A stretch of 64,000 bases of DNA. Source: Paramacrobiotus metropolitanus (lineage: Eukaryota > Tardigrada > Eutardigrada > Parachela > Macrobiotidae). The notes below the pieces were generated by a model. That model was not told where the DNA came from, ran no database searches, and was given only the letters and a program-made list of their open reading frames with translations. The DNA is taken from contig NW_026570299.1 of the NCBI RefSeq assembly GCF_019649055.1, forward strand, positions 434,001 to 498,000, written 5' to 3'. Shown one piece after another: positions 1 to 64,000 of this stretch. The translations under genes and the position numbers were made by a program. Positions within the stretch are counted from its first letter, which is position 1; every line of letters begins with the position of its first letter.

Positions 1-2150
1 ATGCATAACCACTCATAAAAACAGTTTTCGCTTACTCGATAATATCATCATGGCTGTTTTGCGCGGAAATTACCGCTAGGAAAACCGGGAAATAAAGTGC
101 GATTTTCCACATAGCGCTGCCGCGTTATTTGAAGGGTTTCCGAAAAATCCGAAACTGATTCCCCATAACTGGAAAAAGCTGGAAATCACGGGACATTAAT
201 ACCGTGTTTCCGTAAACGCCAAGAGGTCCTGTGTGATGAGTGAGCGTAATAAATGCCAGCGATGACGATGCGCTATGGTTTTATGAGTGCTCCTTAGTTC
301 GGCTTAGGTAGCAGCAGTAACAGCCGCACCGCTCGTGTCGACCATTCTGATAAATTTGTCGTGCCTTGTTGACTTCGTCTGCTACGTGTGCGGTTTCACT
401 CCACTCCAGTAATCCGTCATGTGAAACGGGAAATTGGCTTAGAACACAGAAACTTCGCTTCGCAGTGATTATACTGTCACTGCCGGCCGTTATACGTACA
501 CGGTACACACAGTAAAACACGCACTCAATGTACTGCACTATATTTACTGCAGTACTCACGGAATGTGGCAACTGGCAATTCGGTAACAATTAATAATGCT
601 ATGTACTTGGTAACGTCCTTTCTACTTTTTCGTGCTACCGGTCGTACTTCTTACCTTAGTCGTTCAGTTAGCTGGGTGCTGCCAGCATCAAATGTAATGT
701 TATTAAAGCGGTACTTACTTATAACGGTATATCTGTATGCTACACATATCACAAGTCTCTACTCCATGTATTAACTTTTTACATCGATCAGAATTGAATC
801 GTTAAAGAGTGGCGTCGGTAAAGCGATGGTGTTTTTTTCAAATCCACTAAGAGATTTAAACACGCGTTAAGTATGGTTTCATTCCTTGGTGGCTGACGAG
901 AAAGCCAAGATGGATATATAAGATCCGAGCGTAATTACTTGATGTGTATTTGCTGCCAGACAGCAATTACTCCATTTGCCAAGGTTTCCTAGGAATATTC
1001 ATTTATTGAACGATTTCTTAGGTACTGTAATCAATCATTCGAATCATGCGTGTTTACCAAGATTTCGATGCTAAATTTTTTTCTGTGGACGCCGTTGCTT
1101 GTTCAAGTACTTATGATATTGTACTTCAATTCTCAGATGAACACCATGGGAAATACGGACGAGACCGGGCGTTTCTGGCGGCCATGGTTGTCGGTAAATT
1201 CACCCGTCTCTTGCACGTTGCAATTTTACCGAGAATCCGCTGTTAAATATGTTATATTCAGTTTTAACTTAAAGCAGACCCTTTTTAAAGGTATGATTTG
1301 CATCGGTTTTTTAGCAACACGCCATGAGTATGGACGACCCGAAAAACGGTCAATCTGCTTTTAGACTTTTCCGCCCAACCGATTCCACCCCGGACTGCAA
1401 GATGAACGTTCGCCATCGCACTGAATGGCGACCTAAAGGCAGTAAAGCATGGTTTCGCCCGTACTGCGAAAGGTCGTTTGGACGGCACTCCACGGCTCTG
1501 CGACATCTGCTGGGTGCACAAAATGATCAAACCTTTCCGTGCCGGATATATCGCGAGTATCAGGACTGTGCTATGACGAAGCTGGGAGGACGAACTTACG
1601 AAGGGTGGAGGGAAAGTGATACAAACCGTATGATCCCACTGCTTCCCAAAGATGTGGAAGAAGGTATGCAACTGCGTTATACGGCACAACACCAGAATAA
1701 AGTGCCAGTGTCGCACGATTCAGCCAACAGTTTTAGAGAAAAGGTTCCACTGACGTCAGCGAAAGGCTCTAGCATTGCCGAATCAGCATCACGTAAGCGT
1801 CGCTCGTCCAGTGCTTCAGTGGAAATACTGGATGTGGTCCAAAGATCGCCAGTCACGATGAAGAGCATGCAGCGTTTACCGGAGCTCAGTGCGGTTCAAA
1901 TGTCGATGGAGCCGGGCGACAGTTTCCTGGTTACGGTCTACAACGCTGACGGTACAACAGCTGCCCAGGTTACCGCATCCGCAGTTATATTTCCTCTTAT
2001 GGTTACCGTGGCGAGACAGTCAGCGTTCCTACCGTTCAATGCAGCCGCAGAGCACCATCTGCCTCGCCACACAGCGGAACACGCAATGAACTTTAGGGGT
2101 TTTCAACTATGAAAAAGAGCAAAATTTCCATCATAATCACAGCTTTCTGG
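1..2150. repeat. Segmental duplication, copy 1
   Basis: This block is repeated, diverged, at about 5147-7250. Visible matches include the stretch around 25-60 with that around 5147-5180, the stretch around 395-450 with that around 5495-5560, and the whole two-exon zinc-finger-like gene. Both copies lie in the same orientation and flank the minus-strand cathepsin B and chitin-binding genes. The first 1.1 kb contains no convincing coding exon in either copy; I read it as duplicated upstream DNA of the zinc-finger gene. Confidence 0.8.
1137..2112 (+). CDS. Zinc-finger-like protein, copy 1 (degenerate finger)
   Basis: Two exons, 1137-1241 and 1315-2112, joined in phase 0; the acceptor before the second exon is a T-rich TTTTTTAG. 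The start at 1137 is the first ATG of the exon, but the paralogue has GTG there and may have an earlier exon, so the true start is unsure. The protein (about 300 residues) contains RFWRPW near its start, one finger-like segment WFRPYCERSFG..ALRHL, the motif TKLGGRTYE, and a hydrophobic C-terminal part with PGDSFLVTV. The paralogue at 6248-7211 has WFCPYC; here the first cysteine is arginine, so the zinc site is broken. About 25 residues after the finger are also missing relative to the paralogue. I do not recognise the family; a DNA-binding role is only suggested. It looks like a decaying copy. Confidence 0.55.
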
Positions 2151-2694
2151 TGACTTGCTAGTGCGTGTATTGAGTTTTCTAATGAGTTTGTGAAATGATG
2201 TTTGTGCATTGTGTACCTTTCACCGGATGGTTAGATTGTGCAGATTGTGGAAACATAAAAGTCTGGCACCACCTCCCTGCAGTGATGCCAGACCATTACT
2301 TCAAGAATACTCAGATTACCAAACTTACTTTGTCCATACTTACTGTCCATGCTTACTTACCATGCTTACTGGGTACAGCGATGTATGCTGGGGTAGCACA
2401 AGCGTCGAAAGTATAGGAAAAAGGGTACTGCGTTGTACAGCTTTTAATCTATCGTAGTGAAAAGATGTATTAATTATTATCAGCCTACATAAATAATTAT
2501 TTGGTTTGCGTCACTTTACATCATGCTCTTCGTGTTTGTTCAGAGACCGCCAGGGCGACAGCACGACACCATGCCGCTCGCAACAGGTGTATTACCAACT
2601 GCAAAGTCTGCAACTAACCGTTTATTCGGACTTGCAACTTCAAGCTTTGAAATTAACACAGGTACAATAACACCATAAGAAACTTTTCACCGAT

Positions 2695-3170
2695 TTAGCA
2701 CCAGACAAAATCACTGGGCGGTGCACATTGCGCCTTTTCCGTGCGGAAATCGAACCACATCCCGGGCGGACAGGTCTGCACGGCCTGCTGCGGGGGGTTG
2801 ATGTTGGACCAGCAGTAGCACCAATACGGCTGGCACAGCCCCAGTCCGTACCACGTGTACGCCCCGCCCCGTCCCTGGCAGTTGGCCAGGTTGCACGCTT
2901 TGGCGAAGATGGCTGGAGGGGGCGACGGCCAGGACGTGTTGCTAAGAGGCGCGGGGGCCTTCGGCACGCAGAAGTTTTCGTTGGGGGCTTTGCACGACAG
3001 CGTGGATTTGTCGAAATACTGACCGACATCGCAGCGCTGCCACGTGGGCACTTTGTTCTGGCAGTTGCAGTAATTCTTGCTGCACGGACTCAGTTGGTAG
3101 TTGCCACCGGCTTTGTCGAAGCAGAACAGCGCGTCACAACGGTCATAACCTGGAAAGTTTTGGGGGCAAG
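2695..3170 (-). CDS. Chitin-binding (peritrophin-A/CBM14-like) protein, C-terminal exon
   Basis: Minus-strand exon of about 158 residues ending at a TAA at 2695-2697. It is very rich in cysteine and aromatic residues and reads as two chitin-binding type-2 (CBM14) modules: cysteine groups around FCFDK..SPC, NYCNC, QRCDVGQYFD and NENFC, then CNLANC, LCQPYWCYCW and CPPGMWFDF. The C-x-x-G-x-x-F-D element is the family hallmark. The frame closes at a TGA just upstream of a plausible acceptor near 3171 (CCTGAAAG), so at least one 5' exon must exist; I could not identify it before 3595. Such proteins bind chitin in cuticle or gut lining. The gene lies 430 bp downstream of the cathepsin B gene on the same strand; a direct splice between them fails on reading phase. 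Confidence 0.6.
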
Positions 3171-3595
3171 TTATACTTTCAGGAAACGTTTTTCAGGAGG
3201 ACAAAAAAGCTGCTTGAAAGACACCAACACCAGTATGGTGCGCAAGATTCGCTCTGAAGCTGAACTGAAAGCCAGCCTATTTCTGCTGTGACAGCATTAT
3301 GTAAATACTAAATACTGCATTCATTGTATTATAGTCAGTACTTGACACTGTTTGCAGTCTGTAACCGAGTTCTTTGCCACGAGCGTTCAATAATAGCTAT
3401 TTCTACCGTTCCCACATAAAGCAACGTAGATGATTACAAAAGTATTGACAAGTTGTAAGCAATAAATTAGTGCATTGTATTACCCATCGCTTAATTTACT
3501 CGGCGCAATTTGCGCCGCGTGTGCCGGTACCATAACACAGTCACAAATGACCAACGAAAGCTGCTTTATTTAGTAAAGGTGGCCGCTACAAACTG

Positions 3596-5105
3596 TTAAC
3601 ACGTACCAGCTGGGCGACCGGCTTTCCCGGGCGTTGTGAACGGCGTCGTTGTTGTTGTTGTCGTTGTTGTTGTTGTTGTCGTCGTCGTACTAGTAGGGGT
3701 CGACGGTCCGGAAGTGGTCGTGGTCTGCCGCGCGGTTCCCGTCATTAAATAATCCTCGATTCCCAAATGATTACTTCCCCGGAGGAACTTGAAGAACCCT
3801 CCAATCCCCCAACCAGTCCCCCAGGAATTGGCCACCAGCCAGTAATCTACGCCGTTCTCTGTGCCCCAGCCAATCAATCTGACCGCATGCCCACCTACCA
3901 AGTTGCCGGTGACGTGTTGGTACACACCCGATTGGTAGGAGTACAAATCTTGATACACTTGAATGACCGTCGTCATAGGCCCGTTGGACATGAGCTCAAA
4001 CTGGATCTGCTTAACGACGGATTCGTTTTCACGGATGTCGCAGCGCCACCGGTGGGACCGCTGGTGAACAGGTTGCCCATACCGTAATAAGAGTCACCTG
4101 CAGATAAAAGCGTTACGACGACTGTGACCAGGAAACATTTGGACTGTAAAAATAACTAATCACATTACCAAAAAATTTATCTTGAGCGTACGTTCTAGTG
4201 AACCCGGGGTTCCAGCAGGAGCTGTTGCAGTTGGCGGAAGTGGTAGCGGCCGCCTCAGTGGCGGTGAAAGCCTGGTACGGCATACAGCCCTGGTTGCTGC
4301 CGTAATCGCCACCAGTGACGAGGCCCTTGTTAATGAACATGGTGTATGGAACGTCCACGTAGCCCCCTTTACTGTAATGGTACATTCGAGTCATGTTGGC
4401 GCATTTACTTCTCAAAGTATTTATAGGTCCACTACAAAAATTACACTTACCACAAACTGCTGTTCCCTCCACTACACACCAACGGGTCCTGCACAGCGAG
4501 CTTCGTGTAAACGTTTTGTCCAGCCGATGCGATGCAGATGCGGTCCGATAGCACGGACACACCGGCATGCGCCTGCACAAAATGTATGGGTGTGACCTAA
4601 TTTTTAACCCGCGAAATCCGTTACAGTTTATGCAACATAGAATTCGTACATGAGATTAGTAATAATTAGTTAATTAGAAAACAGAAAAAAAGGCAGCCAA
4701 AAATATACCAGAGTTATACTATCATGTTGTAGAAGTCAAATAAAGCACATGTACTCGAAAGCTTCTCTACATGCACTGGATCAGGATGTACCATACGTAA
4801 AAAGCGCAAAATAGAATTGATTTACTCACCCAGCATGACCCGCACGCGCCTTGACTGCGAATCTCCTGGATGCTTTTGCAGTTGGGCCAATTAAGCCGCG
4901 CGTCGAACGACGGCGGCAGACTTAGCCGTGACAGCGTCGATTCTTTGCTGGGCGTTTTGCTGGGCTGTCTATTAATTTCCTGGAGCGACCGCCTTTGGGT
5001 GCCGGACATTTTGGCCAATGTGGCCATGTCGTACTTCGTTAGGCTGGACGGTCCGGCTTTCCAAGTACTAGCCGGCAAGTTCTTAACGTATCTAGTAATC
5101 CCGAA
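3596..5105 (-). CDS. Cathepsin B-like cysteine protease with Thr-rich C-terminal tail
   Basis: Papain-family (C1A) protease in at least four exons: about 5105-4830, 4572-4451, 4407-4169 and about 4102-3596. The propeptide end (STWKAG) is in the first exon. The catalytic cysteine lies in QGACGSCW, at the end of that exon. Exon 2 carries LSDRICIAS. Exon 3 carries INKGLVTGG. Exon 4 carries the catalytic histidine ([11 protein letters not shown]) and asparagine ([10 protein letters not shown]). The paired histidines of the cathepsin B occluding loop are absent, so carboxydipeptidase activity is unlikely. The C-terminus adds a tail with about 15 consecutive threonines from a GTT repeat. Near 4040 the frame must shift by one base to join the two parts of exon 4: a real lesion or an assembly error. 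The signal peptide exon is not seen; the duplicated block begins at 5147. AATAAA lies about 30 bp past the stop. Confidence 0.8.
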
Positions 5106-5146
5106 CAGTACTAATTAATTCCTCTTAAACAATAATCCCAACAATT

Positions 5147-7250
5147 TTCGCTTACTTGATAATATCATCATGGCTGCTTCGTGCGGACATAACCGCTGAG
5201 AAAACCGGGAAAATAATCGCGATTTGCCACATAGCACAGGCAGATTGCCGAAAATGGAATGGTGTCCGAAAATTCCAAAAACCTGATTTTCCATAACTGG
5301 CAAAAAGCTTTAAATTACCGGGCATTGATATCACGTTTCCGTAAACGTGAGAGGAGATTTTGATGAGTGCGCGCAAAACAAAGCCAGCAAGTATGCTGCA
5401 TTACGATTTCATAAGTTCTTCGGAGTTCGGCTCAGTAGTTGCCGCACCACGCGTGCCGGTCCATTCGGGTAAATATCTTGTTGTGGCTGCTAACGTGTGC
5501 GGTTTCACTCCACTTCAGATATCTGTCACGGGAAACGGGAAATTATCTTTGAACACAGAAACTTCGCAGCAATCATGCTGTCATCGCCGACCGTTGTACG
5601 CTGAATGTATTAAACAGACACTCACTCAGCGTATTTGCTGCTGTAATCGGAATGTGGCGGTCTCCAGATTCTTCTAATAATTATTATTTTTCCTGCTGCA
5701 CTTGACAAGTCGCGTCACGACGTATTGGTTACCAGTCGTACAGATACTTCTTACATAATTCTGTAGGTCGTTCTGTTAGCTAGCTGTTGTCTGCATCAAA
5801 CGAACAGCAAAATTAATAGAGCTATACTTACTGATTACGGTATATACAGTACATCATAACTGTACCGTAGTTGCGTTAATTTTTTATATCGAATCTTACT
5901 CAAGCCGTTACAGAGAGTTACGTCGCTAACGCGATCTTGTACTTTTAAATTCAATAATTCATCAAAAGATTGGAATCGGAGGACGTATTAATATGGTTTC
6001 ATTTTTTGGTGGCCGACGAGAGAGCTTAGATGGAGTTACTGCATTCGAACCTAACCGTTACTTGGTACGTACCTACTGCCAGTCAGCAGTCTTTTGTCCA
6101 GATTTCTTGGGAATATCCATTTATTGAGAGCGCAATTTCTGTCGAGAAATCCATTCCTATGTTGCGATTTTTCCGAGAATATGTATAGCTCTCAAGTGAA
6201 CCCTGCCCTTGTTAAGTAATGATAGATTTTGGTGTTCTACTTTTCAGGTGAACGTCAGGTGTAAAACGGACAAGAATAGCGGTCGTTTCTGGCGCCCGTG
6301 GGTGTCAGTAAATCCACCCGCATCTTGTGGTTTCACCGAGAATCCGATGGTAAGTTCTTGCAGCTTGAAGGTGGCGCCTTTTTTTTTAAATTTAATTATT
6401 ATGTTTTAATTTTCAGGTAAACTCCGTGAGAATGACAGAAAATAAAACCGCTCGATCCGCTCTCAGTGACGTCGTGCCCTTTGAAGCGTTCAGACGTTTC
6501 TACTCACCCGATTCCATCCCGGAATGTCAAATCACTGCTGTTCGCCGTCACACTATCAGGGAAACTAGAGGCCGTAGAGAATGGTTTTGCCCATACTGCG
6601 ACAAGTCGTTTGGACGGCGCTACTCGGCTCTGCGACATCTCTTCGGTGCCGAAATCGAAAACTGCGTTCCGTGTAGGATCTGGCGCAGTGGACTGCACGA
6701 TGCCGCAGACCGACAGGATTATCTGCATGGTCGGCTGCCGAAGAAATGTCTGTACTATCGCCATTACCAGGATTGTACGGAAACGAAGCTGGGAGGGCGA
6801 ACATACGCCGAGTGGAGGCAGTGCGATAAAAAGCGGATTATCCGATTGCATCCCAAAGATTTGGAAGAAGGCGTGCAACTGCGCAGTGGCGCACGACAGG
6901 AGCATAACTTGCCAGTGTCGGAGGATTTATGGGACAGTTTCGGTTTAACGGTGCCAGTGATGTCGACGAAACCCAATGTCGGTGCTCTAATCAAAAGCTC
7001 TTCGCCGATCACAATAAAGAGCATGCCGTGTTTACCGGAGCAGAGTGCGGTTAAAAGATCTTCGAAGCCGGGCGACACGTTCCTTGTCACGGTCAACAAC
7101 GCTAATGGTATAACAGCAGCCCAGGTTACCGTACCCGCGGATACCTTTCCTCTGCAGATCACTGTGCAGAGGAAATCAGCGTTCAGGCCGGTCACCCGAG
7201 CCAAAAAGTAACGATACAAAGCAGCATATGTCTCGCCATTCTACGGAACA
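5147..7250. repeat. Segmental duplication, copy 2
   Basis: Second copy of the 1-2150 block in the same orientation. The first kilobase (5147-6200) has no convincing exon. Divergence is clear (many substitutions and indels), so the duplication is not recent. Its left edge lies about 40 bp upstream of the first recognisable cathepsin B exon, so the duplication may have cut off the 5' end of that protease gene. Confidence 0.8.
6248..7211 (+). CDS. Zinc-finger-like protein, copy 2
   Basis: Two exons, 6248-6349 and 6417-7211, joined in phase 0 (ATG|GTAAGT donor, TTTTCAG acceptor). The first exon starts at an acceptor with GTG, so an upstream start exon is missing; the first ATG in the main exon is at 6432. 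The protein has RFWRPW, a complete CPYCDKSFG..ALRHL segment followed by further cysteines (ENCVPC and a later QDC), then TKLGGRTYAEW and a C-terminal segment with PGDTFLVTV. The C-x2-C-x12-H spacing matches a C2H2/C2HC finger except that the second histidine is not obvious. This copy looks intact; the 1137-2112 copy has lost the first cysteine and about 25 residues. Function unknown. Confidence 0.55.
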
Positions 7251-7659
7251 GCACGCGAATTTCGCTACAGATTCTCGATCACGAAAAGAAACAGTTATAT
7301 GTCATCAGAACCCCAGCCTTATGATGACTTGTTAGATCGTGCAGTGTGCTATTTGATGAGCTTGTGAAATGACGTTTTGTCGCTGTGTACAGAACACAAG
7401 CGCTTTTCCCGGTGATTTGTTTGTGGGTGTTAAATAAAACATGGTAAACAAAGTTGTGGGTGTTGCTGTTTGATTTTGTTTTGAAATACGCACCGAAAAA
7501 ATCCATAGTACATATTATACTCGTACAACTTGTACAACGTACTATGTATGTTAGCCATCAACGACCACAACAACATTTTTTACCGAAAATCACGGAGCCC
7601 TTTCCCAATGGCCACATTAAGAATAAATTAGGCAAGTACCCCGCAAGCCAGACATATAA

Positions 7660-8196
7660 TCACTCTTTTACAAGAATCTTGCACAGACCGCGACGAAGAT
7701 CTTTGACACTGAGTAACAAGGAAACCGGGTCGAGCACGGTCTGCAGTGAGCTGATTAGACTGGCGATGGGATACGCCGACAGGATAAATCTCTCGCCTCC
7801 GGCCATCTGCGTCACAATGATTGCTTGTTCCGGCAACCAGCAGACAATAGTCAACAGCGACAACAACGTCACGATGCGAAACGTCTCATTGGTCAACGAT
7901 CTTAGAACACAGTGCGTATTAGCCGTACTGTGTGATCGACCGTCGCGTATGACATTCTTCCGGCTCCGTATGTATTTGTAGAACAGATATGGATACGCCG
8001 CCACAATACACAACGGAAGAATGTAAAAGAGAACGTACGCAAAACCGTTTATGACCGAATCCGACTGCACTTTGTACCAGCAACCAAATCTTTGGACCGG
8101 ACGCGGTCGCACCTTCTCATTGGCCAGAATCTCATAGGAAAAAACGAATGCGGCATACTTTGCGCTGAGTACCGGTAAGTGGTATGCCGCAGCCAC
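7660..8196 (-). CDS. Rhodopsin-type GPCR, 3' part (TM5-TM7)
   Basis: Minus-strand coding segment of about 170 residues with three hydrophobic helices matching TM5 (VLFYILPLCIVAAYPYLFYK), TM6 (LLSLLTIVCWLPEQ) and TM7 ending in LDPVSLL. It lacks TM1-4. A plausible acceptor (GTACTCAG) precedes residue A at 8164, but the open frame continues a little further upstream. The natural partner is the TM1-4 segment at 9713-10246, 1.5 kb upstream on the same strand, but that segment runs into a TAG before any usable donor. Either the gene is broken or two remnants lie side by side. The stop is at 7660-7662. Confidence 0.65.
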   Translation of the reverse strand: MAAAYHLPVLSAKYAAFVFSYEILANEKVRPRPVQRFGCWYKVQSDSVINGFAYVLFYILPLCIVAAYPYLFYKYIRSRKNVIRDGRSHSTANTHCVLRSLTNETFRIVTLLSLLTIVCWLPEQAIIVTQMAGGERFILSAYPIASLISSLQTVLDPVSLLLSVKDLRRGLCKILVKE

Positions 8197-8564
8197 TTTT
8201 TAGGGCCATTAACTCTGAATAGGCTACCAAGAGTTGATATGCCGTGTGAGTCGCTTTAAAACGATTTCTATTGGCTAATGCTTACGAGCCAACCTCTTAC
8301 TGCTTTTCCCGTTCCTATTGGACGAGCTCTTGCTATTGCTATTGGGCAGCACAGCTGCTCCCATTGGCGGAATGTATGAAGGTGCCGTTTATATGCTCTT
8401 TGCGATTTGCTGGTTTCATAACGAATAATTTTCCTCCCACCCGCTTAAAATTATGATGTTGCATAAAGGCATTGATTTATTAAGAACAGTTTGATTATAT
8501 TATTGCATTATAGTTTTATAATTTTATTCACGTTTCCAGTACGGAGGTACGAGGGTCGGTATTG

Positions 8565-9395
8565 CAAACAGGAATTCCCGAGAAACATCAATTCAAGCGA
8601 GATTGTAGACTGAACCAATTCGGAGGACAAAATTAAGCACAACAAACAACAGTCATAAACTGAACGAAATATTCAGAGAGATATCTGGAAGCCAGTATCC
8701 TAATTAAAACATCAAATTGGAATTGGTCTTCGATGCCTTGATTAAAATCCAAACTGGTCTCAAACGGGAATTCCAGACGCCAGGTTACCTACAAGGCACA
8801 AACAGGGCACATTCACTACACTGGAAACCTTATTCCATTTTCAAACAAAATCATTTTCACACCAACGCCAGTCAGTTTTACATTTTTTATTTTGCATGCA
8901 GATGTAACTTACCGTTTTGATTTCATTCAGTAGAAGCGGCTTTCCCAGATTTAACTGCAAATGTAACGATGGAAATTCCCGGAATTCCTGTGGAGACAAT
9001 AAAACACAACTGCTGGATGCCAAGATTCATAGATGCACATAGATTTTCACCCAAATAAAATTTTATTAAAATTGCATTTGCAGGGCTTTACTTTTGTGAT
9101 GTTAAGCCATTATTTTGACAATAAGCAAAGTAGCACAAGCATATGTCAGGAATTCCCGCGGGATAAAAGAATTCTTACCAGAAAAATTTACCTTAAAGAG
9201 GACTGGCGCATCTTTTCGAAAAACGTGCTTTCTTGGTCGTGGAATTTGCCAGATAATTATTATCGTACGAGTTGCTGCCAAACAGCGAACCTCCAAATGA
9301 ACGCGATTCCATATTTTTATTGGCGTTTGTCGGTTGAAACTCCAAGTTCCTCAACATTATCGTTGACGAAAATCATCACAGGAATTCCCGAACAA
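8565..9395. promoter_or_regulatory. Cluster of GGGAATTCC motifs (kappaB-like)
   Basis: Six copies of GGAATTCC or the near-identical GGAAATTCCC lie within 820 bp: 8571, 8766, 8971, 8981, 9149 and 9381. The 8971 copy is a perfect GGRRNTTYCC-type NF-kappaB half-palindrome, and three copies read GGAATTCCCG. Surrounding sequence is not obviously repeated, which argues against a simple tandem array. The cluster sits between the two GPCR halves. Regulatory function is inference only. Confidence 0.3.
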
Positions 9396-9712
9396 CAGCA
9401 AACCACAAACAATCATATTCCAAAACACGACGGAAGCAAAAAGAACGTCAGGAACTAGATTCTATGGGTTTTTGAATTTGAAAGTTTAAAGTTTGACGTC
9501 CTAAAGCAGACTGCAACTACACAGTGCAGACGTTGGGTTTACAGTACTGGTTGCTACGGGACTGAATGTGAGTGTGCAAGACTGTACGTACAGACGTTCA
9601 AGTGGGCTGTACACGGCAGGCCGCTTGTTTGCAAGCCAATGGGAATTACAAAAACAACTAGGCTGCGGCATAGTCAGCCGCATAGTAACCGGCAAGTTAT
9701 GCCGCTTACCAC

Positions 9713-10246
9713 CTATCTATTATGCGCCCAGTCAAAATTTTGGCGTAAGCTCGATTTTCGTGTGAGAATCGCCGGGATGCCCAGAGCGTGTACACATAAA
9801 ACAACGCCCGCACACAGTCCCCAGGTAAACCACGGGCCATGGTGGTCTTTGTAGCTGATAGGAAAAGTCATGGCCCATACCCTGTTTATCGTGATCAGCG
9901 CGTGTGAACATAGACATAAACTGCGGATAAGTGTCGTTCCGTAGATACTGGCAATACAACCGGTGTCACCGGGGAAGAAGCGATTATTCAGCGTACCCAG
10001 ATTCGCAATAATGGTAAAGGGGAAGTAGAGTATGGTTTCTAGAATGTTGGAAATTAAGAGTGCGATGAGGTATCCGGAAAACGGCGAGCGAATACAGATA
10101 TTTGGTCGGATGACGTAGAACGTTAAGACTTGTGTATTCAGGAAAAAGGCAATAACGGCGATAATCAGACGAATGACGGCGAACATGCTCCATGTAATCT
10201 CGAAAGGAAACACCGTCCATGTGGAATTGGTGGAAGATTTATTCAT
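9713..10246 (-). pseudogene. Rhodopsin-type GPCR, 5' part (TM1-TM4), open end
   Basis: Starts at ATG 10246 with N-glycosylation sites (NKSS, NSTW) and encodes four hydrophobic helices: TM1, TM2 (LIALLISNILETILYF), TM3 ending in LITINRVWAM, and TM4 (LCAGVVLCVHALGIP). The NRVWA after TM3 replaces the usual DRY and matches the other GPCRs of this window (NRLWA, NRIWA). The frame ends at TAG 9713-9715 just after TM4, with no GT donor between TM4 and the stop; a GTAAGC lies a few bases past it. The helices TM5-7 are at 7660-8164. I read the pair as one receptor interrupted by 1.5 kb, probably not functional as it stands. Confidence 0.6.
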
Positions 10247-10259
10247 TATTCGCAAAAAT

Positions 10260-11440
10260 TCGTAGCCTTTTGCGGATCAAATAATGGCAAAATCGTAACG
10301 CTGAAAACGCGCATGTATATTGACCTGAGAAGATATAGAAACAAAGTTTAAAAATGCAACATCAAAAACGCAGGGTGCTATGAAACGGCTGGATAGACCC
10401 GTTCGACGATGCCGTTACTTTCGGTTGCATGAGCAGTTTCTGTATCCCAGGGCGAACCCGACTGTGTCTCTCTAACCAAGCAGCCGCTATACCAGCTTGC
10501 AGTTCAGCGAGGGAAGCTTCCTAATAATTATTATCACTGGCATTACTTCTGCTGTCTGTTTCCGGAAATTCGATATGTTTCGGCTGAACAGACTCTGTAA
10601 GAGCAGGCTTCTGTTTGTTTCTGTAATCAGAATTTGGAACTAACCGGAAGCGGTACATTTAGGCCTTGATAATTATCCTAAGCGGAATTGTTGTTTCTGC
10701 ATTTCCTCCAACATCGACGCAGTCTTACTGACACACAAGAAGCGCAACCATGCGCACGGTGAAGTGTAATTAGAGCGGCAAAGAAAGGTCAACGTAATTG
10801 CTAATTAGCAAAATATCGAGTAAAATTGTGCAGCGATTTGTCGTTTCAGTATATCCATTTAATTGGTTCGTCTACGATTTGTCAGCGTTTAAGACCGCTG
10901 GCTAATTCAGCTGAATAACATCTACCAGTTTCCGACTTTGGATTACTAGGACAGATTTTCCTAAAAAGCCCATATATTAGAAAGGAACAAGGAAAATTCT
11001 GGATTACGGTTTACTCCGTGCAAAGTGCAGTTTACGGAAAGTTTGTGATTTTCACGTACAAATATTTAGGACATATTCGCATTCCTTATCGGAAATGTAT
11101 CATCCGCAAAACAAAAACACACGCACGATCTTTCACCTCAGTGTTAAATAATTCCTTTGTTTTAAAGTAGTTTCTTCGCAGATGTTGGCGCTTTTGCGCA
11201 CCAAAAGCAGCGCACGGAGTGTTTACCCGATTAAAACAACTGAAAATCAATACTGTAAGCCCTTCCACAGGGTTCCATCAGCAAATTAAACACGGACTTC
11301 ATGGAAAATTAACTGATTATACAGTGTACATCTTGCCAGTTCCAATGGATACACCTTGTAAAACACAAGCTGGCATGAAGCAGATCGGTATTTGCCGGTA
11401 TCGACACTGTTCTTTCTGACGTGAACTTTCTTCCTCGCAT
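10260..11440. other. Intergenic, no gene seen
   Basis: No exon with recognisable protein similarity, no tRNA and no long repeat found on either strand. It presumably holds the promoters of the minus-strand receptor to the left and the plus-strand receptor to the right. Confidence 0.5.
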
Positions 11441-11450
11441 TTTTACAATC

Positions 11451-12668
11451 ATGGCAGCTTCCAGTCCTTGGAATTTAAGCTATGATAACTCCATAAACAG
11501 TAGCAACAAAGCGTTAATCTTTCCCAGCTTTGCGTCTTTGAGAAACCACACAGCCACTCAGCTCGTTCAGACATGGAATTTTACCGCTGTTTCACGGACT
11601 GCGCTGTGTATTTTACAGTTAGCTCTCAATATTGCGATGCTATCCGCCTTCGCTGCCCGCAGAGATCTCCGCACATCTTTCACGGTGTACATCATGTTCC
11701 TGCTGTGCGCTAATACGGTGTACGCGCTGGTCCAATACCCACTGGAGATTATCCGCGCCAGTTATTCCGTCTGGTGGCTGCCTTCTACCGTGTGCTCGCT
11801 GTACCTGTACTTTATCTGGGTGTTCTGCGCCGTTCCCATGCACACCCACATGTTAATTACGATAAATCGCATCTGGGCCATCGCATTCCGCATTCCTACC
11901 GGCAGTACCATTCGATGAAAGTGGCGTGTCTAATGTGTCTGGGGAATCTTTTATACGTGCACGTAATTTGTTTGCCGCTGATGCTAATCGATCGGGTGAA
12001 GTTTCCGATTGATTTGGATAAGTTTGGCTGCTCGTTAAATTTAGAGGTTGTTGCGGTCAACAATTATGCTACAGCGGTGCAGGTTGTGTTGTATGATGGA
12101 CCGGTTATTTTTATGGTGGGCGCTTTTCCGTTTTTGTATTACAAGCAACGGCAACGGCGAAAGATCGGAAGCCAGATCCGATTACATGTGTCACATCGTG
12201 GCAGCACTATCTGTAGAAATGAAGAAGTCGAAGGCGGGGTTGAAGAAAATCACCCACACCATGTAATAATTATTGTTTTTGCGCTAGAACTTCCGGAATT
12301 GCATTGTTACATAGATTAATGAAATGAAATCTTGTCTAGTTTTTGCTGACTCACAAAATCTGTAGGTACGGTCGCCATCCACAATCGGCAACGTCCTTAG
12401 CGTGAGAGCACACAAGCGAGAAATGTCCCGGCCCTTTGTCGTTTTGACGCTGTTGACCGTCAGCGTGTTAATTTGCTGGACGCCGGTGATGACGTATTGG
12501 ACCATCACATGCTTCATCTCGTTGACGTCAGATCCAGTCACCTTTCGGAACTTTGCTGTTGTGTTGTTCGCGCTTCAGGCAGTCCTTGACCCGATTCTCT
12601 TTGCTGTCAGTCTGCAGAGCTTCTGGTCAACAATTGCTCAGGCCGCTGCAAAAATCTACAACCGCTGA
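11451..12668 (+). pseudogene. Rhodopsin-type GPCR with one-base frameshift
   Basis: Two exons (11451-12262 and 12366-12668) joined in phase 0 after TM5, the same intron site as in the receptors at 30335, 38036, 42177 and 46459. TM1-3 are read from ATG 11451: RRDLRTSFTVYIMFLLCAN, then HMLITINRIWAIAF. At about 11885-11895 the frame breaks: the continuation (SYRQYHSMKVACLM, TM4, TM5) is in another frame, as expected if one base were missing. Exon 2 gives TM6 (RPFVVLTLLTVSVLICWTP) and TM7 (AVLDPILFAVSL). Everything else is intact, so a recent pseudogene and a base-calling error are both possible. N-terminal glycosylation sites (NLS, NSSN) precede TM1. Confidence 0.75.
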
Positions 12669-13421
12669 ATGCAGGTGTTTTGGACTGCTCTCGCACCGTC
12701 TGCGTTGTTTAGTGGTCGCAAAATAAGTTGATTGTAATAAATTTAGGTAGTTAATGCGATTTTAATAGCGATATTTTACTTTATCGTCGCTTTGGGTGGC
12801 TTAAAATTAAGAATTTTGTTTTTCGTAGAACTCAATTTGCACTTACGTGTGATATCAATTTTATTAAAGGTTCCACTTCCCTCATGTCCAAAATGCGGCC
12901 GGGTATGAAGCACCTCGCATCTGCGCTGGTCGGCGATGATAAATTTCACGTACGAAACATACAGGCTGAAACATACAGATGCACTTTGCTTTATTTGGCG
13001 AATTGCTTCGAAGACGGCTTGTGATATAAACGTACTCAGCGAGTCAATACACAAAAGACAGACAGAAGAGCGCAAGTCTGCAAGATACAGTAACGTGTAC
13101 TAAAAGGATCTTCTTCAAGAAGAGACCGTCAACACGGATCTATCCACCTGCTCCAGCTGGTTTTTTCGACAAAACAGGATATGCCGTTGCTCACAATAAT
13201 CCGTTTATTTTATCATTTGAAAAGACTCCATTATATTAAAAATACTCCATCATTTTATTGACCTGAGTCAGTAGAAACTGGTCAAAAGTTTATTAGAAAG
13301 TTTGCTACGGCGAATTCTGCCGGTTTATGAGTACGGTCGTTAAATGCTGTTTATCGCAACCGGAGCCATTCTAACGTTAAAACTATTTCGGCGTTAACAA
13401 TAGTAGTTTATCGCTTGCATT

Positions 13422-14500
13422 ATGGAAGCACGCGGGAAAATGCTCTGTGTTGGTCTTCTCATCCTACTCGTATCAGTTTCATGCGGATTCATTAGTTACG
13501 AGCCGCCCATTATTCCGCCGGCCACCGGGGATTGCCACAACGGAGCCGCGGACAGTAATCGCAATATGGAAATATTAATTGACATTGTCAAGAACATCAG
13601 GTTTCTGCTCACGGCACCTTGTAGGATCTGTTACATAATTTATGGCAGAGCAAAGTAATTAAAGGTCACGGCACGGCTAAACCGGCCGGTATGCTAACAT
13701 ATGATAATATGCATTAACGGTAACAGAAAGGCAATGCGAGGCAAAGAATTGTTATTAGGAAAGAAATCAGGTAGAAGTACAAAGTGTACTGTCGGAAGTG
13801 GTACTGAATGAATGCAGGAATGTATTAGAAGTGAAGAACATCAGTATTTGTAGGCAAAACAAGTAGAGAAGAATAATATCAGATAGCACGAGTGAGCATA
13901 TCGCTCAAATGAATCAGTAAACAGTAGCAACATCATAAAAGTGAATCAGAGCCGTCGCTTAATTATCTATATAAAAATCATTACGTGACAGATCTTATAA
14001 GTATTTGCTAAACAGCCGTTGACATTGATGTTGTACGTTGCAGCGTACAGATGACGGCGGTGGTAAACGGCCTGGCGGATCTCCAGCCTGGACTTGGAGC
14101 GGACGCTCGTCCCACCGCTTCCGCTCGGCAGTCTCTGCCGGCCAAGCCTTTGCCGACGGCATTCCCTTCTCCCGCAATACCACCGTCACCGAAACGTACG
14201 ACGGTTTCTTCTACCAGCTGCTGGCCGGAGCGCGCGATGCCGCTGACATGTTCGGACTATTCTTCCTGACTGTCGTTATTGTCATTGGGGGTCAAATAAT
14301 TCTCTTCATCGTTAGCTTTATCTTAGGAGAAATAGTGGATGCAGTACTGGAACGAGATCTGCAGCGCATCCGCTTTTATGGCCACATTAGTCGGGGTGCC
14401 GCTGTGTATTGCCGTCGTGGTGCTGGTGATCATGACTTTCGTGGCCAAGTTCATCTTACCCCCTCTTTCAGAGGTCTTCCCCCATTCGTGGACTGGCTGA
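13422..14500 (+). pseudogene. Small two-helix membrane protein, copy 1 (two frameshifts)
   Basis: Exon 1 is 13422-13600 and exon 2 is 14044-14500, joined in phase 2. The N-terminus is a signal peptide (MEARGKMLCVGLLILLVSVSC), followed by YEPPIIPPATG and a short helical stretch around MEILIDIVKNI. In exon 2 the frame must change twice compared with copy 2 (25058-26017): once before FSRNTTVTETYDGFF and once between the two C-terminal membrane helices. Each part is still recognisable, ending in FVAKFILPPLSEVFP then TGA at 14498-14500. I do not recognise the family. It is not similar to the GPCRs or the X genes. Confidence 0.6.
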
Positions 14501-14513
14501 TCAACTCTATCAA

Positions 14514-15190
14514 TACTTCGCTTTTACTCGCGTTCCGACCGCTTACAGAATACACCTTCACGTTCCGTCCACCTGTCTGCATTAGTAAACCCCCCTGCGC
14601 GCGATTACATTTTTCTACGTAGCTCAGCCTTCGCTTTATCGCTTACTTTTAAATCTGCATCATTCGCTCACTTCAAACGCTCATCCCCCATGCATTACGG
14701 AATAATATCACTCAACCAATGGACTAAAAGATGGAGAAAAAATTCACAATATTTTTGATTCCAAATAAGTTGAAATTTATGCCGATAAAGGAAAGTTATA
14801 GTCATTTTCCTTTCTCGTAGACAGACCATAGGATCTCTGCGTAGCTCTTCGCCGTTGATTGTATGCTTAAGCGCACGAAAGATCGCCGATGTCTATAACT
14901 TCTTTTGATTTCTATGAATTGTCACTAACTTGGGCTTGAAAAATTTATAATTTTTTTCCAAGTATCTTAAATTATTGTTTTAGCGTATTTGCTTCGTAGA
15001 TTACGAGGGATGAGCATTGAAAGTGAGCCATACGATATGGATTTCAGTATTTTCAATTTTTCATTGTCAAAGCCTGCCGTCGCTACCTTTCAAATGTAAC
15101 CGCGCGCTAGGGGGTTTACTAATGCAGACCGGTGGTCGGAACGTTAAAGTGTAATCTGTAAGCGGTCGGAACGCGAGTAAAAGCGAAGTA
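14514..15190. mobile_element. TA-bounded foldback (MITE-like) element with ~115-bp arms
   Basis: The left arm starts TACTTCGCTTTTACTCGCG and the right arm ends in its complement (…CGCGAAGTA-type end at 15190). The arms run inward for roughly 115 bp with scattered mismatches, through GTCTGCATTAGTAAACCCC. The paralogous block has the empty site: CAACTCTATCAA is followed directly by the sequence that here lies after 15190. The interior (14790-14890) resembles the interior of the foldback at 54358-54788 (CATAGGATCT, ATGCTTAAG). There is no transposase, so it is non-autonomous. The TA ends suggest Tc1/mariner-like mobilisation, which is inference. Confidence 0.75.
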
Positions 15191-15933
15191 CCATAATTAA
15201 TGGTGCTGCATGCGCCCTTAAGTAGTACAGAATGCGCAGCCAGCTATGCATATGGATGCGTGAGATGTTGTGTTGACTTTACACGGCAACGAACGTGGAT
15301 TTCAAAATAAGTTTATAGTTCATAACTTCAAATAACTTGTGCCGAATAGGTGTTTATGTTATCTGTTCTGTTGCTCTCAACGGTTTTGCGCAAAATAAAT
15401 GTTATGCAGTGCCAGAAGTTAACACTGATTTTCGTATTTCAAAAATATGTTTAACTGTCCCAAACACATCGTGTCATCGACGGATTTCCATGAATTGTCT
15501 GAGACTGCGAAGCAGTACTTACCGGAGCGACTTACCGGAAAAGGATTATATTTTTAGAGCGAGTGCGTTCAGTTGAAATGTTACTGAAAATTCTTTCAGG
15601 AAGCAGAGCAACCAGACTGGATCATTACAGTCTTGCATACCAGCTTTCTACCGTGAGAGATACCAGGGTAAGGGTCCGCAACATTATTACCCGGCACTCT
15701 ATACTAATTACTACTGTTACGCTTACACTATCCGTAAGACGTAATGAATATCGGGTTTTAGCCACTTTAATAATACTCAGCTAAGAACTAACAAATAACA
15801 AGTAAACATGAGCTTATATAACGGCCTAAGCCGGAAATAACAGGACATCCAGGGAAACGACCTAATATCAGACAATCACTCATTGTCAGTACATCTGGCT
15901 CACAAGGGCATGAGAAAGGCAAAAACATGGACT

Positions 15934-16003
15934 ATGACCATAGGATAAACGCACACATGACCATAGGTACATGACCATAGGGAAAAACATATATGACCAT
16001 AGG
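15934..16003. repeat. Four copies of ATGACCATAGG
   Basis: The 11-mer ATGACCATAGG occurs at 15934, 15957, 15971 and 15993 with irregular spacers of 3 to 12 bases. It is the only structure seen in the 15200-16700 spacer, which otherwise holds no recognisable gene. Confidence 0.7.
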
Positions 16004-16729
16004 TTACATTACTACATGAGTAATCCGGTTATGTAACACTACATGTTTGCAGTTCTTTCCGCTAGTGTTGCTGGGAGTCAGAGGCTGTTTGAAAACATAC
16101 TAGCGTAGCACGATGGAACACGGAGGCTAAAAGGGCATAGAGCTACTTCGTATTCACACCGATAGTAATGCTAAGCCAGATCCAGAAAGATGGCCAAATT
16201 TATATGGGTACAGAAAAGCGTTGTTCATGGGCTGATTGCAGTAAAGACAGTAATTCTAATTTATATTTGGCTAAAAATTAAAAAAGCCGCTTTCTGAAGG
16301 AGAGTGGAATAATTGCTAATGAAAGGAATATAGTGTCATAGCGAAAGCAAATGAACGGCGACTTTGCCGGCATAATGGTTCTAGAAATTAGTGCTAATGT
16401 GATCGTGCTTATTCCTCTTACTTTTCTCGTATCTTGCTGTACCTAGATTTTCAGAAGCGCGTGAACGACTGAATGTTCCACGTCGGAGTAACATCACTCT
16501 GATTACGATTATGTTTCATTGCAAATGACAACTGTAATTGTGCCACAGTTTCTGCAACGTTGTCAGCAGGCATAGCTCAATTAAACGGAAAAAATATGTT
16601 CTGCTTACACTGGGACGTTTTGCATGGGAATGAGAGATGTGCATTACGATTTTTATGAGAATAACTTGCGGACGATCCAAACAGTGTCTACTGATTCTGC
16701 AGAGTGATTCCAAATAATTGCGCTAATTA

Positions 16730-19700
16730 CTATTGCTTCGCGCTAGGATCCTTCATGCACACCTGGCATCGGCTTATTGATGGAGAGTGGTTCAGCGCGG
16801 TGTTTGAACGTACAAGATTGTTCTCTGGAACTGCTGCAGCAAGCCAGAAGGAGCGCGATCCTGCAATGAAATGCTGACCACATTTTCAAACAAAGACGTC
16901 CAGCTCAGAAGTCAGAACCCACCGTCAGGTGCACAACTGTCCATGTCATCAGAGCACTGCACTATCGGACGCTTCTTATACTTTTCTAGACACGAACCGG
17001 GGCTGGCGAGCTCGTAACCTGTTGATGTCTGCAAAAAACAGGGAATCTGGGATCAAGTAAACGTGATATACGAGTAATAAGTGGATAACCTAAGATTCCT
17101 AAAGGCAGCTTCTTTTCTGTTAGGCCTTAGATTATAGTGTTGCTGTAGCGAAGTGTCACGGTGTACACTGTAGCCGCCTGTGATGGTGGTCAGGCATGGA
17201 AATGCCCCTGTTAATGGATTTCCGACTGAATTAGGAGTGTCTCTGATCTTGATTTATCCATTTTTATGTATTTTCTCCCATTTATGAATAAAAGGTATTA
17301 TTTAGGGACACCCCACGTTTCCCCATATTGTAGATTATAGGATTTAGGTAGCACTACCTATGACAAATGGCGCTCCTGGTTTGAACAATGTATCAGCCTT
17401 TCGGTGGCTGCGGTCTTGCCCCAGCCCAATTTGGGTCGCCGATGCCGATGGCGTACCCTGCAGTTTCCCGGCCAATTCCGCCGCCTTCAGCGGCATATTC
17501 TGGATCTCCGACGTCTGCGTGAGAGCGTGTGGCTTCCGCATGCCCGACAGACGACATATCAGTGGATTACGGACTGCCCGAAACGAACGCCTTCCTCTAC
17601 GGGGCCCGTGCCGTTCCACACCGTATCTCGGACTATTCTAAGGGTTCTTCCAACCCTTCTGCTAATGAACATCTTCCTACTACGATTCTCATACCCGAAG
17701 GAAGCTGCAGGGCTTGTTATGTGCCCGACATAGCCCAACAGGTGAGCCAGTACATTCCTTGCAGGGCTGGCTACGTCGATGGAATGGGACCCTTCGCAGT
17801 TTTCAGTTCAGGTGAGCACCGGGCCGCCCAAATGGAAAAAGAGCTAGCTGCTCTTAGGAAAGAGAAAGAGCATTACAAGGCGGCCGTAGTTCAGCTCGAA
17901 CGAGAACGGAACTTCTACAAAGGGGGGGCTGAAAGAAGTCGAGCGCTTTTGCAAGAAATGCAGAGTGGCGCAACCCCTTCGAATTCTGTATCCATCAGTG
18001 GCGCGAAGCAGGCCACAACAGGGTATGTCCCTGTTTCGTCTCAACATGCTGAGCGCACCACTCCGCCCCAACCCCTGCGAGCAGTGCAAACTTTCGTCGA
18101 GCGCACAGGTCTGGTTACGCCACAACCAGCTGAGGGGACTATAATGGCAAACAGTGCCATTCCGTTAGCTAAACAGGCAGTTGTGGAGAAAAGCGCCATC
18201 TCGGCAGCTAGCAGTGCGCCGCCGCAAACCGTTGTTCGGCTACCGTCACCCTCAATGGTAGTCCGTACCATTTCGAGCAATCCCAGGGATATGGGTATTT
18301 GCCCATAATCCCGCCTGCCTAATTCCCACAAAGCAGTCCAGTTGGCTTGTGGAAAAGTGGTACACTGCTGTGCACCACTACTGGATCTTCGTACGAAGGA
18401 TTTGGCTGCGGAACTGAGTCGCATTGCGAATTTAGAGCGACACAGTACCGCACGCGAGTTTCCATACGCGCGTCCGCTGCAGACATCGCGCGCTAGCACA
18501 GCTACGTTGCCGCGTTCAAAAAAAGTCTTGCAGCAGTAACCCGGAGGTTTACTGCTGTGTACGGAAGCAAAAGCCCTCCGATTTCGGAGGAGGCTAAGGC
18601 GGAGTGGAACCGCCTCCTCTTTGGATACTGGACCGTGATACGGGTGAATCCCTCACCGGCCATGGCAGATGTGGCCAATGTGCCTGCACGGAGCAGGGTG
18701 TGGAAGGATCCTGACAAGATGCCTTCTGTGATGGCAGCACAAAAGGGCCACAAGAGGCCCTTCACACCTTCCTGCTTCCACTCACCTTCTTCGGAGGACG
18801 CCAGCAGGACGCGAAAGGTCGCCCGAGCAAGAAGTAACTCTTGTTGTTCTGTTTTTGTATAAGAGCATGTGATACTCTTTGTGCTTTCTTTCTTACGGGC
18901 TGAGGGCAGCCCTTGTTGGGAGGAGGGGCATGTGTCACGGTGTACACTGTAGCCGCCTGTGATGGTGGTCAGGCATGGAAATGCCCCTGTTAATGGATTT
19001 CCGACTGAATTAGGAGTGTCTCTGATCTTGATTTATCCATTTTTATGTATTTTCTCCCATTTATGAATAAAAGGTATTATTTAGGGACACCCCACGTTTC
19101 CCCATATTGTAGATTATAGGATTTAGGTAGCACTACCTATGATCTCTGTAAGACTGATACGTCAGCCCATTATCTTCCCAAAACAAAAGAAATCTAAGAC
19201 TCTTTTCAAAGTATATTAGTATGAAATAATCCAAAAAATTAAATTTCTGCTTTTGTTGACCTTTTGGTAAGGATAGCTTGATCGTTTAAGGATAACTTTG
19301 TTTTAAATACTATTTATGTATCATTTGATTTTTACAGTGGACATTGACGTTTTTTATGCTTTTTCTGCCGGTTTAATTTACCGGCATAAAGGTGAATCCG
19401 TCCCACAATTCCCGCCAGCCATTAGGGCATTCCGGCACATCAACAGTCTGGCTATGAACTGCAGCGACTGGCTGAGAAACGTGACACACTACGCAGCGGC
19501 TGATCTTGCTATCGGAATCCAGCGTTGCCAGCCAATGAGTTGAAATTTGCGATGACTCACTTTGCGCACACTCATCAGGCGCATAGCAATGCAGGTTAGG
19601 GGTAAAATGCGGCAGGCAGGATGCCGTCGCTCCTGGCACATAATTTTCCTTCAACGCAGCTGCTTTCAAGAAACCATAGCGCACTTTACCGAGGTCAATG

Positions 19701-22272
19701 TGTCCTGGTCGGTTTCTGTTATCGGATGCTGCGAAAGAGTACCCCGTCCACAATTGCGTACTGCTAAGGGGACAACGCGGGAGGTCTGCCGACTGTGAAT
19801 GGTGGACAAGGTAACCAGTCACGGCTCCACCTTTTTCGTGGCTCGAGTTTCTGTTACGGTTCAAAAGAGTGGCTTATGAGTCCGTTCAGTTGTTGCCCAA
19901 CTCATTAACGTACCTTCAATTTCTCGCTTCCGTCTCCCTAACGACATCATACGACATACAACTGTTAAATTCAAAGACAGTACCGCAGCAAGCGATTACA
20001 CACCAGATAAACCGGGAAGACCTACAAATTCAGAACTAAATTGTAGACCGGTGGGTGCCACTGCTGTTATTAAACTGGGTAACGGAAAATTGTTTTGTTG
20101 ACAAGTGGAATGACTCTTACCTGGGGGTCCCGCTAGTCCTGGCCGACCAGGAACTCCAGGCATTCCTGTGATTACACTGTTTTACTTGACCGCAATGATT
20201 GTTGATATGGTCATCTTACCCGTATCTCCTTTATCGCCTACAAAAATTTGAGATTGCGGCAACTTTCACTTCTGTGTCTTATAGAAGTTGGCTTAGTTTT
20301 TATTAAGATTGCCGAAACAAACCGTCTCGGGTTGCTTCATAATTTTGTAACCTCAACATGGTGATTCTCTAAAATCTATGGCAGCTGTGCATCTCAGCCA
20401 GCAGATGGCAGGCTGTTTCTTGTGAAGCTTTGAAAAACTGCTCATAATTAAACCTATAAGCAATTTTAGATGGCATCAGCACGCGGAGAATCGCACCAAC
20501 CTTTAAGTCCAGGTAATCCAGGTACCCCCGGATTTCCAGATTCGGAATAGTACCCTGTACAATGTGTGGTTTACTCTTGTCAGATAGCAGAATTCTTAGA
20601 AATCATCTGTAGAATTTTTGGTTAATTGGGTTATTAATTTTGTGATGCATTCGGAAAGGTGCATGCATATGCATACGGTATCGAACTGTGAGAACGGTTA
20701 AAGTATCTAGAGAACAAGGATCGGGACGAAGCTGTGTATTAACTGTTATTTACCATAAATGGTACAGACCTGCATTACGCTCGGAGCAGCCACACGAACC
20801 CGGATCTCCTTTGGAACCTTTAATGAAGCTTTACAATTAATATGTTCAATCCGAGCAGGAAAAACATGGCCTTAACTGGCCAACGCTTCAACAAAATTTG
20901 TCATTACACCTGTCATACCGGGAAGCCCAGGGTAGCCTGGCGCTCCTGGCAACCCTACGGAAGGAGCTTGATAGGGATGTATTTAGGGAATGTTTTTGCG
21001 GAGTTAGTGTTCTTGCCTGGCTCTCCTTTGGAACCTTTATTAAAAGCACTTGCACGACATGCATCTGACACCAAAAATGTCTCAAACTTCATGTGTTTGC
21101 AGCGTTTTCGATTACTTGAATAACCTGGCAGTCCCGGAAGCCCGGGACGTCCGACATCACCGGTTGATCCTTTCATACCAGGCAGGCCGGGCGCACCAGG
21201 AAATCCTGGTCTGCCGGGCAAACCTGGCTCACCGGGCAACCCCATGTCACCGCGCATGTCCGACGAACTGGGATGTCCTAAAACAGTACGATCAGTCATT
21301 AGGGTTCAGCTTGATGGAAAATTCAGTTATGTAAACTACATTTGCCAGCCATTGTTTATCACCTGCAGTTCCGTTAACTTTTACACCAGTTACAATCAGT
21401 CAATGCAGATAGCATAGAGGAAGTGTTTCTTTTGTAAATGCCGTTTTGTTCTGGTGCATAGTTTGTACTCGTACCATGATACTTATTAAAGGTCTTTTAT
21501 TTATTTAATGCAGATGAAAGCGCAGCTAACGGATACTTCTGCTCATGTAACGTTATAGTATAACAATAATGCTTTATGAGAGTACTTATGATTTAAGATA
21601 ATTCTAACGGGAAACGTACTTATTATGTCACTGGTACATCCACACACGCCCGGTTCCCCCTTGGGACCTGAAAATATCTTCATATTAATTTATAGAAGCA
21701 CCAACAATAATTTTTCATATGGTGAATTAAGTGAACTGCAGTTGGAAGCCCCGGCGGCATTCCACGGTAATACTGCCAGGCTTAATTTAACATTTCGGTA
21801 ATGATAAAAGTATGCTGGCTTTGCGTGATAACCTGGAAGTCCTGGGAATCCCGGTTGACCAGGAAAGCCGCCTGAAAACAATCGAGTGAGGATGCCGAAT
21901 TATTGACGGTAGCAGATTTTGTTATATAACTGTAGTCCACACCTTATGCACACCGTTGCAAAAGATGTTATTCTGACTTGTCAAACTTACAATGGAACCG
22001 GTTCGATTAATATTCCACAATAAATAATTATTATGATTAACCAGCGCAACATCTTCCACAATTTACCTTGTGTGTATGCCCGTGTATGCTCACGTTCCTC
22101 ATCTTCTGGCGCCTGTAATCCATACATTTTTAGCTTACTGCTACTGGACGAATTTTTTTGCGCTTTTTCTGTTACTGTGAAGAAGGAGCGCTGGTTAGCG
22201 TACCGGAAAGGGAGGCTGCATTAGCTCACAGACACCCAGTAACATAACAATAGCCGTTGTACGCATCCACAT
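16730..22272 (-). CDS. Short-chain type IV-related collagen (spongin short-chain collagen-like)
   Basis: About 15 minus-strand exons, nearly all joined in phase 1. Exon 1 (22272-22230) encodes a hydrophobic start, [14 protein letters not shown]; exon 2 is 22174-22067. Only about 130 residues of Gly-X-Y follow. They lie in small exons at 21871-21833, near 21667, 21277-21125, 21034-21017 (18 bp, apparently a GC-AG donor), and near 20965, 20820, 20565, 20235 and 20175-20120. Longer GLPG-type exons alternate with tiny GSKGEPG-type ones. The C-terminus is an NC1 domain of two C4 halves in exons 19830-19690, 19632-19382, 17028-16923 and 16860-16730. They include [45 protein letters not shown] and ISRCQVC. 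The stop is TAG 16730-16732. A 2-kb LTR element sits in the intron between the third- and second-last exons. Collagen IV has about 1,400 Gly-X-Y residues; the short rod fits spongin short-chain collagen relatives. The 5' exons are less sure than the NC1. Confidence 0.85.
17442..18308 (+). CDS. Gag-like protein of the LTR element, with an in-frame TGA
   Basis: The frame from ATG 17442 reads a proline-rich stretch ([13 protein letters not shown]), meets TGA at 17520-17522 and then continues open for about 260 residues to 18308. The main part has a charged coiled-coil ([19 protein letters not shown]) around residues 100-140 after the TGA, then a Ser/Thr/Pro-rich tail. There is no CCHC knuckle. 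I call it gag-like from its position and coiled coil, not from clear homology. The single TGA in otherwise coherent coding sequence may be a point mutation, or the start may be spliced. A second open frame follows at 18557-18862. Confidence 0.5.
18557..18862 (+). CDS. Second open frame of the LTR element
   Basis: An open frame of about 100 residues downstream of the gag-like one, from a non-ATG codon, containing [24 protein letters not shown] and a basic end ([11 protein letters not shown]). It ends about 70 bp before the 3' LTR. It could be the C-terminal part of the gag-like protein in another frame, or an independent small protein. No recognised domain; a nucleic-acid-binding role is suggested only by the basic tail. 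Confidence 0.35.
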   Translation: MYGSKSPPISEEAKAEWNRLLFGYWTVIRVNPSPAMADVANVPARSRVWKDPDKMPSVMAAQKGHKRPFTPSCFHSPSSEDASRTRKVARARSNSCCSVFV

Positions 22273-22423
22273 TCTGCAGCAATCGTAATAAGTTAGCTAA
22301 GAAAAATGCTGGCTACCTATTTGTTGTATACGACTAGAGAGACTCTGCAAGGGGAAATTAATGTAATTAGCTCGTGAGTTGTAACTGTAAGTATGTAACG
22401 CACAAGAATAGCGACGGTTACTG

Positions 22424-22524
22424 AGCAAATGCATGTTGAGACTGTGCGCACAATCCCAACATGCATTTGCTTGTCGATCTTAGTACGCGATATCAATATA
22501 CTGATATCGCGTACTAAGATCGAC
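22424..22524. repeat. Two adjacent perfect hairpins
   Basis: Hairpin 1 pairs AGCAAATGCATGTTG (22424-22438) with its exact complement at 22457-22471; its loop contains the palindrome TGTGCGCACA. Hairpin 2 has a 23-bp perfect stem (22473-22495 with 22502-22524) and a 6-base loop. They lie 1 base apart, just upstream of the collagen gene. Either could be a structured RNA, a tiny foldback element or a recombination remnant; no direct repeat flank decides it. Confidence 0.7.
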
Positions 22525-23343
22525 GGAATTTACGTTCACAATGAAAAATGTTCAAATACATTGTAGGTTTTAGCACTCGGCTGAGCGTTTCGAAACTGAT
22601 AGCATCAGTTAAATAGATGCTAAATATGATACAAAGGCATTTTTTTATGCTATCAGGTCTCAATCATCCATGTTTCTTATTCATGCGAGGATGGCCACCG
22701 GAAACAGTTGTACGGAAACAGATGTATGGAAATGTGTGGAAAAACTAAGAAGAACAACCCAGTTTTTCCACTTAGTTTTATGAATAAAACATTGGAAATG
22801 TTGATTTTATGGGCCACCGACATAAAGTGCAATTACTTTGAAAAGCCCTTCGGAAGAAAACTAGCATTACGAGGGCGATCACTTTATGGAAAATGGATAT
22901 CGTTACTAAGACGCTTCTTAAACAAATGCCCTAGAAACGTAGATGTACATTATATACTGTAACTTCGTCTGTATCCAATATAAACATTTATGATGTGAAT
23001 AAATAATATTAATGCAGTATGACGTGATTTTTTTTTGTTTCTGCTATTTGGAAATGTGGCCGATTGTACTGGGATGTATGGCATCAGGCAGATCGTTATC
23101 GTTATTGAACAGTCATTTTGCTCCGCATTTCCGAATAAAGTAGCAAATTTCCGGAAAAAGTAGCGACTGGAATGTTGAATGCTTCCATACACGGCTTTTG
23201 TAGCGTCCCATGCGCGCGTACTCGGTGGCCTCGATATAACACTGATTTGGCCGTCTCTAGCGGTGGCGGCATTTTGTCACATGAAATACTCGTATTCTGT
23301 TACACGCCTACTGTTGGTACAACGCCATGAATAATTTGTGAGC

Positions 23344-23590
23344 ATGACCGAAGGCAAAAGAAAAATTTCTGACTTTGAACGTGGGCTTAGAAGTACAACG
23401 GCTCCTCTCTTCCAAACTCCATCTCAAGAATGCTGTTGGCTTTTGCATGCTCACGCATCTGAAAGACAACCTTCTTGCCATCTCTTGTCTTACCGTTCTC
23501 AGTCGAGGATTCGTTCAGTGCGCCAGGAAAGGTCACTCAGAACTTGGAGCATATAGTTTTTACATGACTTTCCGTTTACGATACGTTTAA
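23344..23590 (+). pseudogene. Possible Tc1/mariner-like transposase remnant
   Basis: ATG 23344 opens MTEGKRKISDFERG, resembling the start of some Tc1-like transposases (KLSDFERG before a helix-turn-helix). The following residues do not continue the match in one frame, and no DDE region is seen, so this is at best a short broken remnant. The rest of 22550-24050 shows no gene. Confidence 0.2.
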
Positions 23591-24084
23591 ATTACCGGTA
23601 TCCCAAATTCCTTAAACTTGTTATTGCTTGCAAATTGCCTGACAACAATTTCAACGATAAATTTAAAATCCCAGATAAATAGAAAACATCCACAAAGGGG
23701 ATAACTTCATAAAAAGTATTGAGGTGGCTAAAACATGTGGTATAGCAAGACAACCGCCGGCATTTAATTGTAATTTGTACTTACAAAGTTCTGCAGTCCA
23801 GTGACTAAGAAACAGCCGAAACACCAACACGTATACCGTTATACAGCGCACTTGCAGCCGGCAGATATCTACTCCAAGACGCAGGCCGATTGAAATTTTA
23901 ATCGTTCGCCGTCTAGGAGTTTGCCTATGTGGGCTGAGGGAAGCGCATTTAACGAAATACCAGCTTCCGGACGGGACTGCGCAAGAAGACGTGCTGTGTT
24001 AATGTCGTTTACAATTGTACATACTCAGCCAGTCGTTACTCAAAAGACAGGCAGAAAGTGCCAGACACAGTGACGTGTGCTAAA

Positions 24085-24715
24085 ACACGTTTAACACGGG
24101 CACTGCGACATTTCGCCGCCGCCAACTCGTCGCAGGACTTTTGGTCGTAGACATCTCGCCTCGCGACGCTTCGTCTCGGGACATTTAACCGGGAGGACAT
24201 CACGCGGGAGACATTTCGCCCGCAGGACAATTTCGACGAAAATTCCGTTTCCGCAGATGAAAGCCCTATTTAAGAAACCTAAAAATAACCAAAGTATAAC
24301 TAAAAAAACCTAAGAAACTTAAGACACCTAAGAAACCTAAGAACCGTAAGAAACCTAAGAAACCTGATAATAACCTAAGAATAGCCAAAGAATAATCTGA
24401 AAATAAACTAAGACTAATCTCAGAATGACCTAAGAAACCTTTCAATAAAAACCTTTGAACAACCTAAGAAGCCGAAGAAAACCTCCGAAGAAACCCGGAA
24501 ACCCTGCGGAATAAGTATGTCGAATTCTTTTGCGGCGAAGTGTCTGCGACCAGACGTCTTGCGTCAAAATGTCTCAACGCTAATTGTCCCAAACCGAACT
24601 TGCCCAGCGTCAAAATGCCCCGCGGCGAAATGTCTTTGCGGCGAAAAGTCGTGCGTCGAATTTAATTGCGGCGAAATGTCACACTCCCAAATGTCCGCGT
24701 GCGGCTAAAAGGATG
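24085..24715. mobile_element. Foldback element built of GACATTTCGTCG units, copy 1
   Basis: Left arm (24105-24240) is a run of degenerate GGACATTTCGCC units; right arm (24520-24710) is a run of the reverse complement (GGCGAAATGTC). Between them lies a 230-bp tract rich in CCTAAGAAA repeats (about 24271-24500). A related structure, with the tract reversed, is at 26655-26932, and a third without the tract at 32795-33050. Copy 1 interrupts the second duplicated block, whose other copy lacks it. No coding potential; non-autonomous. Confidence 0.65.
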
Positions 24716-25057
24716 TACAGTATGATAGAAGAAACGGATCCATTATATACTGTACGGATCCGCCAACACGGATCTATATACAGTACTGTACCTGCTCGAG
24801 TTGGTCTTCTGTCGACTCAACAGGATGTGCCGTTGTTCACTTAATCCGCTTTTCTACCAGCTTAAAGACTGTTATTAATTATTGAATATTATGTAACTCC
24901 ACAGCAGTGCAGCAGAGTCAGTAGAAAAAGGTCAAAAGTTTATTAGTAAGGCTGCCGGTTTAGGAGGACGGTCGTTAAGTGCTGCTTAGCGCAACCAGAA
25001 TCGTTCTAACTTTAAAATTAATTTCGGGGATAGCAGTATCAGTCCTCTGTTTGCATT

Positions 25058-26017
25058 ATGGAAGCACGGGGGAAAATTCTCTGCCTTGCTTTTATCATCG
25101 AGCTCGTATCAGTGTCATGCTGTTACGTGGGGCCTTATGGGCGCCCACGTACCTTCGACGGCGAAACAGCGGCGAACCCGGATTGAGGCTTTAATGCCGA
25201 AATCTAACTCGCGCACCGTGGCGCAGCAACACCAGACTAATGAGATCGGATCCTACAGCCAGCGCAGCTGTGCTGTAGGTCCGTCAAAACAGCAGCAATG
25301 TGTGGGATGGAAATCCCCAGAACAGCAAAACACAATGGCGAATGGCCAATCATGAAGGCGGAGCTATCGGCCTTCACAATGCGGATTCATTTACGAGCCG
25401 CCCATTATTCTGCCGGCCAGCGGGGATTTCCACGACGGTGTCGCCAACGTTAATCGGAATATGGAGATATTAATTGATAGTGTCAAGAATATCAGGTTTC
25501 TGCTCACCTCACCTTGTACGACGTTATACGTATGTGCTAAACAGCTTTTGAAATTGATGTTGTTCTTTGCAGCGTACAGATTACGGCGGTTGTGGACGGC
25601 CTGGCGGATCTTCAGACTGAACTGAGAACGAGCCTTCATCCAACCGTTCCAGTTCAGCAATCTCCGCCGGCTGGTCCCTTGCCGACCGCATCTCATTCTC
25701 CCCGCAATACCACCTTCGATAAGGCTAATGACGGATTCTTTTACCAGCTGCTGGGAGCGCGCCGCCCCGCCGACATTTTCACACTGTTCCTCCTGACTTT
25801 CGTGATAGTCATTGGAAGTCTGCTCATCCTCCGCGTCATCAACCGTATCCTTATTGGAATACTGGAACAAGAAAGCCTTCTTGAGCGCATTCTCTTTGTT
25901 GTCGTATGTGTCGGGGTGCCATTGGGTATTGCCGCCGTAACGCTGGCGCTCACGGCTTTCGTAGCCAATTTCATCTTACCCTCTTTTCCAGAGCCCTTCG
26001 CGGGGTCCTCTTCGTGA
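25058..26017 (+). CDS. Small two-helix membrane protein, copy 2 (exon 1 interrupted)
   Basis: Starts at ATG 25058 with a signal peptide (MEARGKILCLAFIIELVSVSC). The coding exon is broken after codon 21 by a 262-bp insertion (25121-25382), then resumes with YEPPIILPASG and ends at 25495. Exon 2 (25573-26017, joined in phase 2) is intact. It holds a luminal segment with NTT, then two membrane helices, FTLFLLTFVIVIGSLLILRV and ILFVVVCVGVPLGIAAVTLAL, ending FPEPFAGSSS. Without the insertion the protein would be near 185 residues. Unless the insertion is spliced out (it lacks good splice ends) the gene is dead. Family unknown. Confidence 0.55.
25121..25382. mobile_element. 262-bp insertion in exon 1 of the small membrane protein gene
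   Basis: Defined by comparison with copy 1, where the flanking codons are adjacent (TTTCATGCGGATTC). In copy 2 CATGC is followed by the insertion, which ends ACAATGC before GGATTC, so ATGC may be a 4-bp target duplication. It has no clear terminal inverted repeats and no open frame of note. It does not have normal intron ends. Confidence 0.5.
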
Positions 26018-26531
26018 GTTAGCTGGGCAACTCTATCAAATGTTCAAAACCGTCATTAATGGGGCTGCATGTTAAGTACTACAGCATGTATACAATGCGT
26101 GGCTACCTATACTGTTTGTCATGTTGAGTCGAATTTACATGGCACCGGATGCCGACTTCCAGATTAGTTTTTTTACTGACTCGTGCCGCGCTGGTGTGTA
26201 TATCAACTGTTCTCTATCATTCACCGGCTTTATGCAAAATAAATGGTACGCATTGCAAAAAGCAAACACTAATAAATTATTTCTTCCGCAAAATATGTCA
26301 AATTCAGTTCGAAATGCAAACTTCTCAAACATTAATTTTTCCGTAAAAAGAACAGCAGGCATTTAAATACACACTGCACTTCCACATACATACATTCTTT
26401 GCCTGCTTCAATTCAGATCGGCCACTGCACGTGTACAGAAGGCGGGCTGTCAGCGAAGGCAACCGGCATCGAGTAAAGATATCCAGTGTCAGAGAACGAT
26501 AAGATCCTTTGGTAAAGTCTTTGAAATATAA

Positions 26532-26643
26532 TCCGCATAAACTGGGCCACATCCATGATGATTTGTAGGTTTGGAAGAGAATTTCGAAGGGGGTGTTCGG
26601 CGCCGGCGTAAACGATGTTACTGAAGAGAATGTCGTGCGGATT
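26532..26643 (-). pseudogene. Captured fragment of a GPCR exon (relative of the 38036 gene)
   Basis: The minus strand matches exon 1 of the GPCR at 38036-39365 almost base for base across CAGTAACATCGTTTACGCC and the codons for TYKSSWMWPSLCG. About 100 bp corresponding to 38126-38222 are missing, and one base is inserted in a run of C. Homology starts near ATCCGCACGACATTCT and stops after TTATGCGG. The fragment lies directly beside the foldback at 26655-26932, suggesting capture or repair-mediated insertion. Confidence 0.8.
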
Positions 26644-26654
26644 GCTTTTATACA

Positions 26655-26932
26655 CGTCGGTGACCCGCCATTTCGTCGACAAAACTTCATCGACCGTCAC
26701 TTCATCGAACAGACACGATGCCGACCCGTCACGGCATCGAACTAACTTTTAACTATACCATCTCAGTTTTCTTAGCTTTCTTATGTTTCTTAGGTTTTCT
26801 TAGGTTTTTTTAGGTTTTTAGGTTCTTAGATTTCTTAGTTTTCTTACGTTTTCTTAGGTTTTTGTTCATCGCCCTCGTGACGGTTGACGAAGTGCGGTCG
26901 ACACTGTGCCGGTCGACGAAATGTCGGTGAGC
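26655..26932. mobile_element. Foldback element of GACATTTCGTCG units, copy 2
   Basis: Ends in CCGCCATTTCGTCGAC (left) and GTCGACGAAATGTCGG (right), a near-perfect inverted pair. The centre (26760-26880) is a run of TTCTTAGGTTT repeats, the reverse complement of the tract in copy 1. Outer parts contain more degenerate CGTCACGGCATCGAAC-type palindromes. No coding capacity. Confidence 0.6.
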
Positions 26933-26939
26933 CATATAC

Positions 26940-27845
26940 GTCCTTGCTGTACCATCCGCGTCACTTACTGATAGAATATGGTAAATAATTCTGGCTGTGT
27001 TATTCGCCATCACGTGAATGGATCCAGCAAAAACAATTATCGAGATTTGAACGAGGCATTCTTTTTTGATTGGTATTCCATTTCTATAGCCTATACCAAT
27101 GAATCAGTGCGTTGTGCGAGTAATACGAATGGTTACGAAATCAATCATTCCGTGAAGGATACTGGAAACGATGTACGGTAAGAACTGTAGTAAAGAAGAG
27201 CGCCGGAACGAGAGTTGTCTGTTTTAACACTCATTCAACGGGAACGTCCATATTACCAGCTCTGCACGAGATTGGCCACAGGTGTTGTAATAACTCGTGT
27301 TCTACTCGTGCTACATAATTTATCGTATTTTTTTTACACGGCCAATTCTTCCCGTATTACGGGACTGTATAAACTGCTGCAATTGTCAGCGTCCTGCGAA
27401 ATCACAAAGATTTATGACCAGAATGCTAGAAAGAATGGACAGAATAACTGTGTTCAAGCCCTAGCAATATGTGATAGGCACCACCGTGAACATTGTTGTA
27501 AAAATTTTATAAGCGGAAAAATGGAAACCTCTTCTTCCGTGCAAGAAAGAAAGGCGGCGGTACAAGATGCCACTTGCAGCTGGATAAGATGCTGAGCTTT
27601 TTTTTGTGCCGCACATTTTAGTAAAACCTTTTCCTCAACTTGAAGATTGGCTATCATCCACCCCTTAGCTGCTAATAGCGCGACTGGCCACCACCGTGTC
27701 TTTGTGCACGGACGAAGTCATGCCTACACGTCCACTTTCATGCTGGGCACTGGTCCGGTGTCGCTTGCACGCCAGTCGGTGTAGCTCGTCACGATAATCT
27801 TTGTTCATTACGAAGCAAATTGGCTGGAAAATGAAGTTGATTATC
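26940..27845. other. Intergenic, no gene supported
   Basis: One open frame of 126 codons from a GTG (27215-27595, plus) is cysteine-rich near its end but shows no recognisable domain, signal or conserved relative in the window. I treat it as chance. The rest is the 3' flank of the minus-strand receptor. Confidence 0.45.
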
Positions 27846-27849
27846 TTTT

Positions 27850-28785
27850 TCAATTTATCTTATAGAAATACTTTCCAAGCTTTGACAGAAAACTCACTGG
27901 ATTTCCGGCGAATCCAATCAGCTGGACAGCCGACAGCCACAACGCCAAAACATGTACGGCTTCCGATGTGATATGCGTGATAAACGCGCTGCCAACCGGC
28001 AGGACAATTGAACACAGAGCATTGCACAGGTACGAGACACACATGGTGTTCGTCGTGCGCATTCGCTTCTGCTCGAGACGTCTCGTCGCGACGTTCGGGT
28101 TGCTAAAAGTAACACGGTTTTGTCTATTATACCTTGCGTACGAATAGAGCGCTATATACGCCGCACCGGTAATCGCGGCGGGCAGGTAGAAACCGGCCAC
28201 AAAGACCATCACGCCAATACGACTACTGGGCATCTGGACACAGGCACCTAGCAGAATAACCGTATTCGCCGTACCCACGCGAAACCAGCCAAGGAGAGCC
28301 AGCAGACCACCGAATAACCAAACAGCGATTACCAGCCAGCGTTCGAGATTCTTTTTGGAAAGGTCACGGTAGTGATACGGGTAGCAGCGCGCAGCCAGGC
28401 GGTTAGCCGCGATTAGCAGATCCATCCCCGTGGCTGTGTAGCGCGCTGTCATCTGGATCCACTGGATGATGTTGCAGTCGCGCGGATAGATTTTCCAGCC
28501 GTAAATCTGGCGTAGGTAAATGCTCACTGCCACCACGGGGAAGCTGACGGCGCAGAGAATAGTGTAGGCCGCCAGGCAATGAACTATTAATAAGCCGCAA
28601 CCGATCCGCAGTTTACTGTTGGTCAGGATCAAGATCATAAGTAGGCCGTTTCCCAGTGACCCTTCGAAACACAGGGATAGATGAACGGCCGTCCAGATTT
28701 TGACCATCAAAGCGGAAACAACGGGAGATTCAGGTTCGAACGGCTCGGTGCCGTTAACGTTATGTGATTTATTCAAAAGGTCCAT
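27850..28785 (-). CDS. Intronless rhodopsin-type GPCR
   Basis: A single-exon receptor of 311 residues from ATG 28785. There are N-terminal glycosylation sites (NKS, NGT), and seven helices are visible. TM1 carries the class A GN signature (EGSLGNGLLMILIL). A cysteine before TM3 (YPRDCNIIQW) can pair with one in the second extracellular loop (GACVQM). TM3 ends in AANRLAARCYPYHY at the DRY position; TM7 ends in GNPVSFLSKLGKYF, a variant of NPxxY. It is clearly different from the two-exon receptors nearby: it lacks their CWTP and LDPILF motifs. Ligand unknown. It is the most intact class A receptor of the window and probably functional. Confidence 0.88.
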   Translation of the reverse strand: MDLLNKSHNVNGTEPFEPESPVVSALMVKIWTAVHLSLCFEGSLGNGLLMILILTNSKLRIGCGLLIVHCLAAYTILCAVSFPVVAVSIYLRQIYGWKIYPRDCNIIQWIQMTARYTATGMDLLIAANRLAARCYPYHYRDLSKKNLERWLVIAVWLFGGLLALLGWFRVGTANTVILLGACVQMPSSRIGVMVFVAGFYLPAAITGAAYIALYSYARYNRQNRVTFSNPNVATRRLEQKRMRTTNTMCVSYLCNALCSIVLPVGSAFITHITSEAVHVLALWLSAVQLIGFAGNPVSFLSKLGKYFYKIN

Positions 28786-28799
28786 GTTATGTTATGGTT

Positions 28800-30300
28800 G
28801 AAAAGATTTTAATAATTTTTGAAACTAATTTTCCAGTTTAAAGGCAAAGAAGCCTAACCGAATGCCAGATTCAAAGAGTTGAATTTATACTACATTGAAG
28901 ATTTCATCCGTAACGGGATAATGTTGTACCTCTTGTACCTCCACGGTGCATACAGAAAGCCCTGACTTGCAATTACTCGGACTTCCGAAACGAAAACGCT
29001 GTTCACTGCGGTAATAATTAAACTGCTGATTCTAAGAAAACAGTGCGGTTTTGCATAATATGTGGTTCGGAAAAGGGGCAAATGTGTTTCTACGGCACGG
29101 AAGGGCTGAACTGAAGTTTAAATAACAATACTTTGAACTTACCACACGGCGACGCATATTATTTTGTTTTCGCAACATTCTATAGCCGCCCAAACTGGAT
29201 AGCGGTATGCCAAGAATATTCAAATTGTCAGTGAAATTCGGCCTTTCGGTAGATTACATTATAGCCTCCTTCCTTGCCTCCTTCTGCTAAACAGATGGTT
29301 GGCAGCGGTTTGCAATTAGTAATTCAAGCAGTTTTCGATGCCGCTTCCTATTAATTATTACCGCTAACCATGTAGTACATAATTCAAAGCCTGCAGGTCT
29401 TTCTCATCACTGAATTGACGCATGAGCTAAGAATTGAGCTGCTCCCAGTCCGTAAATAACGTATAATAAAGGGAAGCGATTCATGTGTGCTGTACTTGTA
29501 TTTTATCGGTTCGTCTGCTCATGTTGCGTGGTTGTAATTTATGGTAACATGGTTATAGGACGATAATCCCATAGAAATTTCTGATGTTATCAACAAATGT
29601 GGAAAGGATACCGCTTTTCAATGATTGCTGTTACGAAAATGGCTGTATGATTAGTGGCTTATCGCTGCTACAAGTAAAAAATACATTAATAAGTAAAAAA
29701 AATAAATTATTTTTGGGTCCACCAATAAGCATGGGGCCATGGGCTCATCCAGTGAGCCGAAGTCGCCAATGCTCGTTTCGAACAGAGAACGTTTGTTTGC
29801 GCAATACGCTCTCAAACGAAGTACCAAAGCAACTTTTTTAGTCCTGCATTTTATAGATATTTAGATCGTAAGTGCATGTTACATGATACTTATTGAGTGT
29901 ACTTATTGCATCTTACAAAAAGGCGGGAAATTTCTTCTGAGGGAAATTGCCCATTTACTCGGCACTCAGCCCAGTGACCTTAAAGCGCAATTGATATCAA
30001 CGATTTAATTTCCGATCGGGTTTGTTAGCAGTATTGTATTAATTTTTGATGCACGCGCTTACCGGATGGTTTGTGACGTTTGACGGAATTAGAGCCACAG
30101 TGTGCTCCTGCGCTGGAATAAGCAAGTGGTTTTCCGCTGTTGTGGATGCGACCGACCCGGTTGAGCGCCCTTCCGTTAGCTCCCCGTTGCCAGTCAAACT
30201 GGCTTTATCTTATAAGTATAAATACTTAACTAAGAACACTGATCGCATGGACTTTTTCGAACACAAAGTCTCACTTACTTTATAGCACATGCAGTCACTG
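28800..30300. other. Intergenic, no gene seen
   Basis: Between divergently transcribed receptors (27850-28785 minus and 30335 plus). No exon, RNA gene or long repeat could be supported. It should contain both promoters. Confidence 0.5.
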
Positions 30301-30334
30301 AATTTTCCTAATGTGTAAGGAAACGTGTTTTATA

Positions 30335-31682
30335 ATGTCTAACGCGACGGATCAGATCATGGATTTTTCAGGCGAAATTATCTGGACGGTGCCGGCGTTA
30401 ACGCGTTGCAGTATGTGCGTAATCCAAACACTACTCAACTCAGCCATGATCATCGCGTTCATCGTCCGCCGCGAACTGCGCACCTCCTTCACCATCTACC
30501 TAATGTTCCTCTTCTGCTCCAACATTATCTACGCCCTGGGCGGGTACCCGTTGGAAGTGATGCGCCAGGGTTTCCCGGGACGTTGGTTCTTGTCGCACGC
30601 CGCCTGCGCTTTCTATATCTACCAGATCTGGGTGTTCTGTCCGGTGGCCATGCATATGCACGTCTTGATCACCCTTAACCGTCTCTGGGCTATCTACTTC
30701 CCGGTCTCGTACAAGAACATCCATTCCGAGAGAGTGGCGGTGCTGATGTGCGCCGGGGTGGCGCTGTATTGTCATGTGATATGCTTGCCGGTGGTAGTTA
30801 TGGATCTCATGTATTACCACTTGCCGGAGAAGCAGTATGGGTGCTTGTTGAATGCGACAGCGCAAAGCACATTCACGTCAGTGGTGGCTGTTATTAGTCA
30901 GTTTATTCCTGTTGTGATCGTGGTGGGAGCGTATCCGTTCTTGTGGTATAAGCATTTGAAGAGGAAAAAGATCGGGTTGGCCAATCCGTCCCGGAGGGAT
31001 ACGATTTTCGTAACTAATATTGATGTGAGTTACCGCACTTATATTCTCACTTCCAATACTTATTTAGAATGCTCTTGCTAGCAGTTGACCTCAGTCGATG
31101 GGCCTTACACGCGATAGATTACAAATTCATTTACTGGGAAATGGGGAGAATGTTTTTCTAATATTAGGCGATGATACGTATGTAATAACTATTTTCAGAC
31201 GCGTAAACTAGCCTGAAAAGACGCATAACAAGACAGCGGCTCAAATGAAGCGGTTGAATTACGCTATCAGATATCTTCTGCTTTGAAAACATGGATACAA
31301 TACACGTCGATTTGTAACTATACAGTAAAGCCTTCATGCATTTGTGTAGACAAAATTGGCGTTCAGGAAAATCGAAGCGTCATCCTCACGTCCTTTTGTC
31401 GTGTTGACACTTTTGACAGTCAGCGTGCTGGTGTGCTGGACGCCGGACCAGACAGCATGGACCATCTCTTGTTTCACCGCCGTCAATGATTCTCCCGGTC
31501 TGCGTTACACAACCAGCGTCCTGTTTACCCTGCAAGCGGCACTCGATCCCATTCTCTTTGCACTCTCCCTGCGGACCTTTCGCAACATGTTATGCCGAAC
31601 ATTCCGCTGTCACAAAAGGTGGGGAAGTATGCCGATGCGCCAGATGAGCATTAAAAGTTTGACGCGGAGAGATGAGCCGTAA
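30335..31682 (+). CDS. Two-exon rhodopsin-type GPCR (NRLWA/LDPILF clade)
   Basis: Exon 1 is 30335-31024 and exon 2 31350-31682, joined in phase 0 (GAT|GTGAGT donor), giving about 341 residues. An in-frame ATG at 30311 exists, but 30335 aligns with the paralogues at 42177 and 46459 (short N-terminus with NAT). TM1-5 are in exon 1: VRRELRTSFTIYLMFLFCSN, LITLNRLWAIYFPVSYK after TM3, VVIVVGAYPFLWYKH in TM5. Exon 2 gives RPFVVLTLLTVSVLVCWTP (TM6) and LQAALDPILFALSL (TM7). DRY is replaced by NRLW and NPxxY by DPILF. No frameshift is seen. Closest relatives are the genes at 42177 and 46459. Confidence 0.88.
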
Positions 31683-31764
31683 CCGATTTTCGCTCTGTAA
31701 TGCGGAAATTTCCATTGTGGCGGCTGGGTACGGATGTTCACGATCAACAACTGACAAGTGACAC

Positions 31765-32062
31765 GGTCGCTTCGCCGTATACGACCCGAATGCTTTTTGA
31801 ACGTATTATGCTTTTTGAACTGATTTATTTTGATCTGCGTTAAGGACTGCCAACTGTATAGCTAGCACGTCGCTTCGCCGTAAACGACCCGAATGCTTTT
31901 TGAACGTATTATGCTTTTTGAACTGATTTATTTTGATATGCGTTAAGGGACTGCCAACTGTATAGCTAGCACGTCGCTTCCCCGTATACGACCCGAATGC
32001 TTTTTGAACGTATTATGATTTTTGAACTGATTTATTTTGATCTGCGTTAAGGACTGCCAACT
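31765..32062. repeat. Tandem repeat, about 102-bp unit, three copies
   Basis: Units beginning GTCGCTTCGCC start near 31768, 31870 and 31973; each contains CGAATGCTTTTTGAACG, TTGAACTGATTTATTTTGAT and GGACTGCCAACTGTATAGC. The third copy is interrupted by the element at 32063-33226 and resumes at 33227 with GCCAACTGTATAGCTAGC. The array lies directly downstream of the GPCR gene. Confidence 0.9.
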
Positions 32063-33226
32063 CAGTAAGGATGGTAATATCCAATATCTAAAAGTGTATC
32101 CAGAGCTTAAATATCCAAATATCATATCCATATCCCGAGCTGTCTCGAAAGATACGGATATTTTTGGATATTTGGTGGATACAGTGGATACAAGGATATA
32201 ATAGGATATTGACGGATATAAGACAGATCCGTCTTATAAAAGCATACTTTTTCCAGAAAAGGCATTTATAAATTATTACTATACATGCTTCGACTTTTCT
32301 CAATAAAGGATCAGCATGACTGAATATTTTGAAAATGGATCACATAGTTATTCAACTATTTTGATAGTACAAAAATTTAAGAGCAACAAGTTTTCGTAGA
32401 CATCAATATTCAATATCATCTGACGTTTTATTGGTGTCTCCACAAAATAGACAGTAAATGTGCAAATCACAATGACTGATACTTGATTTCACGCTGAAAC
32501 AAAATTTTTGTGTCAAAAACTCGGAGCCATCGCACTAATGCTCCCATTGGAACTACGATTGGCAAGTGTCGGAGGTAAGGCGGAAATGGCGGGCACGTCG
32601 TACAATTAATTCTGGTACTGGTAATATTTTTTTGCAATTAATTTACCAAAATATGTGGGTAATCCGTCGTTTAAATTGCACAGTTAAACCTACCCTAATG
32701 TCGAGAAAAGTGAAAGTATGACGTGTAGTCAGTGTGTTTCTTGTTTCTATCTAATATCTAAATTTGGCTTTGATTTAGTGTGTTGGGCTACCCGACAGGT
32801 CGTCGCGGGACATTTGGTTTTACGGTCATTTCATCTAAGGACAACTCGTTTTTGTAGCAGATAGTTATTGCCTGTTCGTTTCCATAAGCCAGTCGAAAAT
32901 GTTTTGACTCCCCAAAAGTAGCGCGAGCAAATGTCATACAACAAAACGGCTGCAAAACGAGTTGTCACAAAACAAATTAGCCGCTGCGACGAAAAACGTG
33001 TGGTGAAATGTCCAGTGACGAAATGTCCCGCGACCACTTGGGCCGTCACAGTGTGTTGTATGATGCTTTACTTTCGTATTTAACCTTTTGTAAGGGTTTT
33101 TCCTAAAAAAACATGCTATTGGATATATCTGGATACAAAATGATATATCCACGATATTTCTGGATATATCCGGATACGTTTTGAATATATCCCATATCCA
33201 GAGGCTCATGGATATTACCATCCTTA
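32063..33226. mobile_element. Terminal-inverted-repeat element (hAT-like ends), ~1.16 kb
   Basis: Ends share TAAGGATGGTAATATCCA as an 18-bp inverted repeat, and GCCAACT is duplicated at 32056-32062 and 33227-33233. The host site is known from the tandem repeat it interrupts. The left end starts CAG, as in many hAT elements, but the right end lacks the matching CTG. The arms are rich in GGATAT/ATATCC. No transposase is encoded. A smaller foldback (32795-33050) is nested inside. Confidence 0.7.
32795..33050. mobile_element. Foldback element of GACATTTCGTCG units, copy 3 (nested)
   Basis: Left end GGTCGTCGCGGGACATTT and right end AAATGTCCCGCGACC are inverted copies, with further TCATTTCATC / GTGAAATGTCC pairs inside. 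Related to the foldbacks at 24085 and 26655 but without the CCTAAGAAA tract. It lies inside the 32063-33226 element. Confidence 0.6.
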
Positions 33227-33239
33227 GCCAACTGTATAG

Positions 33240-33820
33240 CTAGCACTTGACAGTTACTGCCACTATCTCGTCTCATGCTGTAAGGGATAAAGCCATAAAA
33301 GTTTAACCTGGGTTACACTCGCATTTATGAGCGACACCTGTCTGCATAATACTGAGTAAAGCAGTAAGAAATTAGAATCAAGTGGGCCACAGTACATGCC
33401 TTTTATTAAGAAATTTAAAGCGCTTCGAATTCTACGAGAAGATTTTAGTGCCTTTATACACTGCGCCACAATAATATAACTGAAAATAACATAATTTATG
33501 CGTACATTCATATAATATTTGCTGTGCATCAACAGCAATTTATTCCGTATGTTTAACAGAAGGCAACGCCTACTCAAGTAGCGTTTACGTATACGTCATT
33601 TAAATGAAGAATCCCTTCCAGTTAACATGAGATGGAACAGTTCTCGAAGCACTCTGAATATTACCACGTTGAATATTACCACTTAAACGTTGGAAAAGAA
33701 AACAGGTGGAGCGGCTTTCTCCCGTTCGATTTGCCGACTTCCCTTAACAGGTTTCTCTTTAATCGGCATCTGCCATTACACATAAGAATACGCCTGCGCG
33801 GGTTTACACTAATAAAAGTT
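33240..33820. other. Intergenic, no gene seen
   Basis: The region between the tandem repeat remnant and the 3' end of the reverse transcriptase. Nothing recognisable on either strand; the part next to 33828 would be the retrotransposon 3' untranslated region. Confidence 0.4.
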
Positions 33821-33827
33821 CCGAATT

Positions 33828-36230
33828 TTAAACATTGAAAAAACATCCAAAATTATTAGCGTCTTTCGTGAATTTAGTACGTGCGTTAAATGTACCCAAA
33901 ACAGCTGCTGCATTCCCTCTGACTACAGCTAAACTTAAACGTTGTCTCAAAAAGGCTGTAGATCGAGGCTCTCCGGTAATGACACGAATCGTGCGGCCGA
34001 CGAAACGGATTACCTCCGAGAAAGCCAATCCAAATGTCCCAAGTGTCAGGACGGCCAGAGCGTAGAAAAGATATCCCAAATCCTCGACGAAGGCGTATTT
34101 CCGGTGCTTGTAGTCTTCTGCCATCTGCGCTACACTTCCGGCTTTCAAAGAACTAGCGTGCACGTGAGAGACGGCTACAGTGTCCCAGCACGTTGCATCC
34201 CACACAACCGCCTTCCCATCGCGTACAGGAATCAAAGTCATACCATCGGGACGTTTGTTTTCTTTATCTGACAGGCCCGACGGTTCGGACTGACAAGGGT
34301 AACCCGCAGTCTCCAAGGAGCGTTTAACTTCGTTGTTCAATTCGGTATGACGTGACCATCTCCCCTTGCTGCTTGAACAGGAGAGACCGTGATGGCCATT
34401 TACTTCCACGAGGCTTCCGCAATTCGCGCAGTGATGCTCTTCTACCACGGGAAGTCCAAATCGAAGGGCGACACCCACTCTGACTTCCTCGTCTCGTAGG
34501 AGTGTATGCAGACTTGGTGCTGGAAGGGCATTTATCCATGCGCCGGATTCTCGATGAAGGGCGGCAAGGAGCACTGCTTTGTCCGTTTCGTTCGAGGCAG
34601 CCGACTTCAGCGACAAAACGACCAAGTCTATAGCTGGACGATCCCAAGTATGCTGAAACATCCTACAGTCTTCGGCTGGAGGTTCACAATTAGTTCCTTC
34701 TACCCACTGCTGAACAACTGGATCGATGAGAGCTGCCGTAGTGGACTCGTAGATTTTCGAAACCAACGACACTACCGAATACGCCGATGCCAAAAAGGCA
34801 GGAAAAACTAGCGATTTAGTAGTCCGTAGTCCCAATCCACCATCCCTTACTGGCAGCGTCATTTGGCTCCACTGACGATCATTAACCCGCACATTCAGGA
34901 TTAATTGTATGCCGGTACGTACGCATTCGTCCATGACATCAATAAGGGCCAAATGCTCGTAGCATCTAGCTGTACGAAAACCATACAGCAACTTTGGGAT
35001 CAGCAGGCAGTTTTTCAGCAGGTATAGACTGATGTGTGCGGGTATTTCTTTTAAACGGCCAAGGAAATCTTTCAGTTGAATTGATTTGCTGCGTAGAAGC
35101 TTTTCACAAGCTGCTGACGTTAACGGCGCTCCCAGCAACACAAGATCTTCTTCCTTGGTGGCATGCATTGCTGGCCAGACATCGAGCACCATCTGTACGG
35201 CGTGCATGCGATCCGCGGAAAAACGTCCCACACCGTATAATTCACATTTATCTGGATTCAACTCCAGACCCATCTTAAAACCAGGAGTAATGATGAGTCG
35301 AATAGCCGCGATCACTTTTTCCGCATGTCCAGCTAGCGTTACATCGTCAAAAAAACCCACAGATACTTCACACGGCCGATCTGAATAGAGTGGAAATGTT
35401 GCCAAGCTGTAGCCAAAAGGACCATTCGGGTCACCTTGCTGCACTCCCGTCTCTGAAGACAGCTGAGATTCACCGCAGGATAGGTAGGACGGATATCGGT
35501 AACACTGCCAAAAATACCGGTAGTAGGCTGGAAATCTAGATTTAACAGCGGCAAGAAGGACATCACCGCGTATTGTGTTGAAAGCATTACGAAGATCCAG
35601 CTTAACAATCACCCGAGCGTCAGTGTGATCAGTCTCCATGTAGCTTCGCACTGCATGCACCGCCGCTTCGGCTCCTCCTCGAACCCCAAAGCCAACTTGC
35701 GAAGGGCTGAACAATGCAGCTGCTTCATCCGCACATCGCTTGCTAACAATCTTGGACCACAATCTTCGGAAGGTGTCACCAATAGCTATCGGCCGTACAC
35801 CGCCGTCCTTTTTCGCTAGTGGGACCAGATTTGCCCCGAACAGAAATGGCCTGATATCTTCGGGCACATCTCTACGCAGCACCATAGTGGCCAAATCCGA
35901 AAGCCCTGTACAGAGCTCGCTTTGTGTGTCGTCCTTTCGGCCAAGGAGATCTTTAAGGTGCTGTGGCCGGAGGCCAAAAACTCCTCCGGCTGATCCGGGC
36001 GGGAAACTAAATACCGCTGCCATGAGTTCCGCTGGCGAAACAGCATGAGTCTGTATAGTCTCCTCAGGTGGCGGGGGGAACAGGCAATCATCTGGTGCAG
36101 GAGGATGTTTAGCGCGAAGTGACTCCACTGTACGGGCATCCAACTCTGCGAGCTTGTCCTCCGCAAGTAGTACTCGTATAGCCCCTTTAACATTACCATC
36201 CTGCATCATAGATATTACCTGGGAGCGCAA
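33828..36230 (-). mobile_element. R2-type non-LTR retrotransposon: reverse transcriptase plus restriction-like endonuclease
   Basis: An 800-residue open frame. Residues about 60-350 form a reverse transcriptase: FLFGANLVPLAKKDGGVRPIAIG, VKLDLRNAFNTI, GVQQGDPNGPFGYSLA, and the active site GFFDDV in place of the usual YxDD. Near residue 605 is a zinc knuckle, CANCG..NGHHGLSC (CCHC). It is followed by a restriction-like endonuclease signature, KRPDG...VVWDATCWD, the arrangement of the R2/NeSL/CRE superclade. The frame opens at a TTG with no ATG start. Upstream, 36675-36493 in another frame reads KTFTQGAGLKLHVRAC, matching the tail of an N-terminal C2H2/C2HC finger, with CPHCP just before it one base out of frame. 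So the 5' part is frameshifted, while the RT and nuclease are intact in sequence. No 28S rDNA lies beside it. Confidence 0.88.
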
Positions 36231-36239
36231 TCGGTCGGG

Positions 36240-36690
36240 CTTAGGGTTTGCTTTTTTTCCCCTGTTCCCGGCGGGGTACCGTTTGGCGCTTTTCCAGGGA
36301 CAAATCAGCCAAGTTTTTTCTCACAACTGATGCAAGGGACTCTTTCCGTAGGGACCTTGCCGGGGGGAGCGACAGAGCAGATGGTGCGAACAGCAACAGA
36401 GCGGTCCAGCTCGCTGAATTATTGGTGCGCACGCAGTCCCGGACGAGTTCCGACAGTGTTCGAGCGCACTGGTGCCGTACTGCTTTGGGAATTCATTTGG
36501 GGATGTGATAGCGGCCTCCTTCAAGAAAAGAAAGCAGGGGATGCTTCTGGGGACCTCGAGGAGGGACTTGTGGAGGAAGAGTGGACGAGGAACCCGAGGC
36601 CTGCTTCTGGGAACATGCTCGCACGTGTAGCTTCAGGCCAGCGCCCTGTGTAAAAGTCTTGGGCAATGTGGGCATGGCTGATCACGAACC
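36240..36690 (-). pseudogene. Frameshifted N-terminal zinc-finger region of the retrotransposon
   Basis: Two overlapping open pieces (36675-36493 and 36432-36241) precede the main frame. The first carries the KTFTQGAGLKLHVRAC finger end; the CPHCP that should precede it is in the adjacent frame, consistent with a one-base indel near 36675. The second is basic at its end (EKRQTVPRREQGKKSK). Together they look like the DNA-binding N-terminus of the element. Confidence 0.5.
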
Positions 36691-36869
36691 ATTGTCAAAA
36701 CCGAAAGTAGACCCACCTAATGCGTCATGAAGAAGGCAGGATGCCTCAGAGGATCAGTCTGCCGCGAGCAGCATCCCGTTCCGTGGCACTTTCCCTCTCC
36801 GTGGTACGGTGCCACGGTTAGATCACTCCGAAGCCACCCTCGCAGTTAACAGGAAAAAAAATCGTCTGT

Positions 36870-38030
36870 TAACCCGTCGGGAAATTTGACGCCAGTTAAA
36901 ACCAACAGTCCAGAAGATAGAACATTCAAAACTGTCAACAGTCAACTTAACAGGTTAACAGACGCGTTGCCCCATACAGCAAAAGTTTCACAAGACAACG
37001 GAACGAAATTACAACGATCAACAACTGACTCGTATTTTTCACCAACGCTTGTTCGGCTACCGCACGTGCACTTTCGAAGTCGCTTCGATGTAAGAATCGC
37101 ACATGGTATCGCGACACGTGACATGTTACACCAGCGGTGCATTCTGTGCATTCTCCAGAGTTCTGCTATAGAGATCTGTAAAGCTTTACGGCAAACTAAC
37201 ACTATATAAAGTATAAAGAAGAGCAAACCAACCCTGTTCTTTGGTGTTGCATTTCCGAAAGTCAGGTCCCAACTTTAAGCATAAAAGAGACAGCAGTTGG
37301 CCATGGTAAGAGAGACAGCATATACGGAGAAAATAGGATGGATGACGTTTGAAAATTTTTTCTTTGCAACGCTCACCCACGGACTCAGTTCATTCCGGAG
37401 AGGTGGAAATTTCTTGAGTCTCATGCTGAATGGCAAATGCGTAGTCGTTTAGAAGTGCATAGGCAATTGGGTATTGGATATCTGATATGTGGGTATCTCA
37501 ATTAACAGCAAACCTTTTATCAGTTTTGCAATGTTAGCACTTTTTCTGAACATTTGACTTTCAAAATTGAATTGATATTTATTTTTGGACAACAGTACAA
37601 TCTTCTTTGCTGCGTCAACTGGATGCAGGTTATACAAATATATAAAATCTTCTGAAGAATTTCCTCGGTTTTATTGAACCCCCTTTGTGACATCCCGAAA
37701 TGATTCCGTGATGCGTGGGTGGTATAAGCAACGGTCTTATTAGGTAAACTCAAGGCTCCTTTTGCATTGCGTGTGAAATTCCAACAAATAATACAACTCC
37801 ATTAGACGGTGATTACGAACACTTTTTTACATAACAATCTGATTAGCCTCATCAAGGGCTTCCTAATACTCAGACCGGATGTACCAATTATCACCGGTCT
37901 GCGGCATCGTTGTAATCCAGACACAGCAGCTCCCGTTTTAAACTATCCCGAGCGGTTTCTCCGTTTACATTATTGCAAAGCACTTCTTCTTCTGAACTGT
38001 ACCAAATTTAAAAAAAATATTTTCCTGCCG
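36870..38030. other. Intergenic, no gene seen
   Basis: AT-rich spacer before the next receptor. No exon, repeat family or RNA gene supported. Short open frames here show no conserved motif. Confidence 0.45.
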
Positions 38031-38035
38031 CAAAT

Positions 38036-39365
38036 ATGCTGAACAACACTACGGAATTCATCCCAAATACCACACTGCTGGAGCAACCATCATGGTCCTA
38101 TATGAAGATCATCCGCACGACATTCTGCGCCGCTCATCTCCTGCTCAACACGTCCATGCTGCTGACCTTCTTCGTCCGCCGCAATTTACGAACGTCCTTC
38201 ACGGTGTACATCATGTGTCTGCTCTTCAGTAACATCGTTTACGCCGGTGCCGAACATCCCTTCGAAATTCTCTTCCAAACTTACAAATCATCATGGATGT
38301 GGCCCAGTTTATGCGGCTTCTATTTGTACCTGTTCTGGGTGTGGTGCGGCGTGCCCATGCACATCCATATGCTCATCACTATCAACCGTATCTGGGCCAT
38401 CGCCATGCCGCACACCTACAGAAAATACCACACCATGAAGATGGCGTTTGTGCTGTGCGGATTGACCACGTTGTATGTGCATACTGTGGCGTTGCCGTTG
38501 ATCGTGTTGGACCAGTGGAAGTATGCGGTGTCCGTGAAGGAGAAAGGCTGCACGTTGAATTTCAGTGTGGCGCTGGTGGATGATTATACAACCGGGGTGC
38601 AGATCCTGATATTCGATGTGCCCATTGTCGTGGTGGTGCTGTCCTATCCGTTCTTGTTGTACAAGCAGACGAAGCGGAGTAAGCGTAAATGGCTGGACGA
38701 GATGACCAAGTCGGTGGTCAACCGGGTGCAGCCAAGCACGCGCCTTTCTGGTGGAGCTCAATCGGGAGCCACCGAAACTGCTGTTAATAAGGTACAGTTA
38801 GTGGCCTTATTGATTTTGCAGCACAAGTATGCTGCTGCTTTTTTTAAGAAAAACAATATAAAATGCTCTGGTGAAAGCAACAAACGGAAATAATACAGTT
38901 TCAGTTTTTTGGTTTCACCAAGGGCATATTTCACTTTTTTTTGTAAAGGAAAGCAGCATTACAGAAGGAAAATAAGGTTGTGGCTGAATTATTGTAATAA
39001 CTTGATCTGTATAATTATTTTAGCAACAGTTTCAAAAACTTGTTTAGTAACAAAAGATATACATATGTCTCCGATTTTAGGCGCCCCAAGAAAAGGCCCC
39101 AAAGAAAGAGTCAGCGCGCCCATTCTTAGTGTTGACCTTACTGACCACCAGCGTCTTCTTGCTATGGACCCCGAATCAGACATACTGGACCGTAGTGTGT
39201 TTCGTCCCGCCCACCTGGGATGCCCATGCCGTGCCCATTCGTAACATCGTCTCTGCGATGGGCGCCTTCCAACCCGTGCTGGATCCGGTATTATTTGCTC
39301 TTAGCCTGCAGAGCTTCCGTACCGGGATTAGCCGGTTTTTCCGTGCGTGCCAAGGAAACGCATAG
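38036..39365 (+). CDS. Two-exon rhodopsin-type GPCR
   Basis: Exon 1 38036-38791 and exon 2 39081-39365, phase 0 (AAG|GTACAG; TTTTAG acceptor), about 346 residues. N-terminal glycosylation sites NNTT and NTT. Helices: VRRNLRTSFTVYIMCLLFSN (TM2 region), LITINRIWAIAMPHTY after TM3, VALPLIVLDQW (TM4), VPIVVVVLSYPFLLYKQ (TM5). The third loop is long and ends before the intron. Exon 2 has RPFLVLTLLTTSVFLLWTP (TM6, LWTP instead of CWTP) and PVLDPVLFALSL (TM7). No lesion seen. It is the parent type of the fragment at 26532-26643. Ligand unknown. Confidence 0.87.
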
Positions 39366-39436
39366 AAAACGTGAAGAAATGACAAAATACGCTTTAAAAA
39401 TCTAATCTGCTCTGTAAAACACGTGAAGTTCATATC

Positions 39437-39513
39437 TGTAAATCTCATCGATCCCTAAGAATTTATTATTTATATATGACAGATGATAATTTCGTTGGGA
39501 TCGATGAGATTTA
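39437..39513. repeat. Inverted repeat downstream of GPCR
   Basis: GTAAATCTCATCGATCCC (39437) is exactly complementary to GGGATCGATGAGATTTAC ending at 39513, with a loop of about 41 bases. It lies 75 bp past the receptor stop codon and could fold in the 3' untranslated region. Confidence 0.7.
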
Positions 39514-39599
39514 CTGATAACCGTTTTCGGCGGCACGAGAATGTTACGAGAAAGCAGGACCGATGTGATAGTATGCCGGCTCTGTGGATGTTCTAAGAA

Positions 39600-41870
39600 T
39601 CCAGTTTCTTTATCCATCTTTCTTCCGGTTCTCTGATTCTACCGTTCTTATTCTACCGTTAACTTGTAAAACAACAGGAACAGTTCGTCACGATTTCGAC
39701 CGCGATTGGCACGGTCAACAATAAAATCATATTTTGTGGTCCACAGGCCACAAATTTCTACCGATTGTACATACATACTAGTTATAGACTATACAGGTTT
39801 GTACAAGTAGCATTGTTCTGTGTTTAAGTTTAATTTTTTAACGTGTCCGCACAGAATTTGAGTTAGACCCAATCCGAGAGTGGAGACACGTCTTAAGAAA
39901 AACATAAACAGAAGAACGTTAAATAAATAAAGACGAACAGAGAAACAGACAAACAAAAATAAAGACAAACAAGCATCCAAATTTCGAGCAACAGCACATG
40001 ATCAGCATATTAAAACACCAAACTTTCATGACTCGTAAAACTCAAAACTGTTTTAAGTCTAGTCAAACTCGCATAAGCTTCTCTAAGAGGCTTCTAATTG
40101 TTCTGGATGTTGTACATTTGCGCTTATAATATTCGAGGAAATGTATTTTCACTTTGTAATTTACGTATCTGTAATATTAGTATCTGTATTTCTCTGCCAG
40201 ACTTCCGCAAGTCTTTCAGTTGGCAGCACCATTAACCTCGAGTAATAATTGTAAGAACGTGCGGTGGTTCACGGGTAACACAGTTATGTGACAGATATCT
40301 GATATACCGAACAAAGCGACCTTTATCAAAAACTTTGTAATCCAGAATCCAACACCGCACGTTGAACCTGTTAGAAACCACATAGCAATTAGATATTACA
40401 TATCGAATAGCTGATACGTACGGATGATCATGACGAAACTTGCACGGGATTTTGTTCATAGTGCCTCAATGGCGTTGTCACGTCAGTACTTTTTCTAGCA
40501 TTTTGATTCCTACAATACTGATATTTGATTCCGGCATTGTTAGCATCACTATCGTGTTTCGATTAATACCTAGTACAGTGAAGAAGGAATCGACGTAATC
40601 TGAGCCTGTAAATCGCGTGCTAATTATTACTCCCACCAGCCGATAGTCAGCGGGTATGCTCGCCAAATAAGGTAGCATTTTTTTTCGATCCGGTGTCGGC
40701 ACCCAGCTTGTACCAGCGTCTCGTCCAGATTTCTCGAATTAATATGGTGCTTGACACGATTATCGAGGATCCTCTCACGGGCCACCCGATAGCTTGATCC
40801 TTCATTACGGTTGAAATGGCTTTACGACCCGGCGTTATAATCGCACGCAGACTGATCGGCTTGATCAAGTACAACCGGCTCACGTGATAACCGTTAAATA
40901 TTCTTTTGACAAAGCATTATCGTTAGATTCTTCCTTCCGGGCTCAATTCCTCGTCCGAGACCGGAATGAAATGTCACAAATTCTGCCGTAGCCATATAAA
41001 GCTCAACATCTGACGAATCACGAAACGTTCTATCAGAGAATGTTCTAAGCAAATTTAGTCTGCCAGCACTAAGCGGCACTTAGAATATTCTTCCGTAGTA
41101 AAGAAAATAATTTGCAATGCATACCGCTTACATACTGTCAGCAGGGAGAACCTACAATGTACAGATGAAGAAAGTGATTGTCAATTTACCTATAGATGTT
41201 TGGATAAGAAAATTAATCCCGATCAGATCCTGCTTTGATTAAATTCATCAGTAATTAATTATGTTTTAATTTCCTATCATTCAGCCCTATAGCAGCCTAG
41301 TGAGCCATGGCAGTATGTAAAGTGATGCTTGTCATTGTACGGTAGCATGTAGCGTACTGGGGCATTAAATTTAATAGAAGTATTCCAGATACAGAGACAT
41401 TCTGAATTCTCTTTATGAACTGGGATCGATTCTGAAGAGGCAGTAGCACTTTCAGCATAACACAAAGCCAAAGGGCATCTGAAGAGGCTGCCGAAGAATA
41501 GACTTATTTTGCCGGCAGTGCAGAAACGACCATGCGCTCTTTTCATCTACGGTTATATAAATTTGCTCGGTACTCCATCGGAATATTTTGACGCAATAGG
41601 CATCTTGATCTCTGCAACAATGCACCACGCTGCACTCTTTGATCTCGAAGCACAATGCGCAAAATTCCGTCTCGCCGACGTAACGTCCCTACAGAAATTT
41701 AAAGTTACTCAGCGTTTATTTTACTGCTTATTTTACTGCCAAGCTGTATGTTACGCCGCTATGGTTCCCTAATAACAAAACGAAGCACAATTTCCGGTTG
41801 GGAACATCGCAGGTGAAAGAATATCTTTCCTGTATCCACCGGATCAAAGGTGACAATTAACAGAATACAT
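39600..41870. other. Intergenic, no gene supported
   Basis: Two minus-strand open frames at 40883-40478 overlap at a run of eight A and could be one broken reading frame, but I find no domain or relative. A further minus frame at 41079-40894 ends just upstream. No mobile element ends seen. Confidence 0.4.
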
Positions 41871-41875
41871 AGAAT

Positions 41876-42176
41876 ATGAAACGAGTGCATCGGCTGAATG
41901 GGATCTACAGATACAGCCTCTTTGCGGGATCATCCATGAATGCAGAGGAAGGTGAAAGCCGGAATTCATTTTCTAAATTATGCACAATGCCGGTTCACAA
42001 AGGGATGCAAAAATCGATCGTGGCTGCGAACACAGTTACTGCATTTAAAGAGCTACTACAGCATACTGCACTCTTAATTTCAGCCGATTCGTTGTGACAA
42101 TTACAGCTATTTATTTCGGACTCAGTACCGTCCGTGATAATTAAAGTATTACAGAAACTAGCTCAATATTGTCAGA
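41876..42176. repeat. Duplicated upstream region of GPCR (unit 1)
   Basis: About 270 bp upstream of the 42177 receptor match 46156-46458 upstream of the 46459 receptor. Shared blocks include CTAAATTATGCAC, TGCCGGTTCA and AAAAATCGATC. Together with the coding similarity this marks the left part of a duplicated GPCR + X-gene unit and probably includes the promoter. Confidence 0.75.
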
Positions 42177-43754
42177 ATGGCTCATAATGCGACTAATGAA
42201 ACTTTTACCGGCATCCCTAGCGGCATCGTCTGGACCGTGCCGGCATTAACGCGCTGCAGTATGTGCGTAATCCAGACGCTCCTTAATTCGGCCATGATCA
42301 TCGCGTTCATCGTTCGCCGGGAACTCCGTACCTCCTTCACCATTTACTTGATGTTCCTCTTCTGTGCCAACATCATCTATGCCCTGGGCGAGTACCCACT
42401 GGAGGTGCTGCGCCAAGGTTTCCCAGGACGCTGGTTTCTGTCGCACGCCGCCTGCTCATTCTACATATACCAAGTCTGGGTGTTCTGTCCGGTGGCCATG
42501 CACATGCACGTTCTGATCACGCTGAACCGTCTCTGGGCGATCTCGTTCCCGGTTTCATACAAGAATATCCATTCCGAGAAGGTGGCGGTGTTGATGTGCG
42601 CGGGGATGATTGTGTACGTCCATCTGGTGTGTTTGCCGTTAGTGGTGCTGGATCTACTGTACTATCATTTGCCGGAAGAGCGCGCTGGGTGCTTGTTGAA
42701 TACTGTAGCGCAGAGTACATATACAACAGTGGTCGCCATTGTCAGCACGGATGTACCCATTGTGGTGGTGGTTGGAGCGTATCCGTTTCTGTGGTACAAA
42801 CACTTGAAGAGAAAAAAGATCGGCACAGCAAAACCGTCGCGGATGGAAATAACTCACGCTGCGGGTGCTGCAACCGGCGTTGTATCGGTTATCGAAGTAA
42901 GTGGTGTTCAGTTGTGCGCTGTTATTTTCTAAAGCTGACCTAACTTTAATTCCGAAACTTTACTGGAAAAATTTATTACTGTAATGACACAGGTTTAAGG
43001 AACGTAGGGGAGGCGTGGTCAGCGCACCCGGACCCGACGGTCTCTTTGATCTTCAAAGGGGCCGACGACTCGTGTGCGCTGCCCGGCCCCTGGAGCGTTC
43101 CTTAAACCTGTGTCATTACAGTAGTTGTAGACTATAGTACTACAATACAAAAAGTACGTAGCATGTTGACTAGCATCTGTTTTCACGTTGCAAGACTGAT
43201 ATTAGGTGGGAAAATTAATTATTTGGTTTGAAATTCCCCTTGATGATTTATCTCACCATCAGCTGAGTACTTTTAAGTAAATGCTGAACGGAGAATTTTA
43301 TTTACCGTTATTAGCCATCAGATGCCGCAAGATTATCAAGCTACTCGTATTTTTGAGGGATTCATTAGCTAATGCAGCAATCCATTATGTTTACCCGACT
43401 TTAACTGTATCGAATGTTTTGCAGACCAAGTCGGCATTTAAGAGAATCGAAGCGTCATCCTCGCGTCCTTTTGTCGTGTTGACACTTTTGACAGTCAGCG
43501 TGCTGGTGTGCTGGACGCCGGATCAGACGTCGTGGACCATCGCTTGTTTCACGGCCGTCAACGATTCTCCTGGTCTGCGTTACACAACCAGCGTCCTGTT
43601 TACCCTGCAAGCAGCACTCGATCCTATTCTGTTCGCCCTTTCCCTCAGAACCTTCCGGAAGATGTTGTCACGGCTCATCTGCTGCTGTAAAAGAGGAGGA
43701 AACGATTCGCGGCATGGGCTGAAAATGAGTTTGACGCAAAGAGATGAACAATAA
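42177..43754 (+). CDS. Two-exon rhodopsin-type GPCR, unit 1
   Basis: Exon 1 42177-42896 and exon 2 43425-43754, phase 0 (GAA|GTAAGT; TTTTGCAG), about 349 residues. Motifs as in the clade: VRRELRTSFTIYLMFLFCAN, LITLNRLWAISFPVSYK, VPIVVVVGAYPFLWYKH, then RPFVVLTLLTVSVLVCWTP and LQAALDPILFALSL. N-terminus NATN gives a glycosylation site. Very close to the receptor at 46459, with which it shares upstream DNA, intron site and a downstream X gene, so the two arose by tandem duplication. The intron carries a 147-bp MITE that the other copy lacks. No lesions. Confidence 0.88.
42977..43123. mobile_element. 147-bp MITE, 28-bp perfect inverted ends
   Basis: Begins TACTGTAATGACACAGG and ends with its exact complement CCTGTGTCATTACAGTA; the perfect arm is 28 bp. 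Inside, CAGCGCAC and GTGCGCTG pair again, so the whole element can fold on itself. It lies in the intron of the unit 1 receptor and is absent from the intron of the unit 2 copy. TA at both ends fits a TA target site. Confidence 0.85.
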
Positions 43755-44380
43755 AGATGTACTTTTACTGTAAAAGGGAGTTTGCCTTATGCTGACCTTG
43801 ACAGGAGGAACCGATCTGATCTTTCGAAGTATTTTGACAAAATGTACCTGGCGAGCCACACAGTTTTCATGCTGTCAGTGAACTTTGCATTAGTACCAGA
43901 ATTCCTTTCGCTTTGTTTGAATGTTCGCTAAAAAAGGGGAGAAAATTGACAAATTTCATTAACTTGTCTGAATCCTAAAAATGGAGGTAATTCTAATTCA
44001 GTATTGATAGTGATGTAAACATCAATGATATATTGTAAATAAATTTAGAAAAAAAAGGAGTAACACAAAAGAGCGGGCTAGAAGTGTACACTGTTTTTTC
44101 AGTTCCCCTTCTGATAAGCCAGTGAAAACTGAAATCCTTTTCGGGACACATAACTGGATGCATTAGAGATGATCGATAAGGCTGAGTTTTGATTACCGGT
44201 GATTGAGAAATGCCCAAATTGCTCACATGTTTGATAACCACCTGGGAATTGTCGTTTCTCTTAAACCACCAGCATTATGAAACCATTTTCTCCCAGCTTC
44301 CTGCCAATTTCCTCTGACTAAGCTAATGTTCGACTCTGTCCTTATTATTTTTTGGGTATATTTTTTTTCATTACTTTTAT

Positions 44381-46160
44381 ATGGATTTCCTGTGGGTTAC
44401 GATGCTGCTTTTTGTATTCTTAATCTCACCGATCGTTGATGGATTCAGTTATACGAGTACAGCGAAGCGTGCAATTGTACAAAGTAGTTAATCTTGGGAC
44501 TATCAATAACCAGAGTAATGCTGGCCATGCAGTATGTAGATTTAGGCTAAGAATGTCGCACTGCGCAGCGGATAATCTAACTGAACTGTTCCATTGCAGT
44601 AACCGGAAGTACAGGAACGAAAATATTTATACCGGAAACCGTGGCTAATATTACCGATGCCTGTGCCGTTACGGTGAAGGCCCGCGCAGCCAGTTGCGTA
44701 GAACACAAGAACAACGAATACGCCATCAACATCAAGTACGAACAGGCGCAGATTTTACACTACGTAGCTGCAGCAGTTTTTTCCTAATTTTTTCGATGCG
44801 TAATTTTTTATGGCTACGACCATATACTGCCGAGCACGCCTTTAGTTGCATTAGTTCACCTTAATCTTGACCAGTATTCACAATGGATTTATTCTATGTA
44901 TTTGAGGTTCGTATTGGACAATGTATTACAAGAATATCAGTTAACAAAAACCATAACACCATTTCCGTTCCGCTAAAAGAAAGGCAAAGTACACATCTTC
45001 CTACTCTACCCTGTCGCTGAATGTACCGAGAACCGAAACTGCATTTCCTTGAATCTCAATACCAATTCTTTGGTGTAAAAACTCTCCTGAGCGGGGGTTG
45101 CCTGTACTGTCGATAATCTTTCTCGACAGCTCTTTGAAGAATTTCTTCGTCAGTGGTCCGAACGTGCCCGTAGTTTCGAACGCCAGCGGTTGAACGATAT
45201 AACGATCTGCCAGCCCGCTATACTTTTCTAACTTCCGATTTTCGCGTATTTCCGCTGCACTTCCCGGCACCCTTGACGTCTGGGCGATGTACGTTTGGGC
45301 AAATGTGTCCACCACGGTTACATCCCTCACTAGCGGCTTTCCATTTTTCCAAGGGAATGTTGTCACTCCGGCGGGCCGCTTTCCGTCGTATCTGCCTAAA
45401 CCCGCCGGCTCAAGTGACGATGGCACTTTTGCCGAACTCAATGCGCGCTTCGTTGATTCGATCGTTCAAGACAGCGTGGCCGTGTCTTCCTTTCGCTAAC
45501 TTGCATACCAGTCCGTGGAGATCTTGACCAGAACGTACGTAACTGTATTCTGGAAGCATTCATTAAAAAAAATCTTAATTATAAAATTTAATAAACTCTT
45601 AATATCTTAATTATAAAATTAAATATCTTAACTATTAAATTAAAATAATTAATAATAAACTCCAAAATTAGTGGTAATATCATTATATTTTGTATTATTT
45701 TGATAGCTTGTTTTTTAAAAATAATTTTGTAATTCAGCGACGCATAGTACTTTAAAAGCATGTCGGATTCTTTAGTACGTCTCTTCTGAGCGCCTTTTTA
45801 TTTCCCGCTGGAGAGTTTGGTTTACCCCACGAAGGCCACGATGCAGAGATGAGCACCTACGACGGCAAAACAAGCAGCTGGAAAACGTTGGAAAAAGCTG
45901 GAGCGGTGCTCAACTGTTGCAGAATATCAATCCCTGGATTACTATACGTTCCGCTTGAGGCCGTAAATATCGACATGAGGTATGAAGTACGAAGTAGGAT
46001 AAACGATAACCTCAGCGGCATGTATCTGTTCACAGATTGCGGTGGGGAACGCAACACGTGGCGTCGTGCACTCATGGGATTCGTTAGCAACGAGCGCAGC
46101 TGTGATACGCTGGATGACCGGGTCAACTGTCTCCAAGTATCGGTGGGTTCCATGAGCTGA
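44381..46160 (+). pseudogene. X1: decayed CUB-like receptor paralogue
   Basis: Exon 1 (44381-44456) has an intact signal peptide (MDFLWVTMLLFVFLISPIVDG) and a phase 1 donor. Exon 2 (from about 44542 to 44735) aligns codon for codon with X2 but has two TAA stops. Exon 3 (about 45830) keeps MSTYDGKTSS then loses frame in the tryptophan region. Exon 4 (about 46040-46134) keeps NTWRRALMGFVSNE and LDDRVNC, then is cut off where the upstream DNA of the next receptor begins. No exon 5. A fragment of an R2-type endonuclease lies in its second intron on the other strand. Clearly dead; its relatives X2-X6 follow downstream. Confidence 0.8.
45001..45441 (-). pseudogene. Fragment of an R2-type retrotransposon (endonuclease end)
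   Basis: About 145 residues matching the C-terminal end of the element at 33828-36230: KRPAGVTTFPWKNGKPLVRD aligned with KRPDG..VVWD, then NPRSGEFLHQRIGIEIQGN aligned with EPRSTAFLRQRLSLAVVRGN and a shared VLGTF end. The catalytic aspartate of KRPDG is alanine here, so the nuclease would be inactive. It is clearly a different family from the 33.8-kb element. Typical 5'-truncated non-LTR insertion, in an intron of X1. Confidence 0.8.
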
Positions 46161-46458
46161 ATGGAATTCAGAGATACAGCCACTTTGGGGGATCAGAAGT
46201 GAGTACACAGGACGCAGAAAACCGGATTCTGTGTTCTAAATTATGCACGGTGCCGGTTCAGAAAGGGATGTAAAAATCGATCACGTCTTCAAGCGACGTT
46301 TAAAGGGCTATTACAGCATATAGCAATTGTTATTACAGCCGTTTCTCTCTGACAACTACAGCCGCTTATTTCTTATTTTATTTCTTATTTCTGACTTTGA
46401 ATCTGCAGTACTAATTATAATACAAATATTAGAGTAGGGAAAATAATTAAATATAGTC
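46156..46458. repeat. Duplicated upstream region of GPCR (unit 2)
   Basis: Second copy of the 41876-42176 block. Its left edge falls inside exon 4 of X1, so the duplication junction truncated X1. Confidence 0.75.
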
Positions 46459-47880
46459 ATGATGGCTTATAATGCGACGAACCAAAGTTTTACCGGCAGC
46501 CCTAACGGCTTTGACTGGACCGTGCCGGCGTTAACGCGCTGCAGTATGTGCGTAATCCAGACGCTCCTTAACGCAGCTATGATCGTCGCTTTCATTGTCC
46601 GTCGCGAACTGCGCACCTCCTTTACCATCTACCTAATGTTCCTCTTCTGCGCCAACATCATCTACGCCCTCGGCGGCTACCCGCTAGAAGTGCTGCGCCA
46701 GGGTTTTCCGAATCGCTGGTTCCTGTCGCATGCCGCCTGCGCCTTCTACATCTACCAGGTGTGGGTGTTCTGTCCGGTAGCGATGCACTTGCACGTCTTA
46801 ATCACACTGAACCGTCTCTGGGCCATCTCCTTCCCGGTCTCATACAAGAACATCCATTCCGAGAAAGTGGCGGTGTTGATATGCGCGGGAACTTTCGTCT
46901 ACGTCCATCTGGTATGTCTGCCGTTAGTGGTGCTGGATCTAAAGTACCACCATTTATCGGACGAGCGTTATGGGTGCATGTTGAACACCGCTGCCCAGAA
47001 CGTCTACACGACAGTGGTCGCCATTGTCAGCACGGATGTGCCCATTGTGGTGGTGGTCGGAGCGTATCCGTTTCTGTGGTACAAACACTTGAAGCGGAAA
47101 AAGATCGGCACAGCAAAACCGTCGCGGGTGGAAGTACACCAGACTGTGGGTGCTGCAACCGGCGTTGTATCAGCTATCGAAGTGAGTGGTGTTGATATGA
47201 GCGTTCAGTACCGCTATAGCGGTACCTGCCGTTTTTATATTTAGCTAAACTTTGTTCCGGAAACGCATTTGGGTAATTTATTAATAGCTATAGTTTTACA
47301 ATACGGTGGGGGTTGTTTGTGCTTTAAGAATGACTGTTAACGAAAAATAAAGTAATAAATTTTGAACTTCATCTTGCTGATAACTAATTAATAACTGAAT
47401 AAATATTCAACAAAATGTTTTGCTACACGTTAATTGTTATTCGCCACCAAATACTGCGAGATTCTGAAATTAAGATCGTCTCTACTGGCTTATGAAGATG
47501 TCCCCTTTTTTCAGCCGCCTGCAGTTGTACCGAATGTTTTGAAGCGCAAGTCGGCGTTCAGGAGAATCGAAGCGTCATCCGCGCGTCCGTTTGTCGTGCT
47601 GACACTGTTGACAGTTAGCGTGTTGGTGTGCTGGACGCCGGATCAGGTAATGTGGACCATGAGTTGCTTCAATGCCGCCAACGATGCCCCCGGTCTGCGT
47701 TACACAACCAGTGTCCTCTTTACTCTGCAAGCAGCACTCGATCCTATTCTGTTCGCCCTTTCCCTCAGGACTTTTCGGAAGATGTTGTCACGGCTGATCT
47801 GCTGCTGCAAAAGAGGAGTAAACGAACAGCCACGTGGGGTGAAAACAGTGATCAGTTTGACGCAAAGAGATGAACAATAA
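46459..47880 (+). CDS. Two-exon rhodopsin-type GPCR, unit 2
   Basis: Exon 1 46459-47181 and exon 2 47545-47880, phase 0 (GAA|GTGAGT donor; acceptor TTTTGAAG, where unit 1 has TTTTGCAG), about 352 residues. Two ATGs in a row open the frame (MMAYNATN). TM motifs are those of the clade: VRRELRTSFTIYLMFLFCAN, LITLNRLWAISFPVSYK, VPIVVVVGAYPFLWYKH, RPFVVLTLLTVSVLVCWTP, LDPILFALSL. The intron of 363 bp lacks the MITE of unit 1. It is followed 800 bp downstream by X2, as the unit 1 receptor is by X1. Appears intact. Confidence 0.88.
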
Positions 47881-48680
47881 TGATATATTTTTACGGGAAA
47901 TGGAACTTTGCCCAATGTTAACTGACCGCTGTTGGAAAATTTGCTTATGTCGGATTGTTTATCAGCGATCTACATGTAAATTAGCGATCCACATATTTTC
48001 ATGTTGTCATCAACCTTTTCATTACTGTCAGCATGGCGCGGTAAATCGTTTTTATTATACTTGAATGTACGCTAGCGAAGTAACGAAATGATCATTGGAA
48101 AGTTTTATCTACAAATTTTATTTACTTGTTCAATGTTAAAAATTTAATTGCTGTTACGTTATGTTTTAATAGCGACAGTATTTTATAAATAATTTAGAAA
48201 AAAAGCAGAACATTAACAAATGCGACGGGTCTGTAAATAGCTGTTCGGATAATAGCGTATTCTTTTGTGAAAAATATACCGGATCAACCTATGTTTTGGT
48301 CGGCGGTAATTAAAAAATGCTTTTATAAATGAACGGTACTGCTGTGATGTAAGGGCGATCTACATTCATCGGTATCAACTGGTTAAAACGCCGTACACGG
48401 ACTGCTGATAACGACGTTCACGACTTAGGCATGCAAGCATTCATTAACAGTCAAACCGTTATCAGGAAGCATTAATTAAAGGCATCATGGATAACCGATA
48501 AAGCTGAGTTTTGATTACCAGTGACTGAGAATTCTGAAATTGCTCACCTGTTGGATAACCGCGCAAGAAAGTGTCATAGCTCTTTTGCTATCAATATTAG
48601 GAAACCATCTTCTCCCAGTTCTCTGCAAATTAGCTCTGAGCATGCTAATATTCGAATCCATTTGCATAATTTTTTAGACT

Positions 48681-50457
48681 ATGGATACACGATGGGTCAC
48701 GGTCCAAGTTTTTGTATTCCTCTTCTCGTCATTCGCTGATGGATTCAATTATACGACGAAGAGTGCGTGCAGTTGTACAAAGTAGTTAATCTTGGGACTA
48801 TCAATATCTAATACTTGCCATAATAAAAAGCAGCAGGGTAAAAGTAAGATAGTAAAAACGCTGCACTGGATGTTATGTAGATTTGCACGACGAATGTCAC
48901 ACTGCGGAGCGGATAATCTATCTGAACTGTCCCACATCGGTAACCGGAAGTGCAGGGACGATAATATTTAAACCAGAAACGGTGGCTAATATTGCTGATG
49001 GCTGTGCTGTGACGGTGAAAGCCAGGGAAGGCTGCACGGGAGACAAGAACGACGAATACGCCATCTACATCAATATCAAGTACGCGTGATCGCAGCGCAT
49101 AGTCAACATTTAAAAAAATTCTGATCATAAACTCCACGTGCAAGAATTATAATATTTTATCTGTTGTTTTTAAAGCTTTTTATTACAAATGGTATTTCTA
49201 ATTCCAGAACAGCATTTTAAGGTAATATCAGTCAAGTATTTTTAAAAGATATTTAAAGCACAGCAAAATATTCAAAATAATGGCGAATTCTTTACCTGAT
49301 TGCTTATAGCTTCTCGTTTCAATATTTTTCAGAGCGTCGCATCTACCCCATGATTCAGAAATGAGTATTTACGACGTCAAAGAAAGCAGCCCGAAAACGT
49401 TAGAAAAACGCTGGAGCGGCGCTCCATTAGGGCAGAATATTAACCCGACTTCCGTAGGACAGACACTGTCCTTCTGGGCCCGAGAACCAGCCCTCTCCGT
49501 GGAGTATGCACACAACCAGCTGTCAGTCAATGCCTCGCACCAAGTCATCCTGGATTATGTTATCGTGGAGCGTAAGTGTCGGCGTTTGAAGTATGCAGTA
49601 TGATAACCATGCATTAACCGATAACCACGACGGCGGCATGTATGTGCTCACAGATTACGGCGGGGACCACAACACGTGGTGTCATGCACTGATGGGATAC
49701 GTCAGCAACGAGTACATCTGCGATACGCAGGATGACCGGGTCAGCTGTCCCTCCCGGTATACCCATTCTGTTAACAATATGGAACCGGCGACAGATCGAC
49801 AATCTTGCAGTAAGCATTTCGGCAGAATTACTCGTTAATAATTAATAAAAAAACGGGAAAACTGAAACCGACGGAGACTTTTGAAGATTTATTCCACTTA
49901 AAATATATTATACAGGATTGATTACGCTTAAATATGTTACACATCGGCTCACATTTAAAAATATAAGGACGAAATGTTAATATCATTCTATCTTAGAATA
50001 AGTTAAAAAATTTGTTTTTCGACTCCAGTGCAATCAGCGTGCTATTTATCAAAAAATAATTTCTCTTACGGGAATTGCGTTAAATTTTAGTAATCGCATT
50101 TTCATATTTCTCTGTTTTCTGTTGTTTTTGTATTTCTATGTTTCTTGTTTTTATTGAATGAATTTTAAATTGGAAATTTAAAATTATTTTATTAAAATAT
50201 GGAAGCCAGCCAAGCCTATAAATTCTCGAAGCCAGTGTAGGCAGTTAATAGGGGCTTTTGTCAATTTTTCAGCTGCCGGACTGACCGGAGGAGAAATTGC
50301 CGGCATCGTCATTGGCTCAGTCATTGGTGTGGCGATTCTTGCCGGCATTGCAGTGGCATGCGTCAAGAAAAGCCGCAAACGGACAATCAAGTCGAATCGA
50401 AAACCACGGTGTCTTTTACGAATAATGCGCATTCTTCTGGAAGTCGTGTCACGGTAA
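48681..50457 (+). CDS. X2: CUB-like single-pass receptor with divergent tail
   Basis: Five exons: 48681-48762, 48881-49079, 49333-49571, 49654-49809, 50273-50457, with intron phases 1, 2, 1, 1; 286 residues. Signal peptide MDTRWVTVQVFVFLFSSFADG. CUB-like part: YLNCPTSVTGSAGTIIF, EYAIYINIK, MSIYDV, LSVEYAHN, VILDYVIVE. Cysteine module: CHALMGYVSNEYICDTQDDR, with cysteines at the family positions except the last pair (SC instead of CC). Exon 5 encodes a glycine-rich helix (EIAGIVIGSVIGVAILAGIAVA) and a basic tail (KKSRKRTIK), with none of the cysteines of the X3/X5/X6 tail. It is shorter in exon 2 than X3-X5. It lies in a GPCR + X unit with the 46459 receptor. Family not recognised. Confidence 0.8.
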
Positions 50458-50469
50458 ATCCTTGATCTG

Positions 50470-51640
50470 GATTTACCCTTATGCTGCAGATCTTTCAAAT
50501 AACTTCCTTACACATTGTGACAGTAGTGTAGGTGGATACCGATGCGCAGTTGTAATTGTGTAATAATCTGTATCCAAATTTTATTATCTGAATTTCGGCA
50601 TTTTCACGGGTGAAGATTTTCATACGTTTCTTCGTTTTATACGTTTTTATACGTTTCTTCGTTAAAGAGGTGGTTGTTTGCTCAAAATAACAGAATACGA
50701 GAATAACAGAAAGCTCAAAATAACAGAATGCAGAATACGAGTATACAAAAGTTTAGTAAAACTTCAGCATCTAATACTACATACTCTAGTATTTTGCAAC
50801 AGTGCTGGCGCATTGAACAAGTTCAGGGAATTTTGCCAACAAATGCATCATGTAACATACATCGTTAAAGAAATAACTGTATAATAACAAAGAAATAAAG
50901 ATTATAATTCCACATGTACCGTAGAAGGAGGATGCTCGACCGTGCATGTTCATGTACTGATGTAGTGTAGTATGTACATGTTTCCTGTTACAAAACTCGC
51001 CTGTAATTCGTATTCTGATAGATGCCGTGAAATTCTAGAAAACCGAAAACAGGAAAACAAAATTTTTTTTAAAAAAATTATCCTTTAAGTTTTAAACTAC
51101 TCTGGTTTCGCACAACCCTTATATTTCTCATCCGCGGTCAGGTAAAAGTGATTTCCTATTTACACGACTGATATAATGTTGTGCTGCAAGATGTGCAAGT
51201 TTTAATTTTTTAAGTATGCAAGTTACAGTTTTTCACCTGTACATCCTACGCAGTATACACGATAAACCAACGCACATTCTACACGTGTACAGTATTATAA
51301 CGATAAATGTAAAGTACGCATGTACCGAGCATGTATGACAGTACCAGCCGGGAAAATGCCGGTACTTATAACCAGTAGTCACAGCGACAGGCGCTGAGCC
51401 GGTTTCCGGCGGCTGTTATGAAACGTATGCATGTACATATAGCACAGCACATATCGCATGTACACCATTCAGCCATCGCAATAAAAAGTTGCATCCAGTG
51501 CAGACGAGGTAACTGATGAGGTCGATCTAGATGTTGATGTTGCTTCCCGTTGGAGGAGCAGAGCAGAGAACCAATGGCAGTGAGCAACGTGGCTTTATCA
51601 GTGCGCAAGCTATCTTGATCTTTACATTGCAATTTGCAAC
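50470..51640. other. Intergenic, no gene seen
   Basis: AT-rich spacer between X2 and X3. Nothing coding is supported. The last part (51480-51640) resembles 54830-54960 upstream of X4 (GTTGCTTCCCGT, ACCAATGGCAGTGA). Confidence 0.5.
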
Positions 51641-51650
51641 AACTACACGT

Positions 51651-51685
51651 GTAATCTCGTTTATTTTGGCTCATTATGCAAGCAC
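51651..51685 (+). promoter_or_regulatory. Conserved upstream element of X3
   Basis: TCTCGTTTATTTTGGCTCAT lies about 215 bp before the X3 start codon. Matching elements stand before X4 (54961-54997) and X5 (58763-58798), each followed within 40 bp by a CGAGA-type word and GTAA. It is the best conserved non-coding stretch between the genes, so a shared promoter element or 5' exon is likely. Confidence 0.55.
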
Positions 51686-51869
51686 ATCAAACGAGAATGT
51701 ATGTATTACATCAGTTTGCTAATAACTTATGTCTGCACTAGAGCATAACCATGAATTACCTTGATCTGGGATCTGGGTGCTCTTATATATTCCATGTATC
51801 GGGAAATATGGTGCAGACATTCTCGCAAGTTAAGGAGACTTTTTCCGACACCAACCAAGTTATCCCAAC

Positions 51870-53191
51870 ATGACGTTTTCAAAATCTTATCACATTTTTT
51901 TCGTTTTATATGCGTTAAGCACTGCATTTAGTGGAATCACTGCTGTGCCGTACCAAGATTACAGTAAGTGCGACATGCGATACAGTTTGACTGTTACCAA
52001 TCGAGGCACTTCCGTTTAGCTGTGCGGACATGCGACGAGAAAGTATTCCTGGATTGCCCGACCGCGGGTTCCGGAAGTGCCGGACGAATAACGTTCTATC
52101 CACATATTACCGTTAACTCCACGCCGAATAATTTCCCGTACAACAATTACGGTTATACGGATCACTGCGATCCGTCCAGTTCGTGCAAGCTGACGGTACT
52201 GATCGACGACCATTGCGCCAGCCTGATGGCCCAAGGTGACGAGTATGCCCTCTACTTAAACCTTAGGTACGAACTACGAACACAAACCACTTTACCAAAT
52301 GCAGCCGTTGTATTGTGAAGGAATGTCCAACAGGTCCATCGATATTCCGGCGTTTTCCAGTCTGGAGATCTACGATGCGGTCCACCATGGTGACCCCGTG
52401 CTGCGGCGTTCCTGGGATGGGCAACGCGGTTGGCAGAATAAGAATCCAACGTCCTTCGCCCAGTTCCGTTCGCAGTCTATGGAACGTCTCAATGTGTTCA
52501 TCGAGTACCGTCATGGCGGGCTGTGTCGTACAACGCGCGAAGTTGTATTTGATTTTGTGATAGTCGAAGGTGAGGTGCAGTTTACAGATACATTGCTACA
52601 TTTATTTTTAAGTCACAATCCGTTTATCTTTAGCAAAGCACACTGTGAACAACACCTACTGCTACGCTCTGAATGGCTACGTCAATAACAAGTATATTTG
52701 CGACACGACGGATGATCGTGTGAATTGCCCGACAATCCTGTCAGATACGACGAAAGCTATGGAACCGGCGTACGCGCGACAGTTTTGCTGTAAGCAACAT
52801 TTACAACGTTAGTCCAAAATTAAATCGGTCTTAAGTATAGGTTCTTTTGTCGTCGAAGGAAGCGCGCTGGCAACTGCAGCATGGCGAACCTAAACAACAA
52901 TTAAATGATTGTTATTTCGCTGTTTAATTTATAGGGCCGAGTTACTGGGTGATGGGCGGAATTGTTGTAGCAGCGGTTGCTGCCGTGGCCCTACTGGTCG
53001 CAATGGTGGCGCTGTGTCGTCGTCGCTGTCGCAAATGTTCATGTAGCTGTCGTCCGCGAAAGATTTGCAGCTGGTCCAGTCAGCGGCAGTGCGATGTCTG
53101 GAGCCCGTACTGTACTTGCGCTATCAAGTATGATATCCAGTGTGATACCGGGACTGATGAACGACTTCTTGCCAAGAAGAACCGATTCTGA
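51870..53191 (+). CDS. X3: CUB-like single-pass receptor with cysteine-rich tail
   Basis: Five exons: 51870-51963, 52020-52266, 52334-52569, 52634-52789, 52935-53191, phases 1, 2, 1, 1; 329 residues. Signal peptide, then VPYQDY at the first splice. CUB-like domain from RTCDEKVFLDCPTAGSGSAG through CKLTVLI, SLEIYDA, VFIEYRHGGLCR to VVFDFVIVE. Cysteine module: NNTYCYALNGYVNNKYICDT, DDRVNCP, ARQFCC. Membrane helix GGIVVAAVAAVALLVAMVAL. The cytoplasmic side starts CRRRCRKCSCSCRPRKIC and ends WSPYCTCAIKYDIQCD, TDERLLAKKN. All splice junctions keep the frame. No known family is recognised; the fold of exons 2-3 resembles CUB. Likely a surface receptor or adhesion protein; ligand unknown. Confidence 0.85.
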
Positions 53192-53542
53192 AGACTAAGT
53201 TCTTATTAGATTGCAGCCCGCATCGGGCCTGCAGTTCAGCAACTGCAGAATCTGTTTGTTTTTTGACTTTTAATTATTGTTGTGTTTGTTATAACTTTAT
53301 TCCGTACAAAGCTTAAGATATAAATGGCATTCCATCTATTTTACACATTTTTCAATATCTGTTTGTTATTGCTGCTGCAGTTTAAATTAATACAGCACAT
53401 TGTGTTGCATCTAGCTGTACTCGCACTTTAAGTATGAATATTGCTAATTCTGCTGACCTTATAAAAGATATCCATGGTAGAACGTGCTTCAAGATCAGTT
53501 AGTAATGACAAATGTGCTGCCTGTCAAAAAGGCTTCCAAAAA

Positions 53543-53770
53543 ACGCTGTACCGCTTTGTAATGAGCGCAGTAATAACATCGTTTTGTAATAACATCGTTT
53601 ATTAATACGTAATTAATATTAGCGCAGTAATAACATCGTTTATTAATACGTTTCTGGTATGCTGCAAATTCGTGGTGGCAAGTACATAATATGTGCAAAT
53701 TCGTGGTGGCAGTGGCATTCGTGGTACCTGCAAATTCGTGGTGGCAAGTACATAATATGTGCAAGTGCGT
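53543..53770. repeat. Short tandem repeats downstream of X3
   Basis: Two repeat types: TAATAACATCGTTTATTAATACG (full or partial, three times in 53570-53652), and CAAATTCGTGGTGGCA (53664, 53696, 53731) alternating with AGTACATAATATGTG. The rest of 53200-54350 holds no gene and is rich in GTAC-containing words. Confidence 0.75.
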
Positions 53771-54357
53771 GGTTATTAACACTCTCACTAAGTTTCATTC
53801 GTGCTGCTGACACTCGCCTAATTGCCGGAAATGAGTGACAATTTTTGTTACAACAATACATACACTACAATAATAACATCGTACATACGTCATACACATG
53901 TTATTGTACGTCATGGTACATGGTCAAGTAAGTGTTGGGAACTTGGAAGCTTTATTTGCCGGAAATACAATGATAATAATTTTTACTAGCAACGATTATT
54001 ATTGTTATACAGATTGTTTTGTACGTAGCAATTATTATTTTCCAGATATGCTCTATGAAATTAGTGCAATAGACCCAGTACATATAGCCACGTACACATG
54101 CACACCTGCATGTGGGTATACATACTATGTGGCTGTGTTCTCTATAGAACATTGCCACATGCAGTATGTACACTGTACATCGTAGCGGCACGTGCAGTAG
54201 AATTACAGTACATATCGTTCTGTGCTACATGAACAGTATTGATCTATTAACGATAAACAGTTTTGAGCAATGTGCCGAATGCCGCTGATGTGGCTTACCA
54301 GTCAACGAGTTTCAAGCCGGTAAAACATAGAATGATGAAATCGCTATAACTTGCATA

Positions 54358-54788
54358 TACAATGTACGACAAAAAGAGGTTGAACCGATCAGTCGGTCCG
54401 CGGTTCAAAATAACCTCGCAACGACACGCCACCACTAAAACTTGGACGCTTACTCACTACTTTCAGACGCTCGCGCTCCGTGAATATCAAAGTGCAGCTA
54501 TACTAGTTGCATATCAAAAGGTGTAGAGAAAAATTTGAAACTTTTTGATACTAAACCTGTGGCTGTTTATGGCGAACAGCACAAATTCTAGCCATTTTGC
54601 TTTCTCGTGGGCACAGCATAGGATCTGTGCGCATAACCGTTTGGCTTGCAATCAATGCTTAAGTCTATGGAAAGCAAAATGGCTAGAATTTATCTTCCCA
54701 GTATATCAAATATTCAAAAAGTTGCGTGAGTGGCGTGTCAAGGTTTTGACCGACTGATCGGTTCAACCTCTTTTTGTCGTACATTGTA
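54358..54788. mobile_element. 431-bp nested foldback element
   Basis: Perfect inverted ends of about 41 bp, starting TACAATGTACGACAAAAAG and closing CTTTTTGTCGTACATTGTA. A second perfect palindromic pair inside (AAATTCTAGCCATTTTGC at 54585 with its complement near 54682) brackets a core resembling the core of the 14514-15190 element (CATAGGATCT, ATGCTTAAG). No coding capacity. It lies between X3 and X4. Confidence 0.85.
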
Positions 54789-54960
54789 CACCATCCAGTT
54801 ATCGCAGTGAAAAAGCTCTATCCACAAGACCATATGCTAACGAGGTACTTTCTTGTTGGTTAATCTTGATGCTGGTGTTGCTTCCCGTAGATGAAGAGCC
54901 GACACCCGAGGACCAATGGCAGTGAATTACGTGGCATTGCCAGTGAATCATTATAGTTGC

Positions 54961-54997
54961 AGCTACTCTTGTTTATTCTGTCCATTAACGAAGCACC
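54961..54997 (+). promoter_or_regulatory. Conserved upstream element of X4
   Basis: ACTCTTGTTTATTCTGTCCAT, about 306 bp before the X4 start, aligns with the elements before X3 and X5 and is followed by CGAGATTGTAATG as they are by similar words. Confidence 0.5.
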
Positions 54998-55272
54998 GTA
55001 GTCGAGATTGTAATGCGAATGTAACCACTGTATGTCGATGATCGTGTGGCTTGTGGTTGTTGCATCAGCTGTTCATTCCCGATCTACAAAAACGACGAAA
55101 GGAGTCGTAACCGTCTAGCTAAGTTCATACTCGGCCACGAAGATATGTTCCCAAATCATAGCTGGGATATTCGGAAACAGATACGCCTTACACCGACTAA
55201 CTGCATAATCGAGGCAGACAGTCGCAAACTAACTTATTCCAGAACTAATTTGCATCCTCCAAGCGGTCCACC

Positions 55273-56796
55273 ATGATTTTTGCTTTGCTGCTTTATCTTT
55301 TTTCATCAGCAGTATTAACTGGAATCGGCGCTTTGACGTACCAAGATTACAGTAAGTGTGTACGCGAAGACAACACCTGATTTATACATGATTGCATCCT
55401 TATTAGGGGTGGACATATGCAATGAAGTAGTTGAACTGGATTGTCCAACTACGGCATCCGGAAGTGCCGGCCGAATAACCTTTAGGCCGCATATTGCCAT
55501 CAGTGCGACGCCCGACAACTTCTACAATATTCCCGGCTATACTGAGCATTGCGAGCAATCCGGTCCTTGTAAGCTAACGGTCATGACCAACGGAAACTGT
55601 GGAAGTTTGGACGAAGGACATGCTGTCTATTTCAACGCTAGGTACCGTACAGCTCCTAGCGTAATTTCTATCACAAAAGTACGCGAATTTAGGGCGACAG
55701 GTACACTAAAAGGATTGTCACTGACTCCATACACTACGTCTACTGTATTTAGATTTAAGATATTTATAAAGGAGAAATGTGAATATTTTATTATTTGTAT
55801 CGATAGTTTAGAATTTAGAACGGTATTTGGCATGCATCAGCATTCAGCCGTGCCAAATGCATGTACAGCGTAAATAGTATGGTCACTATGGTTGGACGCG
55901 GTGTACTATGGTGTTTGGAGTGATGCTTGTCGCTGTGTTAATGGATAAGCAATTACGGGATAAGCTTGTACCTGTTCTATCATCATTTCTATGGAACATA
56001 TCATATTAACTTAGCTAACCGAGCAGCCATCGTGTAGGTCGCTTAATATTCCGGAAGGATCGCGTTTGGATATCTACGACAGGACCGACCACGGTGGTCC
56101 TAAATTGCGGCGTTCCTGGGATGCGTACCGCGCTGGGTGGTACCGCAATCTGCAGTCCGTCGCGCAGTTCCGCTCGCAGTTCACATACCGGGAGCGGCCG
56201 ACGATTTTCATTGAGTATCACCACGGAGCAGCGGCCTGTCGTGAGTCACGGGAAATCGTACTAGATTTCGTGATGGTCGAAGGTGAGTCGCAGTCCTTAT
56301 TCTGAAGTTTTTATAATTTGTAGTGTGTTCGTTTACAGAAAAACGCACGGTGAACAACACATACTGTACCGCTCTGAATGGTTACGTTAACAACGCGTAT
56401 ATCTGTGATACGACGGATGACCGTGTAAACTGTCCGCAGATTCTGTCGGATATGACGAGAAATATGCAACCAGCATGGAAGCGGCAGTTTTGCTGTAAGA
56501 GGAAATTTTACCCTGCTGATGTGTAGTCTGTGTCATGTACTGTACAGAGAATCTCTATATATGTATACATAATATTATGTGTTTACCGTAGATGGATACA
56601 GGTTTCTGTGTGTACAATAGTAGTATGTCTTTGTAACTGTCGCATTTACAACAAAAATATAGGCAAATTGGGATTTGTAGGGCCAAGTTTCTGGGTTATG
56701 AGTGGAATAATTATCGCAGCTGTCGCTGTTGTGGCTCTACTGGTCGCAATGGTGGCGCTGTGTCGCCGTCGCTGTCGGAAATATTCATGTAGGTGA
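55273..56796 (+). CDS. X4: CUB-like receptor lacking the cytoplasmic tail
   Basis: Five exons: 55273-55351, 55407-55641, 56038-56282, 56339-56494, 56681-56796, phases 1, 2, 1, 1; 276 residues. The ectodomain is complete: ELDCPTTASGSAGRITFRPH, SGPCKLTV, RLDIYDR, IFIEYHHGAAACRESR, VLDFVMVE, NNTYCTALNGYVNNAYICDT, RQFCC in the spliced form ending with tryptophan. The helix GIIIAAVAVVALLVAMVAL and CRRRCRKYSCR follow, then TGA at 56794-56796. Downstream the former tail is still readable (RPRKNCNW, WSPYCTCAIKYDI) and then loses frame by one base before the family's LLAKK. So the ectodomain is intact while the tail was lost recently: a decoy-like receptor or early pseudogene. Confidence 0.8.
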
Positions 56797-56949
56797 CGAC
56801 CTCGAAAGAATTGCAACTGGTCCAGTCAGCGACAATGTGATTTCTGGAGCCCGTACTGTACCTGCGCTATTAAGTACGATATTCGGTGTGATACCGGGAC
56901 TGATGAAAACTTCTTGCCAAGAAGAACCGCTTGTTCGAGGAATAAGTTT

Positions 56950-58750
56950 CTGTGCGCCGGTTATCGACTTTGTACCAGAATTTGTTTTCAGTTTACCAAT
57001 AGTTATTTACCTAGGCTCTCTGAAGCACACCACAGGCTAATTTGCTTCTTGGGCATTGTTTTCAAAATTTTGCAACTGTGCTGTTTTTCGACCGTAAAGC
57101 TGTAGAAACCGTTACGGTATACTGCAGCCAAAATACTGCACTACTGTCAACATAAATGTTCCGTGCTCCTCTATGTGCCAGCATACGGATTTTTTTAGAC
57201 GTTTTTCTTGTTTTTTCTAAATTAATATTCTGCTTGTTCTGGTTTTACATTTGCAATGCTCACTCCAAGTTGACGATGTCAATTTTGAAGTCGTACCAAC
57301 ATGTATCACCTAAAATGTCTATGTACAAGTACTCTGTTAATGTACACTGTACATGTATTCGTGAATTGCATACTAAAAAAAACCGTAAATGAACTATTAT
57401 TAGTACTGCTTTACTTAATTGTAATGTGTACGTTACGGTATTATTGAAATATATGATGTCGTGAGACTATGAATACTTACACAGTTACATTGATCGATTT
57501 TTCCAAGCTTAATTAATACGAGTTACGTATTTTTTTAAGACAGATACCAGCCATACGTATGGCTTGCGATATATATGGTAAGAATTAACTAAACGGTCGG
57601 ATGGGAGAAGTGAAAACGAAAAAAACTGTTTATGAATCGTTACTTTTTCATTAGTAATGAAGTAAATAACTACATAGGCTGCATAGTGCACATACATGGA
57701 TGCACATATGTACATACCTGCATACGTACTGCTTTGTGATGTTAATAATAAATATTATTAATTTTTTACTAAAATGTAACTAAATGTACATTAAATGATT
57801 GACGTACGTGTGTTCTTCGTACGTACGTACAATACTGTACGTATATGTACAATACAATACACAGTCGCTTCTCATGTACATTGGGACAAATTCTTCATTT
57901 GATTATAATTGTTAAGCGAAGCTCGCTTTGTACATATTGAGAAATAACGTCACTTATACACATGTATCTATATGCGTACGATCCCTTGATGAAGAAATCG
58001 AATTGTATCCATAAATGTAACGATATTATGAAGTACCGTAATTGCGCTGTGTATTCCGGTTCCGGATCTCAGAACACATAATTCAAAATCAGTTACGTTT
58101 CTTCTCGCACATTGCAGTTTTACAATTCATCAGTACTTGTATATTTATATACATAAGTGATAGATGTCTTACATAATCTTCAGTAGTTTACTAGATAGCA
58201 AGAACTGTAATAAATGGACGTTAATAATAATATTATCATGCAACATTTTATTTTCAAAAACAGCTTGCTCAAAAAACGAAAGTACAGATACAGTTAAAAC
58301 TGCAAAAGCAAAAACAACACTGTGTAAATTTAGTATACCACTAGTAGAAATATGATTACAATATTATTATTAATTTTCACTGTATGTACGATGCAATGTT
58401 GTTAAACAAAATGTTTTAGTCTGGATAACGTACTCTTGCGTTAACCGGAAATCGATGAAATGTTGTTCTCTAGTGGAATGATCGTGTTTGCATGCGGAGC
58501 AGCCGCTGAACGTTGCAGTGGTATGCTGCGACTGTTAAGTGTTAACCAGTCCTTCCGCATTGGAGAGACAGCACACATGTACATATTCCGATATCTCAAG
58601 CTGATGAGTTAATACTGTAATCATGTTCCTGAACCTGTTTCAATGCGTGACAGCGTAAGCTTATCAGCGACCCAACAGAAATCCACATCGCGGCTTGTAC
58701 TCAAATTTACTGTATCGAGTTTACCTTTCGACATTCCCAACAGCCAACAT
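56950..58750. other. Intergenic, no gene seen
   Basis: AT-rich spacer between X4 and X5, with many GTAC and GTACGTAC words around 57800-57860. No exon, RNA gene or inverted-repeat element supported. Confidence 0.5.
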
Positions 58751-58762
58751 GACTTTTATCGC

Positions 58763-58798
58763 CTGTAATCTTGTTTATTTTGACTCATAACTCGCTCG
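58763..58798 (+). promoter_or_regulatory. Conserved upstream element of X5
   Basis: TAATCTTGTTTATTTTGACT, about 243 bp before the X5 start, aligns with the elements before X3 and X4; AGCGAGAATTGTAAG follows. Confidence 0.55.
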
Positions 58799-59009
58799 AA
58801 CTAACTTGTAAGCGAGAATTGTAAGCCAGATATTCTGTCATTTCTTGCACCGTGATCCTAGCAAACGAGAGCGCAAAAACCGTAATCCATTCAGTTTTGT
58901 TTCAGTCGTTCCCGTTTGGTTGTTCATACATACTTGAAAACGAATTACCAACGACATACCAGCGGAACTGGTCTGGTACCGTAGAAAGGATTTGATACGA
59001 AACGATCTC

Positions 59010-61062
59010 ATGATGTCTGCATCCATCACTCCCTTTCTTTTTCTGTTGATTACTCTGATCTTGGGGATTGGAGTCCATGGTGTGCCATACAAGAATTACG
59101 GTAAGTCCAGATGTTAGTAATGCAACTACGTATGCAACAGAGATAAAACAGTAATTTTCTAAACGAGAACTGCGGGTTGTAGATATCCGCAGATGCGATG
59201 CAGTCGTCCTGCTGGATTGTCCTACCACTGCGACAGGGAGCGCGGGCCGCGTGACATTCTATCCCTACATTTCCATCAACACGTCGCGTGCCAAAACCGA
59301 TACTCGTTACAATTATTACGAATCGGATTATGGCGGAAACTGTGAGCAAACCGGTCCTTGCAAACTGAAAGTGCAAACAGTAAAAGAATGCGGAGATCCG
59401 CTTGGAAGTAACTATGCTATCTACTTCAACGTCAGGTACCATACGTTCTTTTGGTTGTCAACATCAGCAGTCGAGTAGGTGATACGACGAATTTAATTAT
59501 CTTAGAAATTTCGAGATTCCGCGATCATCGCGTCTGGAGATCTACGACGCCTCCGGACAGGGGGAGCCCGTGATGAAACGCGGCTGGAACGGAGGAGATG
59601 GCTGGCAGCATTACAATCCGACTTCCGTGGCGCAGGTGCGCTCTGACTACGCCCGCCAGCCGGCATTCTCCGTTGAGTACTACCATGGAAGGGCCCAGTG
59701 CCGTAGCGCGCGGAAGGTGGTCTTCGATTATGTGATCACTGAAGGTACTTCGGCGTTTTTCGCATTCCGCGCATTTTTGCAGTTAGATTTCGCGTATGTA
59801 TCGGACAACGGGTCACAGTATTTTCCGCGTTATTACACATTGAAAAACTTGATAGTTTATCGTGTATATTTATTAATCTCGTGTACAAGCTTGTATAAAA
59901 ACACTAATTATCACGTAATCAATTTTCGAAAAGTTTTTGGCATGTGGAGCTAAACGAAGAATACCGTGTCTCTTGTGTCCGGTATGAGAATTCACATAAT
60001 GAAAATGTCCGTGATGCGAAAAACATAGATGTGGTAAACAGCTTCCGGTCTCCCGCGTTATCATGGCAACTTGTGAATTTTTTATTGCAGCGCTGAGCAC
60101 GGTGAATAATACATACTGTACCGCTCTGGACGGTTATGTCAATAGCCAGTATATCTGCGATACAGCCGAAGATCGCGTTAACTGTCCGGCTTGGATATCC
60201 GACAGTATGAGTTCCTTGGAGCCGGCATATCAGCGACAGTACTGCTGTAAGTATAGATACTTCGCTTACTGCCTTATATGGGCTCCCCATGTATTACTCT
60301 CCCTTATCTGGGCTCCCGAGCAATATGAGCAACCCTCTACATCGGCGGTTACGTTATTACTCACAGTTTTGCAGCTGTTATCAGTGTTATGACTGAATGA
60401 AAATTTAGATTTATTTAAAATACTGTGAAAAAAAATAATGTGATATGAAATTTCGGCATTTTTTAGTTTGTTCATTGGCAAATCCAGTTGAAATTAATGA
60501 AAAATATATATAGATAATATAATTATATAAATATAATTCGGATGTGATATTTCGGAATTCTTTGGTGTGCTCACTTGTAAATCCGGTTGAAAGAAGTAGA
60601 AAAGGGTTCTGCTATAAATCCGATAAATAATTTGACGGGTATTGCTCACTAGCCGAGAGCCCAGATAAGGGAGAGTAATGTAAGGGGAGCCCATATAAGG
60701 CAGTAAGCGAAGTATTCATTTTGTAAGTATATTCATTTTTAGAACGGGTGTTTTACTCGCCTTTACACCTTCATGGGAAAACTTTTTTTCTCGTAGTGCC
60801 TAGTTATTGGATCATTGGCGGAATCGCGGCGGCCTCGGTGGTGGGTCTAGTGATCCTAATTGTGCTGTTAGGGCTGTGCCGTCGTCGCTGCCGAACGTGT
60901 GCCTGCGTGTGTCGTCCGCGGAAGATCTGCAACTGGAACAGCCAGCGAAACTGCAACTTCTGGAGTCCGTACTGTTCCTGCGCCATCAAATACGACATCC
61001 AGTGTGATACCGGAAGTGATGAGAGACTTCTTGCCAAGAAGAACGATTTGTTGGAGGATTGA
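59010..61062 (+). CDS. X5: CUB-like single-pass receptor with cysteine-rich tail
   Basis: Five exons: 59010-59100, 59183-59435, 59506-59744, 60091-60246, 60797-61062, phases 1, 2, 1, 1; 334 residues. Signal peptide (ITPFLFLLITLILGIGVHG), VPYKNY at the first splice. CUB-like domain: RCDAVVLLDCPTTATGSAG, TGPCKLKVQ, NYAIYFNVR, RLEIYDA, FSVEYYHGRAQCRSARK, FDYVITE. Cysteine module: NNTYCTALDGYVNSQYICDT, EDRVNCP, QRQYCC. Helix SVVGLVILIVLLGL. Tail: CRRRCRTCACVCRPRKICNW, FWSPYCSCAIKYDIQCDTG, DERLLAKKN. The fourth intron carries a 457-bp foldback element. All phases agree with X3, X4 and X6. Function unknown. Confidence 0.85.
60258..60714. mobile_element. 457-bp TA-bounded foldback in X5 intron 4
   Basis: Left end TACTTCGCTTACTGCC, right end GGCAGTAAGCGAAGTA. 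The arms continue inward for about 70 bp (CTTATATGGGCTCCCC, CTCCCTTATCTGGGCTC). The first eight bases are those of the 14514-15190 element, suggesting one family. No coding capacity. It lies about 12 bases past the exon 4 donor of X5. Confidence 0.85.
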
Positions 61063-61276
61063 TTGTGATGCAACAATTGCGGGTGAATCCATTAGTGATT
61101 TTTCTACCTGCAGAAATGCGCACTGGAGGTTCCTTTTATTGTTTTTAATTTCGTTTTTTTGCCTTTTTATTCGTCACTAAATTTTTAGCCTGCTTTTTCT
61201 CGGGGCAAGAAAAATAGCGTTAAATTAAGTTTTTCCGCATACCTTTAATAAATATCCTATTCCGGATACAAACTAA

Positions 61277-61984
61277 CCAGGGCACATTTTCCGGGTCCAA
61301 ATTCAGAAAAATCTGATCTTTGGCAGAAACATAGTATACCATCGTAGTATTTAAAAAAAATAATTTCAGCTACTGACACTCAAAGGGCGTAGGAACAAAA
61401 TTAATAAGTAAATAATACCAATGCACTAGCGCAATACCCGCACAGGCTTTCTATAAAATAACAGCATATCAGGAAAGTTTCACCTCTTGCAGAAACGTAG
61501 CATTTTGCCACATTATGGTTAATGAAAAATTTCATGCGAACGTTGAGACGACACAGTAGAAAAACCATTTTGTAGCTGCGATTCTTTGCGGTAGTGCAAC
61601 AGTACGTACTTACCACATACTGCCGCTGTATTTGGATTCCGGATTTTGCTAATTTCCTCACGGTGTGCAGTGTGCCCCCGGAACTTGTTAAATATTAAAG
61701 TTCATTAAGCGTGCTATAGTCGTACACTGTCAATCGGCAAAAGACGAGTTCCTGATTTATTATTATACACTGATACAAACAGCTGTTCGAGTACTACACT
61801 AGTGCAGTCACTGCAGTGCAATAGTATGTACTATTACAGTATTACTTACTTATTACTTTTGTTTGTCCACGCCCTTTGAGTGTCAGCAGCTGAAATTATT
61901 TTTGTTAATATACTACGATGGTATACTATGTTTCTGCCAAAGTTCAGATTTTTCTGAATTTGGACCCGGAAAATGTGCCCTGGT
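61277..61984. mobile_element. 708-bp foldback element downstream of X5
   Basis: Arms start ACCAGGGCACATTTTCCGGG and match inverted over 76 bp with one mismatch (61277-61352 with 61909-61984), then continue, with gaps, through GACACTCAAAGGGCG to about 130 bp. The interior holds no coding sequence of note. It lies 215 bp after the X5 stop codon. Confidence 0.85.
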
Positions 61985-61989
61985 AAGTA

Positions 61990-62765
61990 CCAATAAAAAA
62001 TTTATAACAGAAACACTTCCGCTTTGCTATCCTGGTCAGGGATTGTTCCCATTACCCATATTGCATTTCCACGTTGTATTTGGATAGATAGTCGCTGCTT
62101 AAAGAACTCTTTCGCCCGTTTCTGGCCGGTGGAAGCTGCCAGAAACGGTCGAAAGTTGTTCCTAAATTAAGTTGTTCAAAATTCAGATGTAGTGGATCTT
62201 ATTAGTCATTCTGCTTTGTTTTTGTTACCGAGCGTTTGTATAAAAATTTAAAACAGTACTTGTATCGGTTAATGTACAATACAGCGTGACACAGTAATTA
62301 TTCCCAATTTATTCTGCTAGTAACCAGTAACCACTATACCAAACCGTCGCTTGGGTCATTGCCGCCTTTTGTAGACAGTGCACATATATGATGATAAGCA
62401 TCTGGACTCTTCCAGTGCAAAGGTTTACCGAGCCGCTTTTGCAAGAGCTGTGCTTCTGTTTAATGAAGATAAATGCCGGTGTTAAAGTGGCGGTATGTTT
62501 GGACTGTCTGAGTTATAGGGTATCGAATACCGCTATATTAATTCTACAATACCGAGGTGTTTATGGACTCTGGTAACCACGTGGATGCGGTTCTTGAAAA
62601 TACTTCCTTGGCCCCGATCATATCTAACACCGTCGGTTAAAGCAGATGGTTGTATTATTTTGGTATTTTACAATAAAAGATATTCTTCTGATAGCTGCTT
62701 TACTTTGATTTATTCATTGCATAAAACTATACCACAATACTTGACTTGTATCCTCTCTACCGAAG
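61990..62765. other. Intergenic, no gene seen
   Basis: Spacer before X6. The upstream element of X3-X5 is not clearly present; a weaker TTTACTTTGATTTATTCATT lies near 62698. A short inverted pair around CGTTTCTGGCC / GGCCAGAAACG-like words occurs at 62110-62150. Confidence 0.4.
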
Positions 62766-62772
62766 CAACACA

Positions 62773-64000
62773 ATGATTTTCTATGCTCTATTATTAATGG
62801 TGCTGGTGGCATTCATCGACAGTTGTTGTGGTTCCATGTACAAAACGTATAGTAAGTGGGCGCCTACTTGATTTGTCTCTGACGAATTTACAGTAATTTC
62901 TGTTAGATTCCCGCAATCGCTGTGGTGATGTTATCCACCTTGACTGCCCGACAGTCTCCGCGGCCAGCGCCGGTCGTATCGAATTCCGACCGCAGTTAAC
63001 TGTCGTTAAGATGAGCGACAACCTTACCGATTACGGTTATGCCTACGATGTGTGTCACCAGCGGGAGGCGTGTAAACTGACCGTAAAAACAGCGCAAGCG
63101 TGCGGAAACACTGGAGATGAGTACGCCATATACTTCAGTCTGCGGTAATTCAGCCACTATCATCCCTCCCGCTTCTGTAAACGGTAAAACCAACGTTGTC
63201 TATTGACAGAACATTCGAGTTACCTCAAGGTTCGCGGTTAGAAATCTACGATATAACTAAGGACCAGAGCTTACTCAGATCGTGGAGCGTTAAACCGAAT
63301 TATTTTCCGGCTACAACCACTGTCAAGAGCGCTGTGCCGCCAGAAGTCATCGGTCAGCTGCTGTCGGATTTCACTCCCCAACCGGCCCTCTTTCTCGAAT
63401 ATTTGCACGGAACGGGAGCTTGTCGCGGTTCACGGAAGGTGGTCTTCGATTACATTATTGTTGAGAGTAAGCAATTTAGCATGTAATTCAACATTTTGAA
63501 ATACACTGTATCATGTTGTGTGTGAAGGCCAGAGTACGGGAAACAACACCTTGTGCAAAGCCTTGAGTGGCTACGTAAATAACGAGTACATCTGTGATAC
63601 CTCCGACGATCGGATTAACTGCCCGTTGCATTTATCGGAATCGACTGAAAATATGGAAGAAGTTTACAAGCGTCAGTACTGCGGTATGTTGCGATAAAAT
63701 TGTCTGAAAGTTTAGGTATGCGAAAGTAATGTTACAGCAGTATAAATCGGTACGAGTACACATTCAATAAAATTCTTCAAACTTTTTTGTTCAGCGCCGA
63801 CTGGATGGGTCATCGGTGGAATTACAACCGGCGCCGTCATCGCTGGCCTGGCGCTGATAGTCCTGGTAATCCTTTTGGTTGGCCACTGTCGCAGGCATCC
63901 CTGCACTTGCCGCCCTACAAAGTTTTGCACATGGTCCAGCGAACGCAAGTGTAATTTGTGGAGCCCGTATTGTTCGTGCCTGTTTCGCTACGAGATTCAG
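62773..64000 (+). CDS. X6: CUB-like single-pass receptor (runs off the window)
   Basis: Exons 62773-62851, 62907-63144, 63210-63466, 63528-63683 and 63795 to the end of the window, phases 1, 2, 1, 1; 312 codons seen, all in frame. Signal peptide MIFYALLLMVLVAFIDSCC. CUB-like domain: HLDCPTVSAASAGRIEFRP, ACKLTVKT, RLEIYDI, LFLEYLHGTGACRGSRK, VVFDYIIVE. Cysteine module: NNTLCKALSGYVNNEYICDT, DDRINCP, KRQYC then glycine (no second cysteine). Helix VIAGLALIVLVILLVG, then HCRRHPCTCRPTKFCTW, LWSPYCSCLFRYEIQ to the end of the window. It is the most diverged full-length member; the rest of the tail lies beyond the window. Confidence 0.83.

Follow-up and report, generated by a model that had tools for sequence, protein, structure and literature searches.

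What kind of genes form the tandem array X1-X6 of the tardigrade Paramacrobiotus metropolitanus, and what might their products do? The array lies in a 64,000-nt window (contig NW_026570299.1, positions 434,001-498,000), and the first-pass annotation had described it as six paralogues of an unrecognised CUB-like transmembrane family, including one tail-less, one tail-swapped and one dead member, that looked like a fast-evolving surface receptor cluster. By combining gene modelling, genome-wide searches, structure prediction and profile comparison, we consider it probable that X1-X6 are members of a large and hitherto unnamed animal gene family that has expanded locally.

All six genes lie on the + strand. 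X3 (51870-53191; exons 51870-51963, 52020-52266, 52334-52569, 52634-52789 and 52935-53191) and X5 (59010-61062; exons 59010-59100, 59183-59435, 59506-59744, 60091-60246 and 60797-61062) are complete, with open frames of 990 nt and 1005 nt, respectively, each a whole number of codons with the stop included. The same five-exon organization, with GT/AG internal junctions and intron phases 1, 2, 1, 1, was found in X4 (55273-56796; exons 55273-55351, 55407-55641, 56038-56282, 56339-56494 and 56681-56796) and X6 (62773-64000 and on; exons 62773-62851, 62907-63144, 63210-63466, 63528-63683 and 63795-64000 and on), the stop codon of which is 60 bases past the window end. X4 is the tail-less member: its frame closes at a TGA after 276 codons, some 12 residues past the membrane helix, and tail-like sequence persists downstream of this stop. 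X2 (48681-50457) comprises a signal peptide, CUB-like exons at 48881-49079 and 49333-49571, a module exon at 49654-49809 and a last exon from 50273; it clusters with X3-X6 on the ectodomain and has the same phases in exons 2-4, and its exon-1 donor is uncertain, with three right-phase candidates. The phase pattern annotated for X2-X6 thus holds for X3-X6 and for exons 2-4 of X2, and the annotated whole-codon sums are borne out for X3 and X5. X1 (44381-46163) was rightly called dead, as exon modelling found no open exon set in it. What remains is a signal-peptide start and exon 2 and exon 4 remnants, with blocks of 157 nt and 117 nt that are 82% and 85% identical to X2, respectively, and it is interrupted by a retroelement fragment (45001-45465, - strand) having 40% identity with part of a reverse-transcriptase ORF at 33828-36320 (- strand).

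The number of paralogues proved far larger than the six annotated. The exon-4 module was found at 73 places of the same 170-Mb genome, defined as the union of rows at E<=0.001 from two genome searches, and 35 of these are packed in one 300-kb stretch; with the X3 exon 4 as query, X4 was recovered at an E of 1.2e-23, far above chance. X1-X6 themselves are the left end of a 16-member run of 98 kb (C79:480-578 kb), of which the member at 554 kb (C79:554341) reached an E of only about 0.005. The modelled set of 69 entries consists of 66 of the 73 places, two weaker ones (C13:1730546 and C79:554341) and a duplicate entry for one broken gene (C91:290082 and 290175), while seven places fall outside it (C91:165355, C130:320366, C56:645381, C31:986243, C9:587290, C56:638924 and C13:1779739). 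For 46 of the 69 entries, exons 2-4 could be modelled as open, with intron phases 2 and 1 imposed in the modelling. The other 23, together with the dead X1 and the damaged tails of X4 and X2, might suggest a family in decay, most of whose copies no longer serve any coherent function; we regard this as highly improbable, since 46 entries are open, some of the 23 lack a model only because the fetched stretch stops short, and nearly every listed pair has a dN/dS below 1. When junction positions were left free, the exon 3-4 junction came out best, or tied for best, at one shared alignment position in 32 of 36 genes, and the exon 2-3 junction ranked top at its shared position in 13 of 32 and stayed in the candidate list in 23 of 32. 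No relatives turned up when prokaryote genomes and viral contigs were scanned with single proteins, as expected for an animal family. A search of an open-licence library for CUB domains in tardigrades gave no paper, and among the listed titles on lineage-specific expansions in tardigrades none dealt with this family. The expansion, the common exon structure and the differing C-termini are shown at the sequence level.

The head encoded by exons 2-3 (52020-52569, + strand, in X3) was evaluated through a 22-member alignment and a cysteine census in 46 members. Neither X3 or X5 nor any of the 22 members, the latter searched at E<=10, matched the Pfam CUB model PF00431, and a whole-genome search with this model gave 88 matches, none of them at family loci. 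The Pfam search of the 22 members found no convincing match and the PDB sequence searches no match, which bears out the annotation of an unrecognised family; the weak Pfam matches, to Zn_ribbon_20 in two members and to NLRX1_C (E 0.0082), Caskin1-CID, APOBEC1 and ADGRF3_N in one member each, were judged to be chance. Canonical CUB domains carry four conserved cysteines in a C1-C2 and C3-C4 arrangement. Four family-wide head cysteines are kept here in 45/46, 44/45, 43/46 and 43/46 members, and the third of them aligns with CUB C2. In contrast to the CUB superfamily, cysteines at the C3-C4 positions were absent from the family alignment and the 46-member census, where a different pair is conserved, the head is split across two exons by a phase-2 intron, and each protein has a single such domain. 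X3-X6 additionally share a private cysteine pair, one in an exon-2 insert and the other in exon 3.

The AlphaFold model of exons 2-3, built from a shallow alignment and containing a retained intron, had a low mean pLDDT of 53 and a pTM of 0.47, with 60-83 in the exon blocks, 48-49 in the X3-X6-specific insert and 26-44 in the retained intron. For this low-confidence, intron-containing model, the best VIA-align rows were the CUB domains of TMPRSS6 (Z 9.5) and meteorin (Z 9.3), with 105-111 residues aligned, followed by regions of complement C5/C3 (Z 8.6-8.1) that we take to be CUB regions; models that lack a clear match commonly reach Z 7-8 in their best rows. The CUB superfamily, which also includes spermadhesins, PCPE-1, neuropilins and NETO, supplied the best structural matches. 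The comparison of the predicted structure with CUB was thus favourable in its best rows, but the low pLDDT and the absence of any match by Foldseek alone at E<=0.001 weaken it. Could the head instead be another jelly-roll beta sandwich, for instance of the lectin, MAM or TRAF type, with a likeness to CUB in outline only, so that the family is unrelated to CUB proteins? Such an origin would fit the missing Pfam CUB match, the many jelly-roll folds at Z of about 8 (top non-CUB row Z 8.1) and the Foldseek order, in which a viral jelly roll topped the list with meprin beta next, the sole high-probability row (0.92), whose aligned stretch presumably is a non-CUB region. The two best CUB rows, however, exceed the top non-CUB row by 1.2-1.4 Z. 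Moreover, in a comparison independent of the model, hhalign scores against the genome's own CUBs were 26.0 (22 members) and 25.5 (46 members), above all 400 column shuffles (200 each; maxima 20.0 and 21.1), and the alignment followed CUB colinearly through the core strands and placed the second CUB cysteine on a conserved family cysteine; hhalign's own probability was only 29-41%, and CUB was the one jelly-roll family put through this test. We therefore consider another jelly roll unlikely. Predicted strand columns were also better conserved than loops (entropy 1.75 vs 2.45; 0/5000 permutations). Based on the CUB-best structural match and the profile score above all 400 shuffles, exons 2-3 probably encode an unrecognised, very divergent CUB lineage, so that the annotated CUB-like domain split over these exons gains moderate support. 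This suggests that even a well-catalogued domain such as CUB can escape standard profiles in a fast-duplicating lineage, in which case extracellular domains would be undercounted in genomes of this kind.

The nematode CUB-like proteins (PF02408, CUB_2), described in PMC3527274 as being secreted and responding to pathogens in C. elegans, are similar in having a CUB-resembling domain, in comprising several proteins and in belonging to an ecdysozoan lineage. Membership in this family was nevertheless rejected, because the PF02408 model matched none of the 22 members and no family locus; genome-wide it found nothing above the cut-off, with one sub-threshold match elsewhere.

Following the head, exon 4 encodes a membrane-proximal four-cysteine module (52634-52789, + strand, in X3; GYVNNKYICDTTDDRVNCP), in which three cysteines are invariant and the last nearly constant among the 22 aligned members. 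Both the conserved cysteine module and the single membrane helix of the annotation are supported. Membrane proteins of the NETO and LEV-10 type have a CUB plus LDLa architecture, and the family resembles them in its CUB head, small cysteine module, single membrane helix and cytoplasmic tail, a Neto2 chain being among the structural matches of the head model (Z 7.3). Unlike them, it has one CUB, and its module scored no better than shuffles against same-genome LDLa profiles (hhalign 11.4 and 10.6; shuffled maxima 18.1 and 16.1). A degenerate LDLa (PF00057) identity of exon 4 was accordingly rejected, and only four cysteines are conserved versus the six-cysteine pattern of LDLa. AlphaFold modelling of exon 4 alone was uninformative (mean pLDDT 44).

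Three kinds of C-terminus follow the module: a membrane helix with a Cys/Arg tail, a membrane helix with other tails, and a secreted second domain, the last in 11 of the 69 entries. The Cys/Arg kind is encoded by the class-A last exon (exon 5 of X3, 52935-53191, + strand), which was found at E<=0.001 at five genome places, X3-X6 and a broken copy (C56:137583). The last exon of X2 encodes the GGEIAGIVIG membrane helix, the commoner type in the family, and the tail motif FTNNAHS belongs to a different reading frame. The direction of the tail swap was thus probably reversed in the annotation, with X3-X6 carrying the unusual end and X2 the family's usual helix. PPxY motifs occur in 16 of 43 called tails, compared with a mean of 2.2 and a maximum of 6 in 200 shuffles, and are absent from the X2-X6 tails; four of the 43 calls look spurious (C79:480047, a GPCR; C13:1408411; C13:1781752; C27:613188). 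In part of the family, the single-pass form, cysteine-containing outer part and proline-rich PPxY-type tail recall single-pass PY-motif adaptors, namely WBP1L, described in PMC6991692 as palmitoylated and binding NEDD4-family ligases, and Shisa (PMC10531659). They differ in that the family has a CUB-like head rather than a Shisa-type cysteine domain and about seventy copies.

Taken together, the intact products would be secretory proteins in which exons 2-3 supply a very divergent CUB head, exon 4 supplies a conserved stalk with four cysteines, and the C-terminus is exchangeable, and on balance their likeliest role is a recognition repertoire, most plausibly at an epithelial or body surface. 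The heads, extracellular after the signal peptide as in the CUB superfamily, may bind ligands via their variable loops, and membrane forms could relay this binding into the cell through their tails. PPxY tails would recruit WW-domain proteins, for example ubiquitin ligases of the NEDD4 family, and so promote endocytosis or turnover. In X3-X6, acylated cysteines may anchor the Cys/Arg tails to the membrane, and the secreted second-domain forms might act extracellularly on ligands of that kind. A more specific proposal, which we advance only tentatively, is that the shared hidden CUB-like domain and exchangeable tails point to a recognition-receptor repertoire specific to the tardigrade lineage, whose roughly seventy copies, with variable cryptic-CUB heads and at least three kinds of C-terminus, the PPxY tail among them serving signalling or endocytosis, would tell microbes, food or mates apart. 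Immune and mate recognition in tardigrades are poorly known, and the family, with its membrane and secreted forms, supplies concrete candidate genes.

With regard to the annotated fast evolution, divergence between X3 and X4 is indeed higher in the CUB-like exons, and variation across the family is higher in loops, but over exons 2-3 dN/dS remains below 1 both in the 25 closest pairs (0.17-0.58) and in the measurable X pairs. Over exons 2-4, dN/dS was 0.13-0.22 in the measurable X3-X5 pairs, in which dS is near saturation, and exon 4 approached a value of 1 in two young pairs only. Gene-wide positive selection was sought by crude pairwise dN/dS, with dS saturated in window pairs, and none was found. 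As dN/dS is mostly below 1, adaptive evolution gains no support, and on these values the data do not point to an arms race. The same values count against the notion that these are reproductive surface or seminal proteins evolving in gamete or mating interaction, as in the CUB spermadhesins. That reading draws on a spermadhesin structural match (1spp_B, Z 7.8), on the separate sexes of P. metropolitanus (PMC11191345), and on tandem arrays with membrane and secreted forms, which would fit; we rate it as rather unlikely. Also unlikely, and a shade more so than a reproductive role, is an accessory function of these proteins in environmental sensing or digestion, with shared regulation explaining why their genes lie near chemoreceptor-like GPCRs. 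Neighbourhood by itself is weak evidence, and the check for GPCRs covered this array rather than the larger C91 cluster. In favour of this reading, the array adjoins rhodopsin-family GPCR paralogues in the window for which nematode chemoreceptor models give matches as well, and beyond the last run member there is a GPCR-like ORF near C79:580 kb.

By searching the 169.8-Mb assembly with two exon-4 module queries at a cut-off of E≤0.001, 73 places were obtained genome-wide (union of the two queries), including 35 on contig C91, all within 71.8-371.9 kb, and 16 on C79, the contig that holds the window (C79:434001-498000); an exon 3 search of the genome gave 63 matches (E≤1). Trehalose-synthesis genes are present in the assembly, in keeping with Paramacrobiotus metropolitanus. 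On C79, a run at 480-578 kb holds 15 places at E≤0.001 and one at E of about 0.005, and the neighbouring CUB-like copies X1-X6 (window 44381-64000, + strand), described in the first-pass annotation as an array of six paralogues, are its left end. For 69 entries, exons 2, 3, and 4 were sought by profile together with frame-keeping splice sites, and an open exon 2-4 model was found in 46. Because this family-wide search was constrained to phases 2 and 1 and left the position free over about 100 bases, phase constancy across the 69 entries is not independent evidence. The exon 3-4 junction was best or tied at the common alignment position in 32/36 genes; for the exon 2-3 junction, this position ranked first in 13 of 32 genes and was retained as a candidate in 23. 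Introns are mostly short (≤152 bases in 30/46 and 38/46).

The X3-X6 exon models were checked at the single-base level, and all internal junctions were found to be GT-AG, with the annotated intron phases 1, 2, 1, 1. Whole codon totals, previously claimed for X2-X5, were confirmed with stops included for X3 and X5. X4 has an in-frame TGA directly behind the membrane helix. X2 retains exons 2-4 with the same phases, and its exon-1 donor is uncertain. The stop of X6 lies 60 bases beyond the window end. The one dead member previously noted is X1, a ruined X2-like gene with blocks 82-85% identical to X2, broken up by a reverse-transcriptase fragment (45001-45465, − strand) that is 40% identical to the C-terminal part of an open reverse-transcriptase ORF of 830 residues (33828-36320, − strand).

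Consistent with the family being unrecognised, as first proposed, no convincing Pfam match was found for exons 2-3 of 22 members, members failed the Pfam tests of CUB (PF00431) and nematode CUB-like CUB_2 (PF02408), and no match was found among PDB sequences. A fold prediction for comparison with CUB, suggested in the first-pass annotation, was run by AlphaFold on X4 translated contiguously, including its in-frame intron, with the X2, X3, X5, and X6 exons as aligned rows. The model has a mean pLDDT of 53 and a pTM of 0.47, with pLDDT of 60-83 in the exon blocks, 48-49 in the X3-X6-specific exon-2 insert, and 26-44 in the retained intron, and the exons make nine strands. Foldseek alone gave no significant match to this model, with a viral jelly roll in first place and meprin beta as the sole high-probability row. 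CUB domains led the second-look aligner, VIA-align, namely those of TMPRSS6 (Z 9.5) and meteorin (Z 9.3), followed by the complement C5 and C3 CUB regions; the best non-CUB row had Z 8.1, and CUB regions, assigned by title or known domain maps, made up 21 of the 50 rows listed. Independently of the model, and with CUB as the sole jelly-roll family compared, the family profile scored 26.0 (22 members) and 25.5 (46 members) against 18 CUB domains of the host genome in hhalign, versus maxima of 20.0 and 21.1 for column shuffles (200 each) and 14.9 for reversed profiles; hhalign's own probability was 29-41%. This alignment pairs a conserved family cysteine with the second cysteine of CUB and matches the IYD motif to the strand of CUB that runs into a DG turn. 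Taken from profiles and the fold model, these data suggest with moderate confidence that exons 2-3 represent a divergent CUB lineage.

Exon 4 contains four cysteines and an ICD-DRVNCP core. NETO proteins carry an LDL receptor class A (LDLa, PF00057) module, and a degenerate LDLa module was considered for exon 4 and rejected, as its profile score against 22 genome LDLa domains fell inside the shuffled range. Given the failed Pfam CUB/CUB_2 and LDLa profile tests, the family was therefore classed as an unrecognised lineage, probably of the CUB type, whose C-termini are modular and which has expanded strongly at the local level. Separately, LDLa matches with identical scores occur on contig pairs (C31:765197/C253:51482 and C23:652729/C157:199267), possibly reflecting haplotypes left uncollapsed by the assembly or contigs that it duplicated.

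Among the 69 C-termini, 43 had a membrane-helix call (four of which look spurious), 11 had a second domain after the ectodomain and no helix, and 15 had neither. A membrane helix with a Cys/Arg-rich tail is common to X3-X6 and one broken C56 copy, and querying the genome with the X3 tail (E≤0.001) found no other place. Elsewhere, GGAIAGIVIG-type helices are frequent, many tails are proline-rich, and several C79 tails have a common FTNNAYSA-like motif; PPxY occurs in 16 of the 43 called tails, against a mean of 2.2 and at most 6 in shuffles. A quick tree of the ectodomain places X2 together with X3-X6 and two members from C91 (SH-aLRT 95); the last exon of X2 belongs to the GG.IAGIVIG type and has an FTNNAHS motif out of frame. 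The simplest reading of these sequences is that the Cys/Arg tail was gained in the X3-X6 lineage. X3-X6 also have a private cysteine pair, probably an extra disulfide: one cysteine lies in the exon-2 insert, which X3-X6 alone have at that column, and the other in exon 3, where 0/40 other members with a residue there have cysteine. The second domain (NITCRLGRV...DNTLNCRVILHDLHSW...), with 109 genome matches at E≤1 and 87 at E≤0.001 (e.g. C91:160587-160970, − strand), is a large family in its own right, some ORFs of about 300 residues being two tandem copies; two copies scanned had no Pfam match.

Between X3 and X4, identity was 57% in exons 2-3, 79% in exon 4, and 83% in the last exon (36 codons), and dN/dS over exons 2-4 was 0.13-0.22 among X3-X5 where dS was measurable (dS≥1.2, near saturation). 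Therefore, the X3-X4 head diverges fastest, under on-average purifying constraint. In the youngest C91 pairs, dN/dS was 0.38-0.58 for exons 2-3 and about 1 for exon 4 in two pairs. Variation in the fold model is greater in loops than in strands, as is usual for folded domains.

The predicted product would be a type I surface protein with a signal peptide, a variable CUB-like head, a cysteine module, a helix, and basic juxtamembrane residues, while versions with the second domain would be secreted, carrying the same heads off the cell. The role that may be proposed most economically is that of a recognition repertoire. The nearest named groups are CUB proteins, NETO/LEV-10, nematode CUB-like proteins, and PY-motif adaptors. 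The PPxY tails are similar to those of WBP1L, a binder of NEDD4-family ligases (PMC6991692).

A second tandem family, of rhodopsin-type GPCR paralogues, was observed in the window. Those at 27850-28791 (−), 30302-31682 (+), 42162-43754 (+), and 46447-47880 (+) were scanned and matched 7tm_1 and nematode Srx/Srsx chemoreceptor models, and those at 7660-8199 (−), 9713-10276 (−), 11379-12668 (+), and 38012-39365 (+) were assigned by eye from the ORF list; a GPCR-like ORF also lies beyond the last member of the CUB-like family, at about C79:580 kb. At its left end, the window carries a papain-family cysteine protease exon (3599-4093, −) and a chitin-binding Peritrophin-A match (2698-3192, −).
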